Source of the DNA: an uncultured Sediminicola sp.
GTDB lineage: Bacteria; Bacteroidota; Bacteroidia; Flavobacteriales; Flavobacteriaceae
DNA length: 52,187 bases
Direction of reading: 5' to 3'
Assembly (NCBI GenBank): GCA_938039345.1
Contig: CALHVB010000018.1
Coordinates: forward strand, 1-52,187
Positions 1 through 52,187 of the stretch are shown piece after piece. The position numbers and the translations under genes are program-made. Numbering within the stretch: position 1 is the first letter of the stretch; every line of letters starts with the position of its first letter. The notes beneath the pieces are model-generated. The model was not told the DNA's origin. It did not search any database and saw only the letters and a program-made list of their open reading frames with translations.

Positions 1-384
1 ATCAGCAATAATCCATTTGTGGTTTAAGATTTTAATCTTATTTATCTTAAAATCGTTATCCATACCTTCATAAGGTATTAAAGGATTATTTCCTTTTGTT
101 TCATTTGTTTCCAATAATTTATCCGAAATGTAACGCGTAGCATCTTCTAGATTTAAATGATCATAATACGCTAAAGCATCATCATTATTTTCTAAAGAAA
201 AATATTGCATTTCTAACGCCTTAAGCTCTGTACTCTGTACTGAATCTTGTAATTGAACTACTTTATTCTCTAACCCTACAATTCGCTTTTCTTTGGCATC
301 TACCATAGAGCCACCGCTAACAAAAAGATATAACGCTATTAAAGATGCAAAAATAAATAAGTAAAGAAAAAGTTTATTTTTCAT
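1..384 (-). CDS. Flavobacterial membrane-anchored conserved protein, 3' part outside window
   Basis: An open frame of 128 codons starts at the ATG at 384 and runs off the left edge, so the C-terminus is missing. The N-terminus (MKNKLFLYLFIFASLIALY) is one hydrophobic segment that looks like an uncleaved anchor. It is followed by a charged, probably coiled-coil stretch (residues 32-60) and a region with the motif NPLIPYEGM. I recall this motif from a Flavobacteriia family often labelled 'hydrolase' without biochemical support, so no function is assigned. It ends 14 bp after the MBL-fold gene on the same strand, which suggests co-transcription with it. Confidence 0.8.
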   Translation of the reverse strand, partial: MKNKLFLYLFIFASLIALYLFVSGGSMVDAKEKRIVGLENKVVQLQDSVQSTELKALEMQYFSLENNDDALAYYDHLNLEDATRYISDKLLETNETKGNNPLIPYEGMDNDFKINKIKILNHKWIIAD

Positions 385-398
385 GAATTAGTTTTTTA

Positions 399-1163
399 TT
401 ATATGATAATAGTAAGGTTATCGTATGCCAAATGTACGTTTTCTGGCAATTTTTTCTCCACATCGTCATGAAAACCTAAAAGATGACTAATGTGCGTAAA
501 ATAGGTTTTTTGTGGTTGTACTTTTTTTACAAAAGCCAAAGCCTCTTCTAAATTAAAATGAGAATGGTGCGCTTCTTCTCTAAGTGCATTAATCACTAAA
601 ACTTTTGAACCTTTTATTTTTTCAATCTCTTCGTCTTCTACATACTTAACATCCGTTAAATAAGTAAAGTCCAGAAATCTGTAGCCAAAAACTTGTAAAT
701 TATTATGGTCCCCTTCTATTGGTATTACTTCTATATCTCCTAGCGGAATATTTATATTATTTATAACTTCAGTAGCAGAAACTGCAGGAGCACCAGGGTA
801 TCTATTTTTTTGGGCAAAAATATAGTCAAACCTTTTATTTAAAGATTTTAAAACCCTTGTATGCGCATAAATAGAAATATCTCCTTGTCTAAAGAAAAAA
901 GGTCTAATATCATCTATACCCGCAGTATGATCAGCATGTTCATGTGTAAATAACACACCATCTAATCTAGCAATTGGGTTTTTAAGCATTTGCTGCCTAA
1001 AATCTGGGCCACAATCTATTACATAATTATAATTTTCCCAACTAATTAGTACAGAAACTCTAAGTCTTTTGTCTTTTGGATTACTGCTTAAACATACAGG
1101 ATGTGTACTCCCAATAACTGGGATTCCTTGCGAAGTTCCTGTCCCCAAAAAAGTAATTTTCAA
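399..1163 (-). CDS. MBL-fold metallohydrolase (PhnP-like)
   Basis: A metallo-beta-lactamase-fold hydrolase. The metal motif H-x-H-x-D-H is seen as HEHADH, followed by TAGIDDIRPF. The N-terminus reads KITFLGTGTSQGIPVIGS, typical of the PhnP/phosphodiesterase-like branch that binds two Zn or Mn ions and cleaves phosphodiesters; the real substrate is unknown. I place the start at the TTG at 1163. This gives the family's usual N-terminus, and a perfect -7 promoter box (1182-1189) lies within the longer reading frame that begins at ATG 1217. The longer start would add 18 residues resembling no known leader. The gene is divergent from the gene at 1252 and probably shares a transcript with the membrane protein downstream. 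Confidence 0.85.
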   Translation of the reverse strand: MKITFLGTGTSQGIPVIGSTHPVCLSSNPKDKRLRVSVLISWENYNYVIDCGPDFRQQMLKNPIARLDGVLFTHEHADHTAGIDDIRPFFFRQGDISIYAHTRVLKSLNKRFDYIFAQKNRYPGAPAVSATEVINNINIPLGDIEVIPIEGDHNNLQVFGYRFLDFTYLTDVKYVEDEEIEKIKGSKVLVINALREEAHHSHFNLEEALAFVKKVQPQKTYFTHISHLLGFHDDVEKKLPENVHLAYDNLTIII

Positions 1164-1181
1164 ACTATAATTATTTTCTTT

Positions 1182-1189
1182 CAAATTTA
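1182..1189 (-). promoter_or_regulatory. -7 promoter element for the MBL-fold gene
   Basis: TAAATTTG on the minus strand matches the flavobacterial housekeeping -7 consensus TAnnTTTG exactly. It lies about 19 bases before the TTG start at 1163, giving a very short leader and favouring that start. Confidence 0.5.
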
Positions 1190-1223
1190 TAACATAAATA
1201 TTTAATTGATTGCGCAAACTTTC

Positions 1224-1231
1224 TAACTTTG
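1224..1231 (+). promoter_or_regulatory. -7 promoter element for the gene at 1252
   Basis: TAACTTTG matches TAnnTTTG exactly, 20 bases before the ATG. Possible -33 TTG triplets lie at 1206 and 1210. Together with the box at 1182-1189 it makes the intergenic region a compact divergent promoter. Confidence 0.5.
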
Positions 1232-1251
1232 TGAAAATTAAATTTTAAAAA

Positions 1252-2715
1252 ATGGCTTCAGTTCTTAAAAGGGATAATAATGTATTTGAAAACGTTCCTT
1301 CCATAAAAGCAAAAACATTACGTATAAATCTTAATCCAGATATTTACGGAACTTTTGCTGAAATTGGTGCAGGTCAGGAGACTGCAAGGCATTTTTTTAG
1401 ATCAGGCGGCGCATCTGGTACAATTGCAAAAGCAATGAGTGCTTATGACAAAGATTTTAGTGATGCTATTTATGGTGTAGAAAATGATGGACGCTACGTA
1501 TCTCAAGCACGTTTAAAAACAATGCTAGATTATGAGATGCAATTAATGGAAGAGCGTATTAGCAGAGAAAACCACCCAGAGCGTTTGTTTTTCTCCTATG
1601 CAAATACTGTTGCAACTATTGATTTCTCTAAACGTTATAAAGGTCACGGTTGGATTGGTATTCGTTTTCAACTAGACCCAAAACAAAAAGAGTTAGACGA
1701 AATTATTTTACACGTTCGTTTTAAACAAAATGAAGCTCGCTTACAACAAGAAACTTTAGGTATTCTTGGGGTGAACTTAATATATGGTGCTTTTTACAAA
1801 TACCACAATCCAAAAAAATTATTACAATATCTATACGACCATATAGATAAAGACACTGTTGAAATTGATATGATTAATTTCTCTGGTCCCAATTTTGAAA
1901 ATGTAGATAACCGCTTAATGAGTTTAAGACTTATTAAGAATGATATGACAGATGCTGTTATGTTTGGGCCTGATGGTAATAATTTATTACCTGCTGCTGT
2001 CTTATACAAAAAGAATATTCTGGCACTTAGGGGTAGTTTTAGACCTGTTACTAAGGTGAACGAAGATATGTTTAAAAAATCGTATGATATTTTTATACGA
2101 GACAAAATGGTAGATGAAGAAAAAACCATTGTTATTTTTGAAATAACCTTATCTAACTTAAAAGCTTCTGGAGAGATTGATGAACAAGATTTTATGGATA
2201 GAGCGCAATTACTTTGTTCTTTAGGGCACACTGTAATGATTTCTAAATTTCAAGAATACTACAAACTTGTAGAATACTTTAATAAGTATACCAAATCTAG
2301 AATTGGTCTTACCATGGGTGTTAATAATTTGGTAGATATTTTTGATGAAAAATACTATAGAGAATTAAGTGGTGGTATTTTAGAAGCATTTGGCAAATTA
2401 TTCTTTAAAGACTTACAAGTTTACCTTTACCCAATGAAAAATGCTGAAACTGGTCAGATAATGACTAGTAATAACGTTAAAGTACACCCAAGAATGAAAG
2501 AGCTTTATAAGTTCTTTAAATACAACGGAAAGGTTATGGACATTTTTGATTATGACCCAGAAATTATGCATATTTTTTCTAGAGATGTTCTCAAAAAAAT
2601 AACAAATAATGAAGAAGGTTGGGAAGAAATGATACCAAAAGGTCTTGCCGAAATGATCAAAGAAAAGCAGCTTTTTGTTAGAAAAAAAGATGTAATTGAA
2701 GCTAAGAAAAAATAA
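1252..2715 (+). CDS. Conserved protein of unknown function (487 aa)
   Basis: A 487-residue soluble protein with no signal peptide or membrane segment. I recognise the strongly conserved N-terminal block with EIGAGQETARHFFR and GGASGTIAKAMSAYD (about residues 37-66), and a later block LGILGVNLIYGAFY. This family is widespread in Bacteroidota and some other phyla. Databases sometimes call it a nicotinate-nucleotide adenylyltransferase or a TonB-dependent receptor. Neither label fits: there is no HxGH nucleotidyltransferase motif and no beta-barrel or plug. It stands alone between a divergent promoter and a strong terminator, so it appears to be a single-gene unit. Function unknown. Confidence 0.9.
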   Translation: MASVLKRDNNVFENVPSIKAKTLRINLNPDIYGTFAEIGAGQETARHFFRSGGASGTIAKAMSAYDKDFSDAIYGVENDGRYVSQARLKTMLDYEMQLMEERISRENHPERLFFSYANTVATIDFSKRYKGHGWIGIRFQLDPKQKELDEIILHVRFKQNEARLQQETLGILGVNLIYGAFYKYHNPKKLLQYLYDHIDKDTVEIDMINFSGPNFENVDNRLMSLRLIKNDMTDAVMFGPDGNNLLPAAVLYKKNILALRGSFRPVTKVNEDMFKKSYDIFIRDKMVDEEKTIVIFEITLSNLKASGEIDEQDFMDRAQLLCSLGHTVMISKFQEYYKLVEYFNKYTKSRIGLTMGVNNLVDIFDEKYYRELSGGILEAFGKLFFKDLQVYLYPMKNAETGQIMTSNNVKVHPRMKELYKFFKYNGKVMDIFDYDPEIMHIFSRDVLKKITNNEEGWEEMIPKGLAEMIKEKQLFVRKKDVIEAKKK

Positions 2716-2733
2716 TTCCCTGTAAAAAAGCTT

Positions 2734-2772
2734 AAAAAAAGGCATCAGATTTATAAATCTGATGCCTTTTTT
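2734..2772. terminator. Bidirectional terminator
   Basis: A perfect 26-bp palindrome (2741-2766; each arm GGCATCAGATTTA or its complement) is flanked by an A run on the left and a T run on the right. It can terminate the + gene ending at 2715 and the - gene ending at 2774. Confidence 0.9.
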
Positions 2773-2773
2773 G

Positions 2774-3226
2774 TTATTCTAAAAGTTGTGCTGCATGGTC
2801 TTTAGTTTTTACTTTATCTATAACTAAAGTAACAACACCATCTTCATCTAATTTAAAGGTTTTTCTATGGATACCGTCATATTCTCTACCCATAAATTTT
2901 TTAAGCCCCCACACACCAAAGGCATTAATTACGGTATGATCTTCATCTGCAAGTAACGGAAATGGAAAATCATATTTATCTTTAAACTTAGCTTGTCTTT
3001 TTTCAGAATCTGCACTAACACCAAGTAAACTATACCCTTCTGCTTGTAACGCTGCATAATTATCTCTTAAATTACAGGCTTCTGCCGTACAACCAGGTGT
3101 ACTTGCTTTAGGATAAAAAAATACAATAAGCTTTTTTCCTTTATAATCAGATAAGCTAACCGTATTACCATCTTGGTCCTTAACAGAAAAATCTGGAACT
3201 TTATCCCCTACTTTTAATGTTTTCAT
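2774..3226 (-). CDS. bcp: Thioredoxin-dependent thiol peroxidase (Bcp/PrxQ)
   Basis: An atypical 2-Cys peroxiredoxin that reduces hydrogen and organic peroxides in the cytoplasm with thioredoxin. The peroxidatic cysteine C46 lies in ASTPGCTAEAC, and the resolving cysteine C51 is five residues later, the PrxQ spacing. Length (150 aa) and the GDKVPDFSVKDQDG start are normal for the family. The gene is divergent from nth at 3280: the two 5' ends lie only about 50 bp apart, so an oxidative-defence gene and an oxidised-base repair gene face each other across one short promoter region. Shared control is plausible but not shown. Confidence 0.95.
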   Translation of the reverse strand: MKTLKVGDKVPDFSVKDQDGNTVSLSDYKGKKLIVFFYPKASTPGCTAEACNLRDNYAALQAEGYSLLGVSADSEKRQAKFKDKYDFPFPLLADEDHTVINAFGVWGLKKFMGREYDGIHRKTFKLDEDGVVTLVIDKVKTKDHAAQLLE

Positions 3227-3279
3227 ATATATTTTTATTTAGTTTTATAGTTCTATTTCTGTATAAAAATAAACCAAAT

Positions 3280-3945
3280 ATGACAATAAAGGAAAAGGTT
3301 ACGTTTGTAATTACTACGCTTAAAGAATTATACCCTACTATTCCTGTACCTTTAGATCACAAAGACCCTTATACCCTACTAATTGCAGTACTCATGTCTG
3401 CCCAAAGTACAGACGTTAGGGTTAACAAAATTACGCCGTTACTTTTTGCAAAAGCAGACAATCCTTATGATATGATAAAATTAACGGTAGAAGAAATTAG
3501 AGAAATTATACAACCTGTTGGCCTCTCCCCTATGAAAGCAAAAGGGATTCATGGGCTTTCTAAAATGTTAGTAGAAAACCACAATGGTATTGTTCCTAAA
3601 GAAATGGAGATTTTAGAAACTTTCCCTGCTGTTGGTCATAAAACTGCAGGTGTTGTTGTTTCTCAAGCTTTTGGTATTCCTGCTTTTCCTGTAGATACAC
3701 ATATACATAGACTTCTATATAGATGGGGTTTTACTAACGGTAAAAATGTAGTGCAAACAGAAAAAGATGCAAAAAGGCTATTTCCGAAAGAATTATGGAA
3801 TGATCTGCATTTGCAAATAATTTGGTATGGTCGTGATTATAGTCCAGCTAGAGGATGGGACTTGGAAAAAGATGTAATTACAAAAACTATTGGAAGAAAA
3901 ACAGTCATAAACGACTATTATAAAAGCAAAAAAGCCCGTAAATAA
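3280..3945 (+). CDS. nth: Endonuclease III-like DNA glycosylase/AP lyase without Fe-S cysteines
   Basis: A base-excision repair glycosylase of the HhH-GPD superfamily. The helix-hairpin-helix (LETFPAVGHKTAGVV, residues 112-126), catalytic lysine K121 and catalytic aspartate D139 (PVDTHIHR) are all present. The start is ATG 3280; the frame extends 21 codons upstream, but that stretch is hydrophobic and not homologous. Classical Nth ends with a C-x6-C-x2-C-x5-C motif holding a 4Fe-4S cluster. Here the equivalent C-terminal segment (GRDYSPARGWDLEKD...) has no cysteine at all, so the enzyme must fold without the cluster. I believe relatives in Flavobacteriaceae look similar. The protein is 221 aa, a usual Nth length. 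Confidence 0.93.
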   Translation: MTIKEKVTFVITTLKELYPTIPVPLDHKDPYTLLIAVLMSAQSTDVRVNKITPLLFAKADNPYDMIKLTVEEIREIIQPVGLSPMKAKGIHGLSKMLVENHNGIVPKEMEILETFPAVGHKTAGVVVSQAFGIPAFPVDTHIHRLLYRWGFTNGKNVVQTEKDAKRLFPKELWNDLHLQIIWYGRDYSPARGWDLEKDVITKTIGRKTVINDYYKSKKARK

Positions 3946-3958
3946 CGGGCTTATATTT
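3932..3958. terminator. Terminator between nth and the first sigma-factor unit
   Basis: Hairpin AAGCCCGT / ACGGGCTT (3932-3952) with the nth stop codon in its loop. Read on the minus strand it is followed by a clean T6, so it is the natural end of the sigma-factor/small-ORF transcript. On the plus strand the T tract is weaker. Confidence 0.75.
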
Positions 3959-4102
3959 TTAGTTTAACAGAATATCAAATTTTAGATTTTCATGTTTTAC
4001 AGTGTAAAGTGCTCTAGAATAACTTATTAGAAATTCTATAGTTTCTGTACTTGCCTTTACTGGGCTGAATTTTTTTTGGTACTCAAAGTAAATTTTTTCC
4101 AT
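3959..4102 (-). CDS. 47-aa small protein paired with sigma factor, copy A
   Basis: An ORF of 47 codons plus stop, starting MEKIYFEYQKKFSPVKAS and ending in a TAA just before the terminator. It is not random: a second ORF of identical length at 5108-5251 sits at the same place behind the paralogous sigma gene. The two share MEKIY, QK, KA, ETI-x-FL, YS, KF and a final LN, about 21 of 47 positions by eye. It starts 70 bases after the sigma gene stop on the same strand. There is no signal peptide or membrane segment. Its position and size would suit a small regulator of the sigma factor, but it does not resemble a known anti-sigma family, so the function is unknown. Confidence 0.75.
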   Translation of the reverse strand: MEKIYFEYQKKFSPVKASTETIEFLISYSRALYTVKHENLKFDILLN

Positions 4103-4172
4103 ATTTCTAATGTTGTTATACAGAGATAACGGCACTAAATTAGAAATATTGCTTATCTACTTTAAAGTAATT

Positions 4173-4754
4173 TTAACTTGTAAGTACTATATTATTCTTT
4201 TCTATAATTTTTCTAAGGTTAATTAATGCATAGCGCATTCTTCCTAAAGCAGTGTTTATGCTTACTCCAGTGTTTTCTGAAATTTCTTTAAAGCTCATAT
4301 CTTTATAAATACGCATTAATAAAACTTCTTTCTGATCGTCTGGTAATTCTTCTACCAATACTCTTAAGTCAGAGTTTACTTGATCCTTAATTAATTGCTT
4401 TTCTGCATTTAATTTATCGTCACCAATAACAGAAAAGATATTAAAATCATCGCTCCCCTCAAACATTGGCATTCTTTTGTTTTTTCTAAAGTGATCTATA
4501 ATTAAATTATGAGAAATACGCATAACCCATGGTAAAAATTTACCCTCTTCACTATATCTACCTTTTTTTAAAGTCTTAATAACTTTAATAAATGTGTCTT
4601 GAAAAATATCTTCCGTTATATCTCTATCTAATACTTTGGAATAGATAAAACTAGTAATACGTTGGTTGTGTCTATTGATTAATACTTCTAGTGCTTTTTC
4701 ATCACCGCTAATATAATCTCTTACTAATTCTGAATCTTCAATTTGTACTGACAT
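4173..4754 (-). CDS. ECF-type RNA polymerase sigma factor, copy A
   Basis: A 193-aa sigma-70 family protein of ECF size. Region 2 has TEDIFQDTFIKVIKTL and FLPWVMRISHNLIIDHFR (core binding and -10 recognition). Region 4 has LPDDQKEVLLMRIYKDMSFKEIS followed by the helix-turn-helix TGVSINTALGRMRYAL (-35 recognition). It closely resembles the paralogue at 5327-5908; the C-terminal 28 residues are nearly identical. It is the first gene of a two-gene unit with the 47-aa ORF at 3959. No anti-sigma or FecR-type gene is adjacent, which is unusual for ECF factors and suggests control by other means. Confidence 0.95.
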   Translation of the reverse strand: MSVQIEDSELVRDYISGDEKALEVLINRHNQRITSFIYSKVLDRDITEDIFQDTFIKVIKTLKKGRYSEEGKFLPWVMRISHNLIIDHFRKNKRMPMFEGSDDFNIFSVIGDDKLNAEKQLIKDQVNSDLRVLVEELPDDQKEVLLMRIYKDMSFKEISENTGVSINTALGRMRYALINLRKIIEKNNIVLTS

Positions 4755-5052
4755 ATGAGTTTTTTTAATTTTTAAGATCAGGGGGCTTTTCTTAGTTAAT
4801 GGTTATTTTATTTGTTTAATAAAAAATCAACATGATTTCTTAATTACAGTCTAAAACTATATAAAACATAGGCCTTCATAAAAAGTATGTTGTAAAACCC
4901 TTACTTTTTGATGTGAAAGTGCTGTTTTCTATTTTTTACACAATATTTTAACCTATGTATAGTTGCCAAAGAAGAATTGCTAATAACTATGCGGGGCAAC
5001 GTAATACTTTACAAATAGCACTCTTTAATAATAATAGGAAAGATGTAAATAC
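4755..5052. other. Long upstream region of sigma copy A
   Basis: About 300 bases with no credible gene. On the minus strand it is the leader and promoter region of sigma copy A. I find no TAnnTTTG box here, unlike upstream of copy B, so the two copies are probably expressed differently. A G-rich patch (GGGGGCTTTT at 4780-4789 on the plus strand) corresponds to the GGGGGCCTTTT patch upstream of copy B, a remnant of the duplication. Confidence 0.5.
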
Positions 5053-5088
5053 AAAAAAGCCATTAAGAAATAATCTTAATGGCTTTTA
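5053..5088 (-). terminator. Terminator of sigma unit B
   Basis: Hairpin AAAAGCCATTAAGA / TCTTAATGGCTTTT (5055-5087, five-base loop), followed on the minus strand by a T6 run. It closes the second sigma/small-ORF unit 20 bases after the stop of the 47-aa gene. Confidence 0.85.
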
Positions 5089-5107
5089 ATATATATTGTT
5101 AGGGTAC

Positions 5108-5251
5108 CTAGTTTAGGTTACTCTCAAATTTTATTCCTTTAGCTTCTGTAACTTTTAAAGACTTTGAATAGTTTAATAAAAACTGAATCGTTTCTGGTTG
5201 CGCCTTTATAAGTTCACATTCTTTTTGTGCTTTAGTGTAAATTTTTTCCAT
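5108..5251 (-). CDS. 47-aa small protein paired with sigma factor, copy B
   Basis: An ORF of 47 codons plus stop, starting MEKIYTKAQKECELIKAQ and ending KFESNLN. It lies 75 bases after the sigma gene ending at 5327 and 20 bases before a strong terminator, so it is the last gene of that transcript. It is the paralogue of the 3959-4102 ORF: same length, start and end, shared ETI-x-FL and YS core. Keeping length and frame across two diverged copies argues that it is translated. Hydrophilic, probably helical. Function unknown; a regulator of the upstream sigma factor is an inference from position only. Confidence 0.75.
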   Translation of the reverse strand: MEKIYTKAQKECELIKAQPETIQFLLNYSKSLKVTEAKGIKFESNLN

Positions 5252-5326
5252 AGTACTTTTGATTTTGTTTCAATAGTAGAACGCTATCATTGCACAATGT
5301 AATAAAACTAGTCGACCTTTTACCTA

Positions 5327-5908
5327 TTAATTCGTTAAAACAATATTATACTCTTCAATTATCTTTCTAAGGTTAATTAATGCATAGCGCATTCTTCCTA
5401 AAGCTGTATTAATACTTACGCCCGTATTATCAGATATTTCTTTAAAACTCATATCCTTATATATGCGCATTTCTAAAACTTCTTGTTGATCTTTAGGCAA
5501 TTCCTTAATCAATTGAGAAAGTTCCGAATTAATTTGATCTTTTATAAGTTGTTTTTCAATGTTTAGCTTATCATCACCAATCATAGAAAAAATACTAAAA
5601 CTATCAGAACCATCAAACTTTGGCATTCTATTCGTTTTTCTAAAGTGATCTATTATTAGGTTATGCGCAATACGCATAACCCATGGCAAAAATTTACCTT
5701 CTTCATTATAAGCTCCTCTTTTAAGGGTTCTTATAACTTTCATAAAAGTATCTTGAAAAATATCTTCGGTTACTTCACGGTCACCGACCTTGGAATAAAT
5801 AAAACCGTTAATACGTTTGTTGTGCTTATTAATAAGAGCTTCTAAAGCTCTTTCGTCGCCATTTATAAATTGCTTTACTAGTAGAGAATCGTCAATTTGT
5901 AGTTCCAT
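5327..5908 (-). CDS. ECF-type RNA polymerase sigma factor, copy B
   Basis: A 193-aa ECF sigma factor with region 2 (TEDIFQDTFMKVIRTL, WVMRIAHNLIIDHFR) and region 4 with helix-turn-helix (TGVSINTALGRMRYAL). It has the same length as copy A. The two differ mostly in the linker and region 4.1 (LPKDQQEVLEMRIYK versus LPDDQKEVLLMRIYK). The identical HTH suggests both recognise the same promoter class, which would make them redundant or competing. The leader carries an 18-bp palindrome (5941-5958), and a -7 box lies at 6029-6036. Confidence 0.95.
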   Translation of the reverse strand: MELQIDDSLLVKQFINGDERALEALINKHNKRINGFIYSKVGDREVTEDIFQDTFMKVIRTLKRGAYNEEGKFLPWVMRIAHNLIIDHFRKTNRMPKFDGSDSFSIFSMIGDDKLNIEKQLIKDQINSELSQLIKELPKDQQEVLEMRIYKDMSFKEISDNTGVSINTALGRMRYALINLRKIIEEYNIVLTN

Positions 5909-5940
5909 AGAGATTTACTTTTTAGGGTTAAAATTGGGGG

Positions 5941-5958
5941 CCTTTTCATATGAAAAGG
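5941..5958 (-). promoter_or_regulatory. 18-bp palindrome in the leader of sigma copy B
   Basis: CCTTTTCATATGAAAAGG is a perfect palindrome 33 bases before the ATG, inside the predicted transcribed leader. It could be an operator for a dimeric regulator or an mRNA hairpin. Copy A keeps the flanking G-rich patch but not the palindrome. Confidence 0.4.
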
Positions 5959-6028
5959 TCTTTTGGGTACTATTCTAACTTTAAAAAGTAATCTTGTTTC
6001 TATAGGCGTATTAACGTTTAGTGTTTGT

Positions 6029-6036
6029 CAAATATA
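6029..6036 (-). promoter_or_regulatory. -7 promoter element for sigma copy B
   Basis: TATATTTG on the minus strand matches TAnnTTTG exactly. It predicts a leader of about 115 bases containing the palindrome at 5941-5958. Confidence 0.4.
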
Positions 6037-6106
6037 CTAAAAATTAAATGTTAAAAACAAATGACCGTATATAATATATAACTTTTAGCCCCCGAGTTTA
6101 ATTACT

Positions 6107-6139
6107 TTGCGTATAAATTAAAGGCATATTGTATCTTTG
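6107..6139 (+). promoter_or_regulatory. uvrA promoter
   Basis: -33 TTG (6107-6109) and -7 TATCTTTG (6132-6139) are separated by 22 bp, within the flavobacterial spacing range, and lie just before the uvrA ATG at 6157. Confidence 0.5.
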
Positions 6140-6156
6140 TTTTTCTAAATTATATC

Positions 6157-8937
6157 ATGTCTGTACTACTAGAAGTTAATCCAAAAGAGAACATCATAAT
6201 TAAAGGTGCTAAACTGCACAATTTAAAAAACATAGATGTTGTAATTCCACGAAATAAATTGGTAGTAATTACTGGATTATCAGGTTCAGGAAAATCCAGT
6301 TTAGCTTTTGATACACTTTATGCAGAAGGCCAAAGACGTTATGTAGAAAGTTTATCATCTTATGCAAGACAGTTTTTAGGAAAACTTAATAAACCAAAAG
6401 TAGATTATATAAAAGGTATTGCACCAGCAATAGCTATAGAACAAAAAGTAAATTCTACAAATCCTAGATCTACTGTAGGTACTACTACAGAAATTTATGA
6501 TTATTTAAAGTTGTTATTTGCTCGTATTGGAAAAACCTATTCTCCTGTTTCTGGTAAACAAGTAAAAAAACATACGGTTACAGATGTGGTTAACCATGTT
6601 AAGAGTTATGCCGACAATACCAAATTACTTTTATTAGCTCCTATAACTATTGCAGAAGACAGAGATACTATTAAATCTTTAGAGCTATTTTCTAAACAAG
6701 GATATGCAAGAATAAAGTTCAATGACAAGGTTTTACGAATAGACCAAGCTCCAGATAATATTGGAAAAGAGTTTTATTTAGTAATAGATCGTATTATAAC
6801 AAAAAATGATGAAGATTTTTATAATCGCTTAGCTAATGCTGTAGATACTACTTTTTTTGAAGGTAAAGGAAGTTGTATTATAGAGGATTTAGAAACACAG
6901 AAACAAAATTATTTTAGTAATAAATTTGAATTAGACGGAATGTCTTTTCTAGAACCAAACGTACATCTTTTTAGTTTTAACAATCCTTATGGAGCTTGTC
7001 CAAAATGTGAAGGTTATGGAGATATTATAGGTATAGATGAAGATTTGGTAATTCCTAATACAGCTCTTTCTATTTATGAAAACGCCATTTTTGCTTGGAG
7101 AGGAGAAAGCATGAGTGCCTATAGAGATGATCTAGTGAATGCTGCCTATAAGTTTGATTTTCCTATTCACAAACCTTGGTTTCAACTATCTGAAGAACAA
7201 AAGCAATTAGTTTGGGATGGCAACTCTTATTTTAATGGCCTCCATGGGTTTTTCTCTATGTTAGAGGAAAAGAGTTATAAAATACAAAACAGAGTAATGC
7301 TCTCTCGTTACCGTGGAAAAACAAAATGTACTAGCTGCCATGGTAAACGCTTACGTAAAGAAACCAACTATGTACAAATAGCTGGGAAATCTATTTCAGA
7401 TTTAGTAGAATTACCTATAGGAGAATTAATTCCGTTTTTTAAAAATATAAACTTATCGGAGCAAGATAACAAAATAGCCTCTCGCTTATTAATAGAAATT
7501 AATAGCAGACTTGGGTTCTTACATAAAGTAGGCTTAAACTACTTAACCTTAAACAGAAAATCTAATACTTTATCGGGTGGCGAAAGTCAGCGTATAAATT
7601 TAGCAACCTCATTAGGTAGTAGTTTGGTAGGTTCTCTGTATATTTTAGATGAACCAAGTATTGGCTTACACCCAAAGGATACCGAGAACTTAATAGATGT
7701 TTTAAAATCGCTTAGAGATATAGGTAATACAGTAATTGTAGTAGAACACGATGAAGATATTATGAAAGCTGCCGACCAAGTAATAGATATAGGTCCGGAA
7801 GCTGGTACGCATGGTGGTAATGTAGTTGCTAATGGCACATTAAAAGATGTTCTAAAATCCTCTTCGCTTACAGCAAGCTATTTAAATGGTACAATGGAAA
7901 TCGCTATTCCTAAAAAGCGTAGACCATACACCAATTATATAGAAATAAAAGGAGCCAGAGAAAATAATCTAAAAAATATAGATGTTACCTTTCCTTTAAA
8001 TGTATTAACAGTAATTACTGGAGTTTCTGGCAGCGGAAAAAGTACCTTAGTAAAAAAACTTCTTTATCCTATTATATTAAAAGAAACGGGAGGTTATGGA
8101 GAAAAAGCAGGTCAGTTTACCGCAGTAGATGGTAAATATAAAACTATAAAAAATGTAGAGTTTGTAGATCAAAACCCAATAGGACGTTCATCTAGATCTA
8201 ATCCTGTTACCTATATAAAAGCTTACGATGATATTAGAACTTTATTTTCATCTCAGAAATTAAGTAAATTAAGAGGCTATAAACCCAAACATTTTTCTTT
8301 TAATGTTGATGGCGGTCGGTGCGAAAAATGTAAGGGAGAAGGAGAAATTACAGTAGAAATGCAATTTATGGCAGATGTGCATTTAGAATGCGATACTTGT
8401 AAAGGAAAACGATTTAAAAAAGAAGTTTTAGAAGTTAAATTTGGAAACGCTTCTATAGACGATATTTTAAATATGACGATTGATGATGCCATTACCTTTT
8501 TTGATGCACACGAACAAACTAAGATTAAAACAAAACTAAAACCTTTACAAGATGTTGGTTTGGGTTATGTAACTCTTGGGCAGTCTTCTTCTACCCTTTC
8601 TGGTGGTGAAGCACAACGTATAAAACTAGCCTCATTCTTAGTAAAAGGTAGTACTAAAGATAAAGCCTTATCTATTTTTGATGAGCCTACTACAGGCTTA
8701 CATTTTCATGATATTAAAAAGTTACTAAAATCTTTCGATGCTTTAATAGATAAAGGACATTCTATTGTTGTAATAGAACATAATATAGACCTTATTAAAT
8801 GTGCCGATTATATTATTGATTTAGGACAAGAAGGTGGTACTAATGGTGGGCAATTAATGGTACAGGGTATTCCTGAAGATATTGTTAAGGATAAAAAGTC
8901 TTACACGGCTAAATATTTAAAAGAGAAGTTGAGTTAG
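6157..8937 (+). CDS. uvrA: Excinuclease ABC subunit A
   Basis: UvrA, the damage-scanning ATPase of nucleotide excision repair, which loads UvrB. Seen in order: Walker A ([20 protein letters not shown]), the UvrB-binding/insertion region, first zinc module (ACPKC ... CTSCHGK), first signature ([12 protein letters not shown]) with Walker B ([13 protein letters not shown]), second Walker A ([15 protein letters not shown]), second zinc module (CEKC ... CDTC), second signature ([12 protein letters not shown]) and Walker B ([15 protein letters not shown]). At 926 aa it is slightly short but complete. It looks like the standard Bacteroidota UvrA rather than the shorter UvrA2, because the insertion region is present. 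Confidence 0.97.
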
Positions 8938-8941
8938 ATAC

Positions 8942-9334
8942 ATGAATATAATATTTGAAATAGTTTACAAACTTCTCAAATGGATTTCAGCAATAACTGA
9001 GTTTTCATACAGAGAAATAAACATTATTGTATTTTTTATATTAATTCCTTTACTAATATTTATTATAATAGATAAAATACTAGCCAAAAATTATTTTAAA
9101 ATTGGATTTTTTATAATCACCATAACTACTATAGTTTTAATTGATGATTTTAAAATATTTTCAAGTCAATTGTTTGATAAATCTGTTGACTTTTTAAATT
9201 GGTTTCAAATTATTGGATTAAATTATACTCAGGCTTCAGTTATAATTTGTGTTTTCTCCCCTTTATTAATTCTTTTTATTTTAATGTATACCATGATACA
9301 ATCAAATAAAAAGGCAAACTCATTCTCATTTTAA
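8942..9334 (+). CDS. Small integral membrane protein, unknown
   Basis: A 130-aa very hydrophobic protein with about three membrane segments (roughly residues 25-47, 52-70 and 95-119) and no recognisable family. It begins four bases after the uvrA stop, so it is probably read on the uvrA transcript. Its stop overlaps the stop of the convergent DUF3667 gene in a TTAA. It may be a lineage-specific gene; the function is unknown. Confidence 0.65.
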   Translation: MNIIFEIVYKLLKWISAITEFSYREINIIVFFILIPLLIFIIIDKILAKNYFKIGFFIITITTIVLIDDFKIFSSQLFDKSVDFLNWFQIIGLNYTQASVIICVFSPLLILFILMYTMIQSNKKANSFSF

Positions 9335-10380
9335 TAAAATAAAAACGAAAATACTACCATAGTAACAATAGCCATTGGAATTATAAGCGCTGAAAACACA
9401 AAACCAGTTATACATGCCTTGTAAAAAGTTCTAAATTTACTCTCTTTATAGAATTTCTTTAATGAAATTATAAAATATACAAAAGTAGATAATACTAATA
9501 CCCAATCTATCCAATTAGGCACATCCCAAATAAAATTAGTTCCAATAACAAAACTGAAAACTAAAAAAACAAATGCAAAAAAGTAAAAACTAAATACTAA
9601 ATGATGCGCATAACTGCCTTTTTTCTTAAATAACATATTTATAATCAGAGCAAATATTGGTAATAAGAAAAATAATGCAATTGGTATTTCATTATAAAAA
9701 GTTTGTAGAATACTTCCTCCTTGTTTAGATTTATACAACCTTAGAGATTGACGATAAAAACGTTTTTCAAACCATCCATCGCCTTCCTTTCCCATTACTT
9801 TATAAATAACTTCCTCATCAGCATTTATAGCAATTAATGAATCTATTTCTTTTACAACATAATTCATTTTTAATAATTCATTATTTGTATTTGTAGGATT
9901 AGCCATAGAATCCATTTTCTTTTTTATAACATTCGGAATATATTTCTGTTGCTTTAAATTATTTTGATAATTAATATGTGTAATTGAATCTTTAATTGCT
10001 TGCTCTCTTACATCATCAATATTTAATACTGCACTACTACCTTTTTCGATAGCTTTGTTTAATCCAAAAACATGTTTTTTCTGAATAAAAGAAAACAAAA
10101 AGAAAAATACAACTGTACTAAATAAATACATTTTTGCTGGGTGTAGATACAGCATGCGTTTTCCGCTAATAAATTTAGAAGCTAAATAACCAGGCTTAAA
10201 TAATAAAGGGATTAAACTCCTAAAAAAACGAGCATCAAAAGATAAATAATTGCTTAGTGTATTATAAAATAAAATGCCTACTGTTAATTTTTCTATGGCT
10301 TGTTGCCCGCAAAAAGGACAAAATTTAAAATTTTCTTTAAATTGCTCTTCACAATTTTTACAGGTTACTAAATTCTTCAT
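9331..10380 (-). CDS. DUF3667 zinc-ribbon membrane protein
   Basis: 349 aa. An N-terminal zinc ribbon (C7-x2-C10 and C21-x2-C24 in TCKNC ... FCPFCG) is followed by a conserved block (FDARFFRSLIPLLFKPGYLASKF) and a membrane helix, then a soluble central part and about four C-terminal helices. This is the DUF3667 layout of Bacteroidota inner-membrane proteins of unknown role. The central soluble segment (about residues 105-215) is low in similarity to anything I know. Confidence 0.8.
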   Translation of the reverse strand: MKNLVTCKNCEEQFKENFKFCPFCGQQAIEKLTVGILFYNTLSNYLSFDARFFRSLIPLLFKPGYLASKFISGKRMLYLHPAKMYLFSTVVFFFLFSFIQKKHVFGLNKAIEKGSSAVLNIDDVREQAIKDSITHINYQNNLKQQKYIPNVIKKKMDSMANPTNTNNELLKMNYVVKEIDSLIAINADEEVIYKVMGKEGDGWFEKRFYRQSLRLYKSKQGGSILQTFYNEIPIALFFLLPIFALIINMLFKKKGSYAHHLVFSFYFFAFVFLVFSFVIGTNFIWDVPNWIDWVLVLSTFVYFIISLKKFYKESKFRTFYKACITGFVFSALIIPMAIVTMVVFSFLFY

Positions 10381-10430
10381 TAAAATAAATTAATGTCTCA
10401 AAGAAAAGTATTTAATTAAAATTAAAAAAA

Positions 10431-11582
10431 TTAATTATTAAGCATCTTATAACTTTCATCAATATAACTATAAAAATCTTCGGCATGTAAACTTCCGTTT
10501 TTTGCTTTACCTCTATGGTGCCCTAAACGAACGATAATAATATTATCTTCAGGTATACTAATTACATATTGCCCTAGTATACCACGCATATAGCTTATTT
10601 TTTTGCCTTTATAAGTCTCTAACCATAATCCATAACCATAATTAGCAGACTCTTTAAACCTTGGTTTCTGAGCTAGTACAGCTAATTCTTTAGGTATTAT
10701 TTGTTCTCCATTCCAATTTCCATTCTGAGACCATAAACGTCCAAACTTTGCAAAATCTCTGGCATTACTAGCAATACAACAAAAAGCTTTTTCCATTCCG
10801 CTTTCCTCACTATCTAACTGCCATTGTGCGTTTTGGTTCATCCCCATTGGTTTCCAAAAACTTTCACTTAAATAGTTTGTTAGTGTTTTTTCAGTAGCTT
10901 TTTCTATTACCATACCTAATAATTGTGTAGCTCCACTTAAATATTTATAAGATGTTCCTGGTTTTTCTACTACTTGTAAATCTAGTATTGTTTGTCTTAT
11001 ATTATCGGCATAATTAGCTCTTGCTGTTAATGAAAATGGACTAGAATAACTTTCTACCCAATTTAAGCCCGATGCCATGGAAGATAAATCTCCTACTGTA
11101 AGTTCTGCTACATATTCCCCTCCTATTTCGGGTAAAAAATCAGTAACAGGAGTATCTATACTTTCTATATAACCATCACCAATGGCTTTAAAAAGTAAAG
11201 CTGTAGTAATACTCTTTGCCATGGAAAAGGAATTTGTTTCACTTTGTGCACTGTACTCTTCTGCATAGTTTTCATACCATATTTTATTATCCTTTATAAT
11301 AAGAAAAGCTACTGTGCCTAATTCTTTATTTACAGCATTTAATCTTTTTGTTGATGTTATGGTATTATAGTCTGCATGATGTTTCCATTCTTTAATATTT
11401 CCATTCTCTATAGTACGTGTATCAAAATGTGGTGTATCGTCTATATAAGCTGTTTTATGTCCTGTTAAATATACAATACGAACTCCTCTTAAAATATACT
11501 CATAATCAAAAATGTAAAGTAAGATTACTAGTAAAGCTAAAAAAATACCTAGACCTTTTAAAAATTTTAAAAATCGTTTCAT
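10431..11582 (-). CDS. Membrane-anchored serine hydrolase (class C beta-lactamase family)
   Basis: 383 aa with an N-terminal anchor (residues 9-26) and a periplasmic beta-lactamase/transpeptidase-like domain. The nucleophile motif S-x-x-K is SMAK (S120-K123). The second motif Y-x-S is in YLSGATQLLG, matching YSNxGYxLLG of the family. Such proteins are usually esterases or peptidases rather than drug-hydrolysing enzymes; the substrate is unknown. Its start codon overlaps the stop of the upstream SRPBCC gene by four bases (ATGA), so the two are translationally coupled. Confidence 0.88.
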   Translation of the reverse strand: MKRFLKFLKGLGIFLALLVILLYIFDYEYILRGVRIVYLTGHKTAYIDDTPHFDTRTIENGNIKEWKHHADYNTITSTKRLNAVNKELGTVAFLIIKDNKIWYENYAEEYSAQSETNSFSMAKSITTALLFKAIGDGYIESIDTPVTDFLPEIGGEYVAELTVGDLSSMASGLNWVESYSSPFSLTARANYADNIRQTILDLQVVEKPGTSYKYLSGATQLLGMVIEKATEKTLTNYLSESFWKPMGMNQNAQWQLDSEESGMEKAFCCIASNARDFAKFGRLWSQNGNWNGEQIIPKELAVLAQKPRFKESANYGYGLWLETYKGKKISYMRGILGQYVISIPEDNIIIVRLGHHRGKAKNGSLHAEDFYSYIDESYKMLNN

Positions 11583-12070
11583 TTTAAATTATTGTTTGTT
11601 GCTACTAAAGGTATCCATTTATTAGATTCTGAATAATCTTTAATGGTTTGGTTTCTTTTTTCTAGCAAATTCTTCATGTATTTTTCAAGAAATAGTTTAT
11701 CTGCTATGACTCCTAAAATACCTAAAGGAGATTCATAATCAAATATATCTATCATTTCTGTTGCAGTACCAACTTTATTAAAAATATGCTGATGTTTAAA
11801 CCTTTTAAAAGTTCCACTAATCATCTCATCCACAAAATAATTGGGAGCATTATAGGCTGTAATTTTAGAAGTTAATACCTGGTAAAAACCAAAGTGTTTG
11901 GCTTTCCAAGTTACAGATTGGTTTAGTCCTATTAATCCTCTTGTAATACCATCTATAGCTTCTTCATCTGTATGTTTGGTAGATATTTTGTGTAAATCAA
12001 TACTTCTAGATAAATCAAATACAATTCCCCTATTGGCATTTATAATCGTTTTTAATTTAATCTTTGGCAT
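11579..12070 (-). CDS. SRPBCC (START/Bet v1-like) family protein
   Basis: 163 aa, starting MPKIKLKTIINANRGIVFDLSRSIDLHKIS, the usual first strand and helix of the SRPBCC ligand-binding fold. The later stretch FKRFKHQHIFNKVGTATEMIDIFDYESP fits the polyketide-cyclase-like subgroup sometimes misnamed 'cell division inhibitor'. It probably binds a small hydrophobic ligand. It is the first gene of a pair with the serine hydrolase, overlapping by four bases, and lies about 40 bases after the GNAT gene. Confidence 0.8.
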   Translation of the reverse strand: MPKIKLKTIINANRGIVFDLSRSIDLHKISTKHTDEEAIDGITRGLIGLNQSVTWKAKHFGFYQVLTSKITAYNAPNYFVDEMISGTFKRFKHQHIFNKVGTATEMIDIFDYESPLGILGVIADKLFLEKYMKNLLEKRNQTIKDYSESNKWIPLVATNNNLK

Positions 12071-12108
12071 TAGTTTTTAATATGTAATAACGGTTTTAAA
12101 TTTCTAAT

Positions 12109-12564
12109 CTAATTTAGTTCTTTCTCAAAACAGATACTATTTTCTGCCTTTATATATTCCCCAAAATTGGGAATCGTTTTGTAATTATTCTTTTTATAAA
12201 ATCCAATGGCGTATGGTTTATCTTTAAGCGTTTCTAGGATACATTTTTTAAAATTAAGCTCAATAGCCCATTTTTCTAATTCATTTAACACTAGTGTTGC
12301 AATTCCTTTTCCTCTATAAGTAGGCTTAATATACATTCTTTTAATTTCTACTGCTTTAGGAGAATATTCTTTAATTCCTCCACAACCAACTGGGTTTTGC
12401 TCTTCATCATAAACAATAACTGTATACTTTATTTTATCAATAGCATTTAGTTCTCCATAGAAAGAAGTTTCTTCTTTATAATATATTTCTAAATCTAAGT
12501 CTAATTCTCTAATCAATTTTTGGAAATCTATATGACTAGAATCTGCCCTTTTTATACTTACCAT
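12109..12564 (-). CDS. GNAT family N-acetyltransferase
   Basis: 151 aa with the acetyl-CoA-binding motif A region (MYIKPTYRGKGIATLVLNELEKWA; R/Q-x-x-G-x-G/A seen as RGKGIA) and the motif B strand-helix (CILETLKDKPYAIGFYKKNNYK). The substrate cannot be predicted. It is the first gene of a probable three-gene minus-strand run with the SRPBCC and serine hydrolase genes. Confidence 0.9.
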   Translation of the reverse strand: MVSIKRADSSHIDFQKLIRELDLDLEIYYKEETSFYGELNAIDKIKYTVIVYDEEQNPVGCGGIKEYSPKAVEIKRMYIKPTYRGKGIATLVLNELEKWAIELNFKKCILETLKDKPYAIGFYKKNNYKTIPNFGEYIKAENSICFEKELN

Positions 12565-12743
12565 TTTTTATGTTGTATAATATTAATTGCTCCTTATTAT
12601 ACCCTAAAAATAAACCAATAAATAAGCTATTAGACAAAAAACTATGAAAAAATACCCTAGAAAATAGAAGTTTTATATCCTAAATATAAAAAACAGAAAA
12701 AACCAAATAGCTTAAACACCTAATAATCAGTAGTTTTATTTTT

Positions 12744-12760
12744 TTGGCACGCTGTTTGTA
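12744..12760 (+). promoter_or_regulatory. Sigma-54 (RpoN) type -24/-12 promoter
   Basis: TTGGCACG, four bases, then TTGTA, compared with the consensus TTGGCACG-N4-TTGCW: every position matches except C to T in the -12 dinucleotide. The predicted start of transcription is near 12771, giving a leader of about 44 bases before the ATG at 12815. The TAnnTTTG housekeeping element is not matched here (TATACTTTG has one base too many). Confidence 0.6.
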
Positions 12761-12814
12761 ATATACTTTGCAAGTGTGACTATTTCCACTTGATAATTTT
12801 TAAAACCTTATATC

Positions 12815-14005
12815 ATGAAAAATTTAATACTCCTTTTTACAGCCCTTATTTTTGGTGCTCAGAGTACTATGGCTAATACAGTAGATGATAAGGTTGCAAT
12901 CCGCAATGCTTATAACTACAATAACTCATTTATTTTTGTAGAAAACGGCATTACGTTTTCAGTTTACCCAGATGGTGAATTTGATTTTTATATAGAGAAT
13001 AGATCTAGATTTAGTGCTAATGCAAACTTTAATAATGTAAGTATTACTTATAATTCTGGATACGATTATAACGCTTACGTACAGTATGATGATTATGGAG
13101 CGGTAATACAAGTAGAAAATGTTCCTGTATACTACGATTATTACGGTCGTGTAGCAACAATAGGTAATATAGATGTACGCTACGTAAACAACAGAGTAAA
13201 TCGTGTTGGTGGTTTAAATGTATATTATAATAGAGGTGTGTATAGCCACTGTAATGGATATATAAATGATTTTAACAGACGTTATGTATACAGACCTTTT
13301 CATAGATACTTTGCAAGACCAGCTGTTAATCTTTGTCTTGTAAACTACAGACCTTACAGAAGGTATTATACGCCAATACGTTATAGCTATTATAGACCTT
13401 ATAGAAATAACTTTAGAAGATCTTATGCTAAAATTGGTCACCGTTACAACTATAATAATAGATCTCATTATAAAAGAGAAAAAATTTATAGAAATGATAA
13501 AAGAGCTGTAGCTCGTGATTATAGAAGCAACAGAAGTGATGGTTACAGAAAGTCTAACGCTAATTATAGAAGTAATAGAACTGATGGATACAGAACATCT
13601 AATATCAAAAACACTAGAGATAACAGAGCCGTAACTCGTAGTTCTGATTATAATAGAAAAAACGATTATAGAAGTTCTACTATAAAAAATAGTAACTACC
13701 ATAAAGGTGAAACTACTAGATACACAAAGTCTCCTACACAAAGAACTGTGACTAAAAGAGAAGTAACTAGAACCCCTGGTAATACTACTATAAAAAGAAG
13801 CACTACTACATATAGAAAACCTGTAGTAAAAAATAATAATAGAGCCGTAACAAGTACTACTAGAACACAGAGAACTGTTACTCCAAGAGCTACTACTCCT
13901 AGTAGAAGCTATAGAAGCTCAGGTGCCACTAGAAGTTCGCAAAGAACAGTTAGTGCACCACAAAGAAGTAAAACTACTACTTCTACATACAGAAGTCGTA
14001 GATAA
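12815..14005 (+). CDS. Secreted Tyr/Arg-rich basic protein
   Basis: 396 aa. A Sec signal peptide (MKNLILLFTALIFGAQSTMA) precedes an ordered N-terminal domain rich in Tyr, Asn and beta-type sequence with the core FVENGITFSVYPDGEFDFY (about residues 41-59). A long, very basic, low-complexity tail follows from about residue 160, rich in Arg, Tyr, Ser, Thr and Asn, with imperfect repeats of the form NYRSNR-T/S-DGYR. Similar architecture (globular N-domain plus basic disordered tail) occurs in Flavobacteriia proteins of unknown function. The tail would bind polyanions such as LPS, DNA or polysaccharide; this is inference. A sigma-54-like promoter precedes it. Confidence 0.85.
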   Translation: MKNLILLFTALIFGAQSTMANTVDDKVAIRNAYNYNNSFIFVENGITFSVYPDGEFDFYIENRSRFSANANFNNVSITYNSGYDYNAYVQYDDYGAVIQVENVPVYYDYYGRVATIGNIDVRYVNNRVNRVGGLNVYYNRGVYSHCNGYINDFNRRYVYRPFHRYFARPAVNLCLVNYRPYRRYYTPIRYSYYRPYRNNFRRSYAKIGHRYNYNNRSHYKREKIYRNDKRAVARDYRSNRSDGYRKSNANYRSNRTDGYRTSNIKNTRDNRAVTRSSDYNRKNDYRSSTIKNSNYHKGETTRYTKSPTQRTVTKREVTRTPGNTTIKRSTTTYRKPVVKNNNRAVTSTTRTQRTVTPRATTPSRSYRSSGATRSSQRTVSAPQRSKTTTSTYRSRR

Positions 14006-14037
14006 AGATTGTTTTTAGGTTGGTTAGTTGTATAAGG

Positions 14038-14072
14038 CTCCGCAGAGAATTTATTCCTGCGGAGTTTTTTTT
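14038..14072 (+). terminator. Rho-independent terminator
   Basis: CTCCGCAG / CTGCGGAG stem (14038-14045 and 14057-14064), 11-base loop, then T8. It ends the Tyr/Arg-rich gene. Confidence 0.92.
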
Positions 14073-14098
14073 ATTATTATGATTGTAACTCCAATTAT

Positions 14099-15562
14099 TT
14101 ACTTTCTCTTGTTAAGGAATTTAGAAAGAACGCCATAAACATCATCGGATATTTTAAACTTATAAATTACACCTACAAAAAGTAACACTATTAAAAGGCT
14201 CTTTATTATAATATTAAATACTGGGTTAAATGGTAACTGTAAAAAATAAAAGCCTACTCCTAAAACTATTAATAATAATAAAACTTTAGCTGTATCTATA
14301 CTAAAAGGCAAAATATTAAACTTAATTTTTACAAATATAATTTTTAGGATATTATAAATACTTATAGCCAAAAAAGTAGCATAAGCAGCTCCTATAAGTC
14401 CGTAATTAGGAATTAGCCACATATTAAATAATATAGTACATATGGCCAAAAAAGCTCCCAAAAACATTACCGTTTTATAATAATCGGAATTGTACAAGAT
14501 AGCATTTACGTTTCCTAACAAGGCATCAAACACTTTTGCTAAGCCTATTAAAAGTACTACTAAAAATCCTTTACTATAATTTTCTGGTAAAAAGGTGTAT
14601 AAATCATTCAGGTTTAAAATAATCAACAAATAAATAAGTCCTGCTACTATAAACAAGGTTAGTGAACTTCTTTGATACAGTTGCTTTAATGCTATTGTAT
14701 CCTTTCTATTCATTATTTCCCCTGTTAAAGGATAGGCTATTTGGTGCATTGCTCTAGATGGTACAGCAATAACGGTAGCGATAAAAATGGCAACACTATA
14801 ATAGGCTACATTCTCAATTTTTATATACTGATTTATCATTACTTTATCTACCTCTAACAATATAGCCGCTGCCGATGCTCCTAATATAATTAGTGAACTA
14901 TAGCTTAATATTAATTTTGTGTTTGCTGGGAAATTAAAGTTTAGTTTAGGCTTTCTTAAATAGTAAGCATATACTTTCATAATAAGAGTTCTAAGTATAT
15001 AAACAACCACTAATGCTTTTAAAAAGGTTTCTACTGAAATAATTTTAAAATAAACAAGTATCAGTAATATACTTACACAAAGCCTAACAAACACTTCTTT
15101 CATAAAATTTCCAAAAACCGATTTCATTTGCACTTTTGCCCAAGCATAAAACACTTCAAAATAGGCCATTGCCATACCAACAAGGAAAATATACCAGATA
15201 TACCCTTTTACAATAGGATTTTTTTTAGATAAAAAACTACCAATAACATCATAAGAAACATATGAAATTATTACTATAGGAAATATTAATACTAAGGGTA
15301 GTAGCAACATTAAGGTTAAAAAAGCATCTATGTCTATTGATTCTTTTTTATAACCACTATAAAACTTGATCATAGTATTTGGTACTCCAAATGCTAATAT
15401 GGGCATTAAAACTGCCGCTGCGGATAGTAGAACTCCTACCAAACCATAATATTCATCGGTTAAAAAACGGGTATATAAAAACAAGGTATTTATAGCGCCT
15501 ATTCCAAAGCCTAAATACGTAACTAAAGTGTTTTTAAAAGACTGCTTTAAAACAATTCCCAT
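14099..15562 (-). CDS. Polysaccharide flippase (Wzx/MOP superfamily)
   Basis: 487 aa with about 12-14 membrane segments throughout, beginning GIVLKQSFKNTLVTYLGFGIGAINTLFLYTRF, the usual start of O-antigen/teichoic-acid type flippases. It likely moves undecaprenyl-linked oligosaccharides across the inner membrane. Its ATG overlaps the stop of the upstream glycosyltransferase by one base (TAATG), so it is the last gene of a coupled three-gene operon with YfhO and GT4. Confidence 0.92.
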   Translation of the reverse strand: MGIVLKQSFKNTLVTYLGFGIGAINTLFLYTRFLTDEYYGLVGVLLSAAAVLMPILAFGVPNTMIKFYSGYKKESIDIDAFLTLMLLLPLVLIFPIVIISYVSYDVIGSFLSKKNPIVKGYIWYIFLVGMAMAYFEVFYAWAKVQMKSVFGNFMKEVFVRLCVSILLILVYFKIISVETFLKALVVVYILRTLIMKVYAYYLRKPKLNFNFPANTKLILSYSSLIILGASAAAILLEVDKVMINQYIKIENVAYYSVAIFIATVIAVPSRAMHQIAYPLTGEIMNRKDTIALKQLYQRSSLTLFIVAGLIYLLIILNLNDLYTFLPENYSKGFLVVLLIGLAKVFDALLGNVNAILYNSDYYKTVMFLGAFLAICTILFNMWLIPNYGLIGAAYATFLAISIYNILKIIFVKIKFNILPFSIDTAKVLLLLIVLGVGFYFLQLPFNPVFNIIIKSLLIVLLFVGVIYKFKISDDVYGVLSKFLNKRK

Positions 15563-16833
15563 TAAATATATGCTGCTAGTTGTCTGGCGAGTTCCCTCCT
15601 ACTATACTTCTCTATATTGGTTGAAGAAATACTCAATTCTTTATTCTGATAGGCTTTAAACCAATCTAAAAGTACATTTTTTATATCAGTTTTAGCGCTA
15701 TAATCAAAAATTGCACCTGCGTTTACCTCTTTTACAATAGCTGCTACTTCCCAATTTTTAGGCCCTACGCCCAAAATAGGACGCTTGGCATTCATATACT
15801 CAAACAACTTTCCTGGAATTATCCCTTTGGTTTCTTCTGCATTAATTTCTGCTAAAAGTAAAACTTGCGAGCTTTGTTGGTATACAATAGCTTTTTCATG
15901 AGAAACATAGCCAATAAGCTCTATATAAGCTTCTAAATTATACTCGTGTAAAGTTGCCAATACATCCTTACTAACCACTCCTATAAATTGTAGTTTTAGG
16001 CTGCTCTTAAAATCTTCATTTTCTTGTAGCAATTCTTTTAAAACTTGCCATAAATTTTTAGGGTTACGCCCTGTTAATAAAGAACCTATATGAGAAATCG
16101 TAAATTTTGTATCTAAAGATGTAATTACTTCTTTTTCAACATCATATCCATTTGTTAGTACTATAATAGGCTTTTTTCTGATTTTTATAAACTCTTCTTT
16201 TGTTATTGTACTTGTTACAATGAGTTTATCTGCATTATTTAGTACCAACGACTCTAAAGCTTTATGTTTTTTAGCTGATGCTTTGCTAAGTTTTAATTTT
16301 TTATGATATCCTATAGATGTCCACGGGTCTCTAAAATCTGCTAACCATTGTACTTTTAATTTTTCTTTAAGTTGACACCCTATTAAATGCACACTATGTG
16401 GCGGACCTGTAGTTATAATTGTATCTATACTTTCTTTAACAAGGATATTTGAAAGAAATTTAACCGATGGTTTTATCCAAAATTTACGAGCATCTGGAAT
16501 AAAAAAATTACCCCTAATCCATAATAATATTTTCTCTATAAATGATTGTTCTTTCGTTTCTATAATACCAGAACTTATACGTTTTGTTTTTTTAGAAGAA
16601 AGTAAACTTGCAAAACGGTAAGGTTCAAAAATAGGCTGCTTATATATTTTTATATCCTTAGGAATATCTGCTAACAAAGAATGGTCTTGCATAGGATATT
16701 CAGGGTTTTCAGGAATATAAACAATAGGCTCTATATTAAAATCGCTAAGGTATTTTACAAATTTTAACCATCGCTGTACTCCGGGTCCTCCTGCTGGTGG
16801 CCAATAATACGTAATGATAAGTACCTTTTTCAT
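15562..16833 (-). CDS. Family 4-type glycosyltransferase
   Basis: 423 aa, GT-B fold. The N-terminal donor-site loop is YYWPPAGGPGVQRWLKFVKYL. The middle has FRDPWTSIGY, the C-terminal domain has SHIGSLLTGRNPKNLWQVL, and the sugar-nucleotide region has ETKGIIPGKLFEYMNAKRPILGVGP with the E-x7-E type motif. It probably adds a sugar to a lipid-linked glycan at the inner face of the membrane. TAATG overlaps join it to the genes on both sides. Confidence 0.92.
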   Translation of the reverse strand: MKKVLIITYYWPPAGGPGVQRWLKFVKYLSDFNIEPIVYIPENPEYPMQDHSLLADIPKDIKIYKQPIFEPYRFASLLSSKKTKRISSGIIETKEQSFIEKILLWIRGNFFIPDARKFWIKPSVKFLSNILVKESIDTIITTGPPHSVHLIGCQLKEKLKVQWLADFRDPWTSIGYHKKLKLSKASAKKHKALESLVLNNADKLIVTSTITKEEFIKIRKKPIIVLTNGYDVEKEVITSLDTKFTISHIGSLLTGRNPKNLWQVLKELLQENEDFKSSLKLQFIGVVSKDVLATLHEYNLEAYIELIGYVSHEKAIVYQQSSQVLLLAEINAEETKGIIPGKLFEYMNAKRPILGVGPKNWEVAAIVKEVNAGAIFDYSAKTDIKNVLLDWFKAYQNKELSISSTNIEKYSRRELARQLAAYI

Positions 16834-19268
16834 TAAGCGGTTTCTTTTGCTTTAATAGGCCTAAAATACGTCATTATTCCTCCTAGAATTATTAGTCCTA
16901 ATAATATTGAGGCTGCAAATGAAATTTCGCTCCCTTTAACAACTACCCTAGGCTCAAATTTAAATTCAATTTTATGAGTACCAGCCGGAACATTTAATGC
17001 TCTCAATACATAATTTACTTTAAAATGGTCTGTTAACTTACCATCTATATAAGCATTCCATCCATTTTTATAATATACTTCAGAAAAAACAGCTACACCA
17101 TCATTTGTATTTGTTGCCTTATAAGTTAAATGATTAGGCTCATATGATGTTAATGCTATTGTTGCTGTAGTATCTTTTTGATATTGAAACTTATTTAAAT
17201 TAGTAAACATTGCTGTGTTTACAACAGCGTCATTTTTTTCATCTAAATCTTTTAATGATAGTATTTCTTCATTTGCACTTGTAACCTGATGCAAATTGTT
17301 AACAAACCAAGCATTTCCGTTAGCATTAGGATTAGTGGCTGGGTATGGTTTACCATCTTCATCTTGTTGAATTACATACTTTACATTCAACATATTTAAA
17401 ACACCTACGTTATTTTCGTAAATGTGATAATCAAATAAATCTTGTATCCCCGATGGTTTTGCTGCATGGTAACCACCTATAGACTGGTGAAAATAAGAAG
17501 TACTAGCACCATTTAACCCTTCTGCTGGGTTATAGACTCTAAAAATACTTTTATCTTTTCTTATTTGCTTATCTACTGCCGATTCTTGAAAAGGCTGATT
17601 TACTCTACGTTGTGAAACAAAATTATCATTATTTACATAACGTAAATCTACCCCAACTAAATCAACAATCATTAAAAGGCCCAGTCCAATAATTGCTAAA
17701 TTTTTGCTTACTTTCTCTTTTATAAAAAGCCATATTACAGCAGCTGTTATTAAAATATAAATAAGAGAACGAATTATATCATTTGTATACACACTTTCCC
17801 TGTCTAGCTGTATCATAGCTAAAACTTCATTCCCGAAATATTTTTCATAGGTAGCATCATTAGCTCCTTCAAAATAAAACATTCCTTTAGTAAGTAATAA
17901 TAGAATACACACTCCTAGAGTTATAGAAGCACTTATTATTAATGCATTTATTTTTTTAGTTGTAGAACTAGTAGCTTTAAAAAGTTCTATTAAAGCTAAT
18001 ATGGCTAAAATTGGCACACATAATTCTAATATTACTTGTATTGATGATACTGCTCTAAATTTATTGTATAGCGGAAAATAGTCTATCATAAAATCTGTAA
18101 GCAAACTAAAATTCTTTCCCCAAGATAAAATCAAAGACAATATGGATCCTCCTAAGAGCCACCATTTATTTTTTCCGGGCACTAGAAACAAACCTAAAAA
18201 GAATAAAAAGAAAACTACGACACCTACATAAGCTGGTGCAGATGTTCCTGGTTGTGGCCCCCAATACAAAGGCAACTCACTAGCAAAATCTAATGCCTGA
18301 CTTCTTGATACGCCTTGTTCTGTAAGGTATTGATAGGCTTTAGAGTCTTTCCCTAAATTCTCTTTATTAGACCCTCCAAATAACCTTGGTATAAATAAAT
18401 TTAAAGATTCTAGTTTCCCATAACTCCATCCTGTAATATATTCTTTATCTAAACCTTCCGTTAGCTCTTTAGGAGAACCGTCTGGCTTTATAGTTAGTTG
18501 AGATTTTCCTCTGGTACTCCAATCTGCATATTCTTTTGTAGCCATTAAACTGGTTGTATTTGTTGCTATACCCAGTATAACCGCCAATAACAACAAACCA
18601 ACAGATTTAAAATAATGTTTTAATGTTTTCTTTAGTATTGCATCTACCAAATACGTAACACCCAATATCAATACTAAAAGCATAAAATAGTACGTCATTT
18701 GAAAATGATTCGCAACTATTTCTAAAGCCATTGCTATAGCTGTTAAAATAAATCCGCCAATATATTTTTTACGAAATACTAAAATAATACCACCTAAAAG
18801 CATAGGAAGATAACCCAATGCGTGCGCTTTTGCATTATGCCCAACTCCTAAAATAATAATTAGGTAGGTAGAAAAACCAAAAGTTAATGCGCCTATAGCT
18901 GCTAATTTAAAATCTACTTTTAAACAGCATAATAAAATATAAAAACCAAGGAAATAAAGAAATAAGTAATCGGCTGGCCTAGGTAAAAAACGAATAATTT
19001 TATCTATTTTTTTTACGTAATTATGAGGGTAGTTAGCTCCTAATTGGTAGGTAGGCATACCACCAAAAGCACTATTTGTCCAGTAAGGTTCTTCTCCCGT
19101 TTTTTTCTTAAAATCGGTTTGCTCTTTAGCCATTCCTCTATACTGAGCAATATCTGACTGAAATATCTTTTTACCTTGCAATACTGGGCTAAAATAGGCC
19201 AGTGCAGCTATAATAAAAAGTGCAATAACAAAAAAATGGCTAAACAATGCCTTAATAGTGGTTTTCAT
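16833..19268 (-). CDS. YfhO family membrane protein
   Basis: 811 aa with about 12 membrane segments in the first 560 residues, a soluble C-terminal part (about residues 560-780) and a last membrane helix. Motifs at the start (YFSPVLQGKKIFQSDIAQYRGM) and late (YKNGWNAYIDGK) are typical of YfhO. The family is a GT-C-like polytopic group; the Gram-positive members glycosylate lipoteichoic acid. In Bacteroidota it is found with cell-surface glycan genes, as here. It is the first gene of the operon YfhO-GT4-flippase. Confidence 0.92.
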   Translation of the reverse strand: MKTTIKALFSHFFVIALFIIAALAYFSPVLQGKKIFQSDIAQYRGMAKEQTDFKKKTGEEPYWTNSAFGGMPTYQLGANYPHNYVKKIDKIIRFLPRPADYLFLYFLGFYILLCCLKVDFKLAAIGALTFGFSTYLIIILGVGHNAKAHALGYLPMLLGGIILVFRKKYIGGFILTAIAMALEIVANHFQMTYYFMLLVLILGVTYLVDAILKKTLKHYFKSVGLLLLAVILGIATNTTSLMATKEYADWSTRGKSQLTIKPDGSPKELTEGLDKEYITGWSYGKLESLNLFIPRLFGGSNKENLGKDSKAYQYLTEQGVSRSQALDFASELPLYWGPQPGTSAPAYVGVVVFFLFFLGLFLVPGKNKWWLLGGSILSLILSWGKNFSLLTDFMIDYFPLYNKFRAVSSIQVILELCVPILAILALIELFKATSSTTKKINALIISASITLGVCILLLLTKGMFYFEGANDATYEKYFGNEVLAMIQLDRESVYTNDIIRSLIYILITAAVIWLFIKEKVSKNLAIIGLGLLMIVDLVGVDLRYVNNDNFVSQRRVNQPFQESAVDKQIRKDKSIFRVYNPAEGLNGASTSYFHQSIGGYHAAKPSGIQDLFDYHIYENNVGVLNMLNVKYVIQQDEDGKPYPATNPNANGNAWFVNNLHQVTSANEEILSLKDLDEKNDAVVNTAMFTNLNKFQYQKDTTATIALTSYEPNHLTYKATNTNDGVAVFSEVYYKNGWNAYIDGKLTDHFKVNYVLRALNVPAGTHKIEFKFEPRVVVKGSEISFAASILLGLIILGGIMTYFRPIKAKETA

Positions 19269-19350
19269 GGTGTGGTTATATTGTAAACTATATGTGTTTT
19301 AAAATAAAAAAACTGAAAGTCAACTATTTAAAACAAAAAATCTATAATTA

Positions 19351-19614
19351 TTATTCTATTTCCTCAAAATCTATATAGTCTCCTACTACCTTAGATGAGT
19401 TTCTTTTTTTATTAGGCTTATCCTCTATAATAACATCGCCCTCATTAGTTTGCCTACTTGGTTGTTGATGAGAAAAATCACCAAACTTTTCTTTAAAATG
19501 ATTTTCTGCTTTTTTAGAAGTATACTTAATTAATTGAGGCGCAAAATACTTTACTAATATTTTTAACAAATAATATACTAAAAGTAATATTAAAATCGTT
19601 TTTAAAAAACCCAT
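19351..19614 (-). CDS. DUF4834 small membrane protein
   Basis: 87 aa with one N-terminal membrane helix (residues 3-22, FLKTILILLLVYYLLKILVK) and a charged cytoplasmic tail ending GDYIDFEEIE. This is the DUF4834 family of Bacteroidota, function unknown. It lies 82 bases upstream of the YfhO start on the same strand and may be co-transcribed. Confidence 0.85.
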   Translation of the reverse strand: MGFLKTILILLLVYYLLKILVKYFAPQLIKYTSKKAENHFKEKFGDFSHQQPSRQTNEGDVIIEDKPNKKRNSSKVVGDYIDFEEIE

Positions 19615-19720
19615 ATTCTTTTCAAAAAATTTATATCAAAAATACAATTCTAACGTTGTATAAAAAGAGCAAATGTCATAAAATAATACTAAAATGCAAC
19701 TTTTGGGTAATCTAGTACTT

Positions 19721-20800
19721 ATGAAATATATAAAATCGATAATTCTTATTCTTCTATTCTTTGTCACTTCTTTAAGCTTTTCTCAATATACAGATGTTAT
19801 TAATTCTAACCGACCAGGACAAACAGTTAGTGCCTATGCAGTTGGTAAAAATGTAATACAAGGAGAATTTGGTATTGCTTACGACAGACAAAAACACGAT
19901 ATTTTAAATACAGAATCTACGCTAATGGGCTTAGATGTTTCTTTACGATATGGTTTATTGTTTGAGCAATTAGAAATTAACTGGGAAGCATCGTATACAA
20001 ATAACAGTACTACTTTTACTAACGGTATTGATGCTAAAGTTAAGGGAACAGATTTTTCTAGAAATAGATTAGGATTAAAATATTTAGTATACGATCCTTT
20101 TAAAAATTCGGAAAAAAATAAGCCTAATTTATATAGCTGGAGGGCAAACCATAAATTTCAATGGAAAAATCTTTTACCCGCAGTTTCTATATACGCAGGA
20201 GCAAATTTTGTTTTAGGAGACAATCCCTTTTTTATTGGTGATCCTACTATATCTCCTAGAGTTATGATAGCTACACAAAGTAGATTAACCCCTAGAATGG
20301 TTTTAATATCTAATATTGCTTATGATAGAATAGGAAGTGATTTTCCTGAAAAAAGTTATATTGTATCTGTAAGCCATGCATTAAGAAATCCAAAATGGAG
20401 TGTTTTTCTAGAAAATCAAGGTATACAAAGTGATCGTTATTCTGATTTAATTTTTAGAACAGGTACCGCATACTTATTTAATGAAAATTTTCAGGTAGAC
20501 TTTAATATAGGAACCAATACTAAAAACACCCCTTCCAGAGTTTTTGCAACTGTAGGAGCTTCTTATAGAATAGACAAACACAAAGACAAAATAATTGCTA
20601 TTGAAGACCAAAAAGCGAATGAAAATGGTGGTGCTGCTATTAAGAAAAATAGCATGAAAAAGAAAAAAAGAAAGAAAAAATCTAGCTTTGGTGATGGTGC
20701 AGAAGATGTTGATTTAGGTCCTACTAAAAAACAACTAAAAAAGGCGAAGAAGAAAGTAAAAAAAGAAGGTAAACAAGGTACTGGTGTTATCGATTTTTAA
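19721..20800 (+). CDS. Outer-membrane beta-barrel protein with lysine-rich tail
   Basis: I use the ATG at 19721, which begins a proper signal peptide (MKYIKSIILILLFFVTSLSFS-Q); the frame opens nine codons earlier but those residues spoil the signal. The mature part starts with TDVINSNRPGQTVSAYAVGKNVIQGEFGI and consists of alternating strands (about residues 30-280), as in the phenol-degradation MetA-like 'transporter' barrels of Bacteroidota. An unusual extension of about 75 residues follows, very rich in Lys (MKKKKRKKKSS, KKQLKKAKKKVKKEGK), ending GTGVIDF. A tail after the last barrel strand would be expected to hang in the periplasm. Confidence 0.8.
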   Translation: MKYIKSIILILLFFVTSLSFSQYTDVINSNRPGQTVSAYAVGKNVIQGEFGIAYDRQKHDILNTESTLMGLDVSLRYGLLFEQLEINWEASYTNNSTTFTNGIDAKVKGTDFSRNRLGLKYLVYDPFKNSEKNKPNLYSWRANHKFQWKNLLPAVSIYAGANFVLGDNPFFIGDPTISPRVMIATQSRLTPRMVLISNIAYDRIGSDFPEKSYIVSVSHALRNPKWSVFLENQGIQSDRYSDLIFRTGTAYLFNENFQVDFNIGTNTKNTPSRVFATVGASYRIDKHKDKIIAIEDQKANENGGAAIKKNSMKKKKRKKKSSFGDGAEDVDLGPTKKQLKKAKKKVKKEGKQGTGVIDF

Positions 20801-20835
20801 TTTTTAGAAATTTAAATCTTGTTTCTTGTTTTATA

Positions 20836-20869
20836 CTATGGTTAATATTACTAATATTGTTAACCATAG
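20836..20869 (+). promoter_or_regulatory. 34-bp near-perfect inverted repeat before the GNAT gene
   Basis: Arms CTATGGTTAA (20836-20845) and TTAACCATAG (20860-20869) enclose a second palindrome, AATATTA-C-TAATATT. Together they form a 34-base hairpin with one bulge. It ends 12 bases before the ATG at 20882 and has no T tract, so it is not an ordinary terminator. It may be an operator or an mRNA structure controlling translation. Confidence 0.5.
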
Positions 20870-20881
20870 AAATAGAATACT

Positions 20882-22000
20882 ATGATTACCATTAAAGAAG
20901 CTACTACAAAATCCGATTTAAAAACCTTTGTTAAATTTCCTTTTTCGCTATATAAAAACAACCCTAATTGGGTTCCTCCTATTATTAATGATGAACTAGA
21001 AACATTTAATAAAGACAAAAATCCTGTTTTTAAAGATGCCGATGCTTGGTTTTTTCTGGCATATAAAGGAAATAAAATTGTAGGTCGTATTGTTGCCATG
21101 ATCAATTGGATTGAAATTAATCACCAAAAAGTAAAAAAAATGCGTTTTGGTTGGTTCGATTTTATTGATGATAAAAATGTTAGTGAAGCCTTATTAGAAA
21201 AGGTTGCTGAAATTGGCAAGAAAAATCAATTAGAATATATGGAAGGGCCTGTTGGTTTTTCCAATTTAGATAAAGTAGGCGTACTTACCGAAGGCTTTGA
21301 GCATAGAGGAAATATGATAACTTGGTATAACGACCCCTATTACGCCAATCATTATGAGAGTTTTGGCTTCGTAAAAGAAAAAGGATATGAAGAAAACAAA
21401 TTCCCTTTTGCAAATGCTAAGCCAGAGTTTTTTGAGAAAGTAAATACGCTTGTAAAAAAACGATATGGTGTAAAACCCATCAATTTTACAAAAACGAAAG
21501 AAGTAATGCCTTTGGCAGACAAAATGTTCGATTTATTTAATGAGTCTTACGCTTCTTTAGCTTCTTTTGTACCTATAACAGACATTCAGAAAGAATATTT
21601 TAAGAAAAAATATATCAGCTTTATTAACCCTGAATATATTAAGTTTATTGTTGATAAAGACGATAAGCTAATTGCTTTTGGTATTGTTATGCCTTCTTTT
21701 GCTGATGCTTTACAAAAAGCGAAAGGAAAACTGTTCCCTTTTGGTATTTACCATATGCTACAAGCAAGAAAAAATAGTAAAGATGTTATTTTCTATTTAA
21801 TTGGAGTACATCCAGAATACCAAAACAAAGGTGTTACTGCTGTTATGTTTTATGAATATTACAAAACTTTTACTGAAAAAGGGGTTAATTACTGCTTTAG
21901 AACGCCAGAGTTAGAAGAAAATATTGCTATTAAGCAAATTTGGAAACATTTTGACCCTGAAGTATATAAAAAACGAAGAACTTACCGTAAAGACTTATAA
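20882..22000 (+). CDS. Large GNAT-like N-acetyltransferase
   Basis: 372 aa. It starts MITIKEATTKSDLKTFVKFPFSLYKNNPNWVPPI, a signature of a widespread GNAT-related family sometimes mislabelled 'GTP cyclohydrolase'. The C-terminal half carries the acetyl-CoA-binding type segment (YLIGVHPEYQNKGVTAVMFYEYYKTF, with Q-N-K-G-V standing for Q/R-x-x-G-x). The N-terminal half resembles a degenerate first GNAT domain, so this is probably a tandem-domain protein. The substrate is unknown. It ends directly at a strong terminator. Confidence 0.85.
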   Translation: MITIKEATTKSDLKTFVKFPFSLYKNNPNWVPPIINDELETFNKDKNPVFKDADAWFFLAYKGNKIVGRIVAMINWIEINHQKVKKMRFGWFDFIDDKNVSEALLEKVAEIGKKNQLEYMEGPVGFSNLDKVGVLTEGFEHRGNMITWYNDPYYANHYESFGFVKEKGYEENKFPFANAKPEFFEKVNTLVKKRYGVKPINFTKTKEVMPLADKMFDLFNESYASLASFVPITDIQKEYFKKKYISFINPEYIKFIVDKDDKLIAFGIVMPSFADALQKAKGKLFPFGIYHMLQARKNSKDVIFYLIGVHPEYQNKGVTAVMFYEYYKTFTEKGVNYCFRTPELEENIAIKQIWKHFDPEVYKKRRTYRKDL

Positions 22001-22001
22001 A

Positions 22002-22034
22002 AAAACCTCGGAGCATACCTCCGAGGTTTTCTTT
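22002..22034. terminator. Bidirectional terminator
   Basis: AAAACCTCGGAG / CTCCGAGGTTTT stem (12 bp, loop CATAC, 22002-22030) with T tracts in both directions. It separates the GNAT gene from the catabolic operon that ends at 22057. Confidence 0.93.
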
Positions 22035-22056
22035 TAAATTTTTAATTGACAGTTCT

Positions 22057-23514
22057 CTATTCTGAATAGTCCATATATATGGTTCTTTTTTGTAAATGGT
22101 CTTCTATACCATAAACTCCATCTTCACCACCTACTCCAGATGTTTTGTGCCCAGAGTGGTATCCTTGTATATAACCTACAATATGCTTATTAATAAATAT
22201 AGTTCCTACTTGTAGCTGGTCTATTGCTTTTTGGTGTCGTTTATAATCGTTTGTATACAAATAAGCAGACAAACCTTCTTCTCTTGCATTAGAATAAGCC
22301 ATAGCCTCTTCAAAACCAGAAACTTTCATTATGGGTAATACAGGCGCAAATAACTCGTGCTTGGTGGTTGCATCTCCGTTTTTAACATTAGTTAAAACTG
22401 TTGGCTCGTACCAATTTCCATTTTCAAATATCTCTCCATCTGGGCGCTTACCTCCTAAAACCAATTCTGCTCCTTCAGCTATATTATCCTTTACCAACTG
22501 ATCTACTCTATCCAAACCTTGTCTACTTACATTAGGCCCCATATTAGTGTTAGAGTCAAACGGGTTACCCGTTTTTATTTGTTGTACTCGTTTTATTAAT
22601 TTATCGATAAACTCGTCTGCCACCTTCTCATCTACCATTACCATTTCATTACAAATACATACCTGTCCACAGTTAGCGTATCTAGAAATTACGGCAGATT
22701 CTACCGCTTTATCTATATCAGCATCGTCGCAAACAATAAATGGTGCTTTACCTCCTAATTCTAAAATTAATCCTGTAATATTATTTGCACTTGCACGGTA
22801 CATAGCTCTACCAGCATTTGTACTACCCGTTAAGCTAATTAATTTGGTAATAGGACTTTCTACTAACAACGAGGCAGCCGCAGCGCTTTTAGTAGCAACC
22901 ATATTAACTACACCATTAGGCAAACCAGCATTTGCTACTAAACGACAAAATTCTGATGCCGTAGTTGGTGTTAATTCATGTGGTTTTATAATAATTGTAT
23001 TTCCTGTTGCCAAAGCAGGTCCTAATTTACGACCTATTAAAGCTAATGGGTAATTATAAGCACACAAAGCTACCATAACCCCATAAGGAACCTTATATAT
23101 TGTTAGCCTTTCATTTACATTATCTGATGGAAAAACTGCCCCTTGTATTCTTCTTGCTGCTTCTGCTGCATAGGTCATATAACGAACAGTATCATCTACC
23201 TCTCCTAAAGCTTCGGTATATGTTTTTCCTTGCTCCAAAACTAAAAGCTTAGCAAAGTGTTCTCTTTCTAATTTTAAGCGATCACTAATTGCATAAATAT
23301 AATTTGCACGAGTTTGTGCTGGTAATAACTGCCACGATAATTGTGCTTTTTCTGAAGTTTCTAAAGCATATTGAACATCATCTGCATTACATGCGGTTAC
23401 GGTAGCGAAAACTTCGTTATTTGCTGGGTTTTGAACATCAATCGCTTCTCTTTTTGAAGCATCTAACCATTCACCATTTATATAACAGCCATAATTTTTA
23501 ATTTCTTGACTCAT
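22057..23514 (-). CDS. NAD-dependent aldehyde dehydrogenase (AldA-like)
   Basis: 485 aa, ALDH superfamily. Visible residues: oxyanion Asn154 (AYNYP), the NAD-binding segment [13 protein letters not shown], general base E252 (LELGGKAP) and nucleophile C286 (CGQVC). The C-terminus ([27 protein letters not shown]) is closest in memory to E. coli lactaldehyde dehydrogenase AldA, so it probably oxidises a short hydroxy- or semialdehyde to the acid. It is the last gene of the five-gene operon starting at 27772 (19-base gap) and would supply an acid for CoA transfer or oxidise a cleavage product. Confidence 0.93.
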
Positions 23515-23533
23515 ATATTACTTTTTAAATTTC

Positions 23534-24316
23534 TTATTTATAATTAGGTGTTCTCTTTTCTACAAAAGCAGTAAAACCTTCTTTTGCATCAGGAGTATCA
23601 TACAAAGTATTCACCAATTCTGTTTCTAAATCTAACGATTCCTGCAATTTTAAGCCTTTATGTTGTTGTACATACTTTTTAATTGCACTCATAGCTTCCC
23701 CTGCTCCTTTTGCTAAATTATTTGCATAATCCTTAACCTCTTTCTCAAATGATTCTTGATCATAAAGCTGATTAAACAAACCATAATCATAGGCTTTCTG
23801 TGGAGAAATATTATTTCCTGTTACTAGTAACTCCATAGCCCTACTTGCCCCAATTAAATCTATTAAACGAGGAGTACCACCATTTCCTGGCATTAATCCT
23901 AATTTTACTTCTGGCAAGCCAACCAAATAATTTCCTTTACTAGCTAATCGTATATCGCAAGCCATAATCATTTCTAAACCTCCTCCTAAAACGTGCCCGC
24001 TAATGGCGGCTAATACTATTTTGCTACTAGAAACTATAGCATTTGTAAGCTCGCGAGCTGCTTTTACCATTTCTGTATTCTGCGCTGTTGTATTGGTGCT
24101 AAATATTTTTATATCTGCCCCTGCACAAAAGAAATTTTCTGAAGTACTATTTATTAATATAACTTTTATAGTAGTATCTGCACTAAGGTTATTTATAGTT
24201 TTACTAATTAATTTTAAAAAATCATAATAGTAACTATTAGCAGGTGGCCTATTTAAACTAATAGTGGCCACGCTACTTTCTTTTTTTATTATTAAAAATG
24301 TTGATACATCACTCAT
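23534..24316 (-). CDS. Enoyl-CoA hydratase/isomerase (crotonase family)
   Basis: 260 aa. The crotonase core is clear: oxyanion-hole segments CAGADIK (about 64-70) and ISGHVLGGGLEM (about 105-116), and both hydratase glutamates in place (E115 in GGGLEM and E136 in LPEVKLGLMPG). Two glutamates argue for a true syn-hydratase or retro-aldol member rather than a one-Glu isomerase. It is co-transcribed with the CoA-transferases (six-base gap), so it most likely hydrates an unsaturated acyl-CoA made by them. Confidence 0.92.
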   Translation of the reverse strand: MSDVSTFLIIKKESSVATISLNRPPANSYYYDFLKLISKTINNLSADTTIKVILINSTSENFFCAGADIKIFSTNTTAQNTEMVKAARELTNAIVSSSKIVLAAISGHVLGGGLEMIMACDIRLASKGNYLVGLPEVKLGLMPGNGGTPRLIDLIGASRAMELLVTGNNISPQKAYDYGLFNQLYDQESFEKEVKDYANNLAKGAGEAMSAIKKYVQQHKGLKLQESLDLETELVNTLYDTPDAKEGFTAFVEKRTPNYK

Positions 24317-24322
24317 AAAACC

Positions 24323-25474
24323 CTAATTACTACTATAAAATTCTTGATTAATTGCTTCTGTATGCTCTCCTAATTTTGGCGTTCCAATTTCAGATGTTAA
24401 CCAAGCTCCATTTACCTGTATTGGGCAACGAGTTGTTTTAAAAGTATAACCATCACTCATGTTTACTTCTTGTATCATCTCTAAAATTTTAAAAGCTTCT
24501 TTATCAAACAAAGTTTTCCAATCCATTATCTCTGCACACCAAATATCCGCAGGTTCCAAAATATACAACCAATATTTTGTTTCTTTCTGTTTTAAATGAT
24601 TGGCTAAAATATTTTTTATCTCATCTCGTTTTGTAAACCAACTTTCTGGCTCGGGATAATTTGTTAATTCTAAACAACCCAACAACTCCCCTAAAAACGG
24701 AATAGACCCCATGGCTAAAGCAATATTTCCATTTTTTGTGGCATATATACCATAAGGCGCTCCCAAATATGCATGAGCAGAATTTGTTTTTGGTCTTACA
24801 GTGAGTGCTCCTCCGTCTCTAAAAAAACAAGTTACAGATTCAAACTGATATTCTAAAGCAGATTCTAACATACTTACTGCTACACTACCACCAATACCTT
24901 TTATTTGTTTTCTATACAAACAGGCTAATATTCCTTGGGTTAGGTGTGCTCCAGATAAAATATCTACTACAGCTAAACCAATAGGTACAGGTCCTGCTCC
25001 TTCATTACCATTTAATTGTGTAAGTCCAGATACAGATTGTATTAATAAGTCTAATCCAGGCTTGTTTTTCCATATGCCTTCTTTCCCATAACCCGATAAT
25101 TCTGCATAAATAATTCCTGAATTTATAGATTGAATAGTTTTTTGGTCTATTCCTAATTTTTCTACAACACCAGGTCTATAATTATGTATTAATACATCTG
25201 CCTTTTCTATAAGTTTATATACTTTTTTTCGTGCTTCAGGAGATTTCATATCAGCAACATAACTCTCCTTATTCCTATTGATGGCATGAAACATAGAGGA
25301 CTCTCCGTTCATAACTACATTAGAACAATAAAGCTTTCTACAACTGTCTCCTATTATTGGTTTTTCTATCTTAATAACTCTAGCTCCTAAATCTGCTAAC
25401 CGCAAACTTGCTGAGGGTCCCGATAAATACTGACTAAAATCTATAACTAGCATTCCTTCTAGTGGTTTTTCCAT
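24323..25474 (-). CDS. Type III (CaiB/BaiF) CoA-transferase, subunit 1
   Basis: 383 aa. It starts KPLEGMLVIDFSQYLSGPSASLRLADLGARVIKIE, the family signature, and carries the catalytic aspartate D171 (AVVDILSGAHL), aligned by eye with Asp169 of formyl-CoA transferase. The family moves CoA between carboxylic acids via an aspartyl-anhydride/thioester. It begins two bases after the stop of the neighbouring paralogue. Tandem CaiB genes often make heteromeric enzymes, as in benzylsuccinate and succinyl-CoA:malate CoA-transferases. Acid substrate unknown. Confidence 0.92.
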   Translation of the reverse strand: MEKPLEGMLVIDFSQYLSGPSASLRLADLGARVIKIEKPIIGDSCRKLYCSNVVMNGESSMFHAINRNKESYVADMKSPEARKKVYKLIEKADVLIHNYRPGVVEKLGIDQKTIQSINSGIIYAELSGYGKEGIWKNKPGLDLLIQSVSGLTQLNGNEGAGPVPIGLAVVDILSGAHLTQGILACLYRKQIKGIGGSVAVSMLESALEYQFESVTCFFRDGGALTVRPKTNSAHAYLGAPYGIYATKNGNIALAMGSIPFLGELLGCLELTNYPEPESWFTKRDEIKNILANHLKQKETKYWLYILEPADIWCAEIMDWKTLFDKEAFKILEMIQEVNMSDGYTFKTTRCPIQVNGAWLTSEIGTPKLGEHTEAINQEFYSSN

Positions 25475-25476
25475 GC

Positions 25477-26622
25477 TTAATTTAGATTAAATTCTTTATC
25501 AATTAAAACATTATCTTCTCCCACTTTTGGTGCTGATTTTTCATTAAAAATACGTGCCCCATCAATCCTAATTGGACAACGTGTTGTTTTCATTTTAATA
25601 CCATCAGAAGTTACTACTTCTTGGTCCATTTTAAGTACTTTATAAGCTTCATGATTTAAAAAGGTTTTATAATCGTAAACATCTGCTACACGAAAATCTA
25701 AGGGCTCAAAAATAGCAAGCCAATGTTGTGTAGTTTCTTGTACCAAATAGCCTTGTAAAAAACTCATAATAGCATCTTTTTCTGTATACCACGTTTTTTT
25801 ATCTAAAAACTGACTAGGTAAAGTAATTCCCATAGCGTTTACTAATACATCTAAAGGAGTTAATGCTATAGCTATATAGCCATCTTTTGTTGCGTAAATT
25901 CCATAAGGAGCTCCTACATATGCATGTGCATTTCCTTTCTCTGCTCTTTTTGGCTGTTGGTTACCATCATTTAAATATGTAGTTAATAACTCAAACTGAA
26001 TATCTAACGTAGATTCTAATAAGCTTACTTCTACTTTTGCTCCCTTATTTGTTTTATTTCTACTTATTAGTGCTGCTAAAATACCTTGTACCAAGTGCAC
26101 TCCTGTAAAAATATCTGAAGTAGCTAAACCGCTTGCTGTAGGGGTATCTTCTTTATTTCCCGATAAATTTACAAAACCAGATAAAGATTGTATTAATAAA
26201 TCTTGTCCTGGTTTTTTTGCCCAAGGCCCCACAGGTCCGTAACCAGATACAACTCCATATATTATTTTAGGGTTAATAGCATGTACAGTATCATAATCTA
26301 AGCCTATTTTCTCCATTACTCCTGGGCGAAAATTATGAGTCATTACGTCTGCATGGGCTATTAATTTCTTTACCTTTTCTAAATCTTCTTTATCTTTTAA
26401 GTTTGCTGCATAGGATTGTTTATTTCTATTGGCAGTATGAAACACCATACTACTCTCATCTATAAACAGATTTTTTAGTGCAATTTGTCTCCCCGCTTCT
26501 CCCGTTTGTGGACGCTCAATTTTTATAACCTTAGCTCCTAAATCAGCCATTTTTAATCCTGCTGAAGGGCCTGCCATAAACTGAGCAAACTCTAAAACAG
26601 TTATTCCTTCTAATGGTAACAT
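25477..26622 (-). CDS. Type III (CaiB/BaiF) CoA-transferase, subunit 2
   Basis: 381 aa paralogue of the gene at 24323, starting LPLEGITVLEFAQFMAGPSAGLKMADLGAKVIKIE. The catalytic aspartate is D170 (ATSDIFTGVHL). Unlike many heteromeric pairs in which one subunit is degenerate, both paralogues here keep the aspartate. Thus either both are active on different acids, or they form a dimer with two active sites. It is ten bases downstream of the solute-binding-fold gene and two bases upstream of its sister gene. Confidence 0.92.
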   Translation of the reverse strand: MLPLEGITVLEFAQFMAGPSAGLKMADLGAKVIKIERPQTGEAGRQIALKNLFIDESSMVFHTANRNKQSYAANLKDKEDLEKVKKLIAHADVMTHNFRPGVMEKIGLDYDTVHAINPKIIYGVVSGYGPVGPWAKKPGQDLLIQSLSGFVNLSGNKEDTPTASGLATSDIFTGVHLVQGILAALISRNKTNKGAKVEVSLLESTLDIQFELLTTYLNDGNQQPKRAEKGNAHAYVGAPYGIYATKDGYIAIALTPLDVLVNAMGITLPSQFLDKKTWYTEKDAIMSFLQGYLVQETTQHWLAIFEPLDFRVADVYDYKTFLNHEAYKVLKMDQEVVTSDGIKMKTTRCPIRIDGARIFNEKSAPKVGEDNVLIDKEFNLN

Positions 26623-26632
26623 AGATTATATA

Positions 26633-27772
26633 TTACAGTTGAATTGATTCTTTGTATAATTTATTTAGTGTACTTAATACACTCTTAGCTTCTCCTCCAT
26701 TCTTCATATACGCTCTAATAGGTGCCCCTGCATTGTCTTGAAAAAACATATGTCCATGGTAACGTGGACGCAAAAACGACCTATCTAAAGCTGGCAAAGT
26801 ATCTTTAAAAAAGTTTGTACATGCTGCATTTGTTTCTGTATTTGTCCATGCAGAACGGTGTCCTGGTTGCCCTCCATTATTAAAAAACACACCTACTTGT
26901 GCTTCTGGTGATGCAACATATGCGGCATATTTTAATGCAATTTCTTGGTGTTTACTACTTGCCGAAATTGCCAAGCCTGTACCTCCTAAAGTAGTAATTA
27001 ACTTTTGATGGTTAATACTTACCATATCATGAAACTTTAATAATTCTCTAGCATATCCTTTACGAGAATAATTTGTATACCCATACGCAAATGGCGAATA
27101 ACTATATTTATCACCTAAAGTCATTGCTTCATATACCTTAATTGGGTTCATATCATAACATTCATCATCTATATATTGCCCTAGATCTCTTAGCATTTCT
27201 AAAGCTTTAACACCTGTTTCATCTGATACAAAATATTCTTTTGTTGCTGCTACATCTTCTCCTAATGTACAGCATACCATGTAAAAACTCATAAGGATAT
27301 CTTGAGGTATTCCTGGTATTGCAACTTTACCTTGCTTGGCCAAATTAATTAAATCTTCCCATGTTTGTGGTAAAACCGGCAATAAATCGGGCCTACTTGC
27401 GGCTACAGGAGTTGCCGCATCTATTGCTAAAGCACTTTGATAGCCATTAAAACAATAACTTTCGTGTGATTTACCAACTGAATTATTCGCTTGGTCATCT
27501 AAAAATGATTTTGATAAATGCTCGTTTAACGGAATAATAACACCTGTACGGGCAGCAAAACCAGCCCAAGGATGGTCAATAATTAGTAAATCATAGCGCT
27601 TAGCTAATTCATTTATTGGTTCATCTGCAAATGCTTGTAATGATCGTTTTTCCCACGTAATTTCTACATTTGGATTTAGCTCATGAAAACGTTGTGCTGT
27701 AGCTACTACAGATGTAAATCCCCTACTATGGTTCCAAGTTATCCCTTTTAATTGTATTGTATTGGTACTCAC
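26633..27772 (-). CDS. Solute-binding-fold protein without signal peptide
   Basis: 379 aa with the family 1 extracellular solute-binding fold: KGITWNHSRGFTSVVATAQRF and NPNVEITWEKRSLQAF at the start, YDLLIIDHPWAG, a central PQTWEDLINLAKQ segment and a late SPEAQVGVFFNNGGQPGHR block. There is no signal peptide or lipobox: the coding start leads directly into the first strand. No ABC permease or ATPase lies nearby. Instead it is the first gene of a CoA-ester operon. I recall signal-less relatives beside CaiB genes in Proteobacteria. It is therefore probably a cytoplasmic binding protein or a binding-fold enzyme (compare MqnA/MqnD and THI5), not a transporter part. Confidence 0.85.
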   Translation of the reverse strand: MSTNTIQLKGITWNHSRGFTSVVATAQRFHELNPNVEITWEKRSLQAFADEPINELAKRYDLLIIDHPWAGFAARTGVIIPLNEHLSKSFLDDQANNSVGKSHESYCFNGYQSALAIDAATPVAASRPDLLPVLPQTWEDLINLAKQGKVAIPGIPQDILMSFYMVCCTLGEDVAATKEYFVSDETGVKALEMLRDLGQYIDDECYDMNPIKVYEAMTLGDKYSYSPFAYGYTNYSRKGYARELLKFHDMVSINHQKLITTLGGTGLAISASSKHQEIALKYAAYVASPEAQVGVFFNNGGQPGHRSAWTNTETNAACTNFFKDTLPALDRSFLRPRYHGHMFFQDNAGAPIRAYMKNGGEAKSVLSTLNKLYKESIQL

Positions 27773-27833
27773 TATAAATATCTTATTCTTAATTATTTAA
27801 TCTATGCTCAACACATATTTAACATTCATATAC

Positions 27834-27852
27834 AAATATATACTTTATATTT
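27834..27852. promoter_or_regulatory. Possible IclR operator in the divergent promoter region
   Basis: AAATATA-TACTT-TATATTT is a 19-bp inverted repeat placed between the divergent operon and the IclR gene. The region is so AT-rich that such repeats arise by chance, so this is tentative. Confidence 0.25.
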
Positions 27853-27880
27853 AAATTAAAATTTAATCTTTAAAATCAAT

Positions 27881-27888
27881 TATATTTG
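27881..27888 (+). promoter_or_regulatory. -7 promoter element for the IclR gene
   Basis: TATATTTG, an exact match to TAnnTTTG, 20 bases before the ATG at 27909. Confidence 0.45.
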
Positions 27889-27908
27889 ATATTTAATACT
27901 AATTAGGC

Positions 27909-28667
27909 ATGAGTAAATATTCGGCACCTGCTTTAGAAAAAGGTTTACAAATTTTAGAATATCTATCGCATAAAGCTATACCACAATCTCAAATAGAAAT
28001 TGCCCAGGGTATTGGGAAATCTCCTAATGAAATTTACCGTATGCTAACCGTGTTAGAGCAAAAAGATTATTTAATAAAATCTACTTCTGGCAAGTATTCT
28101 ATTTCTCTTAAACTATACCATTTATCTCATAGGCATAGCCCTATAAATGGACTATTAAAAATAGCCAAACCATATATGGAAGAGCTCGCCAATAAAACAA
28201 AGCAATCTTGCCATATGGGTATTTTATATAATGGGCAATTAATGATAATATCGCAAATACAAAGTCCTGGACCTGTTTCTTTGTCTATTGAAGAAGGTAG
28301 CCTATTTCCGCTAATTAAAACAACCTCTGGCAGAGTTATACTTGCATTTACAGAAACTAAAAAGCAGAAAGACATATTATCAAAAGATTCTTTATTTAAA
28401 ACAATGAGCAGTAAAGAGAAAGAAACTTTTTTTGCTAGGCTAGAGACTATTAAAACACGAGGTTACGAACTAAAAAACAGTGATTTAACTATGGGAGTAA
28501 CAGATATTGGTATACCCATAGGCATACCAAATAGTAATATTTTTAGTGTTTTAACTATATCTAGTTTAGCGTCTATTGACCAAGAAAATGAAGCTGGAGA
28601 GTTTTTAATTCAAAGTTTAAAAGAAACTTCTAATCTAATTAATACGGCTTTAAAAATACAAGGCTAA
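27909..28667 (+). CDS. IclR family transcriptional regulator
   Basis: 252 aa. The N-terminal winged helix-turn-helix (SAPALEKGLQILEYLSHK, with recognition region GKSPNEIYRMLTVLEQKDYL) is followed by the IclR effector domain from about residue 80 (SCHMGILYNGQLMIISQIQ; GSLFPLIKTTSGRVILAF; TRGYELKNSDLTMGVTDIGIPI). IclR proteins usually regulate adjacent catabolic genes in response to a pathway metabolite. This one is divergent from the CoA-transferase operon with 136 bp between, so it is the likely local regulator. Its stop overlaps the stop of the convergent GNAT gene by four bases. Confidence 0.93.
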   Translation: MSKYSAPALEKGLQILEYLSHKAIPQSQIEIAQGIGKSPNEIYRMLTVLEQKDYLIKSTSGKYSISLKLYHLSHRHSPINGLLKIAKPYMEELANKTKQSCHMGILYNGQLMIISQIQSPGPVSLSIEEGSLFPLIKTTSGRVILAFTETKKQKDILSKDSLFKTMSSKEKETFFARLETIKTRGYELKNSDLTMGVTDIGIPIGIPNSNIFSVLTISSLASIDQENEAGEFLIQSLKETSNLINTALKIQG

Positions 28668-29107
28668 ACATCCCAAAAAAAGCGCTCTTTATTTTTAGCC
28701 TCTGCTCCTATTTTCTTATAAAAATTGATAGCATTTGTATTAAAGTTTGGGGTTTGCCATTGAATCATTTTACAATCTTGAGCTTTAGCATAGGCTTTTA
28801 TTTCTTCCATAATTCGAAAACCTATTCCTTTACCTCGAGTATCTTCTTTTAAAAAAAGGCAATCTAAATACACATAATAATTTGCATTCCAAGTAGAAAA
28901 TTGTTTAAAAAATGTAGCATAACCTACTAGTTCTTTTTCTTCTTCTACCACCAAACATTGTATACAACTATCTTCTTTAAAAAGATATTTAGATAATAAT
29001 CCTTCCTTATCATTATCCTCAAAGTTAACTTGTTCAAATGCGGCATGTAATCTACACAACTCAATAATCTGCTTTAAATCTTTTTCAACAGCAAACCTAA
29101 TTTTCAT
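28664..29107 (-). CDS. GNAT family N-acetyltransferase
   Basis: 147 aa with motif A (DCLFLKEDTRGKGIGFRIMEEIKAYA; R-G-K-G-I-G) and motif B (MIQWQTPNFNTNAINFYKKIGA). It resembles the diamine/amino-acid GNAT subgroup that starts IRFAVEKDLKQIIELCRLHAAFE. It lies 12 bases after the rhodanese gene and is probably co-transcribed with it. Confidence 0.9.
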   Translation of the reverse strand: MKIRFAVEKDLKQIIELCRLHAAFEQVNFEDNDKEGLLSKYLFKEDSCIQCLVVEEEKELVGYATFFKQFSTWNANYYVYLDCLFLKEDTRGKGIGFRIMEEIKAYAKAQDCKMIQWQTPNFNTNAINFYKKIGAEAKNKERFFWDV

Positions 29108-29119
29108 AATTATTAATTT

Positions 29120-29512
29120 TTAACAAGCACATTGCATTTGTTGCCCTTTTGTTAGTTCAGTTCCCTTGGTAGCATAGCCATCCAATTTCCACCACTCTAA
29201 ACCGCCAATTAGTTCTTTAACCTTAAAACCAAGTTTTGCCATGTTTAAAGCTCCTTTAGTTGATGCGTTACAACCAATACCATCGCAATAACAAATATAA
29301 GTTTTTGTTTTATCAAATTGTTTTGTTGTTTCCACCGTCATTTCTTTGTGTGGTAAATTAATAGCCGTAGGTATATGTTCCTTTTCATAACCAAATGCTT
29401 TTCTAGCATCTATAATCACAATAGCTTCATTATTTTCGAGTGCACTAAATAAATCTGAAGGATCCATTTCGTAAGCTAACTTGTTTTCGTAATATTCAAT
29501 TTGATTTTTCAT
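29120..29512 (-). CDS. Single-domain rhodanese-like protein
   Basis: 130 aa. The rhodanese fold is recognisable from IIDARKAFGYEKEHIPTAINLPH, the active-site loop ICYCDGIGCNAST and the closing LIGGLEWWKLDGY. The loop has two cysteines in YCDGIGC, so the persulfide-carrying residue is either of them. The arginine usual in the CxxxxR(S/T) loop is absent, as in the subfamily with CWGPGCNGAT. An extra C-terminal tail ends QMQCAC. Probably a sulfur carrier or transferase. It is divergent from a LysR regulator with a MetR-like site between them. Confidence 0.88.
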   Translation of the reverse strand: MKNQIEYYENKLAYEMDPSDLFSALENNEAIVIIDARKAFGYEKEHIPTAINLPHKEMTVETTKQFDKTKTYICYCDGIGCNASTKGALNMAKLGFKVKELIGGLEWWKLDGYATKGTELTKGQQMQCAC

Positions 29513-29597
29513 ATTATTTAAATTTTAAGTTTCAACAATATTACTTAGAACATAAGCCAATAAAAAAATTTAAAACTGAATGATTTTTAATCTTAAC

Positions 29598-29610
29598 TGA
29601 AAAATATTCA
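29598..29610. promoter_or_regulatory. MetR-like LysR binding site
   Basis: TGAAAAATATTCA matches the TGAA-N5-TTCA consensus known for the LysR-type regulator MetR. It lies between the divergent rhodanese and LysR genes, 37 bases before the regulator's ATG. Confidence 0.45.
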
Positions 29611-29646
29611 ATTAGTACTTCCTGGTTTTATTTTAACTTTACACTT

Positions 29647-30537
29647 ATGGAATTAAAATATTTTAAGCTTATAAAAACAATAGCAGATGAAGGGAGTATT
29701 GCCAATTCTTCTGAAAAATTATTTTTAACCCAATCTGCTCTTAGTCATCAGCTTAAAGAATTAGAACAACAGCTTGGGTTTAAAGTATTTCATAGATCCA
29801 GAAATAAATGGAAACTTACAGAAGAAGGTGCTGAGTTAAATAGTTTAGGAAATACAGTTCTTAACAATATAGAAAAAGGATTTAAAAATATAGAACAAAT
29901 AAGAAGTGGTTCCGTTGGATCTATAAAAATAAGTACTGAGTGCTATTCTTTTTACCAAGGACTTCCAGGATTTATACAAAAAATGGGACTATTATACCCA
30001 GATATTAAGGTTGATTTAATTCTTGAAGCTACACACCAACCTATTTCAAAAATTTTATCGAATGATATAGATATGGCAATTGTTAGCACTAAACCCGCTA
30101 ACGATTTATTATCTTATACTGAGATTTTTGAAGATGAAATTTATGCTATTATGCATAATGAAAACCCTTTGAATAAATTAGATTTTTTAGAAGCTAGTCA
30201 TTTTTCTAATGTACATTTAATTATCCATTCTTTTCCTTTAGAAACAGTATCTGTATACGAGCAATTTTTAAAACCGAATAATGTAACACCTATTAAACTT
30301 TCTGCTGTACCACTAACAGAAGTGGCTTTAGAAATGGTACATGCGAATATGGGGCTTATGTGTATGCCTAAATGGGCTTTAAAATCTTTTCACCTATCTA
30401 ATGACCTTATTTTTAAAAGAATTAAAAAAAATGGACTAAAGCGTACCCACTATTTGGTAACCAAAGAAGAAAATACAAGTAAAAAATACATTCGCGATTT
30501 TATTTCTTCTTTTCAAGAAGACTTTTCTATCGCATAA
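29647..30537 (+). CDS. LysR family transcriptional regulator
   Basis: 296 aa. The N-terminal winged HTH (ELKYFKLIKTIADEGSIANSSEKLFLTQSALSHQLKELEQQLGFKVFHR in outline, residues 2-50) is followed by the LysR effector domain (SVGSIKISTECYSFY ... ILEATHQPISKILSNDIDMAIVS). HTH and effector-domain wording are reminiscent of MetR, the homocysteine-responsive regulator of sulfur metabolism. It is divergent from a rhodanese/GNAT pair with a TGAA-N5-TTCA site in between, so it probably regulates itself and those genes. Confidence 0.92.
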   Translation: MELKYFKLIKTIADEGSIANSSEKLFLTQSALSHQLKELEQQLGFKVFHRSRNKWKLTEEGAELNSLGNTVLNNIEKGFKNIEQIRSGSVGSIKISTECYSFYQGLPGFIQKMGLLYPDIKVDLILEATHQPISKILSNDIDMAIVSTKPANDLLSYTEIFEDEIYAIMHNENPLNKLDFLEASHFSNVHLIIHSFPLETVSVYEQFLKPNNVTPIKLSAVPLTEVALEMVHANMGLMCMPKWALKSFHLSNDLIFKRIKKNGLKRTHYLVTKEENTSKKYIRDFISSFQEDFSIA

Positions 30538-30550
30538 CCATTTCTTTAAA

Positions 30551-30585
30551 ACAAAAAATCCCAAATGCTAAGCACTTGGGATTGT
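30551..30585. terminator. Bidirectional terminator between lysR and the acyltransferase gene
   Basis: AATCCCAAATGC / GCACTTGGGATT stem (30557-30583; one mismatch on one strand, a G-U pair on the other) preceded by an A run, which gives a T tract on the minus strand. Confidence 0.8.
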
Positions 30586-30606
30586 ATTTACTATTCTATA
30601 GAAGAT

Positions 30607-31866
30607 TTACTCTCCCATTGCTGCAGCTACTGCTGCTGACAATCTTTTATAAGTACCATTTTCTAAACGCTCTCTAATAGATGAAAATGCGTCTAAAGTA
30701 ATCTTAACATCTTCTAATGTGTGCGCTGCTGTAGGTATTAAACGTAGTAATATTAATCCTTTTGGTATTACTGGATAAACAACAATAGAGCAAAAAATTC
30801 CGTGATTTTCTCGTAAATCTTTTACTAATGCCATAGCTTCAGGAATACTACCGTTTAGGTATACAGGAGTAACACAACTAGAAGTTGACCCTATATCGAA
30901 ACCTTTTTCTTTTAGTCCGTTTTGCAATGCATTTACATTCTCCCAAAGTTTTTCTTTAAGCTGTGGCATTGTACGTAACATGTCCAAACGTTTTAAAGCT
31001 CCTTTTACATAAACCATTGGTAATGATTTAGCAAACATTTGCGAACGTAAATTGTATTTTAAATAATCTATAATTTCTTGGTCTGCAGCCACCATAGCTC
31101 CAATACCTGCCATAGACTTTGCAAAAGTAGCTAAGTATACATCTATATCATCTTGTACTCCTTGCTCTTCTCCTGCTCCTGCTCCTGTTGCTCCTAGGGT
31201 TCCAAAACCATGAGCATCATCTACTAAAAATCTAAAATTAAATTTTTTCTTTAAGGCTACTATTTCTTTTAGCTTACCTTGTTCTCCTCGCATTCCAAAA
31301 ACACCTTCTGAAATAACTAAGATACCACCACCTGTTTGTTCTGCCATTTTAGTAGCACGCTCCAAGTTTTTTTCTAAGCTTTCAATATCGTTATGCTTAA
31401 ATGTAAAACGTTTACCCATGTGTAAACGTACACCATCGATAATACATGCATGTGCATCTACATCATATACAATAATATCGTCTTTAGTTACCAACGCGTC
31501 TATTACAGACATAAATCCCTGGTATCCAAAGTTTAAAAGATACGAAGCTTCTTTTTTAACAAAAGCAGCTAATTCTTTTTCTAATTGTTCGTGGTATTCT
31601 GTATGTCCAGACATCATCCTTGCTCCCATTGGGTATGCAGAACCATGTTCTAATGCCGCAGCACCATCTACTTCTTTAATCTCTGGTAGATTGGCTAAAC
31701 CTAAGTAATCGTTAATACTCCAAGTAATAACTTCTTTTCCTTGGAATTTCATTCGGTTAGAAATAGGTCCTTCCAATTTTGGAAAAACAAAATATCCTTC
31801 TGCTTGTGACGCCCATTTGCCCAAAGGACCTTTATTTTCAATTATTCTTTCAAATAAATCTCTCAT
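30607..31866 (-). CDS. capB: Alpha-oxoamine synthase, probable cysteate fatty-acyltransferase
   Basis: 419 aa, PLP-dependent class II aminotransferase fold of the KBL/AONS/serine palmitoyltransferase group. The PLP lysine is K250 (TFAKSMAGIG), the ring-binding pair D217/H219 is in DDAHGFG, and the stacking histidine is H139 (DVDAHACI). The N-terminus (GPLGKWASQAEGYFVFPKLEGPISNRM) is that of the Bacteroidota subgroup to which CapB belongs. CapB condenses a fatty acyl-CoA with cysteate to start capnine (sulfonolipid) synthesis. The neighbouring cysteine-synthase-like gene fits CapA, which supports this over serine palmitoyltransferase. Its own -7 box lies at 31890. Confidence 0.75.
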   Translation of the reverse strand: MRDLFERIIENKGPLGKWASQAEGYFVFPKLEGPISNRMKFQGKEVITWSINDYLGLANLPEIKEVDGAAALEHGSAYPMGARMMSGHTEYHEQLEKELAAFVKKEASYLLNFGYQGFMSVIDALVTKDDIIVYDVDAHACIIDGVRLHMGKRFTFKHNDIESLEKNLERATKMAEQTGGGILVISEGVFGMRGEQGKLKEIVALKKKFNFRFLVDDAHGFGTLGATGAGAGEEQGVQDDIDVYLATFAKSMAGIGAMVAADQEIIDYLKYNLRSQMFAKSLPMVYVKGALKRLDMLRTMPQLKEKLWENVNALQNGLKEKGFDIGSTSSCVTPVYLNGSIPEAMALVKDLRENHGIFCSIVVYPVIPKGLILLRLIPTAAHTLEDVKITLDAFSSIRERLENGTYKRLSAAVAAAMGE

Positions 31867-31889
31867 TTACCCTGCATTAATTTGAGCGA

Positions 31890-31897
31890 CAAAAGTA
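31890..31897 (-). promoter_or_regulatory. -7 promoter element for the CapB-like gene
   Basis: TACTTTTG on the minus strand matches TAnnTTTG exactly, 23 bases before the ATG. The gene is thus transcribed separately from the CapA-like gene, which ends in its own terminator. Confidence 0.5.
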
Positions 31898-31940
31898 TAG
31901 ATTTTTAGTAAGGTTTCATAAATTATTTTCTATGAAAAAT

Positions 31941-31976
31941 AAAAAAGCAACGGTTTGTTTAACCATTGCTTTTTTA
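31941..31976 (-). terminator. Terminator after the CapA-like gene
   Basis: AAAAAAGCAAnGGTT / AACCnTTGCTTTTTT stem with a five-base loop. On the minus strand it ends in T6, between the CapA-like and CapB-like genes. Confidence 0.85.
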
Positions 31977-32014
31977 TATTATTCCTTTTTATAAATCTAG
32001 AATTTGTCTAATAT

Positions 32015-33055
32015 CTATTTTATAAACTCTATTTTTTGACTTTCTTCAACATTCTTGCTATCAAAAAAACCTTGATTTGCCATCCATTCATCACTATATA
32101 TTTTACTCATATATCTAGAACCATGATCTGGGAATATAATAACTACATTACTATCTTTTCCAAATTCTCCTTCTGCATCTAATTGTTTTACAGCTTGCAT
32201 TACAGCGCCACTTGTATAGCCTACAAAAATACCTTCTGTTTTAGATATTTCTCTGGCAGTATGCGCACTTTCTTCGTCCGTAACTTTAATAAACTTGTCT
32301 ATTACATCAAAATCTGTTGCTCCTGGTATTAAATTTTTACCTAAACCTTCTATACGGTAAGGGTAAATTTCCTCGGCATCGAATTCTCTAGTCTCGTGGT
32401 ACTTTTTTAATACAGAGCCATAAGCATCTACACCTATTACTTTTATATTAGGATTCTGTTCTTTTAAATAACGAGATGTTCCTGAGATAGTTCCTCCTGT
32501 ACCACTACAAGCTACTAAATGTGTTAGTAAGCCATTTGTTTGTTTCCATATTTCTGGACCAGAGGTTTTGTAATGAGCTTCTGCGTTTAACTCATTAAAA
32601 TATTGATTAATGTAAATTGAGTTTTTTGTTTCTTGATGCAAACGTTTTGCTACTTGGTAATACGACCTTGGGTCGTCTGCACTAACATGCGCTGGGCATA
32701 CATATACTTTTGCTCCTATAGAGCGTAACATATCTATTTTATCTGGTGATGATTTTGAACTAACTGCCAAAATACACTCGTAGCCCTTTATAATACTTAC
32801 CATTGCAATACTAAACCCTGTATTACCAGAGGTAGTTTCTATAATAGTACTTCCTTTTTTTAAGATTCCTTTGCGTTCTGCTTCTTCTATAATATATGAG
32901 GCTATCCTATCTTTTGAAGAATGACCCGGATTAAAAGCCTCTATCTTTGCATAGAAATTTCCTGTCAAATTCTCAGCGACTTTATTTAATTTTACTAAAG
33001 GAGTGTTTCCTATTAGCTCTAAAATATTATCGCAAGCATTTATCTTATCTGCCAT
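32015..33055 (-). CDS. capA: Cysteine-synthase family enzyme, probable cysteate synthase
   Basis: 346 aa, fold-type II PLP enzyme. PLP lysine K48 is in NPGHSSKDR, the substrate-binding loop is TSGNTG (75-80), and the phosphate-binding loop is [10 protein letters not shown]. This could be O-acetylserine sulfhydrylase or cystathionine beta-synthase. However, the gene lies directly upstream of the CapB-like acyltransferase, and CapA of Capnocytophaga, a related family member, makes cysteate from O-phosphoserine and sulfite. No haem or CBS domain is present and the C-terminal extension is short. I therefore favour cysteate synthase, with ordinary cysteine synthase as the alternative. Confidence 0.65.
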
Positions 33056-33118
33056 TTCTGGTTCTCTAGGTTTAATAAAATATTATTATATCTGTAAAAA
33101 CATAATAATAAATCATCA

Positions 33119-33126
33119 CAAATTTA
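33119..33126 (-). promoter_or_regulatory. -7 promoter element for the CapA-like gene
   Basis: TAAATTTG on the minus strand, an exact TAnnTTTG match, about 63 bases before the ATG and directly after the stop of the S9 peptidase gene. Confidence 0.45.
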
Positions 33127-33140
33127 ATTATTTTTTTTAA

Positions 33141-35276
33141 CTATGGAACTTTCTTTTCCAAATCTAATAAAAACGCGTACTCTTTTGCTACTTCTTTTAA
33201 GGCTTCAAAACGTCCGGATGCTCCCCCATGACCCGCATCCATATTAATATCTAAAAATAATAAATTATTATCTGTTTTATAATCTCTTAATTTAGCTATC
33301 CATTTTGCTGGCTCCCAGTATTGTACCTGAGAATCGTGTAAGCCCGTAGATATGTATATGTTAGGGTATACTTGTTTTTTTATGTTATCGTAAGGTGAAT
33401 ACGATTTCATATACTCATAATATTCTTTATCATTTGGATTTCCCCATTCATCGTACTCTCCTGTAGTTAATGGTATGGTATCATCTAACATAGTAGTAAC
33501 AACATCTACAAAAGGTACAGATGCTATAACTCCTTTATATAATTCTGGTGCTATATTTAGTACTACTCCCATTAGTAAGCCACCCGCAGAACCGCCAGAT
33601 GCATATAAATGCTCTGGGCTTGTATAGTTCTTTTCTAATAAAAATTTAGAACAGTCTACAAAATCAGTAAACGTATTTTTTTTCTTTAATAATTTACCGT
33701 CTTCATACCAATTTCTGCCTAAATACTCTCCTCCTCTTATGTGTGCAATTACATAAATAAAACCTCTGTCTAATAAACTTAAGCGTATGGTAGAAAAATA
33801 AGGGTCTACTGTATGCCCATAAGAACCATAAGCGTATTGTAATAATGGACTATTACCATCTAACTTAGTATCTTTATGGTATACTACAGACATAGGAATT
33901 TTTTCTCCGTCTCTGGCTGTTGCCCATATGCGTTCGGATTTATAATTAGCCTTATCAAAGGTATTCCCTAATACTTCTTGCTCTTTTTTTACTTCTTTTT
34001 CCTTTGTCCGCATATTAAAATCTATAACAGAACTAGGAGTTGTCATAGCATTATAACCATAGCGTAAAATCTCTGTATCAAAATCTGGATTTGTTCCTAC
34101 GTAAGCCGTATACGTTTCATTATCAAAAGGTAAATAATAACTATCGCTACCATCCCAACGCACTATTCTAAGCTTATTAAGTCCATTATCTCGTTCAGAA
34201 ACCACATAATAATCTTTAAAAATATCTACATCTTCTAACAATACATTGGGTCTATGCGGAATAAACTCTTGCCAATTATTAGATGCTGTGCTACCTTCTT
34301 TGGTGCGCATTAATTTAAAATTGGTAGCCTTATCTTTATTTGTTAAAATATAAAAATTATCCTCATAGTGCATTATAGTGTATTCTAATCCTCTTTCCCG
34401 TTTAGAGAACATTTGAAACTCACCATTAATATCGTCTGCCCTTAAAATTTGAAATTCAGATGTTAAGGTACTAGAAGAGCCTATTACAATGTATTTTTTA
34501 GATTTTGTTTTATAAACAAACGTATTAAAGGTTTCATCTTTTTCATGAAAAACCAATATATCGTCTTTGGGAGATGTTCCTAATGTATGCTTATATATTT
34601 TATCTGACCTTAGTGTTACAGGGTCTTTTTTGGTATAAAACAATGTTTTATTGTCTGTCGCCCAGACGGAACTACCAGTTGTATTTTCTATTTTATCGGC
34701 ATATACTTCTCCTGTGAGTAAGTTTTTAATTTGTATGGTATATTGCCTTCTAGATACTGTATCTACTCCAAAAGCTGCTAAAGTATTATCTGGGCTTACA
34801 GATAAACCTCCTAAACTAAAATACTCGTAATCGGCTGCCATTTCGTTACAGTCGAATAAAATTTCTTCTGGTGCTTGTATCTCTTTTTTTCTTCTAGAAT
34901 AAATTACATATTCTTTTCCTTTTTTATACTTAGAAAAATACCAGTATCCATTTTGCTTATAAGGCACCGATGTATCGTCTTCTTTTATTTTAGCTTTCAT
35001 TTCTTTAAAAAGAGCCGACTGAAAATCTAAGGTATGCTTTGTATTTTCTTCGTAATAGGCTTTCTCTTCATTTAAATAAGAAATAACAGCATTATCCTCT
35101 CTTTCTTTTAACCAATAATAATTATCTACTCTAACATCTCCATGCTTTACCAATTCTTTTGGTTTTTTAGTAGCAAGTGGTGCATTTGATTCTGCCATAT
35201 ATTCTTTTTTCATTTTACAGGAAGCTGCAAAAATAAGACTTATAATAAAACCATATTTTAATTTATTACCTACCAA
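33141..35276 (-). CDS. Oligopeptidase B-type S9 peptidase, lipoprotein
   Basis: 711 aa. The leader MVGNKLKYGFIISLIFAASC has a lipobox-like LIFAASC, so it is probably a lipoprotein. It is followed by an N-terminal beta-propeller (PKELVKHGDVRVDNYYWLKERED at the start) and an alpha/beta-hydrolase catalytic domain. The serine nucleophile is in GGSAGGLLMG, the histidine in DAGHGGASGR, and YAYGSYGHTVDPYFS is typical of oligopeptidase B. It cleaves short peptides after basic residues. Single gene unit. Confidence 0.93.
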   Translation of the reverse strand: MVGNKLKYGFIISLIFAASCKMKKEYMAESNAPLATKKPKELVKHGDVRVDNYYWLKEREDNAVISYLNEEKAYYEENTKHTLDFQSALFKEMKAKIKEDDTSVPYKQNGYWYFSKYKKGKEYVIYSRRKKEIQAPEEILFDCNEMAADYEYFSLGGLSVSPDNTLAAFGVDTVSRRQYTIQIKNLLTGEVYADKIENTTGSSVWATDNKTLFYTKKDPVTLRSDKIYKHTLGTSPKDDILVFHEKDETFNTFVYKTKSKKYIVIGSSSTLTSEFQILRADDINGEFQMFSKRERGLEYTIMHYEDNFYILTNKDKATNFKLMRTKEGSTASNNWQEFIPHRPNVLLEDVDIFKDYYVVSERDNGLNKLRIVRWDGSDSYYLPFDNETYTAYVGTNPDFDTEILRYGYNAMTTPSSVIDFNMRTKEKEVKKEQEVLGNTFDKANYKSERIWATARDGEKIPMSVVYHKDTKLDGNSPLLQYAYGSYGHTVDPYFSTIRLSLLDRGFIYVIAHIRGGEYLGRNWYEDGKLLKKKNTFTDFVDCSKFLLEKNYTSPEHLYASGGSAGGLLMGVVLNIAPELYKGVIASVPFVDVVTTMLDDTIPLTTGEYDEWGNPNDKEYYEYMKSYSPYDNIKKQVYPNIYISTGLHDSQVQYWEPAKWIAKLRDYKTDNNLLFLDINMDAGHGGASGRFEALKEVAKEYAFLLDLEKKVP

Positions 35277-35376
35277 AATAATACTGTATTACATTAAATT
35301 TAACCTAAATTCTAAAATAGAAAATCTATTCTGTATCCAAATCTCTTTAAAATATAAGGCCTCATTATTTTTTAAG

Positions 35377-35388
35377 TTTAAGCTTAAA
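35377..35388. promoter_or_regulatory. Palindrome TTTAAGCTTAAA
   Basis: A perfect 12-bp palindrome in the 233-base gap between the divergent S9 peptidase and trmL genes. Its half-site TTTAAGC recurs in the inverted repeat at 35448-35467, so the two may bind the same regulator. Confidence 0.35.
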
Positions 35389-35447
35389 AAACACTTAATT
35401 TTATGGAGTTAACAATTTTTATAACAAAGTTCTATTATATAATTGGA

Positions 35448-35467
35448 GTTTAAGCCGCTGCTTAAAC
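35448..35467. promoter_or_regulatory. Inverted repeat GTTTAAGC-N4-GCTTAAAC
   Basis: An eight-base perfect inverted repeat with a four-base spacer, 43 bases before the trmL ATG. It shares the half-site with the palindrome at 35377. The remainder of the 35277-35509 gap holds no gene. Confidence 0.4.
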
Positions 35468-35509
35468 ACTTTAAAACATGTAATTTTACAGTTTTAAATC
35501 TATTTTTTT

Positions 35510-35974
35510 ATGAAAAAAAACAATTTTAACATTGTTCTAGTAAATCCGCAAATACCTAATAATACTGGTAATATTGGTCGTTTGTGTGTTGGTAGCAATA
35601 GTACTCTACACCTTATAAAACCTCTAGGTTTTGAAATTACAGATGCACGTTTAAGAAGAGCAGGATTAGATTATTGGAAAGATTTAAATGTTATTTATTA
35701 TGATGATTTTAACAGTTTTATACGTAAGATAAATGATATTTCTAGAGTTTTTTTCTTTACCACAAAGGCAACAAATACGTATTACGATATAAATTACAAA
35801 GCAGGAGATTGGTTAATTTTTGGTAAAGAATCCGATGGTTTATCTAACGAAATTATAACATATTATAAAGAACAATGTGTTAAAATTCCGTTTCCTGGTA
35901 CTGTACGTAGTTTTAATTTAAGTAACGCTGTTGCTATGGCTTTAGGGGAAGGCTTAAGGCAGTTACGTGTGTAA
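35510..35974 (+). CDS. trmL: tRNA (cytidine(34)-2'-O)-methyltransferase
   Basis: 154 aa SPOUT methyltransferase that 2'-O-methylates the wobble base of tRNA-Leu. Motif 1 is NPQIPNNTGNIGRLC. The knotted SAM-binding region includes FGKESDGLS, and motif 3 is IPFPGTVRSFNLSNAVAMALGEGLRQL. Length and motifs are those of the minimal TrmL/YibK type with no RNA-binding extension. Confidence 0.95.
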   Translation: MKKNNFNIVLVNPQIPNNTGNIGRLCVGSNSTLHLIKPLGFEITDARLRRAGLDYWKDLNVIYYDDFNSFIRKINDISRVFFFTTKATNTYYDINYKAGDWLIFGKESDGLSNEIITYYKEQCVKIPFPGTVRSFNLSNAVAMALGEGLRQLRV

Positions 35975-36042
35975 GTGTTTTTAATAAAAAATTATCAAAT
36001 CAATTTATTAATTTTGATATAAATTTTAAATAGAAAAAAGTT

Positions 36043-36369
36043 ATGTTTGGAGATATGATGGGTATGATGGGAAAACTTAAAGAAACCCAACAAAAAGTAG
36101 AAGCTACTAAAGAACGATTAAATTCTGTATACATTACAGAAAAATCTTCTGATAATTTATTAGAAGTAAGTATAAGTGCTAATAGAGAACTAAAATCTAT
36201 ACAGATAGATGATAGCTTATTAAATGATAAAGGGCAATTAGAAGACTATTTAATTTTAACTTTAAATAAAGCTATAGCACAAGCAACAAAAGTAAACGAA
36301 ACCGAACTTGCTGCTGTTGCAAAAGAAGGCATGCCCAATATTCCTGGAATGGATTCGTTATTTAAATAA
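36043..36369 (+). CDS. YbaB/EbfC nucleoid-associated protein
   Basis: 108 aa. It starts [26 protein letters not shown], has a central beta-hairpin ([19 protein letters not shown]) and a C-terminal helix ending [13 protein letters not shown]. These are the features of the YbaB DNA-binding dimer. In many bacteria ybaB lies next to dnaX/recR; here it does not, standing instead between trmL and a thioredoxin-like gene. Confidence 0.9.
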
Positions 36370-36417
36370 AGTTTGGCAAGTTTTTTGGTATTAAATAAAA
36401 AAATATAATATACAATT

Positions 36418-36870
36418 ATGAAGCGTTTATTTATCTTATTATTATTTCCTGTACTTGTTTGTGCACAAGCAGATATTTCTAAAAGCAGTGTAGATTGGTT
36501 AACTAATTATGATACTGCTATAAAAAAAGCGAAGAAAAAAAATACTAATATATTAATGTTTTTTACTGGTAGCGATTGGTGTGCCCCTTGTAAGCTATTA
36601 AAAAAGGACTTGTTTGATACAGAAGAGTTTAAAACACTCGCTAATGAATATACCTTATTATACATAGATCGGCCTATGAACAAAGATTTAATTTCTGAAA
36701 AACAATTAAAACATAATGAAGAAATTAGTGTCAAGTTCAACAAAAGAGGTTCTGTGCCTTTATTTAAAATTATTAATGCCCAAGGAAAAGAATTAGATAA
36801 AATATCTGGTTACAGTGGTATGGATGGAGAAACAGAATATCATTTAGATTTATTAAGAAAATATAAATAA
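36418..36870 (+). CDS. Periplasmic thioredoxin-family protein
   Basis: 150 aa with a signal peptide (MKRLFILLLFPVLVCAQ) and a thioredoxin fold. The active site W-C-A-P-C is at C55/C58 (GSDWCAPCKLL) and the cis-proline loop is GSVPLFKI. This is the DUF255/thioredoxin_7-like type common in Bacteroidota that reduces or isomerises disulfides outside the cytoplasm. It lies 48 bases after ybaB and may share its transcript. Confidence 0.9.
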   Translation: MKRLFILLLFPVLVCAQADISKSSVDWLTNYDTAIKKAKKKNTNILMFFTGSDWCAPCKLLKKDLFDTEEFKTLANEYTLLYIDRPMNKDLISEKQLKHNEEISVKFNKRGSVPLFKIINAQGKELDKISGYSGMDGETEYHLDLLRKYK

Positions 36871-36983
36871 TCGTCTGTAAATACTTTATTTACTTTCTTA
36901 CTTAAAAAAAGTACACTTTGGTTACCTCAATTATAAAAATTTATATATGCACGTGTCGTTGTGAACCATATCCAAACTAACGA

Positions 36984-37469
36984 GTGGAAAAAGAAAAAAT
37001 ATTAGAACTAATTAAAAAGGCTGAAAATCTTATTCCCACAAAAATGGAAAAGGATTTAGAACCTTTAGATGGATTTCCTAATGTTCCTTCTTGGCATAAA
37101 TATGAAACTGATATTTGGGAAATTGGAGAAGAAATAAGACAACTGATTTTCAAGAAAAAATCATTACGAAAAGATGACGAGATAAATGATTTAATTTTGA
37201 ATATATGCCTGAATAGAAACTCAAAAAGAGGTCGACAATCGTTCATATTATTATTAGCTTATAAACACCTATCAAGATATGCTCCTCAAATCATAGAAAT
37301 GATTGATGACAAATTTGTAGATGGGCAGATAATTGATACTATATACAAAATGCAAGCAAGCGGATTTGAAAAAGAAATAGAACCTTTTAAAATCTACCAA
37401 CAAACTTGGATTAAAAAGTTAGCGACAAAATATGTAGAAAAATACGGCACACAACATGGTATTGTCTAA
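36984..37469 (+). CDS. Hypothetical protein with HEAT-like helices
   Basis: 161 aa, no signal peptide. GTG is the only start before the homologous-looking part (MEKEKILELIKKAENLIP). The C-terminal half (RGRQSFILLLAYKHLSRYAPQIIEMI ... GQIIDTIYKMQASGF ... TWIKKLATKYVEKY) is alpha-helical with HEAT-like helix pairs. I recall such proteins near polymorphic-toxin loci, but no toxin is adjacent here. The stop codon lies at the very edge of repeat copy 1, as if gene and repeat form one unit. First gene of the cassette-like region. Confidence 0.65.
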   Translation: MEKEKILELIKKAENLIPTKMEKDLEPLDGFPNVPSWHKYETDIWEIGEEIRQLIFKKKSLRKDDEINDLILNICLNRNSKRGRQSFILLLAYKHLSRYAPQIIEMIDDKFVDGQIIDTIYKMQASGFEKEIEPFKIYQQTWIKKLATKYVEKYGTQHGIV

Positions 37470-37478
37470 CTATATAAG

Positions 37479-37659
37479 GTCGTAGATTAAGAAACTACTT
37501 ACCAAACACAGTGCTTAACAGAAAAAAATAACGCAAAAATTCAAGCCGCTATATACAATCTAGTCACCAATTTTTATTCCCACTACATTAAAAAAACGAA
37601 AAAGTTTTTTCTTATATTTCCTTAAAAATTCTTGAACTCCACATAGCTCTATATTAGCA
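37479..37659 (+). repeat. Dispersed repeat, copy 1
   Basis: About 180 bases matching the minus strand of the right-edge copy (51953-52130) along the full length, and copy 2 (39194-39306) over the last 114 bases. Shared words include AATTTTTATTCC, AAAAAGTTTTTT and TATATTT, and, with copy 3, AACTCCACATAGC and AAATAACGCAA. It lies between the HEAT-like gene and the DUF2200 gene, ending 18 bases before the latter's ATG. Confidence 0.75.
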
Positions 37660-37676
37660 AAAATAAACTAGTTATT

Positions 37677-38054
37677 ATGAAAGTTACAACCGAAAAGAAT
37701 GAAAAAGTTGCCAATATGATATTTGGAACTATTTATCCTCTTTACCTCGATAGGTTAGAAAAAAATGGCAGAACAAAGGAAGAACTCGATCAAGTAATTA
37801 AATGGTTTACAGGATATAACCAAGAGACCTTAGACGCACTCATTAATAAAAAAGTAACTTATAGAACATTCTTTAAAAAAGCAAAAATTCATAAGAACGC
37901 ACATATGATTAAAGGTGTCGTTTGTGGTTATCGAATTGAAGAAATAGAGGATAAATTTGAAGTGTATAAACAATGCCGCCAAATAGAAAAACTGATTGAT
38001 GAATTGGCAAAGGGTCGTAAAATGGAGAAGGTTTTGCGTAAAGAAAAAAAATAG
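37677..38054 (+). CDS. DUF2200 family protein
   Basis: 125 aa. Recognised from RTKEELDQVIKWFTGYNQETL, HMIKGVVCGYRIEEIED and the end KLIDELAKGRKMEKVLRK, all typical of DUF2200. It is a small cytoplasmic protein of unknown function found sporadically in many bacteria, which suits a mobile or cassette context. Repeat copy 1 lies immediately upstream and probably carries its promoter (TATATTT element). Confidence 0.85.
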   Translation: MKVTTEKNEKVANMIFGTIYPLYLDRLEKNGRTKEELDQVIKWFTGYNQETLDALINKKVTYRTFFKKAKIHKNAHMIKGVVCGYRIEEIEDKFEVYKQCRQIEKLIDELAKGRKMEKVLRKEKK

Positions 38055-38190
38055 AGATTAGTGCTAACGCGATGTCCCATGAAAAACCTTAGTCCAGTTC
38101 CTTAAATTTGATCAATATTTTCTTTCTTATATTTTTATATTAGCCATTGTCTATAGTTCTCGAAAAAATGAATAATTAAAACCTTAATAA

Positions 38191-38544
38191 GTGAAATTTA
38201 TATCTAAATATCTAAAAAAGTATAAAGATAAAAAAGAACTAAAAAGATCTAATTTTGGAAGAGATTATGGATGGTATATTGAATATGAAGGTAAAACTGT
38301 TGGAGAACTTATTGACTGTAAATTCACCGATATGTTTTGGTGCTCTTATACCATAATACCAATAAGTAATAAATGGGAACACCTTTTATTTGATGAAAAA
38401 TTATGGGAGAATTGCAAGTTCAAATTCAGAAATAGAAAATACAATAAATATGCAGAAAACGCATTTTCTGGATTTATTACTTCAGAAAATTTAATAAAAA
38501 CCAAAACAGTTGAAATGCGAATGTTATATTTTACAAAACTTTGA
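38191..38544 (+). CDS. Small hypothetical protein (DMFWCSY family)
   Basis: 117 aa, GTG start. The core GWYIEYEGKTVGELIDCKFTDMFWCSYTIIPI resembles uncharacterised bacterial proteins I have seen without functional data. No signal or membrane segment. The upstream gap (38055-38190) shows a TTTCTTATATTT word like that of the repeats but no full copy. Confidence 0.55.
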   Translation: MKFISKYLKKYKDKKELKRSNFGRDYGWYIEYEGKTVGELIDCKFTDMFWCSYTIIPISNKWEHLLFDEKLWENCKFKFRNRKYNKYAENAFSGFITSENLIKTKTVEMRMLYFTKL

Positions 38545-38559
38545 AAATTAGAATTAAAA

Positions 38560-39187
38560 ATGATCGATATTCAAAAAATTGAAGACTATTTTTAGCAGAC
38601 TTGGAAATGGATATATTAAATTCACTTCATTATACACAAACATTGGAGGTAATGATTACTATGAAATTTCTAAAGAAAAACTGATTATAGGGATTAAGAA
38701 TATTGTTAAACGAGATTGGTTAGTAAAGCCAATATTAACTTTTAATTTAGATACTATTTCAGGTATAAATATTAATATCGAACAATTTTTAGGCTCTCAC
38801 TTCCATAAAAAATCAAATAGCATAATACTTCATGGACAAAAAAAATAGTGTTCACATTATTTCGCCTACCCTTATGAAGAAAATTATAAGTTAAGAATTG
38901 AGCCTCTAAAATTTAACCTATATGAAACTACAGGTTTCTCTTCTTGCTTTGAGGAAGAAAAAGGAATGAGAGGAACATTCAAGGGAACAAATTTAAAACT
39001 AAATAATATCTTCCGTGAAATTAAAAAAGAATTATTAGAAATAGAGAAACCAATAATAATATATTGGAATGACAAATGGAGTAACTACTTTGAGTATCAT
39101 ACAAAAAACTTTAATAGCAATATTTGGACATTATTATATCCTGAGTCTGAATTAACTTTATTATTAATAACAGAACCTTCGATCTAA
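38560..39187 (+). pseudogene. Broken hypothetical gene (frameshift plus stop)
   Basis: ATG 38560 opens MIDIQKIEDYF and stops at once at 38593. An extra T in the T5 run at 38589-38593 separates it from the next frame, which continues SRLGNGYIKFTSLYTNIGG to a TAG at 38846-38848. The same frame then continues past that TAG without further interruption (CSHYFAYPYEENYKLRIEP ... SNIWTLLYPESEL) to 39187. One ancestral protein of about 209 aa is thus broken by one frameshift and one nonsense codon. No family recognised. The remaining pieces could be called as two separate short genes (38579-38848 with a TTG start, and 38966-39187), but their shared frame argues against that. Confidence 0.6.
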
Positions 39188-39193
39188 AAACCT

Positions 39194-39306
39194 ACTGGTC
39201 GCTATATGTAAGCTGGTCGCCAATTTTTATTCCAAATAAAAAAACAAAAAAGTTTTTTATATATTTTCGTGAAAATTCGCGGCCTAAACACTCTACTACA
39301 TTAGGT
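39194..39306 (+). repeat. Dispersed repeat, copy 2
   Basis: About 113 bases containing GGTCGCTATATGTAA, CAATTTTTATTCC, ACAAAAAAGTTTTTT, a TATATTTT element and AAAATTCGCGG, in the same order as copies 1 and 3. It lacks the left 65 bases of copy 1. It lies just after the broken gene and 17 bases before the ATG at 39323. Confidence 0.75.
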
Positions 39307-39322
39307 TTCACTAACAAATATT

Positions 39323-40042
39323 ATGAAAGGAAAATATTTATTTGCCAAATATCAGAAAATTTGGGACGAATATGCTGTTTCTGCAATAAATAAACCTACA
39401 CCAAAAAATGAAGATAAACTTTTAGATAGAGGCTTTGTTTTTGAATTTGATGAAGGTCAAAAAGACATAGATGTTTTATTTATGGGTATAAACCCTTCTT
39501 ACAGAGAAGGCAAATCTGAAAGACTATTCTATAGTAAAAAAGATGTTGAAACTTTAAATTATTTTAGACCATTTAATACTATAATAAAAGAACTTAATAA
39601 TAAAAGAGCTAATCTTAAAAATCTAACTTGGTCACATTTAGATCTGTTAGTTTTTCGTGAAACACAACAATCTTTTATTAAAAATCAATTATTAAAGACA
39701 GAAGAAGGAGCTCAATTCATTTATAAACAACTAATTGTTTCTAAAGAGATTCTTGAGTATTTAAACCCAAAAATCATAGTCGTATCAAATACAGCCGCAA
39801 GACATTTTTTAGGAAAAGATAAATTTAAAAAAAAAGGAAAAGAATTCGGAGTTTGGATTGGATATGATTTTAAATTTGATAATAATTTAGGAACCGATAA
39901 AATTATAAATAGTTCAAAAATAAAATCTTATGTCTTTTTTACTTCAATGCTTTCAGGACAAGGAGCATTAGATAAAGGTAGTAAACAAAGATTAATTTGG
40001 CATATTGGGAGTGTTCTAGATAAAATAGCGAAAACCAAATAA
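39323..40042 (+). CDS. Possible uracil-DNA glycosylase-superfamily protein
   Basis: 239 aa. The segment VLFMGINPSYREGKSE looks like the UDG motif after the first strand (G-x-x-P), followed later by PKIIVVSNTAARHFLG and a C-terminal FFTSMLSGQGALDKGSKQRL in the place of the second catalytic loop. The canonical HPSP/HPSx motif is not visible, so activity is uncertain. Alternatively a cassette-borne hypothetical of unrelated fold. Repeat copy 2 is immediately upstream. Confidence 0.5.
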   Translation: MKGKYLFAKYQKIWDEYAVSAINKPTPKNEDKLLDRGFVFEFDEGQKDIDVLFMGINPSYREGKSERLFYSKKDVETLNYFRPFNTIIKELNNKRANLKNLTWSHLDLLVFRETQQSFIKNQLLKTEEGAQFIYKQLIVSKEILEYLNPKIIVVSNTAARHFLGKDKFKKKGKEFGVWIGYDFKFDNNLGTDKIINSSKIKSYVFFTSMLSGQGALDKGSKQRLIWHIGSVLDKIAKTK

Positions 40043-40160
40043 AGCATATGGTTTTATGATAAGACAGTAGCTAAATATACTACCTTTCTTCTATAAAATC
40101 AGTAAATCGTAACTAATTTTACGCAACAAAGCATAAATAAGCCATTGTAGTACTTATAAA

Positions 40161-40541
40161 ATGACTATAAACAGAACAATTGAAAACAGGAAACCAATCT
40201 GGAATGTAATTTCGGAATTTTATCTAGATACCGAACTTCAAAAAGCTGACTATGATAGAATTTCTAAAACATTTATTGCTTCTAACTTTAGTGTTGAAGA
40301 ACTAAAAGCCATTGATTTATACGAGGTATTTCCTGTTCTTAAAGAAAACCTATTAAGTGTTACAGGGGTATGGACAGGCTTTAACGAAAACTGGCTAAAT
40401 GATGCTTGTGAAAAGGTTTATCATAAAAAAAAGAATCGTTTTTTTAGATGGAAAATAAGGTTTTACAATTGGTTTTTATATTCCATGCGAAAAGCACATT
40501 GGACAGAAATAGAAAGTAGAATAAAAATACATTACAACTAA
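40161..40541 (+). CDS. DUF7079 family protein
   Basis: 126 aa. Recognised from KPIWNVISEFYLDTELQKADYDRIS, FSVEELKAIDLYEVFPVLKENLLSVTGVWTGF and NENWL, the DUF7079 pattern of small, scattered proteins of unknown function. It is isolated, with non-coding gaps of about 120-150 bases on both sides. The downstream gap holds TAACGCAA and CATAGCTCT words shared with repeat copy 1. Confidence 0.75.
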   Translation: MTINRTIENRKPIWNVISEFYLDTELQKADYDRISKTFIASNFSVEELKAIDLYEVFPVLKENLLSVTGVWTGFNENWLNDACEKVYHKKKNRFFRWKIRFYNWFLYSMRKAHWTEIESRIKIHYN

Positions 40542-40694
40542 CTATAATTAATGCGCTAAACTTAAAATAAAAAGTTTTAACTAAATTCCTTCCCACAAAT
40601 TTAGTGCTTCTATTGCCCTAACTAAACATAGCTCTCTAAACTTTAACGCAACCGTTTTGCTTTCTTTACATCTTTAGAATATAAAATTAAAATA

Positions 40695-41126
40695 ATGAAT
40701 AGATTGCTAAAACCCTTTATGTTAGTAGTATATATACTAGCAACAATAATTCTAATTTCTTGTAATGATAATGATGATTCTAATGTAGATTGTAATGATA
40801 TTGCATGTACAGAAGTGTTTGTTACCCTTATAGTATCTATAAAAGATGAAAATAAAAACCCTATAGCTTTAGATGCTTTTGAAGTTATAAATACAGAAAA
40901 CGGAAATAATATAACTGTATCGCTTTCTGCTTCAGGAATAGAAATGGCGCAACAATCTGGGGAATACCCATTGGTAAATGATGCAAGTCTTGGTATAAAC
41001 CAAAAAGAAAAAATTCAATTTAAAGGATTTATAAATAACCAAGAAGTAATTAGTAGTAACTATACAGTTAGTACTGACTGTTGTCACATTAATTTAGTCT
41101 CCGGAACTTTAGAACTAAGTCTTTAA
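40695..41126 (+). CDS. Lipoprotein of unknown function
   Basis: 143 aa with a type II signal peptide (MNRLLKPFMLVVYILATIILISC), lipobox ILISC with the lipid-bearing cysteine at residue 23, and an acidic linker NDNDDSN after it, which is typical of surface-exposed Bacteroidota lipoproteins. The rest (VFVTLIVSIKDENKNPIALDAF...) reads as one small beta-sandwich. Four further cysteines, including CC near the end, may form disulfides. Confidence 0.75.
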   Translation: MNRLLKPFMLVVYILATIILISCNDNDDSNVDCNDIACTEVFVTLIVSIKDENKNPIALDAFEVINTENGNNITVSLSASGIEMAQQSGEYPLVNDASLGINQKEKIQFKGFINNQEVISSNYTVSTDCCHINLVSGTLELSL

Positions 41127-41254
41127 TATTAAATAATACAACACTTGTTAAGATATAAATTAAAGGCAAGTGTTACTAGCTAAACCCCATAAATTTCTTT
41201 TCAATAATAAATTAAACTTTATACGAATAATAAGTCTACCTTCGATGAAAAGTA

Positions 41255-41857
41255 ATGTCGATAGAGCGTAAAGTTCAATTAGTAGAAAATCTTTTTTCCA
41301 AATTAGAACAAGAAACCGCTCTTTTTGGGCAAACATCAGGACTCAGCTGTGTTTCTGGCTGTGGAAAATGTTGTACTTACCCAAATGTAGAAGCTTCTCC
41401 TATAGAGTTTTTACCATGGGCATTTCATCTGTTTTTAAATGGAGAGGCCCATAACACGCTCCTTAAGCTTAATAAAACGCAAAGTTTAACTTGCTTAATC
41501 TATAAGCCTTTATCTTTTGTTGATCAAGGTCGTTGTAGCAACTACAAATACCGAGGTTTAATTTGTAGACTTTTTGGTTCTGCTGCTAATACCGATAAAT
41601 ATGGAAACTTAAGATTAGCCACTTGCCAAATCATAAAAGAAGGTCAGGCTAATAAGTATAACACTACTACCAAAGCTATAAATAAAGGGCTTTATGTTCC
41701 TGTTTTTACAGAATATTATATGCAATTAAATCAGATAGATTTTAAATTAGGGAATATTATATTACCCATAAACAAAGCGCTAAAAATGGCTATAGAAGAA
41801 GTTTTACAATATTATGCCTACAGACCATCGCTTCATTTAGGAAAAGAATGCGGTTAA
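41255..41857 (+). CDS. YkgJ family cysteine-cluster protein
   Basis: 200 aa with the Zn/Fe-chelating signature: SCVSGCGKCC (C32, C36, C39, C40) and later CLIYKPLSFVDQGRCSNYKYRGLICRLFG. These are the two halves of the YkgJ motif; function unknown. The start ATG follows a GAAAAGTA stretch, and a hairpin follows the stop. Confidence 0.88.
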   Translation: MSIERKVQLVENLFSKLEQETALFGQTSGLSCVSGCGKCCTYPNVEASPIEFLPWAFHLFLNGEAHNTLLKLNKTQSLTCLIYKPLSFVDQGRCSNYKYRGLICRLFGSAANTDKYGNLRLATCQIIKEGQANKYNTTTKAINKGLYVPVFTEYYMQLNQIDFKLGNIILPINKALKMAIEEVLQYYAYRPSLHLGKECG

Positions 41858-41881
41858 AAAATTATATACAAATATAAGCAG

Positions 41882-41926
41882 CAGTTTAGATACATTCCTA
41901 AACTGTTATTTTGCTTTAAATAAGTA
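41882..41926 (+). terminator. Terminator-like hairpin with repeated 3' element
   Basis: CAGTTTAG / CTAAACTG stem (41882-41905) followed by TTATTTTGCTTTAAATAAGTA. The same downstream sequence recurs behind another hairpin at 46373-46419, so it is a small repeated element rather than a simple T tract. Confidence 0.5.
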
Positions 41927-41991
41927 TATTGCTCTATAAATACACTACTTTTTATAGGTAGAACCAATGCATTTAATGCAGAGCTAATAAA

Positions 41992-42804
41992 GTGACCGAA
42001 CATAAAAACATAAAACAATATTACAAACCATTACAGCCAACTATAAAAGCTGAAAGTGAAAAAATAGTGTATAACGAAACACAACCTAGTAAAGAAATAG
42101 AAAATTTCGTGTATTGTTTTTGGCAACTAAAAACTAAAGAACCTCTTCATAAGCCTTTTATTTACCGAGTAGTTTCAGACGGTTGTATCGATATTTTTTT
42201 TAACCAAAACCAGCCTTCAGAAAATTTTGTGATGGGTTTTTGTAGAAAGTATACCGAGTTTTCTATTGGAAAATCGTTTAACTATATCGGAATTCGGTTT
42301 TTACCCTCTGCCTTTCCCCTACTGTTCGGAATAAATGCTAAAACCCTAAGCAATACATCGCAAGAACTAAAACAAATACTACCAATGCTCTCAGATTGGA
42401 TTACCACAGAAATAAAGCCATTACATACATTTAAAAATATAACGCATTTATTAACCAAAAAAATTACTGTAGTAACTCAAAACCGAACTTTTAAATTTGA
42501 CCCTCGTTTTTTTAATGCCTTACACTTAATTTTTCAAAAGCAAGGATTTTTAGATACCGAAAAGGAACTAAACACGGGTTTAAGTCCTAGGCAACTTCGC
42601 AGAATTTTTAATTTCTATATTGGTACAACAGCTAAAACTTTTAGTAATGTTGTACGTTTTCAGCACATCCTAAATGCCAAACCCTCTAGGCAAAGCTTAA
42701 AAGAAAACAAACTATATTTTGATGTTGGTTTTTATGATCAAGCTCACTTTATTAAAAACTTTAAAACATTTTACGGAGTAACACCTTCAGAAGCCTTCCA
42801 TTAA
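41992..42804 (+). CDS. AraC family transcriptional regulator
   Basis: 270 aa from a GTG start. The N-terminal DUF6597-like part (FVYCFWQLKTKEPLHKPFIYRVVSDGCIDIFFN) is followed by the C-terminal AraC double HTH (LSPRQLRRIFNFYIGTTAKTFSNVVRFQHIL; YFDVGFYDQAHFIKNFKTFYGVTPSEAF). It lies 69 bases upstream of the VOC gene at 42873, its likely target. Confidence 0.88.
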   Translation: MTEHKNIKQYYKPLQPTIKAESEKIVYNETQPSKEIENFVYCFWQLKTKEPLHKPFIYRVVSDGCIDIFFNQNQPSENFVMGFCRKYTEFSIGKSFNYIGIRFLPSAFPLLFGINAKTLSNTSQELKQILPMLSDWITTEIKPLHTFKNITHLLTKKITVVTQNRTFKFDPRFFNALHLIFQKQGFLDTEKELNTGLSPRQLRRIFNFYIGTTAKTFSNVVRFQHILNAKPSRQSLKENKLYFDVGFYDQAHFIKNFKTFYGVTPSEAFH

Positions 42805-42845
42805 ATTTTGTCCGATTTTTACAATTAGTGCTAAGTGCCTCATTT

Positions 42846-42853
42846 TATATTTG
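42846..42853 (+). promoter_or_regulatory. -7 promoter element for the exported VOC gene
   Basis: TATATTTG, an exact TAnnTTTG match, 20 bases before the ATG at 42873. It lies inside the longer reading frame that begins at 42828, which argues for the later start. Confidence 0.45.
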
Positions 42854-42872
42854 TTGTAACAAAAAATATTAT

Positions 42873-43322
42873 ATGAGAACGCTATTAATAACCGCATTTA
42901 TACTAATTGCAACTTGTACAAATGCACAAACAGAAACTAAAATGAAATTAAACGCAGGAATAATTACAGAAAAGTTAAAGGAAACAAAAGAATTTTATAC
43001 CAATGTATTAGATTTTGGAGTAAGCTTTGAGAACGATTTTTACTTATTACTACATACCCCCAACAAATCAGAAGAAATTAGCTTTTTACAGCCTAAGCAT
43101 CCTAGTCAAAAACCAATTTTTCAATCGGCTTTTAATGGAAAAGGGGTTTATTTCACTATTGAAGTAGAAGAAGTAAACAAGTACTACCAAAAACTAAAAG
43201 ACAAAGGAGTTGCTATCGCAATTGAAATAAGAGACGAACCTTGGGGAGATAGACATTTTGCCATTGTTGACCCAAATGGTATTGGTATTGATATTGTAAC
43301 CTATACTAAACCTGAGGAATAA
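42873..43322 (+). CDS. Exported VOC (glyoxalase-fold) protein
   Basis: 149 aa from the ATG at 42873; the frame opens 15 codons earlier, but the later start gives a clean signal peptide (MRTLLITAFILIATCTNAQ). The mature part is one VOC domain: NAGIITEKLKETKEFYTNVLDFGV, then DEPWGDRHFAIVDPNGIGIDIV. Signal-bearing VOC proteins are unusual; most are cytoplasmic. The AraC gene just upstream is the likely regulator. Confidence 0.82.
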   Translation: MRTLLITAFILIATCTNAQTETKMKLNAGIITEKLKETKEFYTNVLDFGVSFENDFYLLLHTPNKSEEISFLQPKHPSQKPIFQSAFNGKGVYFTIEVEEVNKYYQKLKDKGVAIAIEIRDEPWGDRHFAIVDPNGIGIDIVTYTKPEE

Positions 43323-43404
43323 TTACTAAATTTATAATCTAAGGACTTTAGAAAAGTAATCTAATTTTTTAAAATTTAATAAACTTCTAAAAAAACAAGA
43401 TTAT

Positions 43405-43926
43405 ATGAATTTTAGCTTAAAAAAATCAATTGAATTATTAGAAAGGAGTCCGGCAACTTATGAAACTCTTCTCAGTAATTTAAATTACGACTGGAATAAA
43501 ATAAATGAAGGAGAAAATACCTGGAGTGCCTATAATATAATTGGGCATTTAATACATGGAGAAAAGACAGATTGGATTCCAAGAGCTGAAATTATATTAC
43601 ATAAAGAGGATAAAAATTTTGAACCCTATGATAGGTTTGCCCAAGATAAACTTTATAATAAACAAACATTTGAAGAGCTAATAAATGAGTTTAAAACATT
43701 AAGAGTACATAATATTAATAAATTAAAATCCTGGAACTTAACGGAGTCCGATTTAAATAAAGAAGGTATACATCCAGATTTAGGAACTGTAAACCTTAAA
43801 CAATTAATTGCTACATGGACTATTCATGATATGGTTCATCTAAATCAAATATCACGTGTAATGGTAAAACATTATGGAGAAGATATTGGACCATGGAAAA
43901 AATATGTGCGACTACTAAACAAATAA
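43405..43926 (+). CDS. DinB family protein
   Basis: 173 aa four-helix-bundle DinB/YfiT fold. The metal histidines are visible: H48 (NIIGHLIHGEKTDW) and the pair in TIHDMVHLNQI (about 144-148). Members are metal-dependent enzymes or thiol-transferases induced by stress; this one belongs to the DinB_2 group. It stands alone between two VOC genes. Confidence 0.88.
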   Translation: MNFSLKKSIELLERSPATYETLLSNLNYDWNKINEGENTWSAYNIIGHLIHGEKTDWIPRAEIILHKEDKNFEPYDRFAQDKLYNKQTFEELINEFKTLRVHNINKLKSWNLTESDLNKEGIHPDLGTVNLKQLIATWTIHDMVHLNQISRVMVKHYGEDIGPWKKYVRLLNK

Positions 43927-43972
43927 AAGGAACAAGTACTCCCCTATTTTAATTACTAAACTTAAATAGCGA

Positions 43973-44353
43973 ATGAATAGAATAATGACGAACATCTGTT
44001 CGGACAACTTAACTAAAAGTCGAAATTTTTACACTAAACTGTTTCATTTTGATGTAAATTATGATAGCGATTGGTTTGTGCATCTAATCTCTAAAAACAA
44101 AAAGCTAGAATTAGGAATAATAAGCCGTACAAACGATATTGTACCAAAAGAGTTTCAAAAAAATCCACAAGGCTTTTATGTAACCTTTGTAGTAGATAAT
44201 GTAGACGAAATATTTGAAACAGCTATATCAGAAAAATTTGAAATTATAAGCGAGCCAACCGATACCTTTTATGGCCAAAGAAGGTTATTACTTAAAGACC
44301 CTAATGGTGCATTAGTAGATATATCTTCTCCTATTAAAGATTTTAAATTTTAA
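43973..44353 (+). CDS. VOC family protein (glyoxalase/bleomycin-resistance fold)
   Basis: 126 aa. It starts RIMTNICSDNLTKSRNFYTKLFHFDV and ends YGQRRLLLKDPNGALVDISSP, a complete two-module VOC domain with the usual R-x-x-x-x-D-P-x-G signature near the end. Substrate unknown. Confidence 0.9.
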   Translation: MNRIMTNICSDNLTKSRNFYTKLFHFDVNYDSDWFVHLISKNKKLELGIISRTNDIVPKEFQKNPQGFYVTFVVDNVDEIFETAISEKFEIISEPTDTFYGQRRLLLKDPNGALVDISSPIKDFKF

Positions 44354-44466
44354 AATAATAACTAATTAAAAATGCTTTTTATAAATAACATATAGCAAAT
44401 ACATAACCTAAGTTTCATTGGCTGTTTTTATCTTTTACAAAATCATTACTATTTATCTATAAAACA

Positions 44467-45054
44467 TTGGAAAAATATAACGGTATATTAAAAAATATTG
44501 AAAAATACGTTACTCTAACAGAAGAAGAAACGAAAAAACTGATTTCTATAATCCAAATAAAAAAAGTTAAGAAGCGCGAATTAATTGACCAACCAACTTA
44601 TGTTTGTAAATACCGAAATTATATTGAAAAAGGAGCTTTTCGTTCCTATTTTATAGATAATGAAGGAAAAGAACATACAGTACAAATTGCAGTAGAAGAC
44701 CATTTTACTAGTGATTTTTACAGCTATATAACACAAACACCTGCTACTCTATTTGTTGAGGCCCTCGAAGATTCTATAATTTTACAAATGACCTATGCCA
44801 ATATCGAAGGTCTTTGCAAAGAAATTCACGGGTTAAGTGAGTATTTTAGAATTAGTACAGAAAGAGCATTTGCTTTTTCTAGAAAAAGAGCCTTATCTAA
44901 TTTAAGTATGACAGCGGAAGAACGTTTTTTAGAATTAGAAAAACTCTACCCTAATATTGTTTATCGTGTTCCTCAGAAAGTAATTGCGTCATATTTAGGC
45001 ATAACACCAGAATTTATGTCTAAAATGAAAAAAAAGCTTTCCTCAAAAACTTAA
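44467..45054 (+). CDS. Crp/Fnr family transcriptional regulator
   Basis: 195 aa from a TTG start (no ATG fits the homologous N-terminus). A cyclic-nucleotide-binding-like beta-roll (YIEKGAFRSYFIDNEGKEHTVQIAVEDHFTSDFYSY) and C-terminal HTH (VPQKVIASYLGITPEFMSKMKKKL). The PBC arginine-serine pair needed for cAMP binding is not evident, as in most Bacteroidota members. It is 66 bases upstream of the cupredoxin-like gene and is probably their regulator. Confidence 0.88.
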   Translation: MEKYNGILKNIEKYVTLTEEETKKLISIIQIKKVKKRELIDQPTYVCKYRNYIEKGAFRSYFIDNEGKEHTVQIAVEDHFTSDFYSYITQTPATLFVEALEDSIILQMTYANIEGLCKEIHGLSEYFRISTERAFAFSRKRALSNLSMTAEERFLELEKLYPNIVYRVPQKVIASYLGITPEFMSKMKKKLSSKT

Positions 45055-45120
45055 TCTACTTCAATTTTTAAGAACCGAATTTAAAAGACTTTTGTAGGGT
45101 TAATTTAAAACTCTATACAT

Positions 45121-45510
45121 ATGAAAAAAGTCGTTTCGGTGCTCACTATTATTTGTGCACTAGTTATTAATCAAAAAATAAAAGCACAAACCATGGAAAA
45201 AGATGTAACAATTATCGAACTAATTCAAACAGAAAAACAATTTAAAACTCAAGAATTAAAACTCACTGCCGGAAAATACCAATTTAGAGTGGTAAACAAA
45301 AATGTGGATAAAGATTTAGGTTTTGTTATCCAAAAAGAAAAAGATAAAGGTACTAATGTAATGAAATCGGCACTAGCAAATTCTTTCACTACTGCTTATG
45401 TAAAAAAGGGAAAAGTGCAATATACTGGCGTAGTAGAACTTAAAGAAGGTAACTACGTGTATTCTTGCCCATTAAACCCAACTCCATATTATAAATTAAT
45501 AGTAAAGTAA
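45121..45510 (+). CDS. Exported cupredoxin-like protein
   Basis: 129 aa with a signal peptide (MKKVVSVLTIICALVINQKIKAQ) and a single beta-sandwich domain (ELKLTAGKYQFRVVNKNVDKDLGFVI ... VELKEGNYVYSCPLNPTPYYKLIVK). The fold resembles plastocyanin/cupredoxin. However, of the copper ligands only the cysteine (SCPLNPTPYY) is present, and the histidines and methionine are missing, so it may not bind copper. It is followed four bases later by the SDR gene. Confidence 0.75.
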   Translation: MKKVVSVLTIICALVINQKIKAQTMEKDVTIIELIQTEKQFKTQELKLTAGKYQFRVVNKNVDKDLGFVIQKEKDKGTNVMKSALANSFTTAYVKKGKVQYTGVVELKEGNYVYSCPLNPTPYYKLIVK

Positions 45511-45514
45511 GGTT

Positions 45515-46348
45515 ATGAGAAATTGGTTTATAACAGGAATTTCAAGCGGATTAGGTAAAGCTCTTGCAACTTACGTTATTGAGAATGGAGATTTTGTAAT
45601 TGGAACGTATAGAAATCAATCTCAAGTAAATGAGTTTAATACCAAATATAATGGTAAAGCGCATGCTATACTTTTAGATATTACCAATGAAAAAAGTATT
45701 GAAAATAGTATTGAGAAAATTATTTTAGAATACGAAAAAATTGATGTTTTGGTAAATAATGCTGGAATGGGGTTTGTTGGTGCTATAGAAGAAACCTCTA
45801 TGCAAGAAGTAAGAAGTGTCTTTGAGTCAAACTTTTTTGGAACATTAAAACTAACACAAAGTGTTTTACCCTTTATGCGTAAGGCAAAGGAAGGGCACAT
45901 TATTCAAATATCCTCTCACGGAGGAATTAAGGCTTTTGCAGGTTTTGGCATCTATAATGCAAGTAAGTTTGCGCTAGAGGGTTTTAGTGAGGCATTAGCA
46001 CAAGAAGTAGCTTCTTTAGGAATTAAAGTTAGCATTATTGAGCCAGGCCCATTCCGTACAAATTTTGCTGGAGACGGACTAGGGCAAGCAGAAAACATAA
46101 TAGACGATTATTCTAAAACAGCAGGAGAATTTAGGGCTAAACTAAAAGGAGTTAACGGAAAACAAGAAGGTGATCCAATAAAAGCATCTAAAGCAATTGT
46201 AGACTTGGTTAATGCAAAAAATCCAACGCTTAGGTTACCTCTTGGTAAAGTTGCACTTTTAACAATTGGTATGAAGCTAGACAGTGTAAAATCGAATTTA
46301 GAAACAAACCGAAAAATAGCTGAAAATGCTGTATATAACTATAACTAA
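45515..46348 (+). CDS. Short-chain dehydrogenase/reductase
   Basis: 277 aa classical SDR: NAD(P)-binding G-x3-G-x-G (TGISSGLGKAL), NNAG motif (VNNAGMGFVG), catalytic YxxxK (YNASK) and a preceding serine (ISSHGG). Substrate not predictable. It is four bases downstream of the cupredoxin-like gene, so they are co-expressed, presumably under the Crp/Fnr regulator. Confidence 0.92.
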   Translation: MRNWFITGISSGLGKALATYVIENGDFVIGTYRNQSQVNEFNTKYNGKAHAILLDITNEKSIENSIEKIILEYEKIDVLVNNAGMGFVGAIEETSMQEVRSVFESNFFGTLKLTQSVLPFMRKAKEGHIIQISSHGGIKAFAGFGIYNASKFALEGFSEALAQEVASLGIKVSIIEPGPFRTNFAGDGLGQAENIIDDYSKTAGEFRAKLKGVNGKQEGDPIKASKAIVDLVNAKNPTLRLPLGKVALLTIGMKLDSVKSNLETNRKIAENAVYNYN

Positions 46349-46372
46349 AACAATATTAGCATATATAAAAAT

Positions 46373-46419
46373 AACGATTTGGGTTTAATCCTGAATCGTT
46401 ATTTTGTTTTAAATAAGTA
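46373..46419 (+). terminator. Terminator-like hairpin with repeated 3' element
   Basis: AACGATT / AATCGTT stem (46373-46400), then ATTTTGTTTTAAATAAGTA, the same tail as at 41905-41926. It ends the Crp-cupredoxin-SDR unit. Confidence 0.5.
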
Positions 46420-46460
46420 CGTTCCACAACAACTTAGGCTTAGCTTCCTATTCCAAAAAA

Positions 46461-46468
46461 TATTTTTG
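46461..46468 (+). promoter_or_regulatory. Possible -7 promoter element for the TNT-like gene
   Basis: TATTTTTG matches TAnnTTTG. It lies 17 bases before the palindrome at 46485-46499 and predicts a leader of about 90 bases. Confidence 0.35.
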
Positions 46469-46484
46469 TATTTGTTATTTCTTG

Positions 46485-46499
46485 TACCTAATTTAGGTA
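46485..46499. promoter_or_regulatory. 15-bp palindrome TACCTAA-T-TTAGGTA
   Basis: A perfect palindrome with a one-base centre, just downstream of a -7 box in the 214-base gap before the gene at 46563. Its position suits a repressor operator; no regulator gene of that orientation is adjacent. Confidence 0.4.
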
Positions 46500-46562
46500 A
46501 CTGTACACCATACTTTATATTAAAAGTGCATCAGAGTAATATAGCTAATTAAAAAAATTGGA

Positions 46563-47165
46563 ATGTTTAAAAAGTTTTTCGGTAAAAAAACAGGGAATAA
46601 GAAAGAAAGCGAGCAAAATAACCCAAAAATAGATTGGCACATTAATGAATCCCTATTAACGTTTAATACTGGAGATACTTATATGCATTATTTTAATAAA
46701 GAAACAGAAAAAAATCCTCAAGACCCTGCTTGGCAAAATCAAGGGATTTATTTTTGGAGTAATAACGAAAAGTTTGAGAAAAAATCCTTGCCAGACGAAT
46801 TTCTACAATTTGAAAAAAGAACATTTTTAATACATCAAATTCCAGAATACATTAGTGTGGCAATGGGTAAAGCAATGCCTTGGTTTGGTAAACCAGGCGG
46901 CGGCGATAAGTATTTCTTTCGTTATGAAAATAACCCTATTAGTTTAGAAGAAGCTAAAAAACTAAATGCAATTCTATATTTTAAATTTATTGAAATAACT
47001 GAAGATAATATTTCTGTATTAAACGACAGAGATAATTACATTTTTCACCTTCATAAATCAGTTGTTTATAAGGAAAAAGAATTTTATTTAGAAAATTCAA
47101 AAACTTCTTTATCTAAGCTTTACCATATGGGTTTATTAAAAGTAATGCAATTATCTAGACACTAA
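46563..47165 (+). CDS. Stand-alone TNT-like (NAD glycohydrolase toxin fold) protein
   Basis: 200 aa, no signal peptide, basic start (MFKKFFGKKTGNKK). The stretch AMGKAMPWFGKPGGGDKYFF (residues 101-119) matches the conserved end of the tuberculosis necrotizing toxin domain (general form AP-W/A-FG-x-PGGG-x-Q-Y). The glutamine after the GGG, which I align with catalytic Gln822 of TNT, is K116 here, so it is probably not an active NADase. It lacks any delivery domain and adjacent immunity gene. It may be a domesticated or inactive relative, or a NAD-binding protein. Confidence 0.55.
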   Translation: MFKKFFGKKTGNKKESEQNNPKIDWHINESLLTFNTGDTYMHYFNKETEKNPQDPAWQNQGIYFWSNNEKFEKKSLPDEFLQFEKRTFLIHQIPEYISVAMGKAMPWFGKPGGGDKYFFRYENNPISLEEAKKLNAILYFKFIEITEDNISVLNDRDNYIFHLHKSVVYKEKEFYLENSKTSLSKLYHMGLLKVMQLSRH

Positions 47166-47248
47166 AAAATTACTATAATTAATTTCGAAATTGGTTTTTT
47201 ACTATAAATTTTGTTTAATGTATTAACATACAAAAACCTTATAAAAAA

Positions 47249-47629
47249 ATGAATTTAAATCAGGTAACCGTTCCTTCATTAGATTTAAATAAATCAATTC
47301 CTTTTTATGAAAAATTGGGTTTAAAACTCATTGTAAAAGCGCTTCCTCATTATGCTCGATTCCAATGTCCTAACGGAAATTCTACTTTTTCAATTCATCA
47401 AACTAATGAATTACCAAAAGGAGATGGAATATATGTTTATTTTGAATGTAAAAATCTAGATCAGCAGGTAAAAAAGATTAAAGAAAATGGAATTGAATTT
47501 GACCAAGAACCAACTCACCAAAGTTGGCTATGGAGAGAAGCAAGGTTAAAGGATATGGATGGTAATCAACTGATCTTATTTTATGCAGGTGAAAACAGAC
47601 TAAATCCACCTTGGAGAATACAGAATTAA
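47249..47629 (+). CDS. VOC family protein (glyoxalase/bleomycin-resistance fold)
   Basis: 126 aa. It starts NQVTVPSLDLNKSIPFYEKLGLKLIVKALPHYARF and ends LWREARLKDMDGNQLILFYAGENR, a full VOC domain. The pattern DMDGN-x-L-x-LF is that of the glyoxalase/bleomycin-resistance type. It stands alone; substrate unknown. Confidence 0.9.
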   Translation: MNLNQVTVPSLDLNKSIPFYEKLGLKLIVKALPHYARFQCPNGNSTFSIHQTNELPKGDGIYVYFECKNLDQQVKKIKENGIEFDQEPTHQSWLWREARLKDMDGNQLILFYAGENRLNPPWRIQN

Positions 47630-47717
47630 AAAGTTTTAATAATTAAAATACTAGCCACAACGCTTTTTTATTAATCAAATTAATGCTTTAGAATTCATTA
47701 ATATAAATTGATACACA

Positions 47718-47745
47718 AAAAATTGGAATAATCATTCCAATTTTT
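47718..47745. promoter_or_regulatory. TetR operator 1
   Basis: Perfect 12-bp arms AAAAATTGGAAT (47718-47729) and ATTCCAATTTTT (47734-47745) around a four-base spacer, 13 bases before the GTG of the TetR gene. The left arm recurs exactly in operator 2 at 48321. Confidence 0.7.
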
Positions 47746-47758
47746 ATATATTTATATT

Positions 47759-48310
47759 GTGAATAAAAAAGAAACTATATTATCTGCTGCTCTTAAACTT
47801 ATTATAGAAAACGGAGTTCATAATACGCCTATGTCTGCTATAGCTAATGCGGCTGGTACAGGAATGGGAACTATTTATAACTACTTCCCTACTAAAGATT
47901 TACTGATCAATGAAATTTATGTAAGCATTAAAGAAAAAGAAAAATTAGTATTTATAAACGTTGAAACTAAACAACCTATTAAAACTCAATTTGAGAATTA
48001 CTTTACATCAATCATTAATTTTTTTATTGATAACCCACTATATTTCAAGTTTATGGAGCAATTACATGCATCTCCTATTATTACTAACGAAAGTAGAAAC
48101 AAAGGACAAAAATCTATTGAACCTGTATCGCAATTACTAATAAAGGGACAACAAGAACGAATCATTAAAAATATTGATATAGATGAAATTCTAATGTTTA
48201 TAGGAGGTAGTATATTATCTTATTTAAGGTGGTATATAGATACATCGGACAAAAAATATAATTCCCATATAAATCAATTACAAATGGTTTGGGATGCCAT
48301 TAAAGAATAA
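47759..48310 (+). CDS. TetR/AcrR family transcriptional repressor
   Basis: 183 aa from a GTG start. N-terminal HTH: KKETILSAALKLIIENGVHNTPMSAIANAAGTGMGTIYNYFPTKDLLINEI in outline (residues 3-53). C-terminal ligand domain variable as usual (TetR_C-type, FIDNPLYFKFMEQL). Autoregulation is likely, since an inverted repeat lies directly at its start, and the same half-site occurs before the next gene. First gene of the TetR-SDR-DoxX-serine hydrolase group. Confidence 0.9.
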   Translation: MNKKETILSAALKLIIENGVHNTPMSAIANAAGTGMGTIYNYFPTKDLLINEIYVSIKEKEKLVFINVETKQPIKTQFENYFTSIINFFIDNPLYFKFMEQLHASPIITNESRNKGQKSIEPVSQLLIKGQQERIIKNIDIDEILMFIGGSILSYLRWYIDTSDKKYNSHINQLQMVWDAIKE

Positions 48311-48320
48311 AATTTTATAC

Positions 48321-48344
48321 AAAAATTGGAATGAACATTCATTC
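48321..48344. promoter_or_regulatory. TetR operator 2
   Basis: AAAAATTGGAAT (48321-48332) repeats the left arm of operator 1, and it overlaps the inverted repeat GAATGAA-CA-TTCATTC (48329-48344). It ends 15 bases before the SDR ATG. Confidence 0.6.
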
Positions 48345-48359
48345 TAACATATAATTGTT

Positions 48360-49220
48360 ATGAAAAAAAATATTTTAATTACAGGAACATCAACTGGAGT
48401 AGGCTTTGAAAGTGCCATATTATTTGCTAAAAATGGATATAAGGTATACGCAAGTATGCGTAACTTAGATAAAGCCACTGCTCTTAAAGAAAAAATTAAA
48501 GAATATAATTTAAGTATAGAATTACTACATTTAGATGTAACAAATATTGCATCTATTAAATCTGCTGTAAATTCCATTATAGAAAAAGAAGGTAAAATAG
48601 ATATATTAGTTAATAATGCCGGAGCAGGTTTTGCAAAGACTACAGAACAAGCTTCAGAAGAGGAAATTAGATGGGTTACAGAGGTAAATTATCATGGTGT
48701 AGTCTTTTGTACACAAGCTGTTTTACCTTATATGAGAAAACAAAAATCTGGCAGAATAATAAATATTAGCTCGGTAGGTGGTTTAGTTGGGCAACCTTTT
48801 AACGAATTATACTGTGGTGCAAAATTCGCCGTAGAAGGGTTTATCGAAGGGCTTTCTACTACCGTAGGTAATGCCTTTAATATTAAAATTACCAATATTG
48901 AACCTGGCGGTATAGCCACCGAATTTATGACCTCTGCTATAGGTAAAACCGCTGTTAATGGCAAGTTTGCTACCGGAGAATATGCTCCTATTTTTGAAAG
49001 ATATATGGCCGGGAACCAAAAAAGAGCTCAAGAAGGAAAAGAACAAGTATACCAAACAGGATTAGAAGTAGCCGAAGTTATTTTTAAAGTAGCGCAGAAT
49101 GAAAATCCACCATTACGCATTCGCACATCAAAATGGGCAGAAGATTTTTGCAAACTAAAAACACAAGCAGACCCAGACGGAACAAAATTGGTAAAGCAAA
49201 TTACGGATAGCTTTTTATAA
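48360..49220 (+). CDS. Short-chain dehydrogenase/reductase
   Basis: 286 aa classical SDR: ITGTSTGVGFESA (G-x3-G-x-G), VNNAGAGFAK, ISSVGG serine and YCGAK (YxxxK). The overall layout matches the SDR at 45515. It starts directly after TetR operator 2, so it is the probable main target. DoxX and a serine hydrolase follow at short distance. Confidence 0.92.
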   Translation: MKKNILITGTSTGVGFESAILFAKNGYKVYASMRNLDKATALKEKIKEYNLSIELLHLDVTNIASIKSAVNSIIEKEGKIDILVNNAGAGFAKTTEQASEEEIRWVTEVNYHGVVFCTQAVLPYMRKQKSGRIINISSVGGLVGQPFNELYCGAKFAVEGFIEGLSTTVGNAFNIKITNIEPGGIATEFMTSAIGKTAVNGKFATGEYAPIFERYMAGNQKRAQEGKEQVYQTGLEVAEVIFKVAQNENPPLRIRTSKWAEDFCKLKTQADPDGTKLVKQITDSFL

Positions 49221-49230
49221 AACTAAAAAA

Positions 49231-49584
49231 ATGAAAAACACCTATTGGATCACAACAGTTTTAATTTCTTTATTTCTGCTCTGGAGTGCTTACACATATT
49301 TATTTAGTAAAGCCACTATAGCAGGTATTAAGGAACTAGGTTTCCCCGACCATTTTAGAATACAATTGGGTATTTTAAAAGTACTAGCTGTACTTATTTT
49401 ATTAATTCCTCAAATTCCTATTCAATACAAAGAGTGGGCTTACAGCGGAGTTGTTTTATTTTTTATTACAGCTATAGTTGCCCACACTGCACATAAAGAC
49501 CCATTTATTATTACAGTTATTAATCTAATATTAATTGTAATCACCATAACATCAAATTATTATTTACATAAAATAACTCATTAA
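49231..49584 (+). CDS. DoxX-like membrane protein
   Basis: 117 aa with four membrane helices and the DoxX_2-type start (WITTVLISLFLLWSAYTYLFSKATIAGIKELGFPDHFRIQLGILKVLAVLILL in outline). Small members are often found with stress-induced oxidoreductases; the role is unclear. Ten bases after the SDR and one base before the serine hydrolase ATG, so part of one transcript. Confidence 0.88.
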   Translation: MKNTYWITTVLISLFLLWSAYTYLFSKATIAGIKELGFPDHFRIQLGILKVLAVLILLIPQIPIQYKEWAYSGVVLFFITAIVAHTAHKDPFIITVINLILIVITITSNYYLHKITH

Positions 49585-49585
49585 A

Positions 49586-50737
49586 ATGGAAAAAATAGAA
49601 ATTAAGGGAACCGTAAAGAAAGGCTTCGAAAGTGTTTTAGAAGCCTATGAATCTAACTTTTATAGAGATGATATTTATCAAGAACTAGGTTCTGCCTTAT
49701 GTGTATACCACAAAGGAGAACAGGTGGTTAATATATGGGCTGGCTATAAGGACAAAGATAAAAAAGAAGCTTGGGAAAAAGACACCAAAATAGCATTGTA
49801 TTCTGCAACCAAAGGAATTACTGGTTTGTGTATGGCTATTTTGGTAGAAAAAGGCTTAGTTAATTATTCTGATTTAGTATCAAAGCATTGGCCAGAATTT
49901 GGACAAAATGGCAAAGAAGAAACTACTGTTTCTCAAATAATGTCTCATCAATCTGGAAATCCTGGATTACGAGAATTTACTTTGTTAGATGAGTTAATGA
50001 ATTGGGATTTAATATGCGACCGCTTAGCACGCCAGGCGCCTTATTGGAAACCCGGAGAGTTTACTTCTTACCATGGATGGACGGTTGGTTTTCTTGCTGG
50101 TGAAATTATTAGACGTGTTTCTGGTAAAACAATAGGTAAATTTTTACAAGACGAACTTGCCTCTCCTTTAGCTGCTGAAGTATTTATTGGACTCCCAAAA
50201 GATAAGCATAACGAAGTTGCTACATTATACAAACCCATAACTCAACATGAGCTACCTAATTTAATAACATTACCAGACTTTTTAGCTTCTGCCGTAGGTA
50301 ACCCTATTTTAGAAGCAGAGGGTCCAAACAGACCCGAGTGGCGAGAAGCAGAAATGCCTGCGCTTAATGGTCATGGTTCTGCCGAAGGAATTGCCAAACT
50401 TTACCATCCGCTTGCCGAAAGTGGAAATTCTAATAGCCTAAATTACCTTTCTAGTGGTACTATTGATAAAATGACAACTGTTGCTAGTTCTCGTTTAGAT
50501 GCTATGATTGGCATGCCTGTAGACTGGGCTAACGGAATGGTTGTTAACACATTAGACCTTAAGCTTTATGGCGAAAACAAAAATGCCTTTGGCCATAGTG
50601 GTTGGGGTGGTAGTTTTGGCTGTGCCGATAGAGAAAACCAAATTGCAATTGGTTATGTGTGTAACCAAATGGGGCCCGATACTGTTGGTGATGCTAGAAC
50701 ACCTAGATTAATAAAAGCTATTTTTGATAGTATTTAA
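49586..50737 (+). CDS. Serine hydrolase (class C beta-lactamase family, EstB-like)
   Basis: 383 aa without signal peptide, hence cytoplasmic. Nucleophile motif S-x-x-K is SATK (S73-K76), followed by a tyrosine in SYHGWT and a late GHSGWGGSFGCAD block in the place of the third motif. This form is typical of esterases such as EstB and lovastatin hydrolases rather than beta-lactamases. It closes the TetR-SDR-DoxX operon and is followed by a terminator. Confidence 0.9.
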   Translation: MEKIEIKGTVKKGFESVLEAYESNFYRDDIYQELGSALCVYHKGEQVVNIWAGYKDKDKKEAWEKDTKIALYSATKGITGLCMAILVEKGLVNYSDLVSKHWPEFGQNGKEETTVSQIMSHQSGNPGLREFTLLDELMNWDLICDRLARQAPYWKPGEFTSYHGWTVGFLAGEIIRRVSGKTIGKFLQDELASPLAAEVFIGLPKDKHNEVATLYKPITQHELPNLITLPDFLASAVGNPILEAEGPNRPEWREAEMPALNGHGSAEGIAKLYHPLAESGNSNSLNYLSSGTIDKMTTVASSRLDAMIGMPVDWANGMVVNTLDLKLYGENKNAFGHSGWGGSFGCADRENQIAIGYVCNQMGPDTVGDARTPRLIKAIFDSI

Positions 50738-50753
50738 TCTAATACCAACATCA

Positions 50754-50787
50754 TAAAAAAAAGTCCCTAATAAGGGGCTTTTTTTAT
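50754..50787. terminator. Bidirectional terminator
   Basis: AAAGTCCC / GGGGCTTT stem (one G-U pair) with A and T runs on both sides, between the serine hydrolase operon and the convergent lipoprotein gene. Confidence 0.88.
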
Positions 50788-50805
50788 GATATTACACATT
50801 GGTAA

Positions 50806-51260
50806 TCATTCTTTTTTTATGGTAAATCCAACTGGAGCTTTCAGTTTTCCTGAATCATACATGTTTATATATATCGAAACAGTATCCCTAGAATTCTCCC
50901 AAGTAACCCTGTAATTATCTAACATAACACTAACATAACACTACCATAACCAAAAGGGTTATTATTACTTTTGATAGAACAACAACTTCCCGCCCTAAAA
51001 TATGAGATTTCTTCACCGTTAGGTCCAGCCAAAGCATTTAAAAATCTTCTTTCATTTTTTGGACCTTGAGAATCTTTTATCCCACCAACTTCTACTGGGT
51101 TTTTAGGTGATAAACCATAGGTTTTATCAGTAGATATTTCGGTTATTACAAATGTATTATTATCACGAAGAATTTGCTGAGTGTTCTTAGAAATTTGTTT
51201 TGAAGAAGAACACGATAAAAGAAATAATAAAATTCCAAATGTTAAAAATTGCTTATTCAT
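50806..51260 (-). pseudogene. Lipoprotein gene frameshifted by an 11-bp tandem duplication
   Basis: The frame from ATG 51260 begins with a lipoprotein leader (MNKQFLTFGILLFLLSC) and continues through NERRFLNALAGPNGEEISYFRAGSCC to FGYGSVMLVLC, where it stops at 50919. At that point the plus strand carries ACATAACACTA twice in a row (50922-50943). Removing one copy restores an open frame continuing LDNYRVTWENSRDTVSIYINMYDSGK and ending at 50806. I recall intact homologues in Flavobacteriia ending in a similar INMYD...LKAPVGF sequence; databases often mislabel them '2-dehydro-3-deoxyphosphooctonate aldolase'. The intact product would be about 147 aa. Confidence 0.8.
50922..50943. repeat. 11-bp tandem duplication
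   Basis: ACATAACACTA occurs twice head to tail (50922-50932 and 50933-50943). Because 11 is not a multiple of three it shifts the frame of the lipoprotein gene. Confidence 0.95.
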
Positions 51261-51311
51261 TTTTAATTTATTTTAATATTTTTTATCATAAAAATAGATT
51301 TATAATAGTAT

Positions 51312-51893
51312 TTACTCCCAAACTATATTTAAGTTTTTAAACATAACAGGGTTTGTTTTATTAGGCCAACTAGAAAAATTTAAAATAAGCGCACTTAAAA
51401 CAGGGATTTTTTCCAATACACCATGAAATTCAAAACTAAATTTTGTAGGTAATCCTCTCTCTAGTTTTTCTAAGTATAATGAATTGCTATTGCCTATCTG
51501 AGATTTTTTAGTTTTGTATATATTCCCTTTAGGGTCATAAATTTCAACGCTTCTTGGCTGAAATTTAGCCGTAACACCCTTATTTTCAATTAAACCTTCT
51601 ATTATTACCATTCCTTCATCATATTTTCCCACTACAGAGTTTATTCTATAAATAATATTACCACTTTCTTTAGAGACCGATGTATTTAATAATTCTAAAG
51701 TTTCTTTTAAGTATTTAATATCTTTTTTTTGATTAGTTATTGTCTTATTTTGGGTTGCTAATATTGCTTCCTTTTTTGCTATTTCTATTCTAAGTTTCTC
51801 ATGTTGAGATTCCAACTCTATACAATTTACTTGTCCAAATGTTGTTGCTGTTAATAGAATCAGTAATAAAATTAATAGGCTACTTTTTTTCAT
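51312..51893 (-). CDS. Exported coiled-coil protein, unknown
   Basis: 193 aa with a signal peptide (MKKSSLLILLLILLTATTFGQ), a heptad-rich coiled coil (about residues 26-72: ESQHEKLRIEIAKKEAILATQ ...), and a C-terminal beta domain (SVVGKYDEGMVIIEGLIENKGV ... LSALILNFSSWP). I do not recognise the family. It starts 60 bases downstream (minus sense) of the edge repeat, in the same orientation relation as the genes behind repeat copies 1 and 2. Confidence 0.78.
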   Translation of the reverse strand: MKKSSLLILLLILLTATTFGQVNCIELESQHEKLRIEIAKKEAILATQNKTITNQKKDIKYLKETLELLNTSVSKESGNIIYRINSVVGKYDEGMVIIEGLIENKGVTAKFQPRSVEIYDPKGNIYKTKKSQIGNSNSLYLEKLERGLPTKFSFEFHGVLEKIPVLSALILNFSSWPNKTNPVMFKNLNIVWE

Positions 51894-51952
51894 AATTATG
51901 ATATAGATTTTTAGTGTTTTTAATTTAATCCTAGTATTCTCCTGATAAATTT

Positions 51953-52158
51953 ACTAACGCAGCGCTATGTGGAGTCCGCGAATTTTTATGGAAATATAGG
52001 AAAAAACTTTTTTGTTTTTTTCATTTATTGGGAATAAAAATTGTCGACCAGATTACATATAGCGACCTGATGTGTTGCGTTATTTTCTTCCGTTAAGCGT
52101 CGTATTTGGCAAGAGTTCTCTTATCCTACGGCCATATGTAATCTGACATAGCGCTGCG
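51953..52158 (-). repeat. Dispersed repeat, copy 3, inside a nested inverted repeat
   Basis: Read on the minus strand this matches copy 1 (37479-37659) over about 180 bases and copy 2 over 114. It is bounded by CGCAGCGCTATGT (51958-51970) and its exact complement ACATAGCGCTGCG (52146-52158); a second inverted pair is CAGATTACATAT (52049-52060) and ATATGTAATCTG (52134-52145). No gene is visible in 51894-52187. Confidence 0.75.
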
Positions 52159-52187
52159 ATGAATTGCATTTTCCCAATGGGCGAGAA

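Follow-up and report, generated by a model that had tools for sequence, protein, structure and literature searches.

Known systems

Known sugar-acid dehydratases include the enolase-superfamily and IlvD/EDD types. In the carnitine system CaiB/CaiD, dehydration involves a CoA-transferase and a crotonase, and BbsEF is a heteromeric family III CoA-transferase encoded by two adjacent CaiB-type genes. Enzymes on binding-protein folds are also known (MqnA, MqnD and THI5). The pathway for 3,6-anhydro-L-galactose (L-AHG) consists of AHG dehydrogenase, AHGA cycloisomerase, KDGal 5-dehydrogenase and KduD; the gene order ADH-KduD-ALDH-cycloisomerase corresponds to it in the available portions of PMC10163077 (Table 2) and PMC5943477, while those of PMC9706016 and PMC9147760 give only its first two steps. 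In Klebsiella michiganensis, oxidation of CoA-bound deoxyribonate, with CoA activation of the sugar acid, has been proposed (PMC6365646, available in part).

The module described here shares the ALDH superfamily with the L-AHG pathway, and loci of both kinds carry RhaT-family transporters and an IclR regulator. Its type B even has the same ADH-KduD pair (87–90% and 79–82% identical), but in place of the enolase-superfamily cycloisomerase the module has the solute-binding-fold protein SBP1, two CaiB proteins and a crotonase or MaoC. Like carnitine CaiB/CaiD, it combines family III CoA-transferase with crotonase, and the two could together cycle CoA over a beta-hydroxy acid; it differs in having two CaiB proteins, a binding-fold protein and a sugar context. 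The K. michiganensis route is similar in that a sugar acid is proposed to be activated with CoA, but the enzymes proposed for it are a CoA-synthetase, a dehydrogenase and a thiolase, and neither CaiB-crotonase dehydration nor a binding-fold protein was found in the available portion of PMC6365646.

Operon structure and catalytic residues

The window, the whole analysed stretch of 52,187 nucleotides from an uncultured Sediminicola sp., contains five genes on one strand, separated by 10, 2, 6 and 19 bases, and, diverging from them, an IclR gene (Table 1), an arrangement described in an earlier note and confirmed by the ORF coordinates. An MR/MLE gene is absent among the five. The best NCBIfam matches of the regulator were PcaR/PcaU, BhcR and KdgR, all below cut-off.

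Table 1. Features of the operon and its surroundings in the window.
Feature	Position	Strand	Basis
SBP1, CUT1-type solute-binding fold, predicted cytoplasmic, GTG start, N-terminal motif GITWNHSRG	26633..27772	-	Pfam SBP_bac_8/SBP_bac_1
CaiB1, family III CoA-transferase, catalytic D170	25477..26622	-	Pfam CoA_transf_3
CaiB2, family III CoA-transferase, catalytic D171	24323..25474	-	Pfam CoA_transf_3
Crotonase-family hydratase/dehydratase, E115 and E136	23534..24316	-	Pfam ECH_1
Aldehyde dehydrogenase (ALDH), C286/E252	22057..23514	-	Pfam Aldedh; nearest solved relatives 3k2w, 6j75
IclR-family regulator, divergent	27909..28667	+	Pfam IclR
136-base intergenic region, presumed divergent promoter/operator	27773..27908	.	
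8,606-base block: operon, IclR, GNAT, rhodanese, LysR	22001..30606	.	Congener comparison

The CoA_transf_3 domain spans the full length of both CaiB proteins, and CaiB1 and CaiB2 fall into two clades. The presence of both catalytic aspartates and both crotonase glutamates in the window was confirmed. The aspartate was kept in 78/78 CaiB1 and 78/78 CaiB2 sequences (the window and the 77 of 80 loci with two CaiB frames called on the plus strand), the glutamates in 41/41 crotonases, and the cysteine and glutamate of the ALDH in 38/38 sequences. In a structure search both CaiB proteins matched 9fn0, presumably the BbsEF structure. As for BbsEF, two CaiB-type genes are adjacent, and a heteromer is putative; unlike BbsEF, both copies keep the catalytic aspartate in all 78 sequences of each. 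Scores against the NCBIfam model of L-carnitine CoA-transferase were 88.7 and 95.4 bits, below its cut-off of 413.

The second-best solved relative of the crotonase was 5zai, a 3-hydroxypropionyl-CoA dehydratase. Among solved structures the ALDH scored 451 bits with 3k2w, 436 with 6j75 and 351 with 2opx (aldehyde dehydrogenase A), of which 6j75 is the reference L-AHG dehydrogenase (PMC10163077, available portion). It is only 46–47% identical to the ALDH of L-AHG-type operons (G001, G019). Taken together, the sequences support the proposal of a dedicated catabolic operon with a putatively cytoplasmic binding-fold protein and twin CoA-transferases that keep their catalytic residues.

A binding-fold protein without signal peptide

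The absence of a signal peptide from SBP1, noted earlier, is supported by two observations. Eight sense codons, none of them ATG, GTG or TTG, separate the GTG start from an in-frame TAA upstream. Near the N-terminus, hydropathy over 12 residues peaks at 0.58; four true ABC binding proteins treated in the same way reached 2.37–2.76, and another with a short annotated start reached 0.77. No ABC partner was present among the nine genes scanned (22057–30537), again as stated earlier. Among 103 loci with a relative, some of them duplicates and a few with uncertain starts, no convincing signal peptide was found. ABC importers adjoin SBP1 in four plasmid loci, where they have a binding protein of their own, signal-bearing in three and with a short annotated start in the fourth.

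Databases name SBP1-family proteins as ABC transport components. SBP1 has a CUT1-type binding-protein fold with sugar-binding relatives, and the matches listed in fold searches were either sugar-binding proteins or fusions to maltose-binding protein; MqnA, MqnD and THI5 were not among them. Unlike the CUT1 proteins LpqY, TMBP, MalE3 and SmoF, SBP1 lacks a signal peptide, showed no cognate permeases and is a constant neighbour of CoA-transferases. Homologues with signal peptide and ABC permeases elsewhere in the genome would, according to the earlier note, be contrary evidence. In Zobellia G019 a protein of SBP1's Pfam family, only distantly related to it, has a lipoprotein-like signal and ABC partners; it is not SBP1 itself, which in that genome has neither. 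Three permeases turned up in the nearest genome, one resembling the NtrB/TauC type, one resembling ModB and one left unassigned. A PF13416 search of G001, intended as proof of no other solute-binding protein, was dropped because it missed SBP1 itself.

Distribution and gene neighbourhoods

The neighbourhood search proposed earlier showed that the module is recurrent: by tblastn, two CaiB genes follow SBP1 in 79/80 relatives. In an even sample of Bacteroidota, 18 of 19 loci have a CaiB gene next to SBP1, and a hydratase of the crotonase or MaoC kind usually accompanies them. The exact five-gene order of the window was found in 24 of the 80 relatives by tblastn and in 17 by a stricter frame-based rule. 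Loci of the window's type are called type A, and type B has MaoC at the swap places described below. When two Bacteroidota plasmid loci were added to the 80 genome loci, tblastn located ECH or MaoC in 74/82 and an MR/MLE or FucD match in 5/82; the eight loci with neither ECH nor MaoC include some cut by contig ends. One locus (L016) has SBP1-ECH-ALDH without CaiB nearby.

Across the 80 relatives the context is one of sugar utilisation. Genes of the porphyran P450 cluster (PMC10033563, available portion) adjoin both module types. Among the neighbours of type B are a lactonase (PF10282) and an RraA aldolase, which were found in 7 and 3 of the 82 loci, respectively. A TRAP importer beside CaiB-ECH-SBP1 and an AMP-binding protein beside SBP1 hint at acids. 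Labels of GH16 for neighbour c22 and FucP for neighbour c15 were not used as evidence, Pfam having given only a secretion tail and MFS_1, respectively.

Among 17 Proteobacterial plasmid loci, ECH or MaoC was found in 15 (tblastn) and an MR/MLE or FucD match in eight, and four carry an annotated L-fuconate dehydratase; the module is therefore not the sole dehydratase there. Absence of MR/MLE as a universal rule was rejected, as it fails in Alphaproteobacteria.

Synteny in close relatives, on which the earlier reading was said to depend, is kept in other genera and is incomplete among congeners. The 8,606-base block is missing from three of the five examined (G012, G003 and G006), where the flanking genes lie 57–85 bases apart; G004 and G007 have another neighbour at the site. 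The idea that the block is unique to the window was rejected, since the nearest relative (L010) carries it too.

Alternation with the enolase-type step

Of 395 genomes of the family, 45 encode an ADH resembling KDGal-5-dehydrogenase, at 46 places in all (76–93% identical, the query itself excluded). Beside the ADH-KduD dehydrogenase pair, which handles 2-keto-3-deoxy-L-galactonate in L-AHG operons, MR/MLE (an enolase-superfamily enzyme) was present at 36 of these places, the CoA module at three, neither at seven and both at none. The SDR of the pair scored best as KduD (316 and 319 bits, below the cut-off of 338.85). At the three module places (L182, L184 and L191), ADH and KduD lie inside the operon of the module; all three are type B with MaoC, and the window's type A is not among them. 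The ADH cluster is carried by 14 of the 80 SBP1 loci, a set that overlaps in organisms with the 46 places; the five loci with an MR/MLE or FucD match all lie outside this set of 14.

Because module and MR/MLE never occur together beside ADH-KduD, we infer from these gene arrangements that the module takes the place of the enolase-type step: CoA would be attached to a sugar acid, and dehydration would then yield a 2-keto-3-deoxy acid. Among 27 genomes with a crotonase at the SBP1 locus, 23 have the ADH outside the operon. It is missing in the other four and in five genomes of the Pedobacter/Hymenobacter type; there the product must therefore take another course. Co-occurrence of type A with L-AHG genes may simply reflect agar-eating hosts.

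Proposed pathway

The explanation we favour, with about an even chance of being correct, is a sugar-acid catabolic module of marine bacteria that would work on the CaiB/CaiD-like principle and feed a 2-keto-3-deoxy acid route. An aldose from red-algal galactan would enter the cell and be oxidised to the aldonate by the ALDH. The CaiB pair would then transfer CoA to the aldonate; the donor would probably be the product in its CoA-bound form, which would keep CoA cycling. The crotonase (MaoC in sister loci) would eliminate the oxygen at C3, the position beta to the thioester, and the resulting enol would give the 2-keto-3-deoxy acid. From there, 2-keto-3-deoxy-L-galactonate 5-dehydrogenase and KduD could process this acid as in the known route; in genomes of the window's type the 5-dehydrogenase is mostly encoded outside the operon. 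SBP1 would bind the sugar acid in the cytoplasm and act as a partner of the CoA-transferases, either as a carrier subunit or as an enzyme. Our best guess for the substrate is L-galactose from porphyran. The full version, a CoA-thioester-dependent aldonate dehydratase that replaces the enolase-superfamily enzyme in an L-galactose route, with the SBP1 fold as an obligate and possibly catalytic CoA-transferase subunit, is put forward tentatively and is less likely to be true than not.

Alternative explanations

The module could instead act after cleavage of the sugar skeleton, on a small hydroxy acid (lactate or glycerate, for example) derived from L-fucose, L-rhamnose or L-galactose, which would be loaded with CoA and dehydrated or cleaved, with the ALDH as lactaldehyde or glyceraldehyde dehydrogenase. 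In four Alphaproteobacterial loci an L-fucose-type route with annotated L-fuconate dehydratase indeed lies beside CaiB, SBP1 and MaoC, in two of them with an FAH-family hydrolase, and the window ALDH scores 460 bits (cut-off 500) with PRK10090.1, which we take to be the E. coli AldA type. We nevertheless consider this unlikely: it leaves both the alternation with MR/MLE beside ADH-KduD and the sugar-binding fold unexplained, and lactoyl-CoA, an alpha-hydroxy thioester, is a poor crotonase substrate. The pathway of the earlier note, in which an organic acid is CoA-activated and hydrated by the crotonase and an aldehyde is finally oxidised by the ALDH, agrees with the family content and the intact catalytic residues. 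Its substrate and its order of steps found no support, as the genes around the module in the 80 relatives serve sugar utilisation, the closest relatives of the ALDH are dehydrogenases that oxidise sugar aldehydes in a first step, such as those for anhydrogalactose, and dehydration fits better than hydration; we regard it as decidedly improbable, and its order as probably reversed. DddD-type DMSP chemistry was dropped because of the sugar context and because a fused double CaiB is absent.

As a variant of the favoured sugar-acid module, SBP1 might itself be the key enzyme (e.g. a lyase, tautomerase or lactonase), with the sugar acid, free or as its CoA ester, as substrate. Over 51 sequences, 35–84% identical to the window protein, 59 columns are invariant, including H15, R17, R43, D66, H67, D118, R335 and R337, and SBP1 is the best conserved of the five proteins in all five type A loci below 68% identity. 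Against this, it ranks first in only 5 of the 17 type A loci compared overall and last in four Alphaproteobacterial loci (58–65%), for which reason the argument that SBP1 evolves slowly in general and hence is an enzyme was dropped; several invariant positions also fall in regions alignable with ordinary sugar-binding proteins. A catalytic SBP1 is conceivable, on the doubtful side. That it is a non-catalytic sensor or decayed transport protein, carried along by inheritance of the operon, seems very improbable, given that the N-terminal motif GxTWxHxRG (T sometimes A) and the adjacency to CaiB recur in Bacteroidota, Alpha- and Gammaproteobacteria, and that a second signal-less binding protein (SBP2) is present in 42/80 loci.

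Literature and implications

In agreement with the earlier statement that no characterised pathway has this combination, no description of it was found in the open-licence literature searched, nor was a bacterial L-galactose route. The available portions of PMC5613140, PMC5698469 and PMC6581685 do not mention the operon, and the module was not found in that of PMC9007349. If the proposed pathway is true, sugar acids would gain a further dehydration route besides the enolase-superfamily and IlvD/EDD types, one that borrows the chemistry of fatty acids, and a widespread family of cytoplasmic proteins with a binding-protein fold would receive its first function. It would also hint at how porphyran degraders handle L-galactose.

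The operon in the window

Five genes on one strand and a divergent IclR gene make up the operon (table). The products match the Pfam families SBP_bac_8/1, CoA_transf_3 (twice), ECH_1 and Aldedh; they are SBP1, a signal-less cytoplasmic solute-binding-fold protein, the twin family III CoA-transferases CaiB1 and CaiB2, a crotonase and an aldehyde dehydrogenase (ALDH). The intergenic gaps and catalytic residues given in the earlier note were reproduced on recomputation. No product reached an NCBIfam cut-off among the families shown (the best 25 for longer lists), the crotonase scoring 212 against 313 and the ALDH 460 against 500, and SBP1 had zero NCBIfam matches at 1e-3. In the genome contig search, the closest relative of SBP1 came from an uncultured Cellulophaga (97% identity).

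The operon is part of a block that was gained or lost and that also contains the IclR gene and genes for GNAT, rhodanese and LysR proteins. The two genes that border it are separated by 57, 57 and 85 bases, stop codons included, in three congeners (G012, G003 and G006; L168, L169 and L171), and in two others (G004, G007) a different gene follows at this site. SBP1 was found in 2 of 18 genomes of the genus, and G004 has a rearranged operon elsewhere.

Coordinates of the operons, loci and genes compared
Feature	Source	Positions	Content
Operon	window	27772-22057	five genes, one strand
SBP1	window	26633-27772 (-)	
IclR gene	window	27909-28667	divergent
Block	window	22001-30606	8,606 bases
Rearranged type A operon	L173 (G004)	5656-11477	crotonase-ALDH-SBP1-CaiB-CaiB
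L-AHG-type operon	L167 (G001, nearest genome)	362-7927	
L-AHG-type operon	L166 (G019, Zobellia)	5606-13566	475-residue frame between SDR and ALDH
SBP1 locus	L016 (Flavobacterium sp. UMI-01)	10001-13600	crotonase and ALDH directly after SBP1; Gfo/Idh and MaoC further up
SBP2, example	L031	13606-14838	
Plasmid module	L105 (Methylobacterium nodulans)	10324-14720	MaoC, CaiB, SBP1, AMP-binding protein, consecutive
DUF6786 protein	L080	7843-9039	

Conservation and architecture of the module

The best 80 of 236 SBP1 relatives from the genome contig search were retained. CaiB1 and CaiB2 lie downstream of SBP1 on the same strand in 79 of these loci, the exception being L016, where CaiB was not found within the 21-kb locus. 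In an even sample of Bacteroidota, SBP1 was present in 19 of 392 genomes and CaiB adjoined it in 18 of the 19 loci.

Two architectures prevail. In type A, that of the window, crotonase and ALDH follow the CaiB pair; this exact order occurs in 24 of the 80 loci (17 under a stricter rule), and five further loci have both genes just upstream instead. A GH2 enzyme is often near, a RhaT-family transporter sometimes. In type B, the CaiB pair is followed by a second binding-fold protein, SBP2 (42 of 80 loci), without signal peptide (hydropathy 0.07-1.16), and by a Gfo/Idh oxidoreductase. Fourteen loci add a 2-keto-3-deoxy-L-galactonate 5-dehydrogenase-like gene (ADH), most of them also its SDR partner, KduD-like, and MaoC; RhaT-family genes precede many type B loci. 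A MaoC gene stands between both CaiB genes in L043, L044, L055, L058 and L067.

A DUF6786 family protein recurs near the module in L080 and eight other loci, from Gilvimarinus, Marinimicrobium, Flammeovirga and one Flavivirga. In contrast to SBP1 of the same genome, the binding protein of a Zobellia ABC importer (L110, L113; contig 16) has a lipoprotein-like signal.

A tree by a quick method of 81 CaiB proteins, 13 of them from plasmids and the others from the window and 33 of the 80 loci, separated CaiB1 and CaiB2 into two groups of 34 rows each (SH-aLRT 98 each). These groups show the pair to be an old duplication held together, inherited by descent or moved as a unit. Five plasmid proteins (L090, L091, L096, L099 and one of Croceibacterium L100) fall beside CaiB2 with support 86.

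Exchange with the L-AHG-type operon

Zobellia and the nearest genome, both with a type A operon, also carry an operon of the 3,6-anhydro-L-galactose (L-AHG) type with ADH, KduD-like SDR, ALDH, the enolase-superfamily enzyme MR/MLE, a mutarotase and a RhaT-family gene, and an IclR gene upstream. The SDR matched KduD best in NCBIfam (316 and 319 bits, cut-off 338.85). ADH, KduD, ALDH and cycloisomerase form the L-AHG gene order of Aquimarina ERC-38 in Table 2 of PMC10163077, a source whose part on this pathway has, by annotation, ADH and KduD convert 2-keto-3-deoxy-L-galactonate via 2,5-diketo-3-deoxy-L-galactonate to KDG; a passage of PMC5943477 gives the same route.

Among 395 genomes of the family, ADH was found at 46 places in 45 genomes (1e-130). 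About 10 kb on each side was scored where the contig permitted (44 places fetched, L166 and L167 serving for the other two): 36 had MR/MLE only, three the CoA module only, none both and seven neither. The three have the order RhaT-SBP1-CaiB-CaiB-SBP2-Gfo-ADH-KduD-MaoC; their ADH and KduD share 87-90% and 79-82% identity, respectively, with the counterparts in the L-AHG-type operon. Likewise, 14 of the 80 loci, from organisms overlapping with those of the three places, had the ADH cluster and five an MR/MLE or L-fuconate dehydratase (FucD) match, with no overlap. With MR/MLE and module as alternatives beside ADH, the same downstream enzymes appear to be supplied either by ALDH and an enolase-superfamily enzyme or by Gfo/Idh and the CoA module. 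On the most parsimonious interpretation, the two routes would yield the same 2-keto-3-deoxy acid.

The type A operon has neither ADH nor KduD within it. Of 27 genomes with a crotonase at the SBP1 locus (L016, without CaiB, counted), 23 have ADH at a site separate from the operon, either on another contig or, in some genomes, about 10-30 kb off, at 51-93% identity; the search found none in two Neiella, two Vibrio and five Pedobacter/Hymenobacter-type genomes. An ADH of at least 79% identity is present in 11 of 11 Flavobacteriaceae among the 27 (counted by name) versus 45 of the 395 genomes sampled from the family, and agar-eating hosts may account for part of this co-occurrence. The closest structures to the window ALDH were 3k2w, presumably from Pseudoalteromonas atlantica, and 6j75, ahead of 2opx (aldehyde dehydrogenase A), which we take to be from E. 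coli. In part of PMC10163077, 6j75 serves as the L-AHG dehydrogenase reference. Counting against this likeness, the window ALDH shares only 46-47% identity with its counterparts in the L-AHG-type operons. A Zobellia D-AHG dehydrogenase was, in a passage of PMC5698469, initially annotated as lactaldehyde dehydrogenase too.

Sugar context and plasmid loci

Recurrent neighbours by Pfam are an agarase-type CBM with a GH42 match, GH2, alpha-L-fucosidase, GH106 and RhaT-family transporters. Six loci (L015, L019, L042, L044, L048 and L058) have cytochrome P450, ferredoxin, ferredoxin reductase, esterase and zinc ADH genes close to the module (Pfam check: the first three in L015, the esterase in L042; zinc ADH by sequence reading). 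According to excerpts of PMC10033563, this set makes up the porphyran 6-O-methylgalactose cluster in Formosa and Zobellia; the polysaccharide itself is chiefly L-galactose-6-sulfate with galactose or anhydrogalactose. For the marine types, gene context points to red-algal sugars. Pedobacter- and Hymenobacter-type relatives have GH106 as neighbour instead, and the module is therefore not bound to a single sugar.

SBP1 relatives also occur on 145 plasmid records, by name mostly Alphaproteobacteria. In 17 Proteobacterial plasmid loci (a group of 25 less eight non-plasmid loci, L109-L116), CaiB was present in all and crotonase or MaoC in 15. Sinorhizobium medicae has the order Gfo/Idh, isomerase, mutarotase, SDR, CaiB, SBP1, crotonase, ABC importer; in Rhizobium Q54, CaiB, crotonase and SBP1 come after a TRAP importer. 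The Methylobacterium nodulans locus has genes for PdxA and four-carbon acid sugar kinase in its vicinity. In two Shinella, Roseibium and Nitratireductor, L-fucose-type genes surround the module, one of them annotated as L-fuconate dehydratase. Because this enzyme is present there, and an MR/MLE or FucD match in 8 of the 17 loci, simple replacement of the enolase-type step by the module does not fit these plasmids.

Proposed reaction

Carnitine is dehydrated by a family III CoA-transferase and a crotonase, and the module has both. On an aldonyl-CoA, the thioester would acidify the C2 hydrogen and the C3 oxygen would leave; the resulting enol would be a 2-keto-3-deoxy acyl-CoA. If the CoA of the product were passed to the next substrate, no ATP would be needed. 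As this elimination is beta to the thioester, with the C3 oxygen as leaving group, crotonase and MaoC would be exchangeable in principle, and the loci have either. The choice may, speculatively, reflect C3 stereochemistry; the PaaZ domain is presumably a MaoC-like hydratase. A passage of PMC9007349 contrasts hydratases yielding 3S products with the PaaZ domain yielding 3R, and one of PMC6365646 proposes CoA-bound sugar acids in Klebsiella.

The earlier note, in which an organic acid was activated by CoA transfer, hydrated by the crotonase and finished by the ALDH, was right on parts, but its substrate class and step order were probably wrong. For the operon in the window, L-galactose is a tentative and rather doubtful candidate substrate. 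For the module as a whole, CoA-dependent dehydration of sugar acids is a plausible function, to which we give about even weight.
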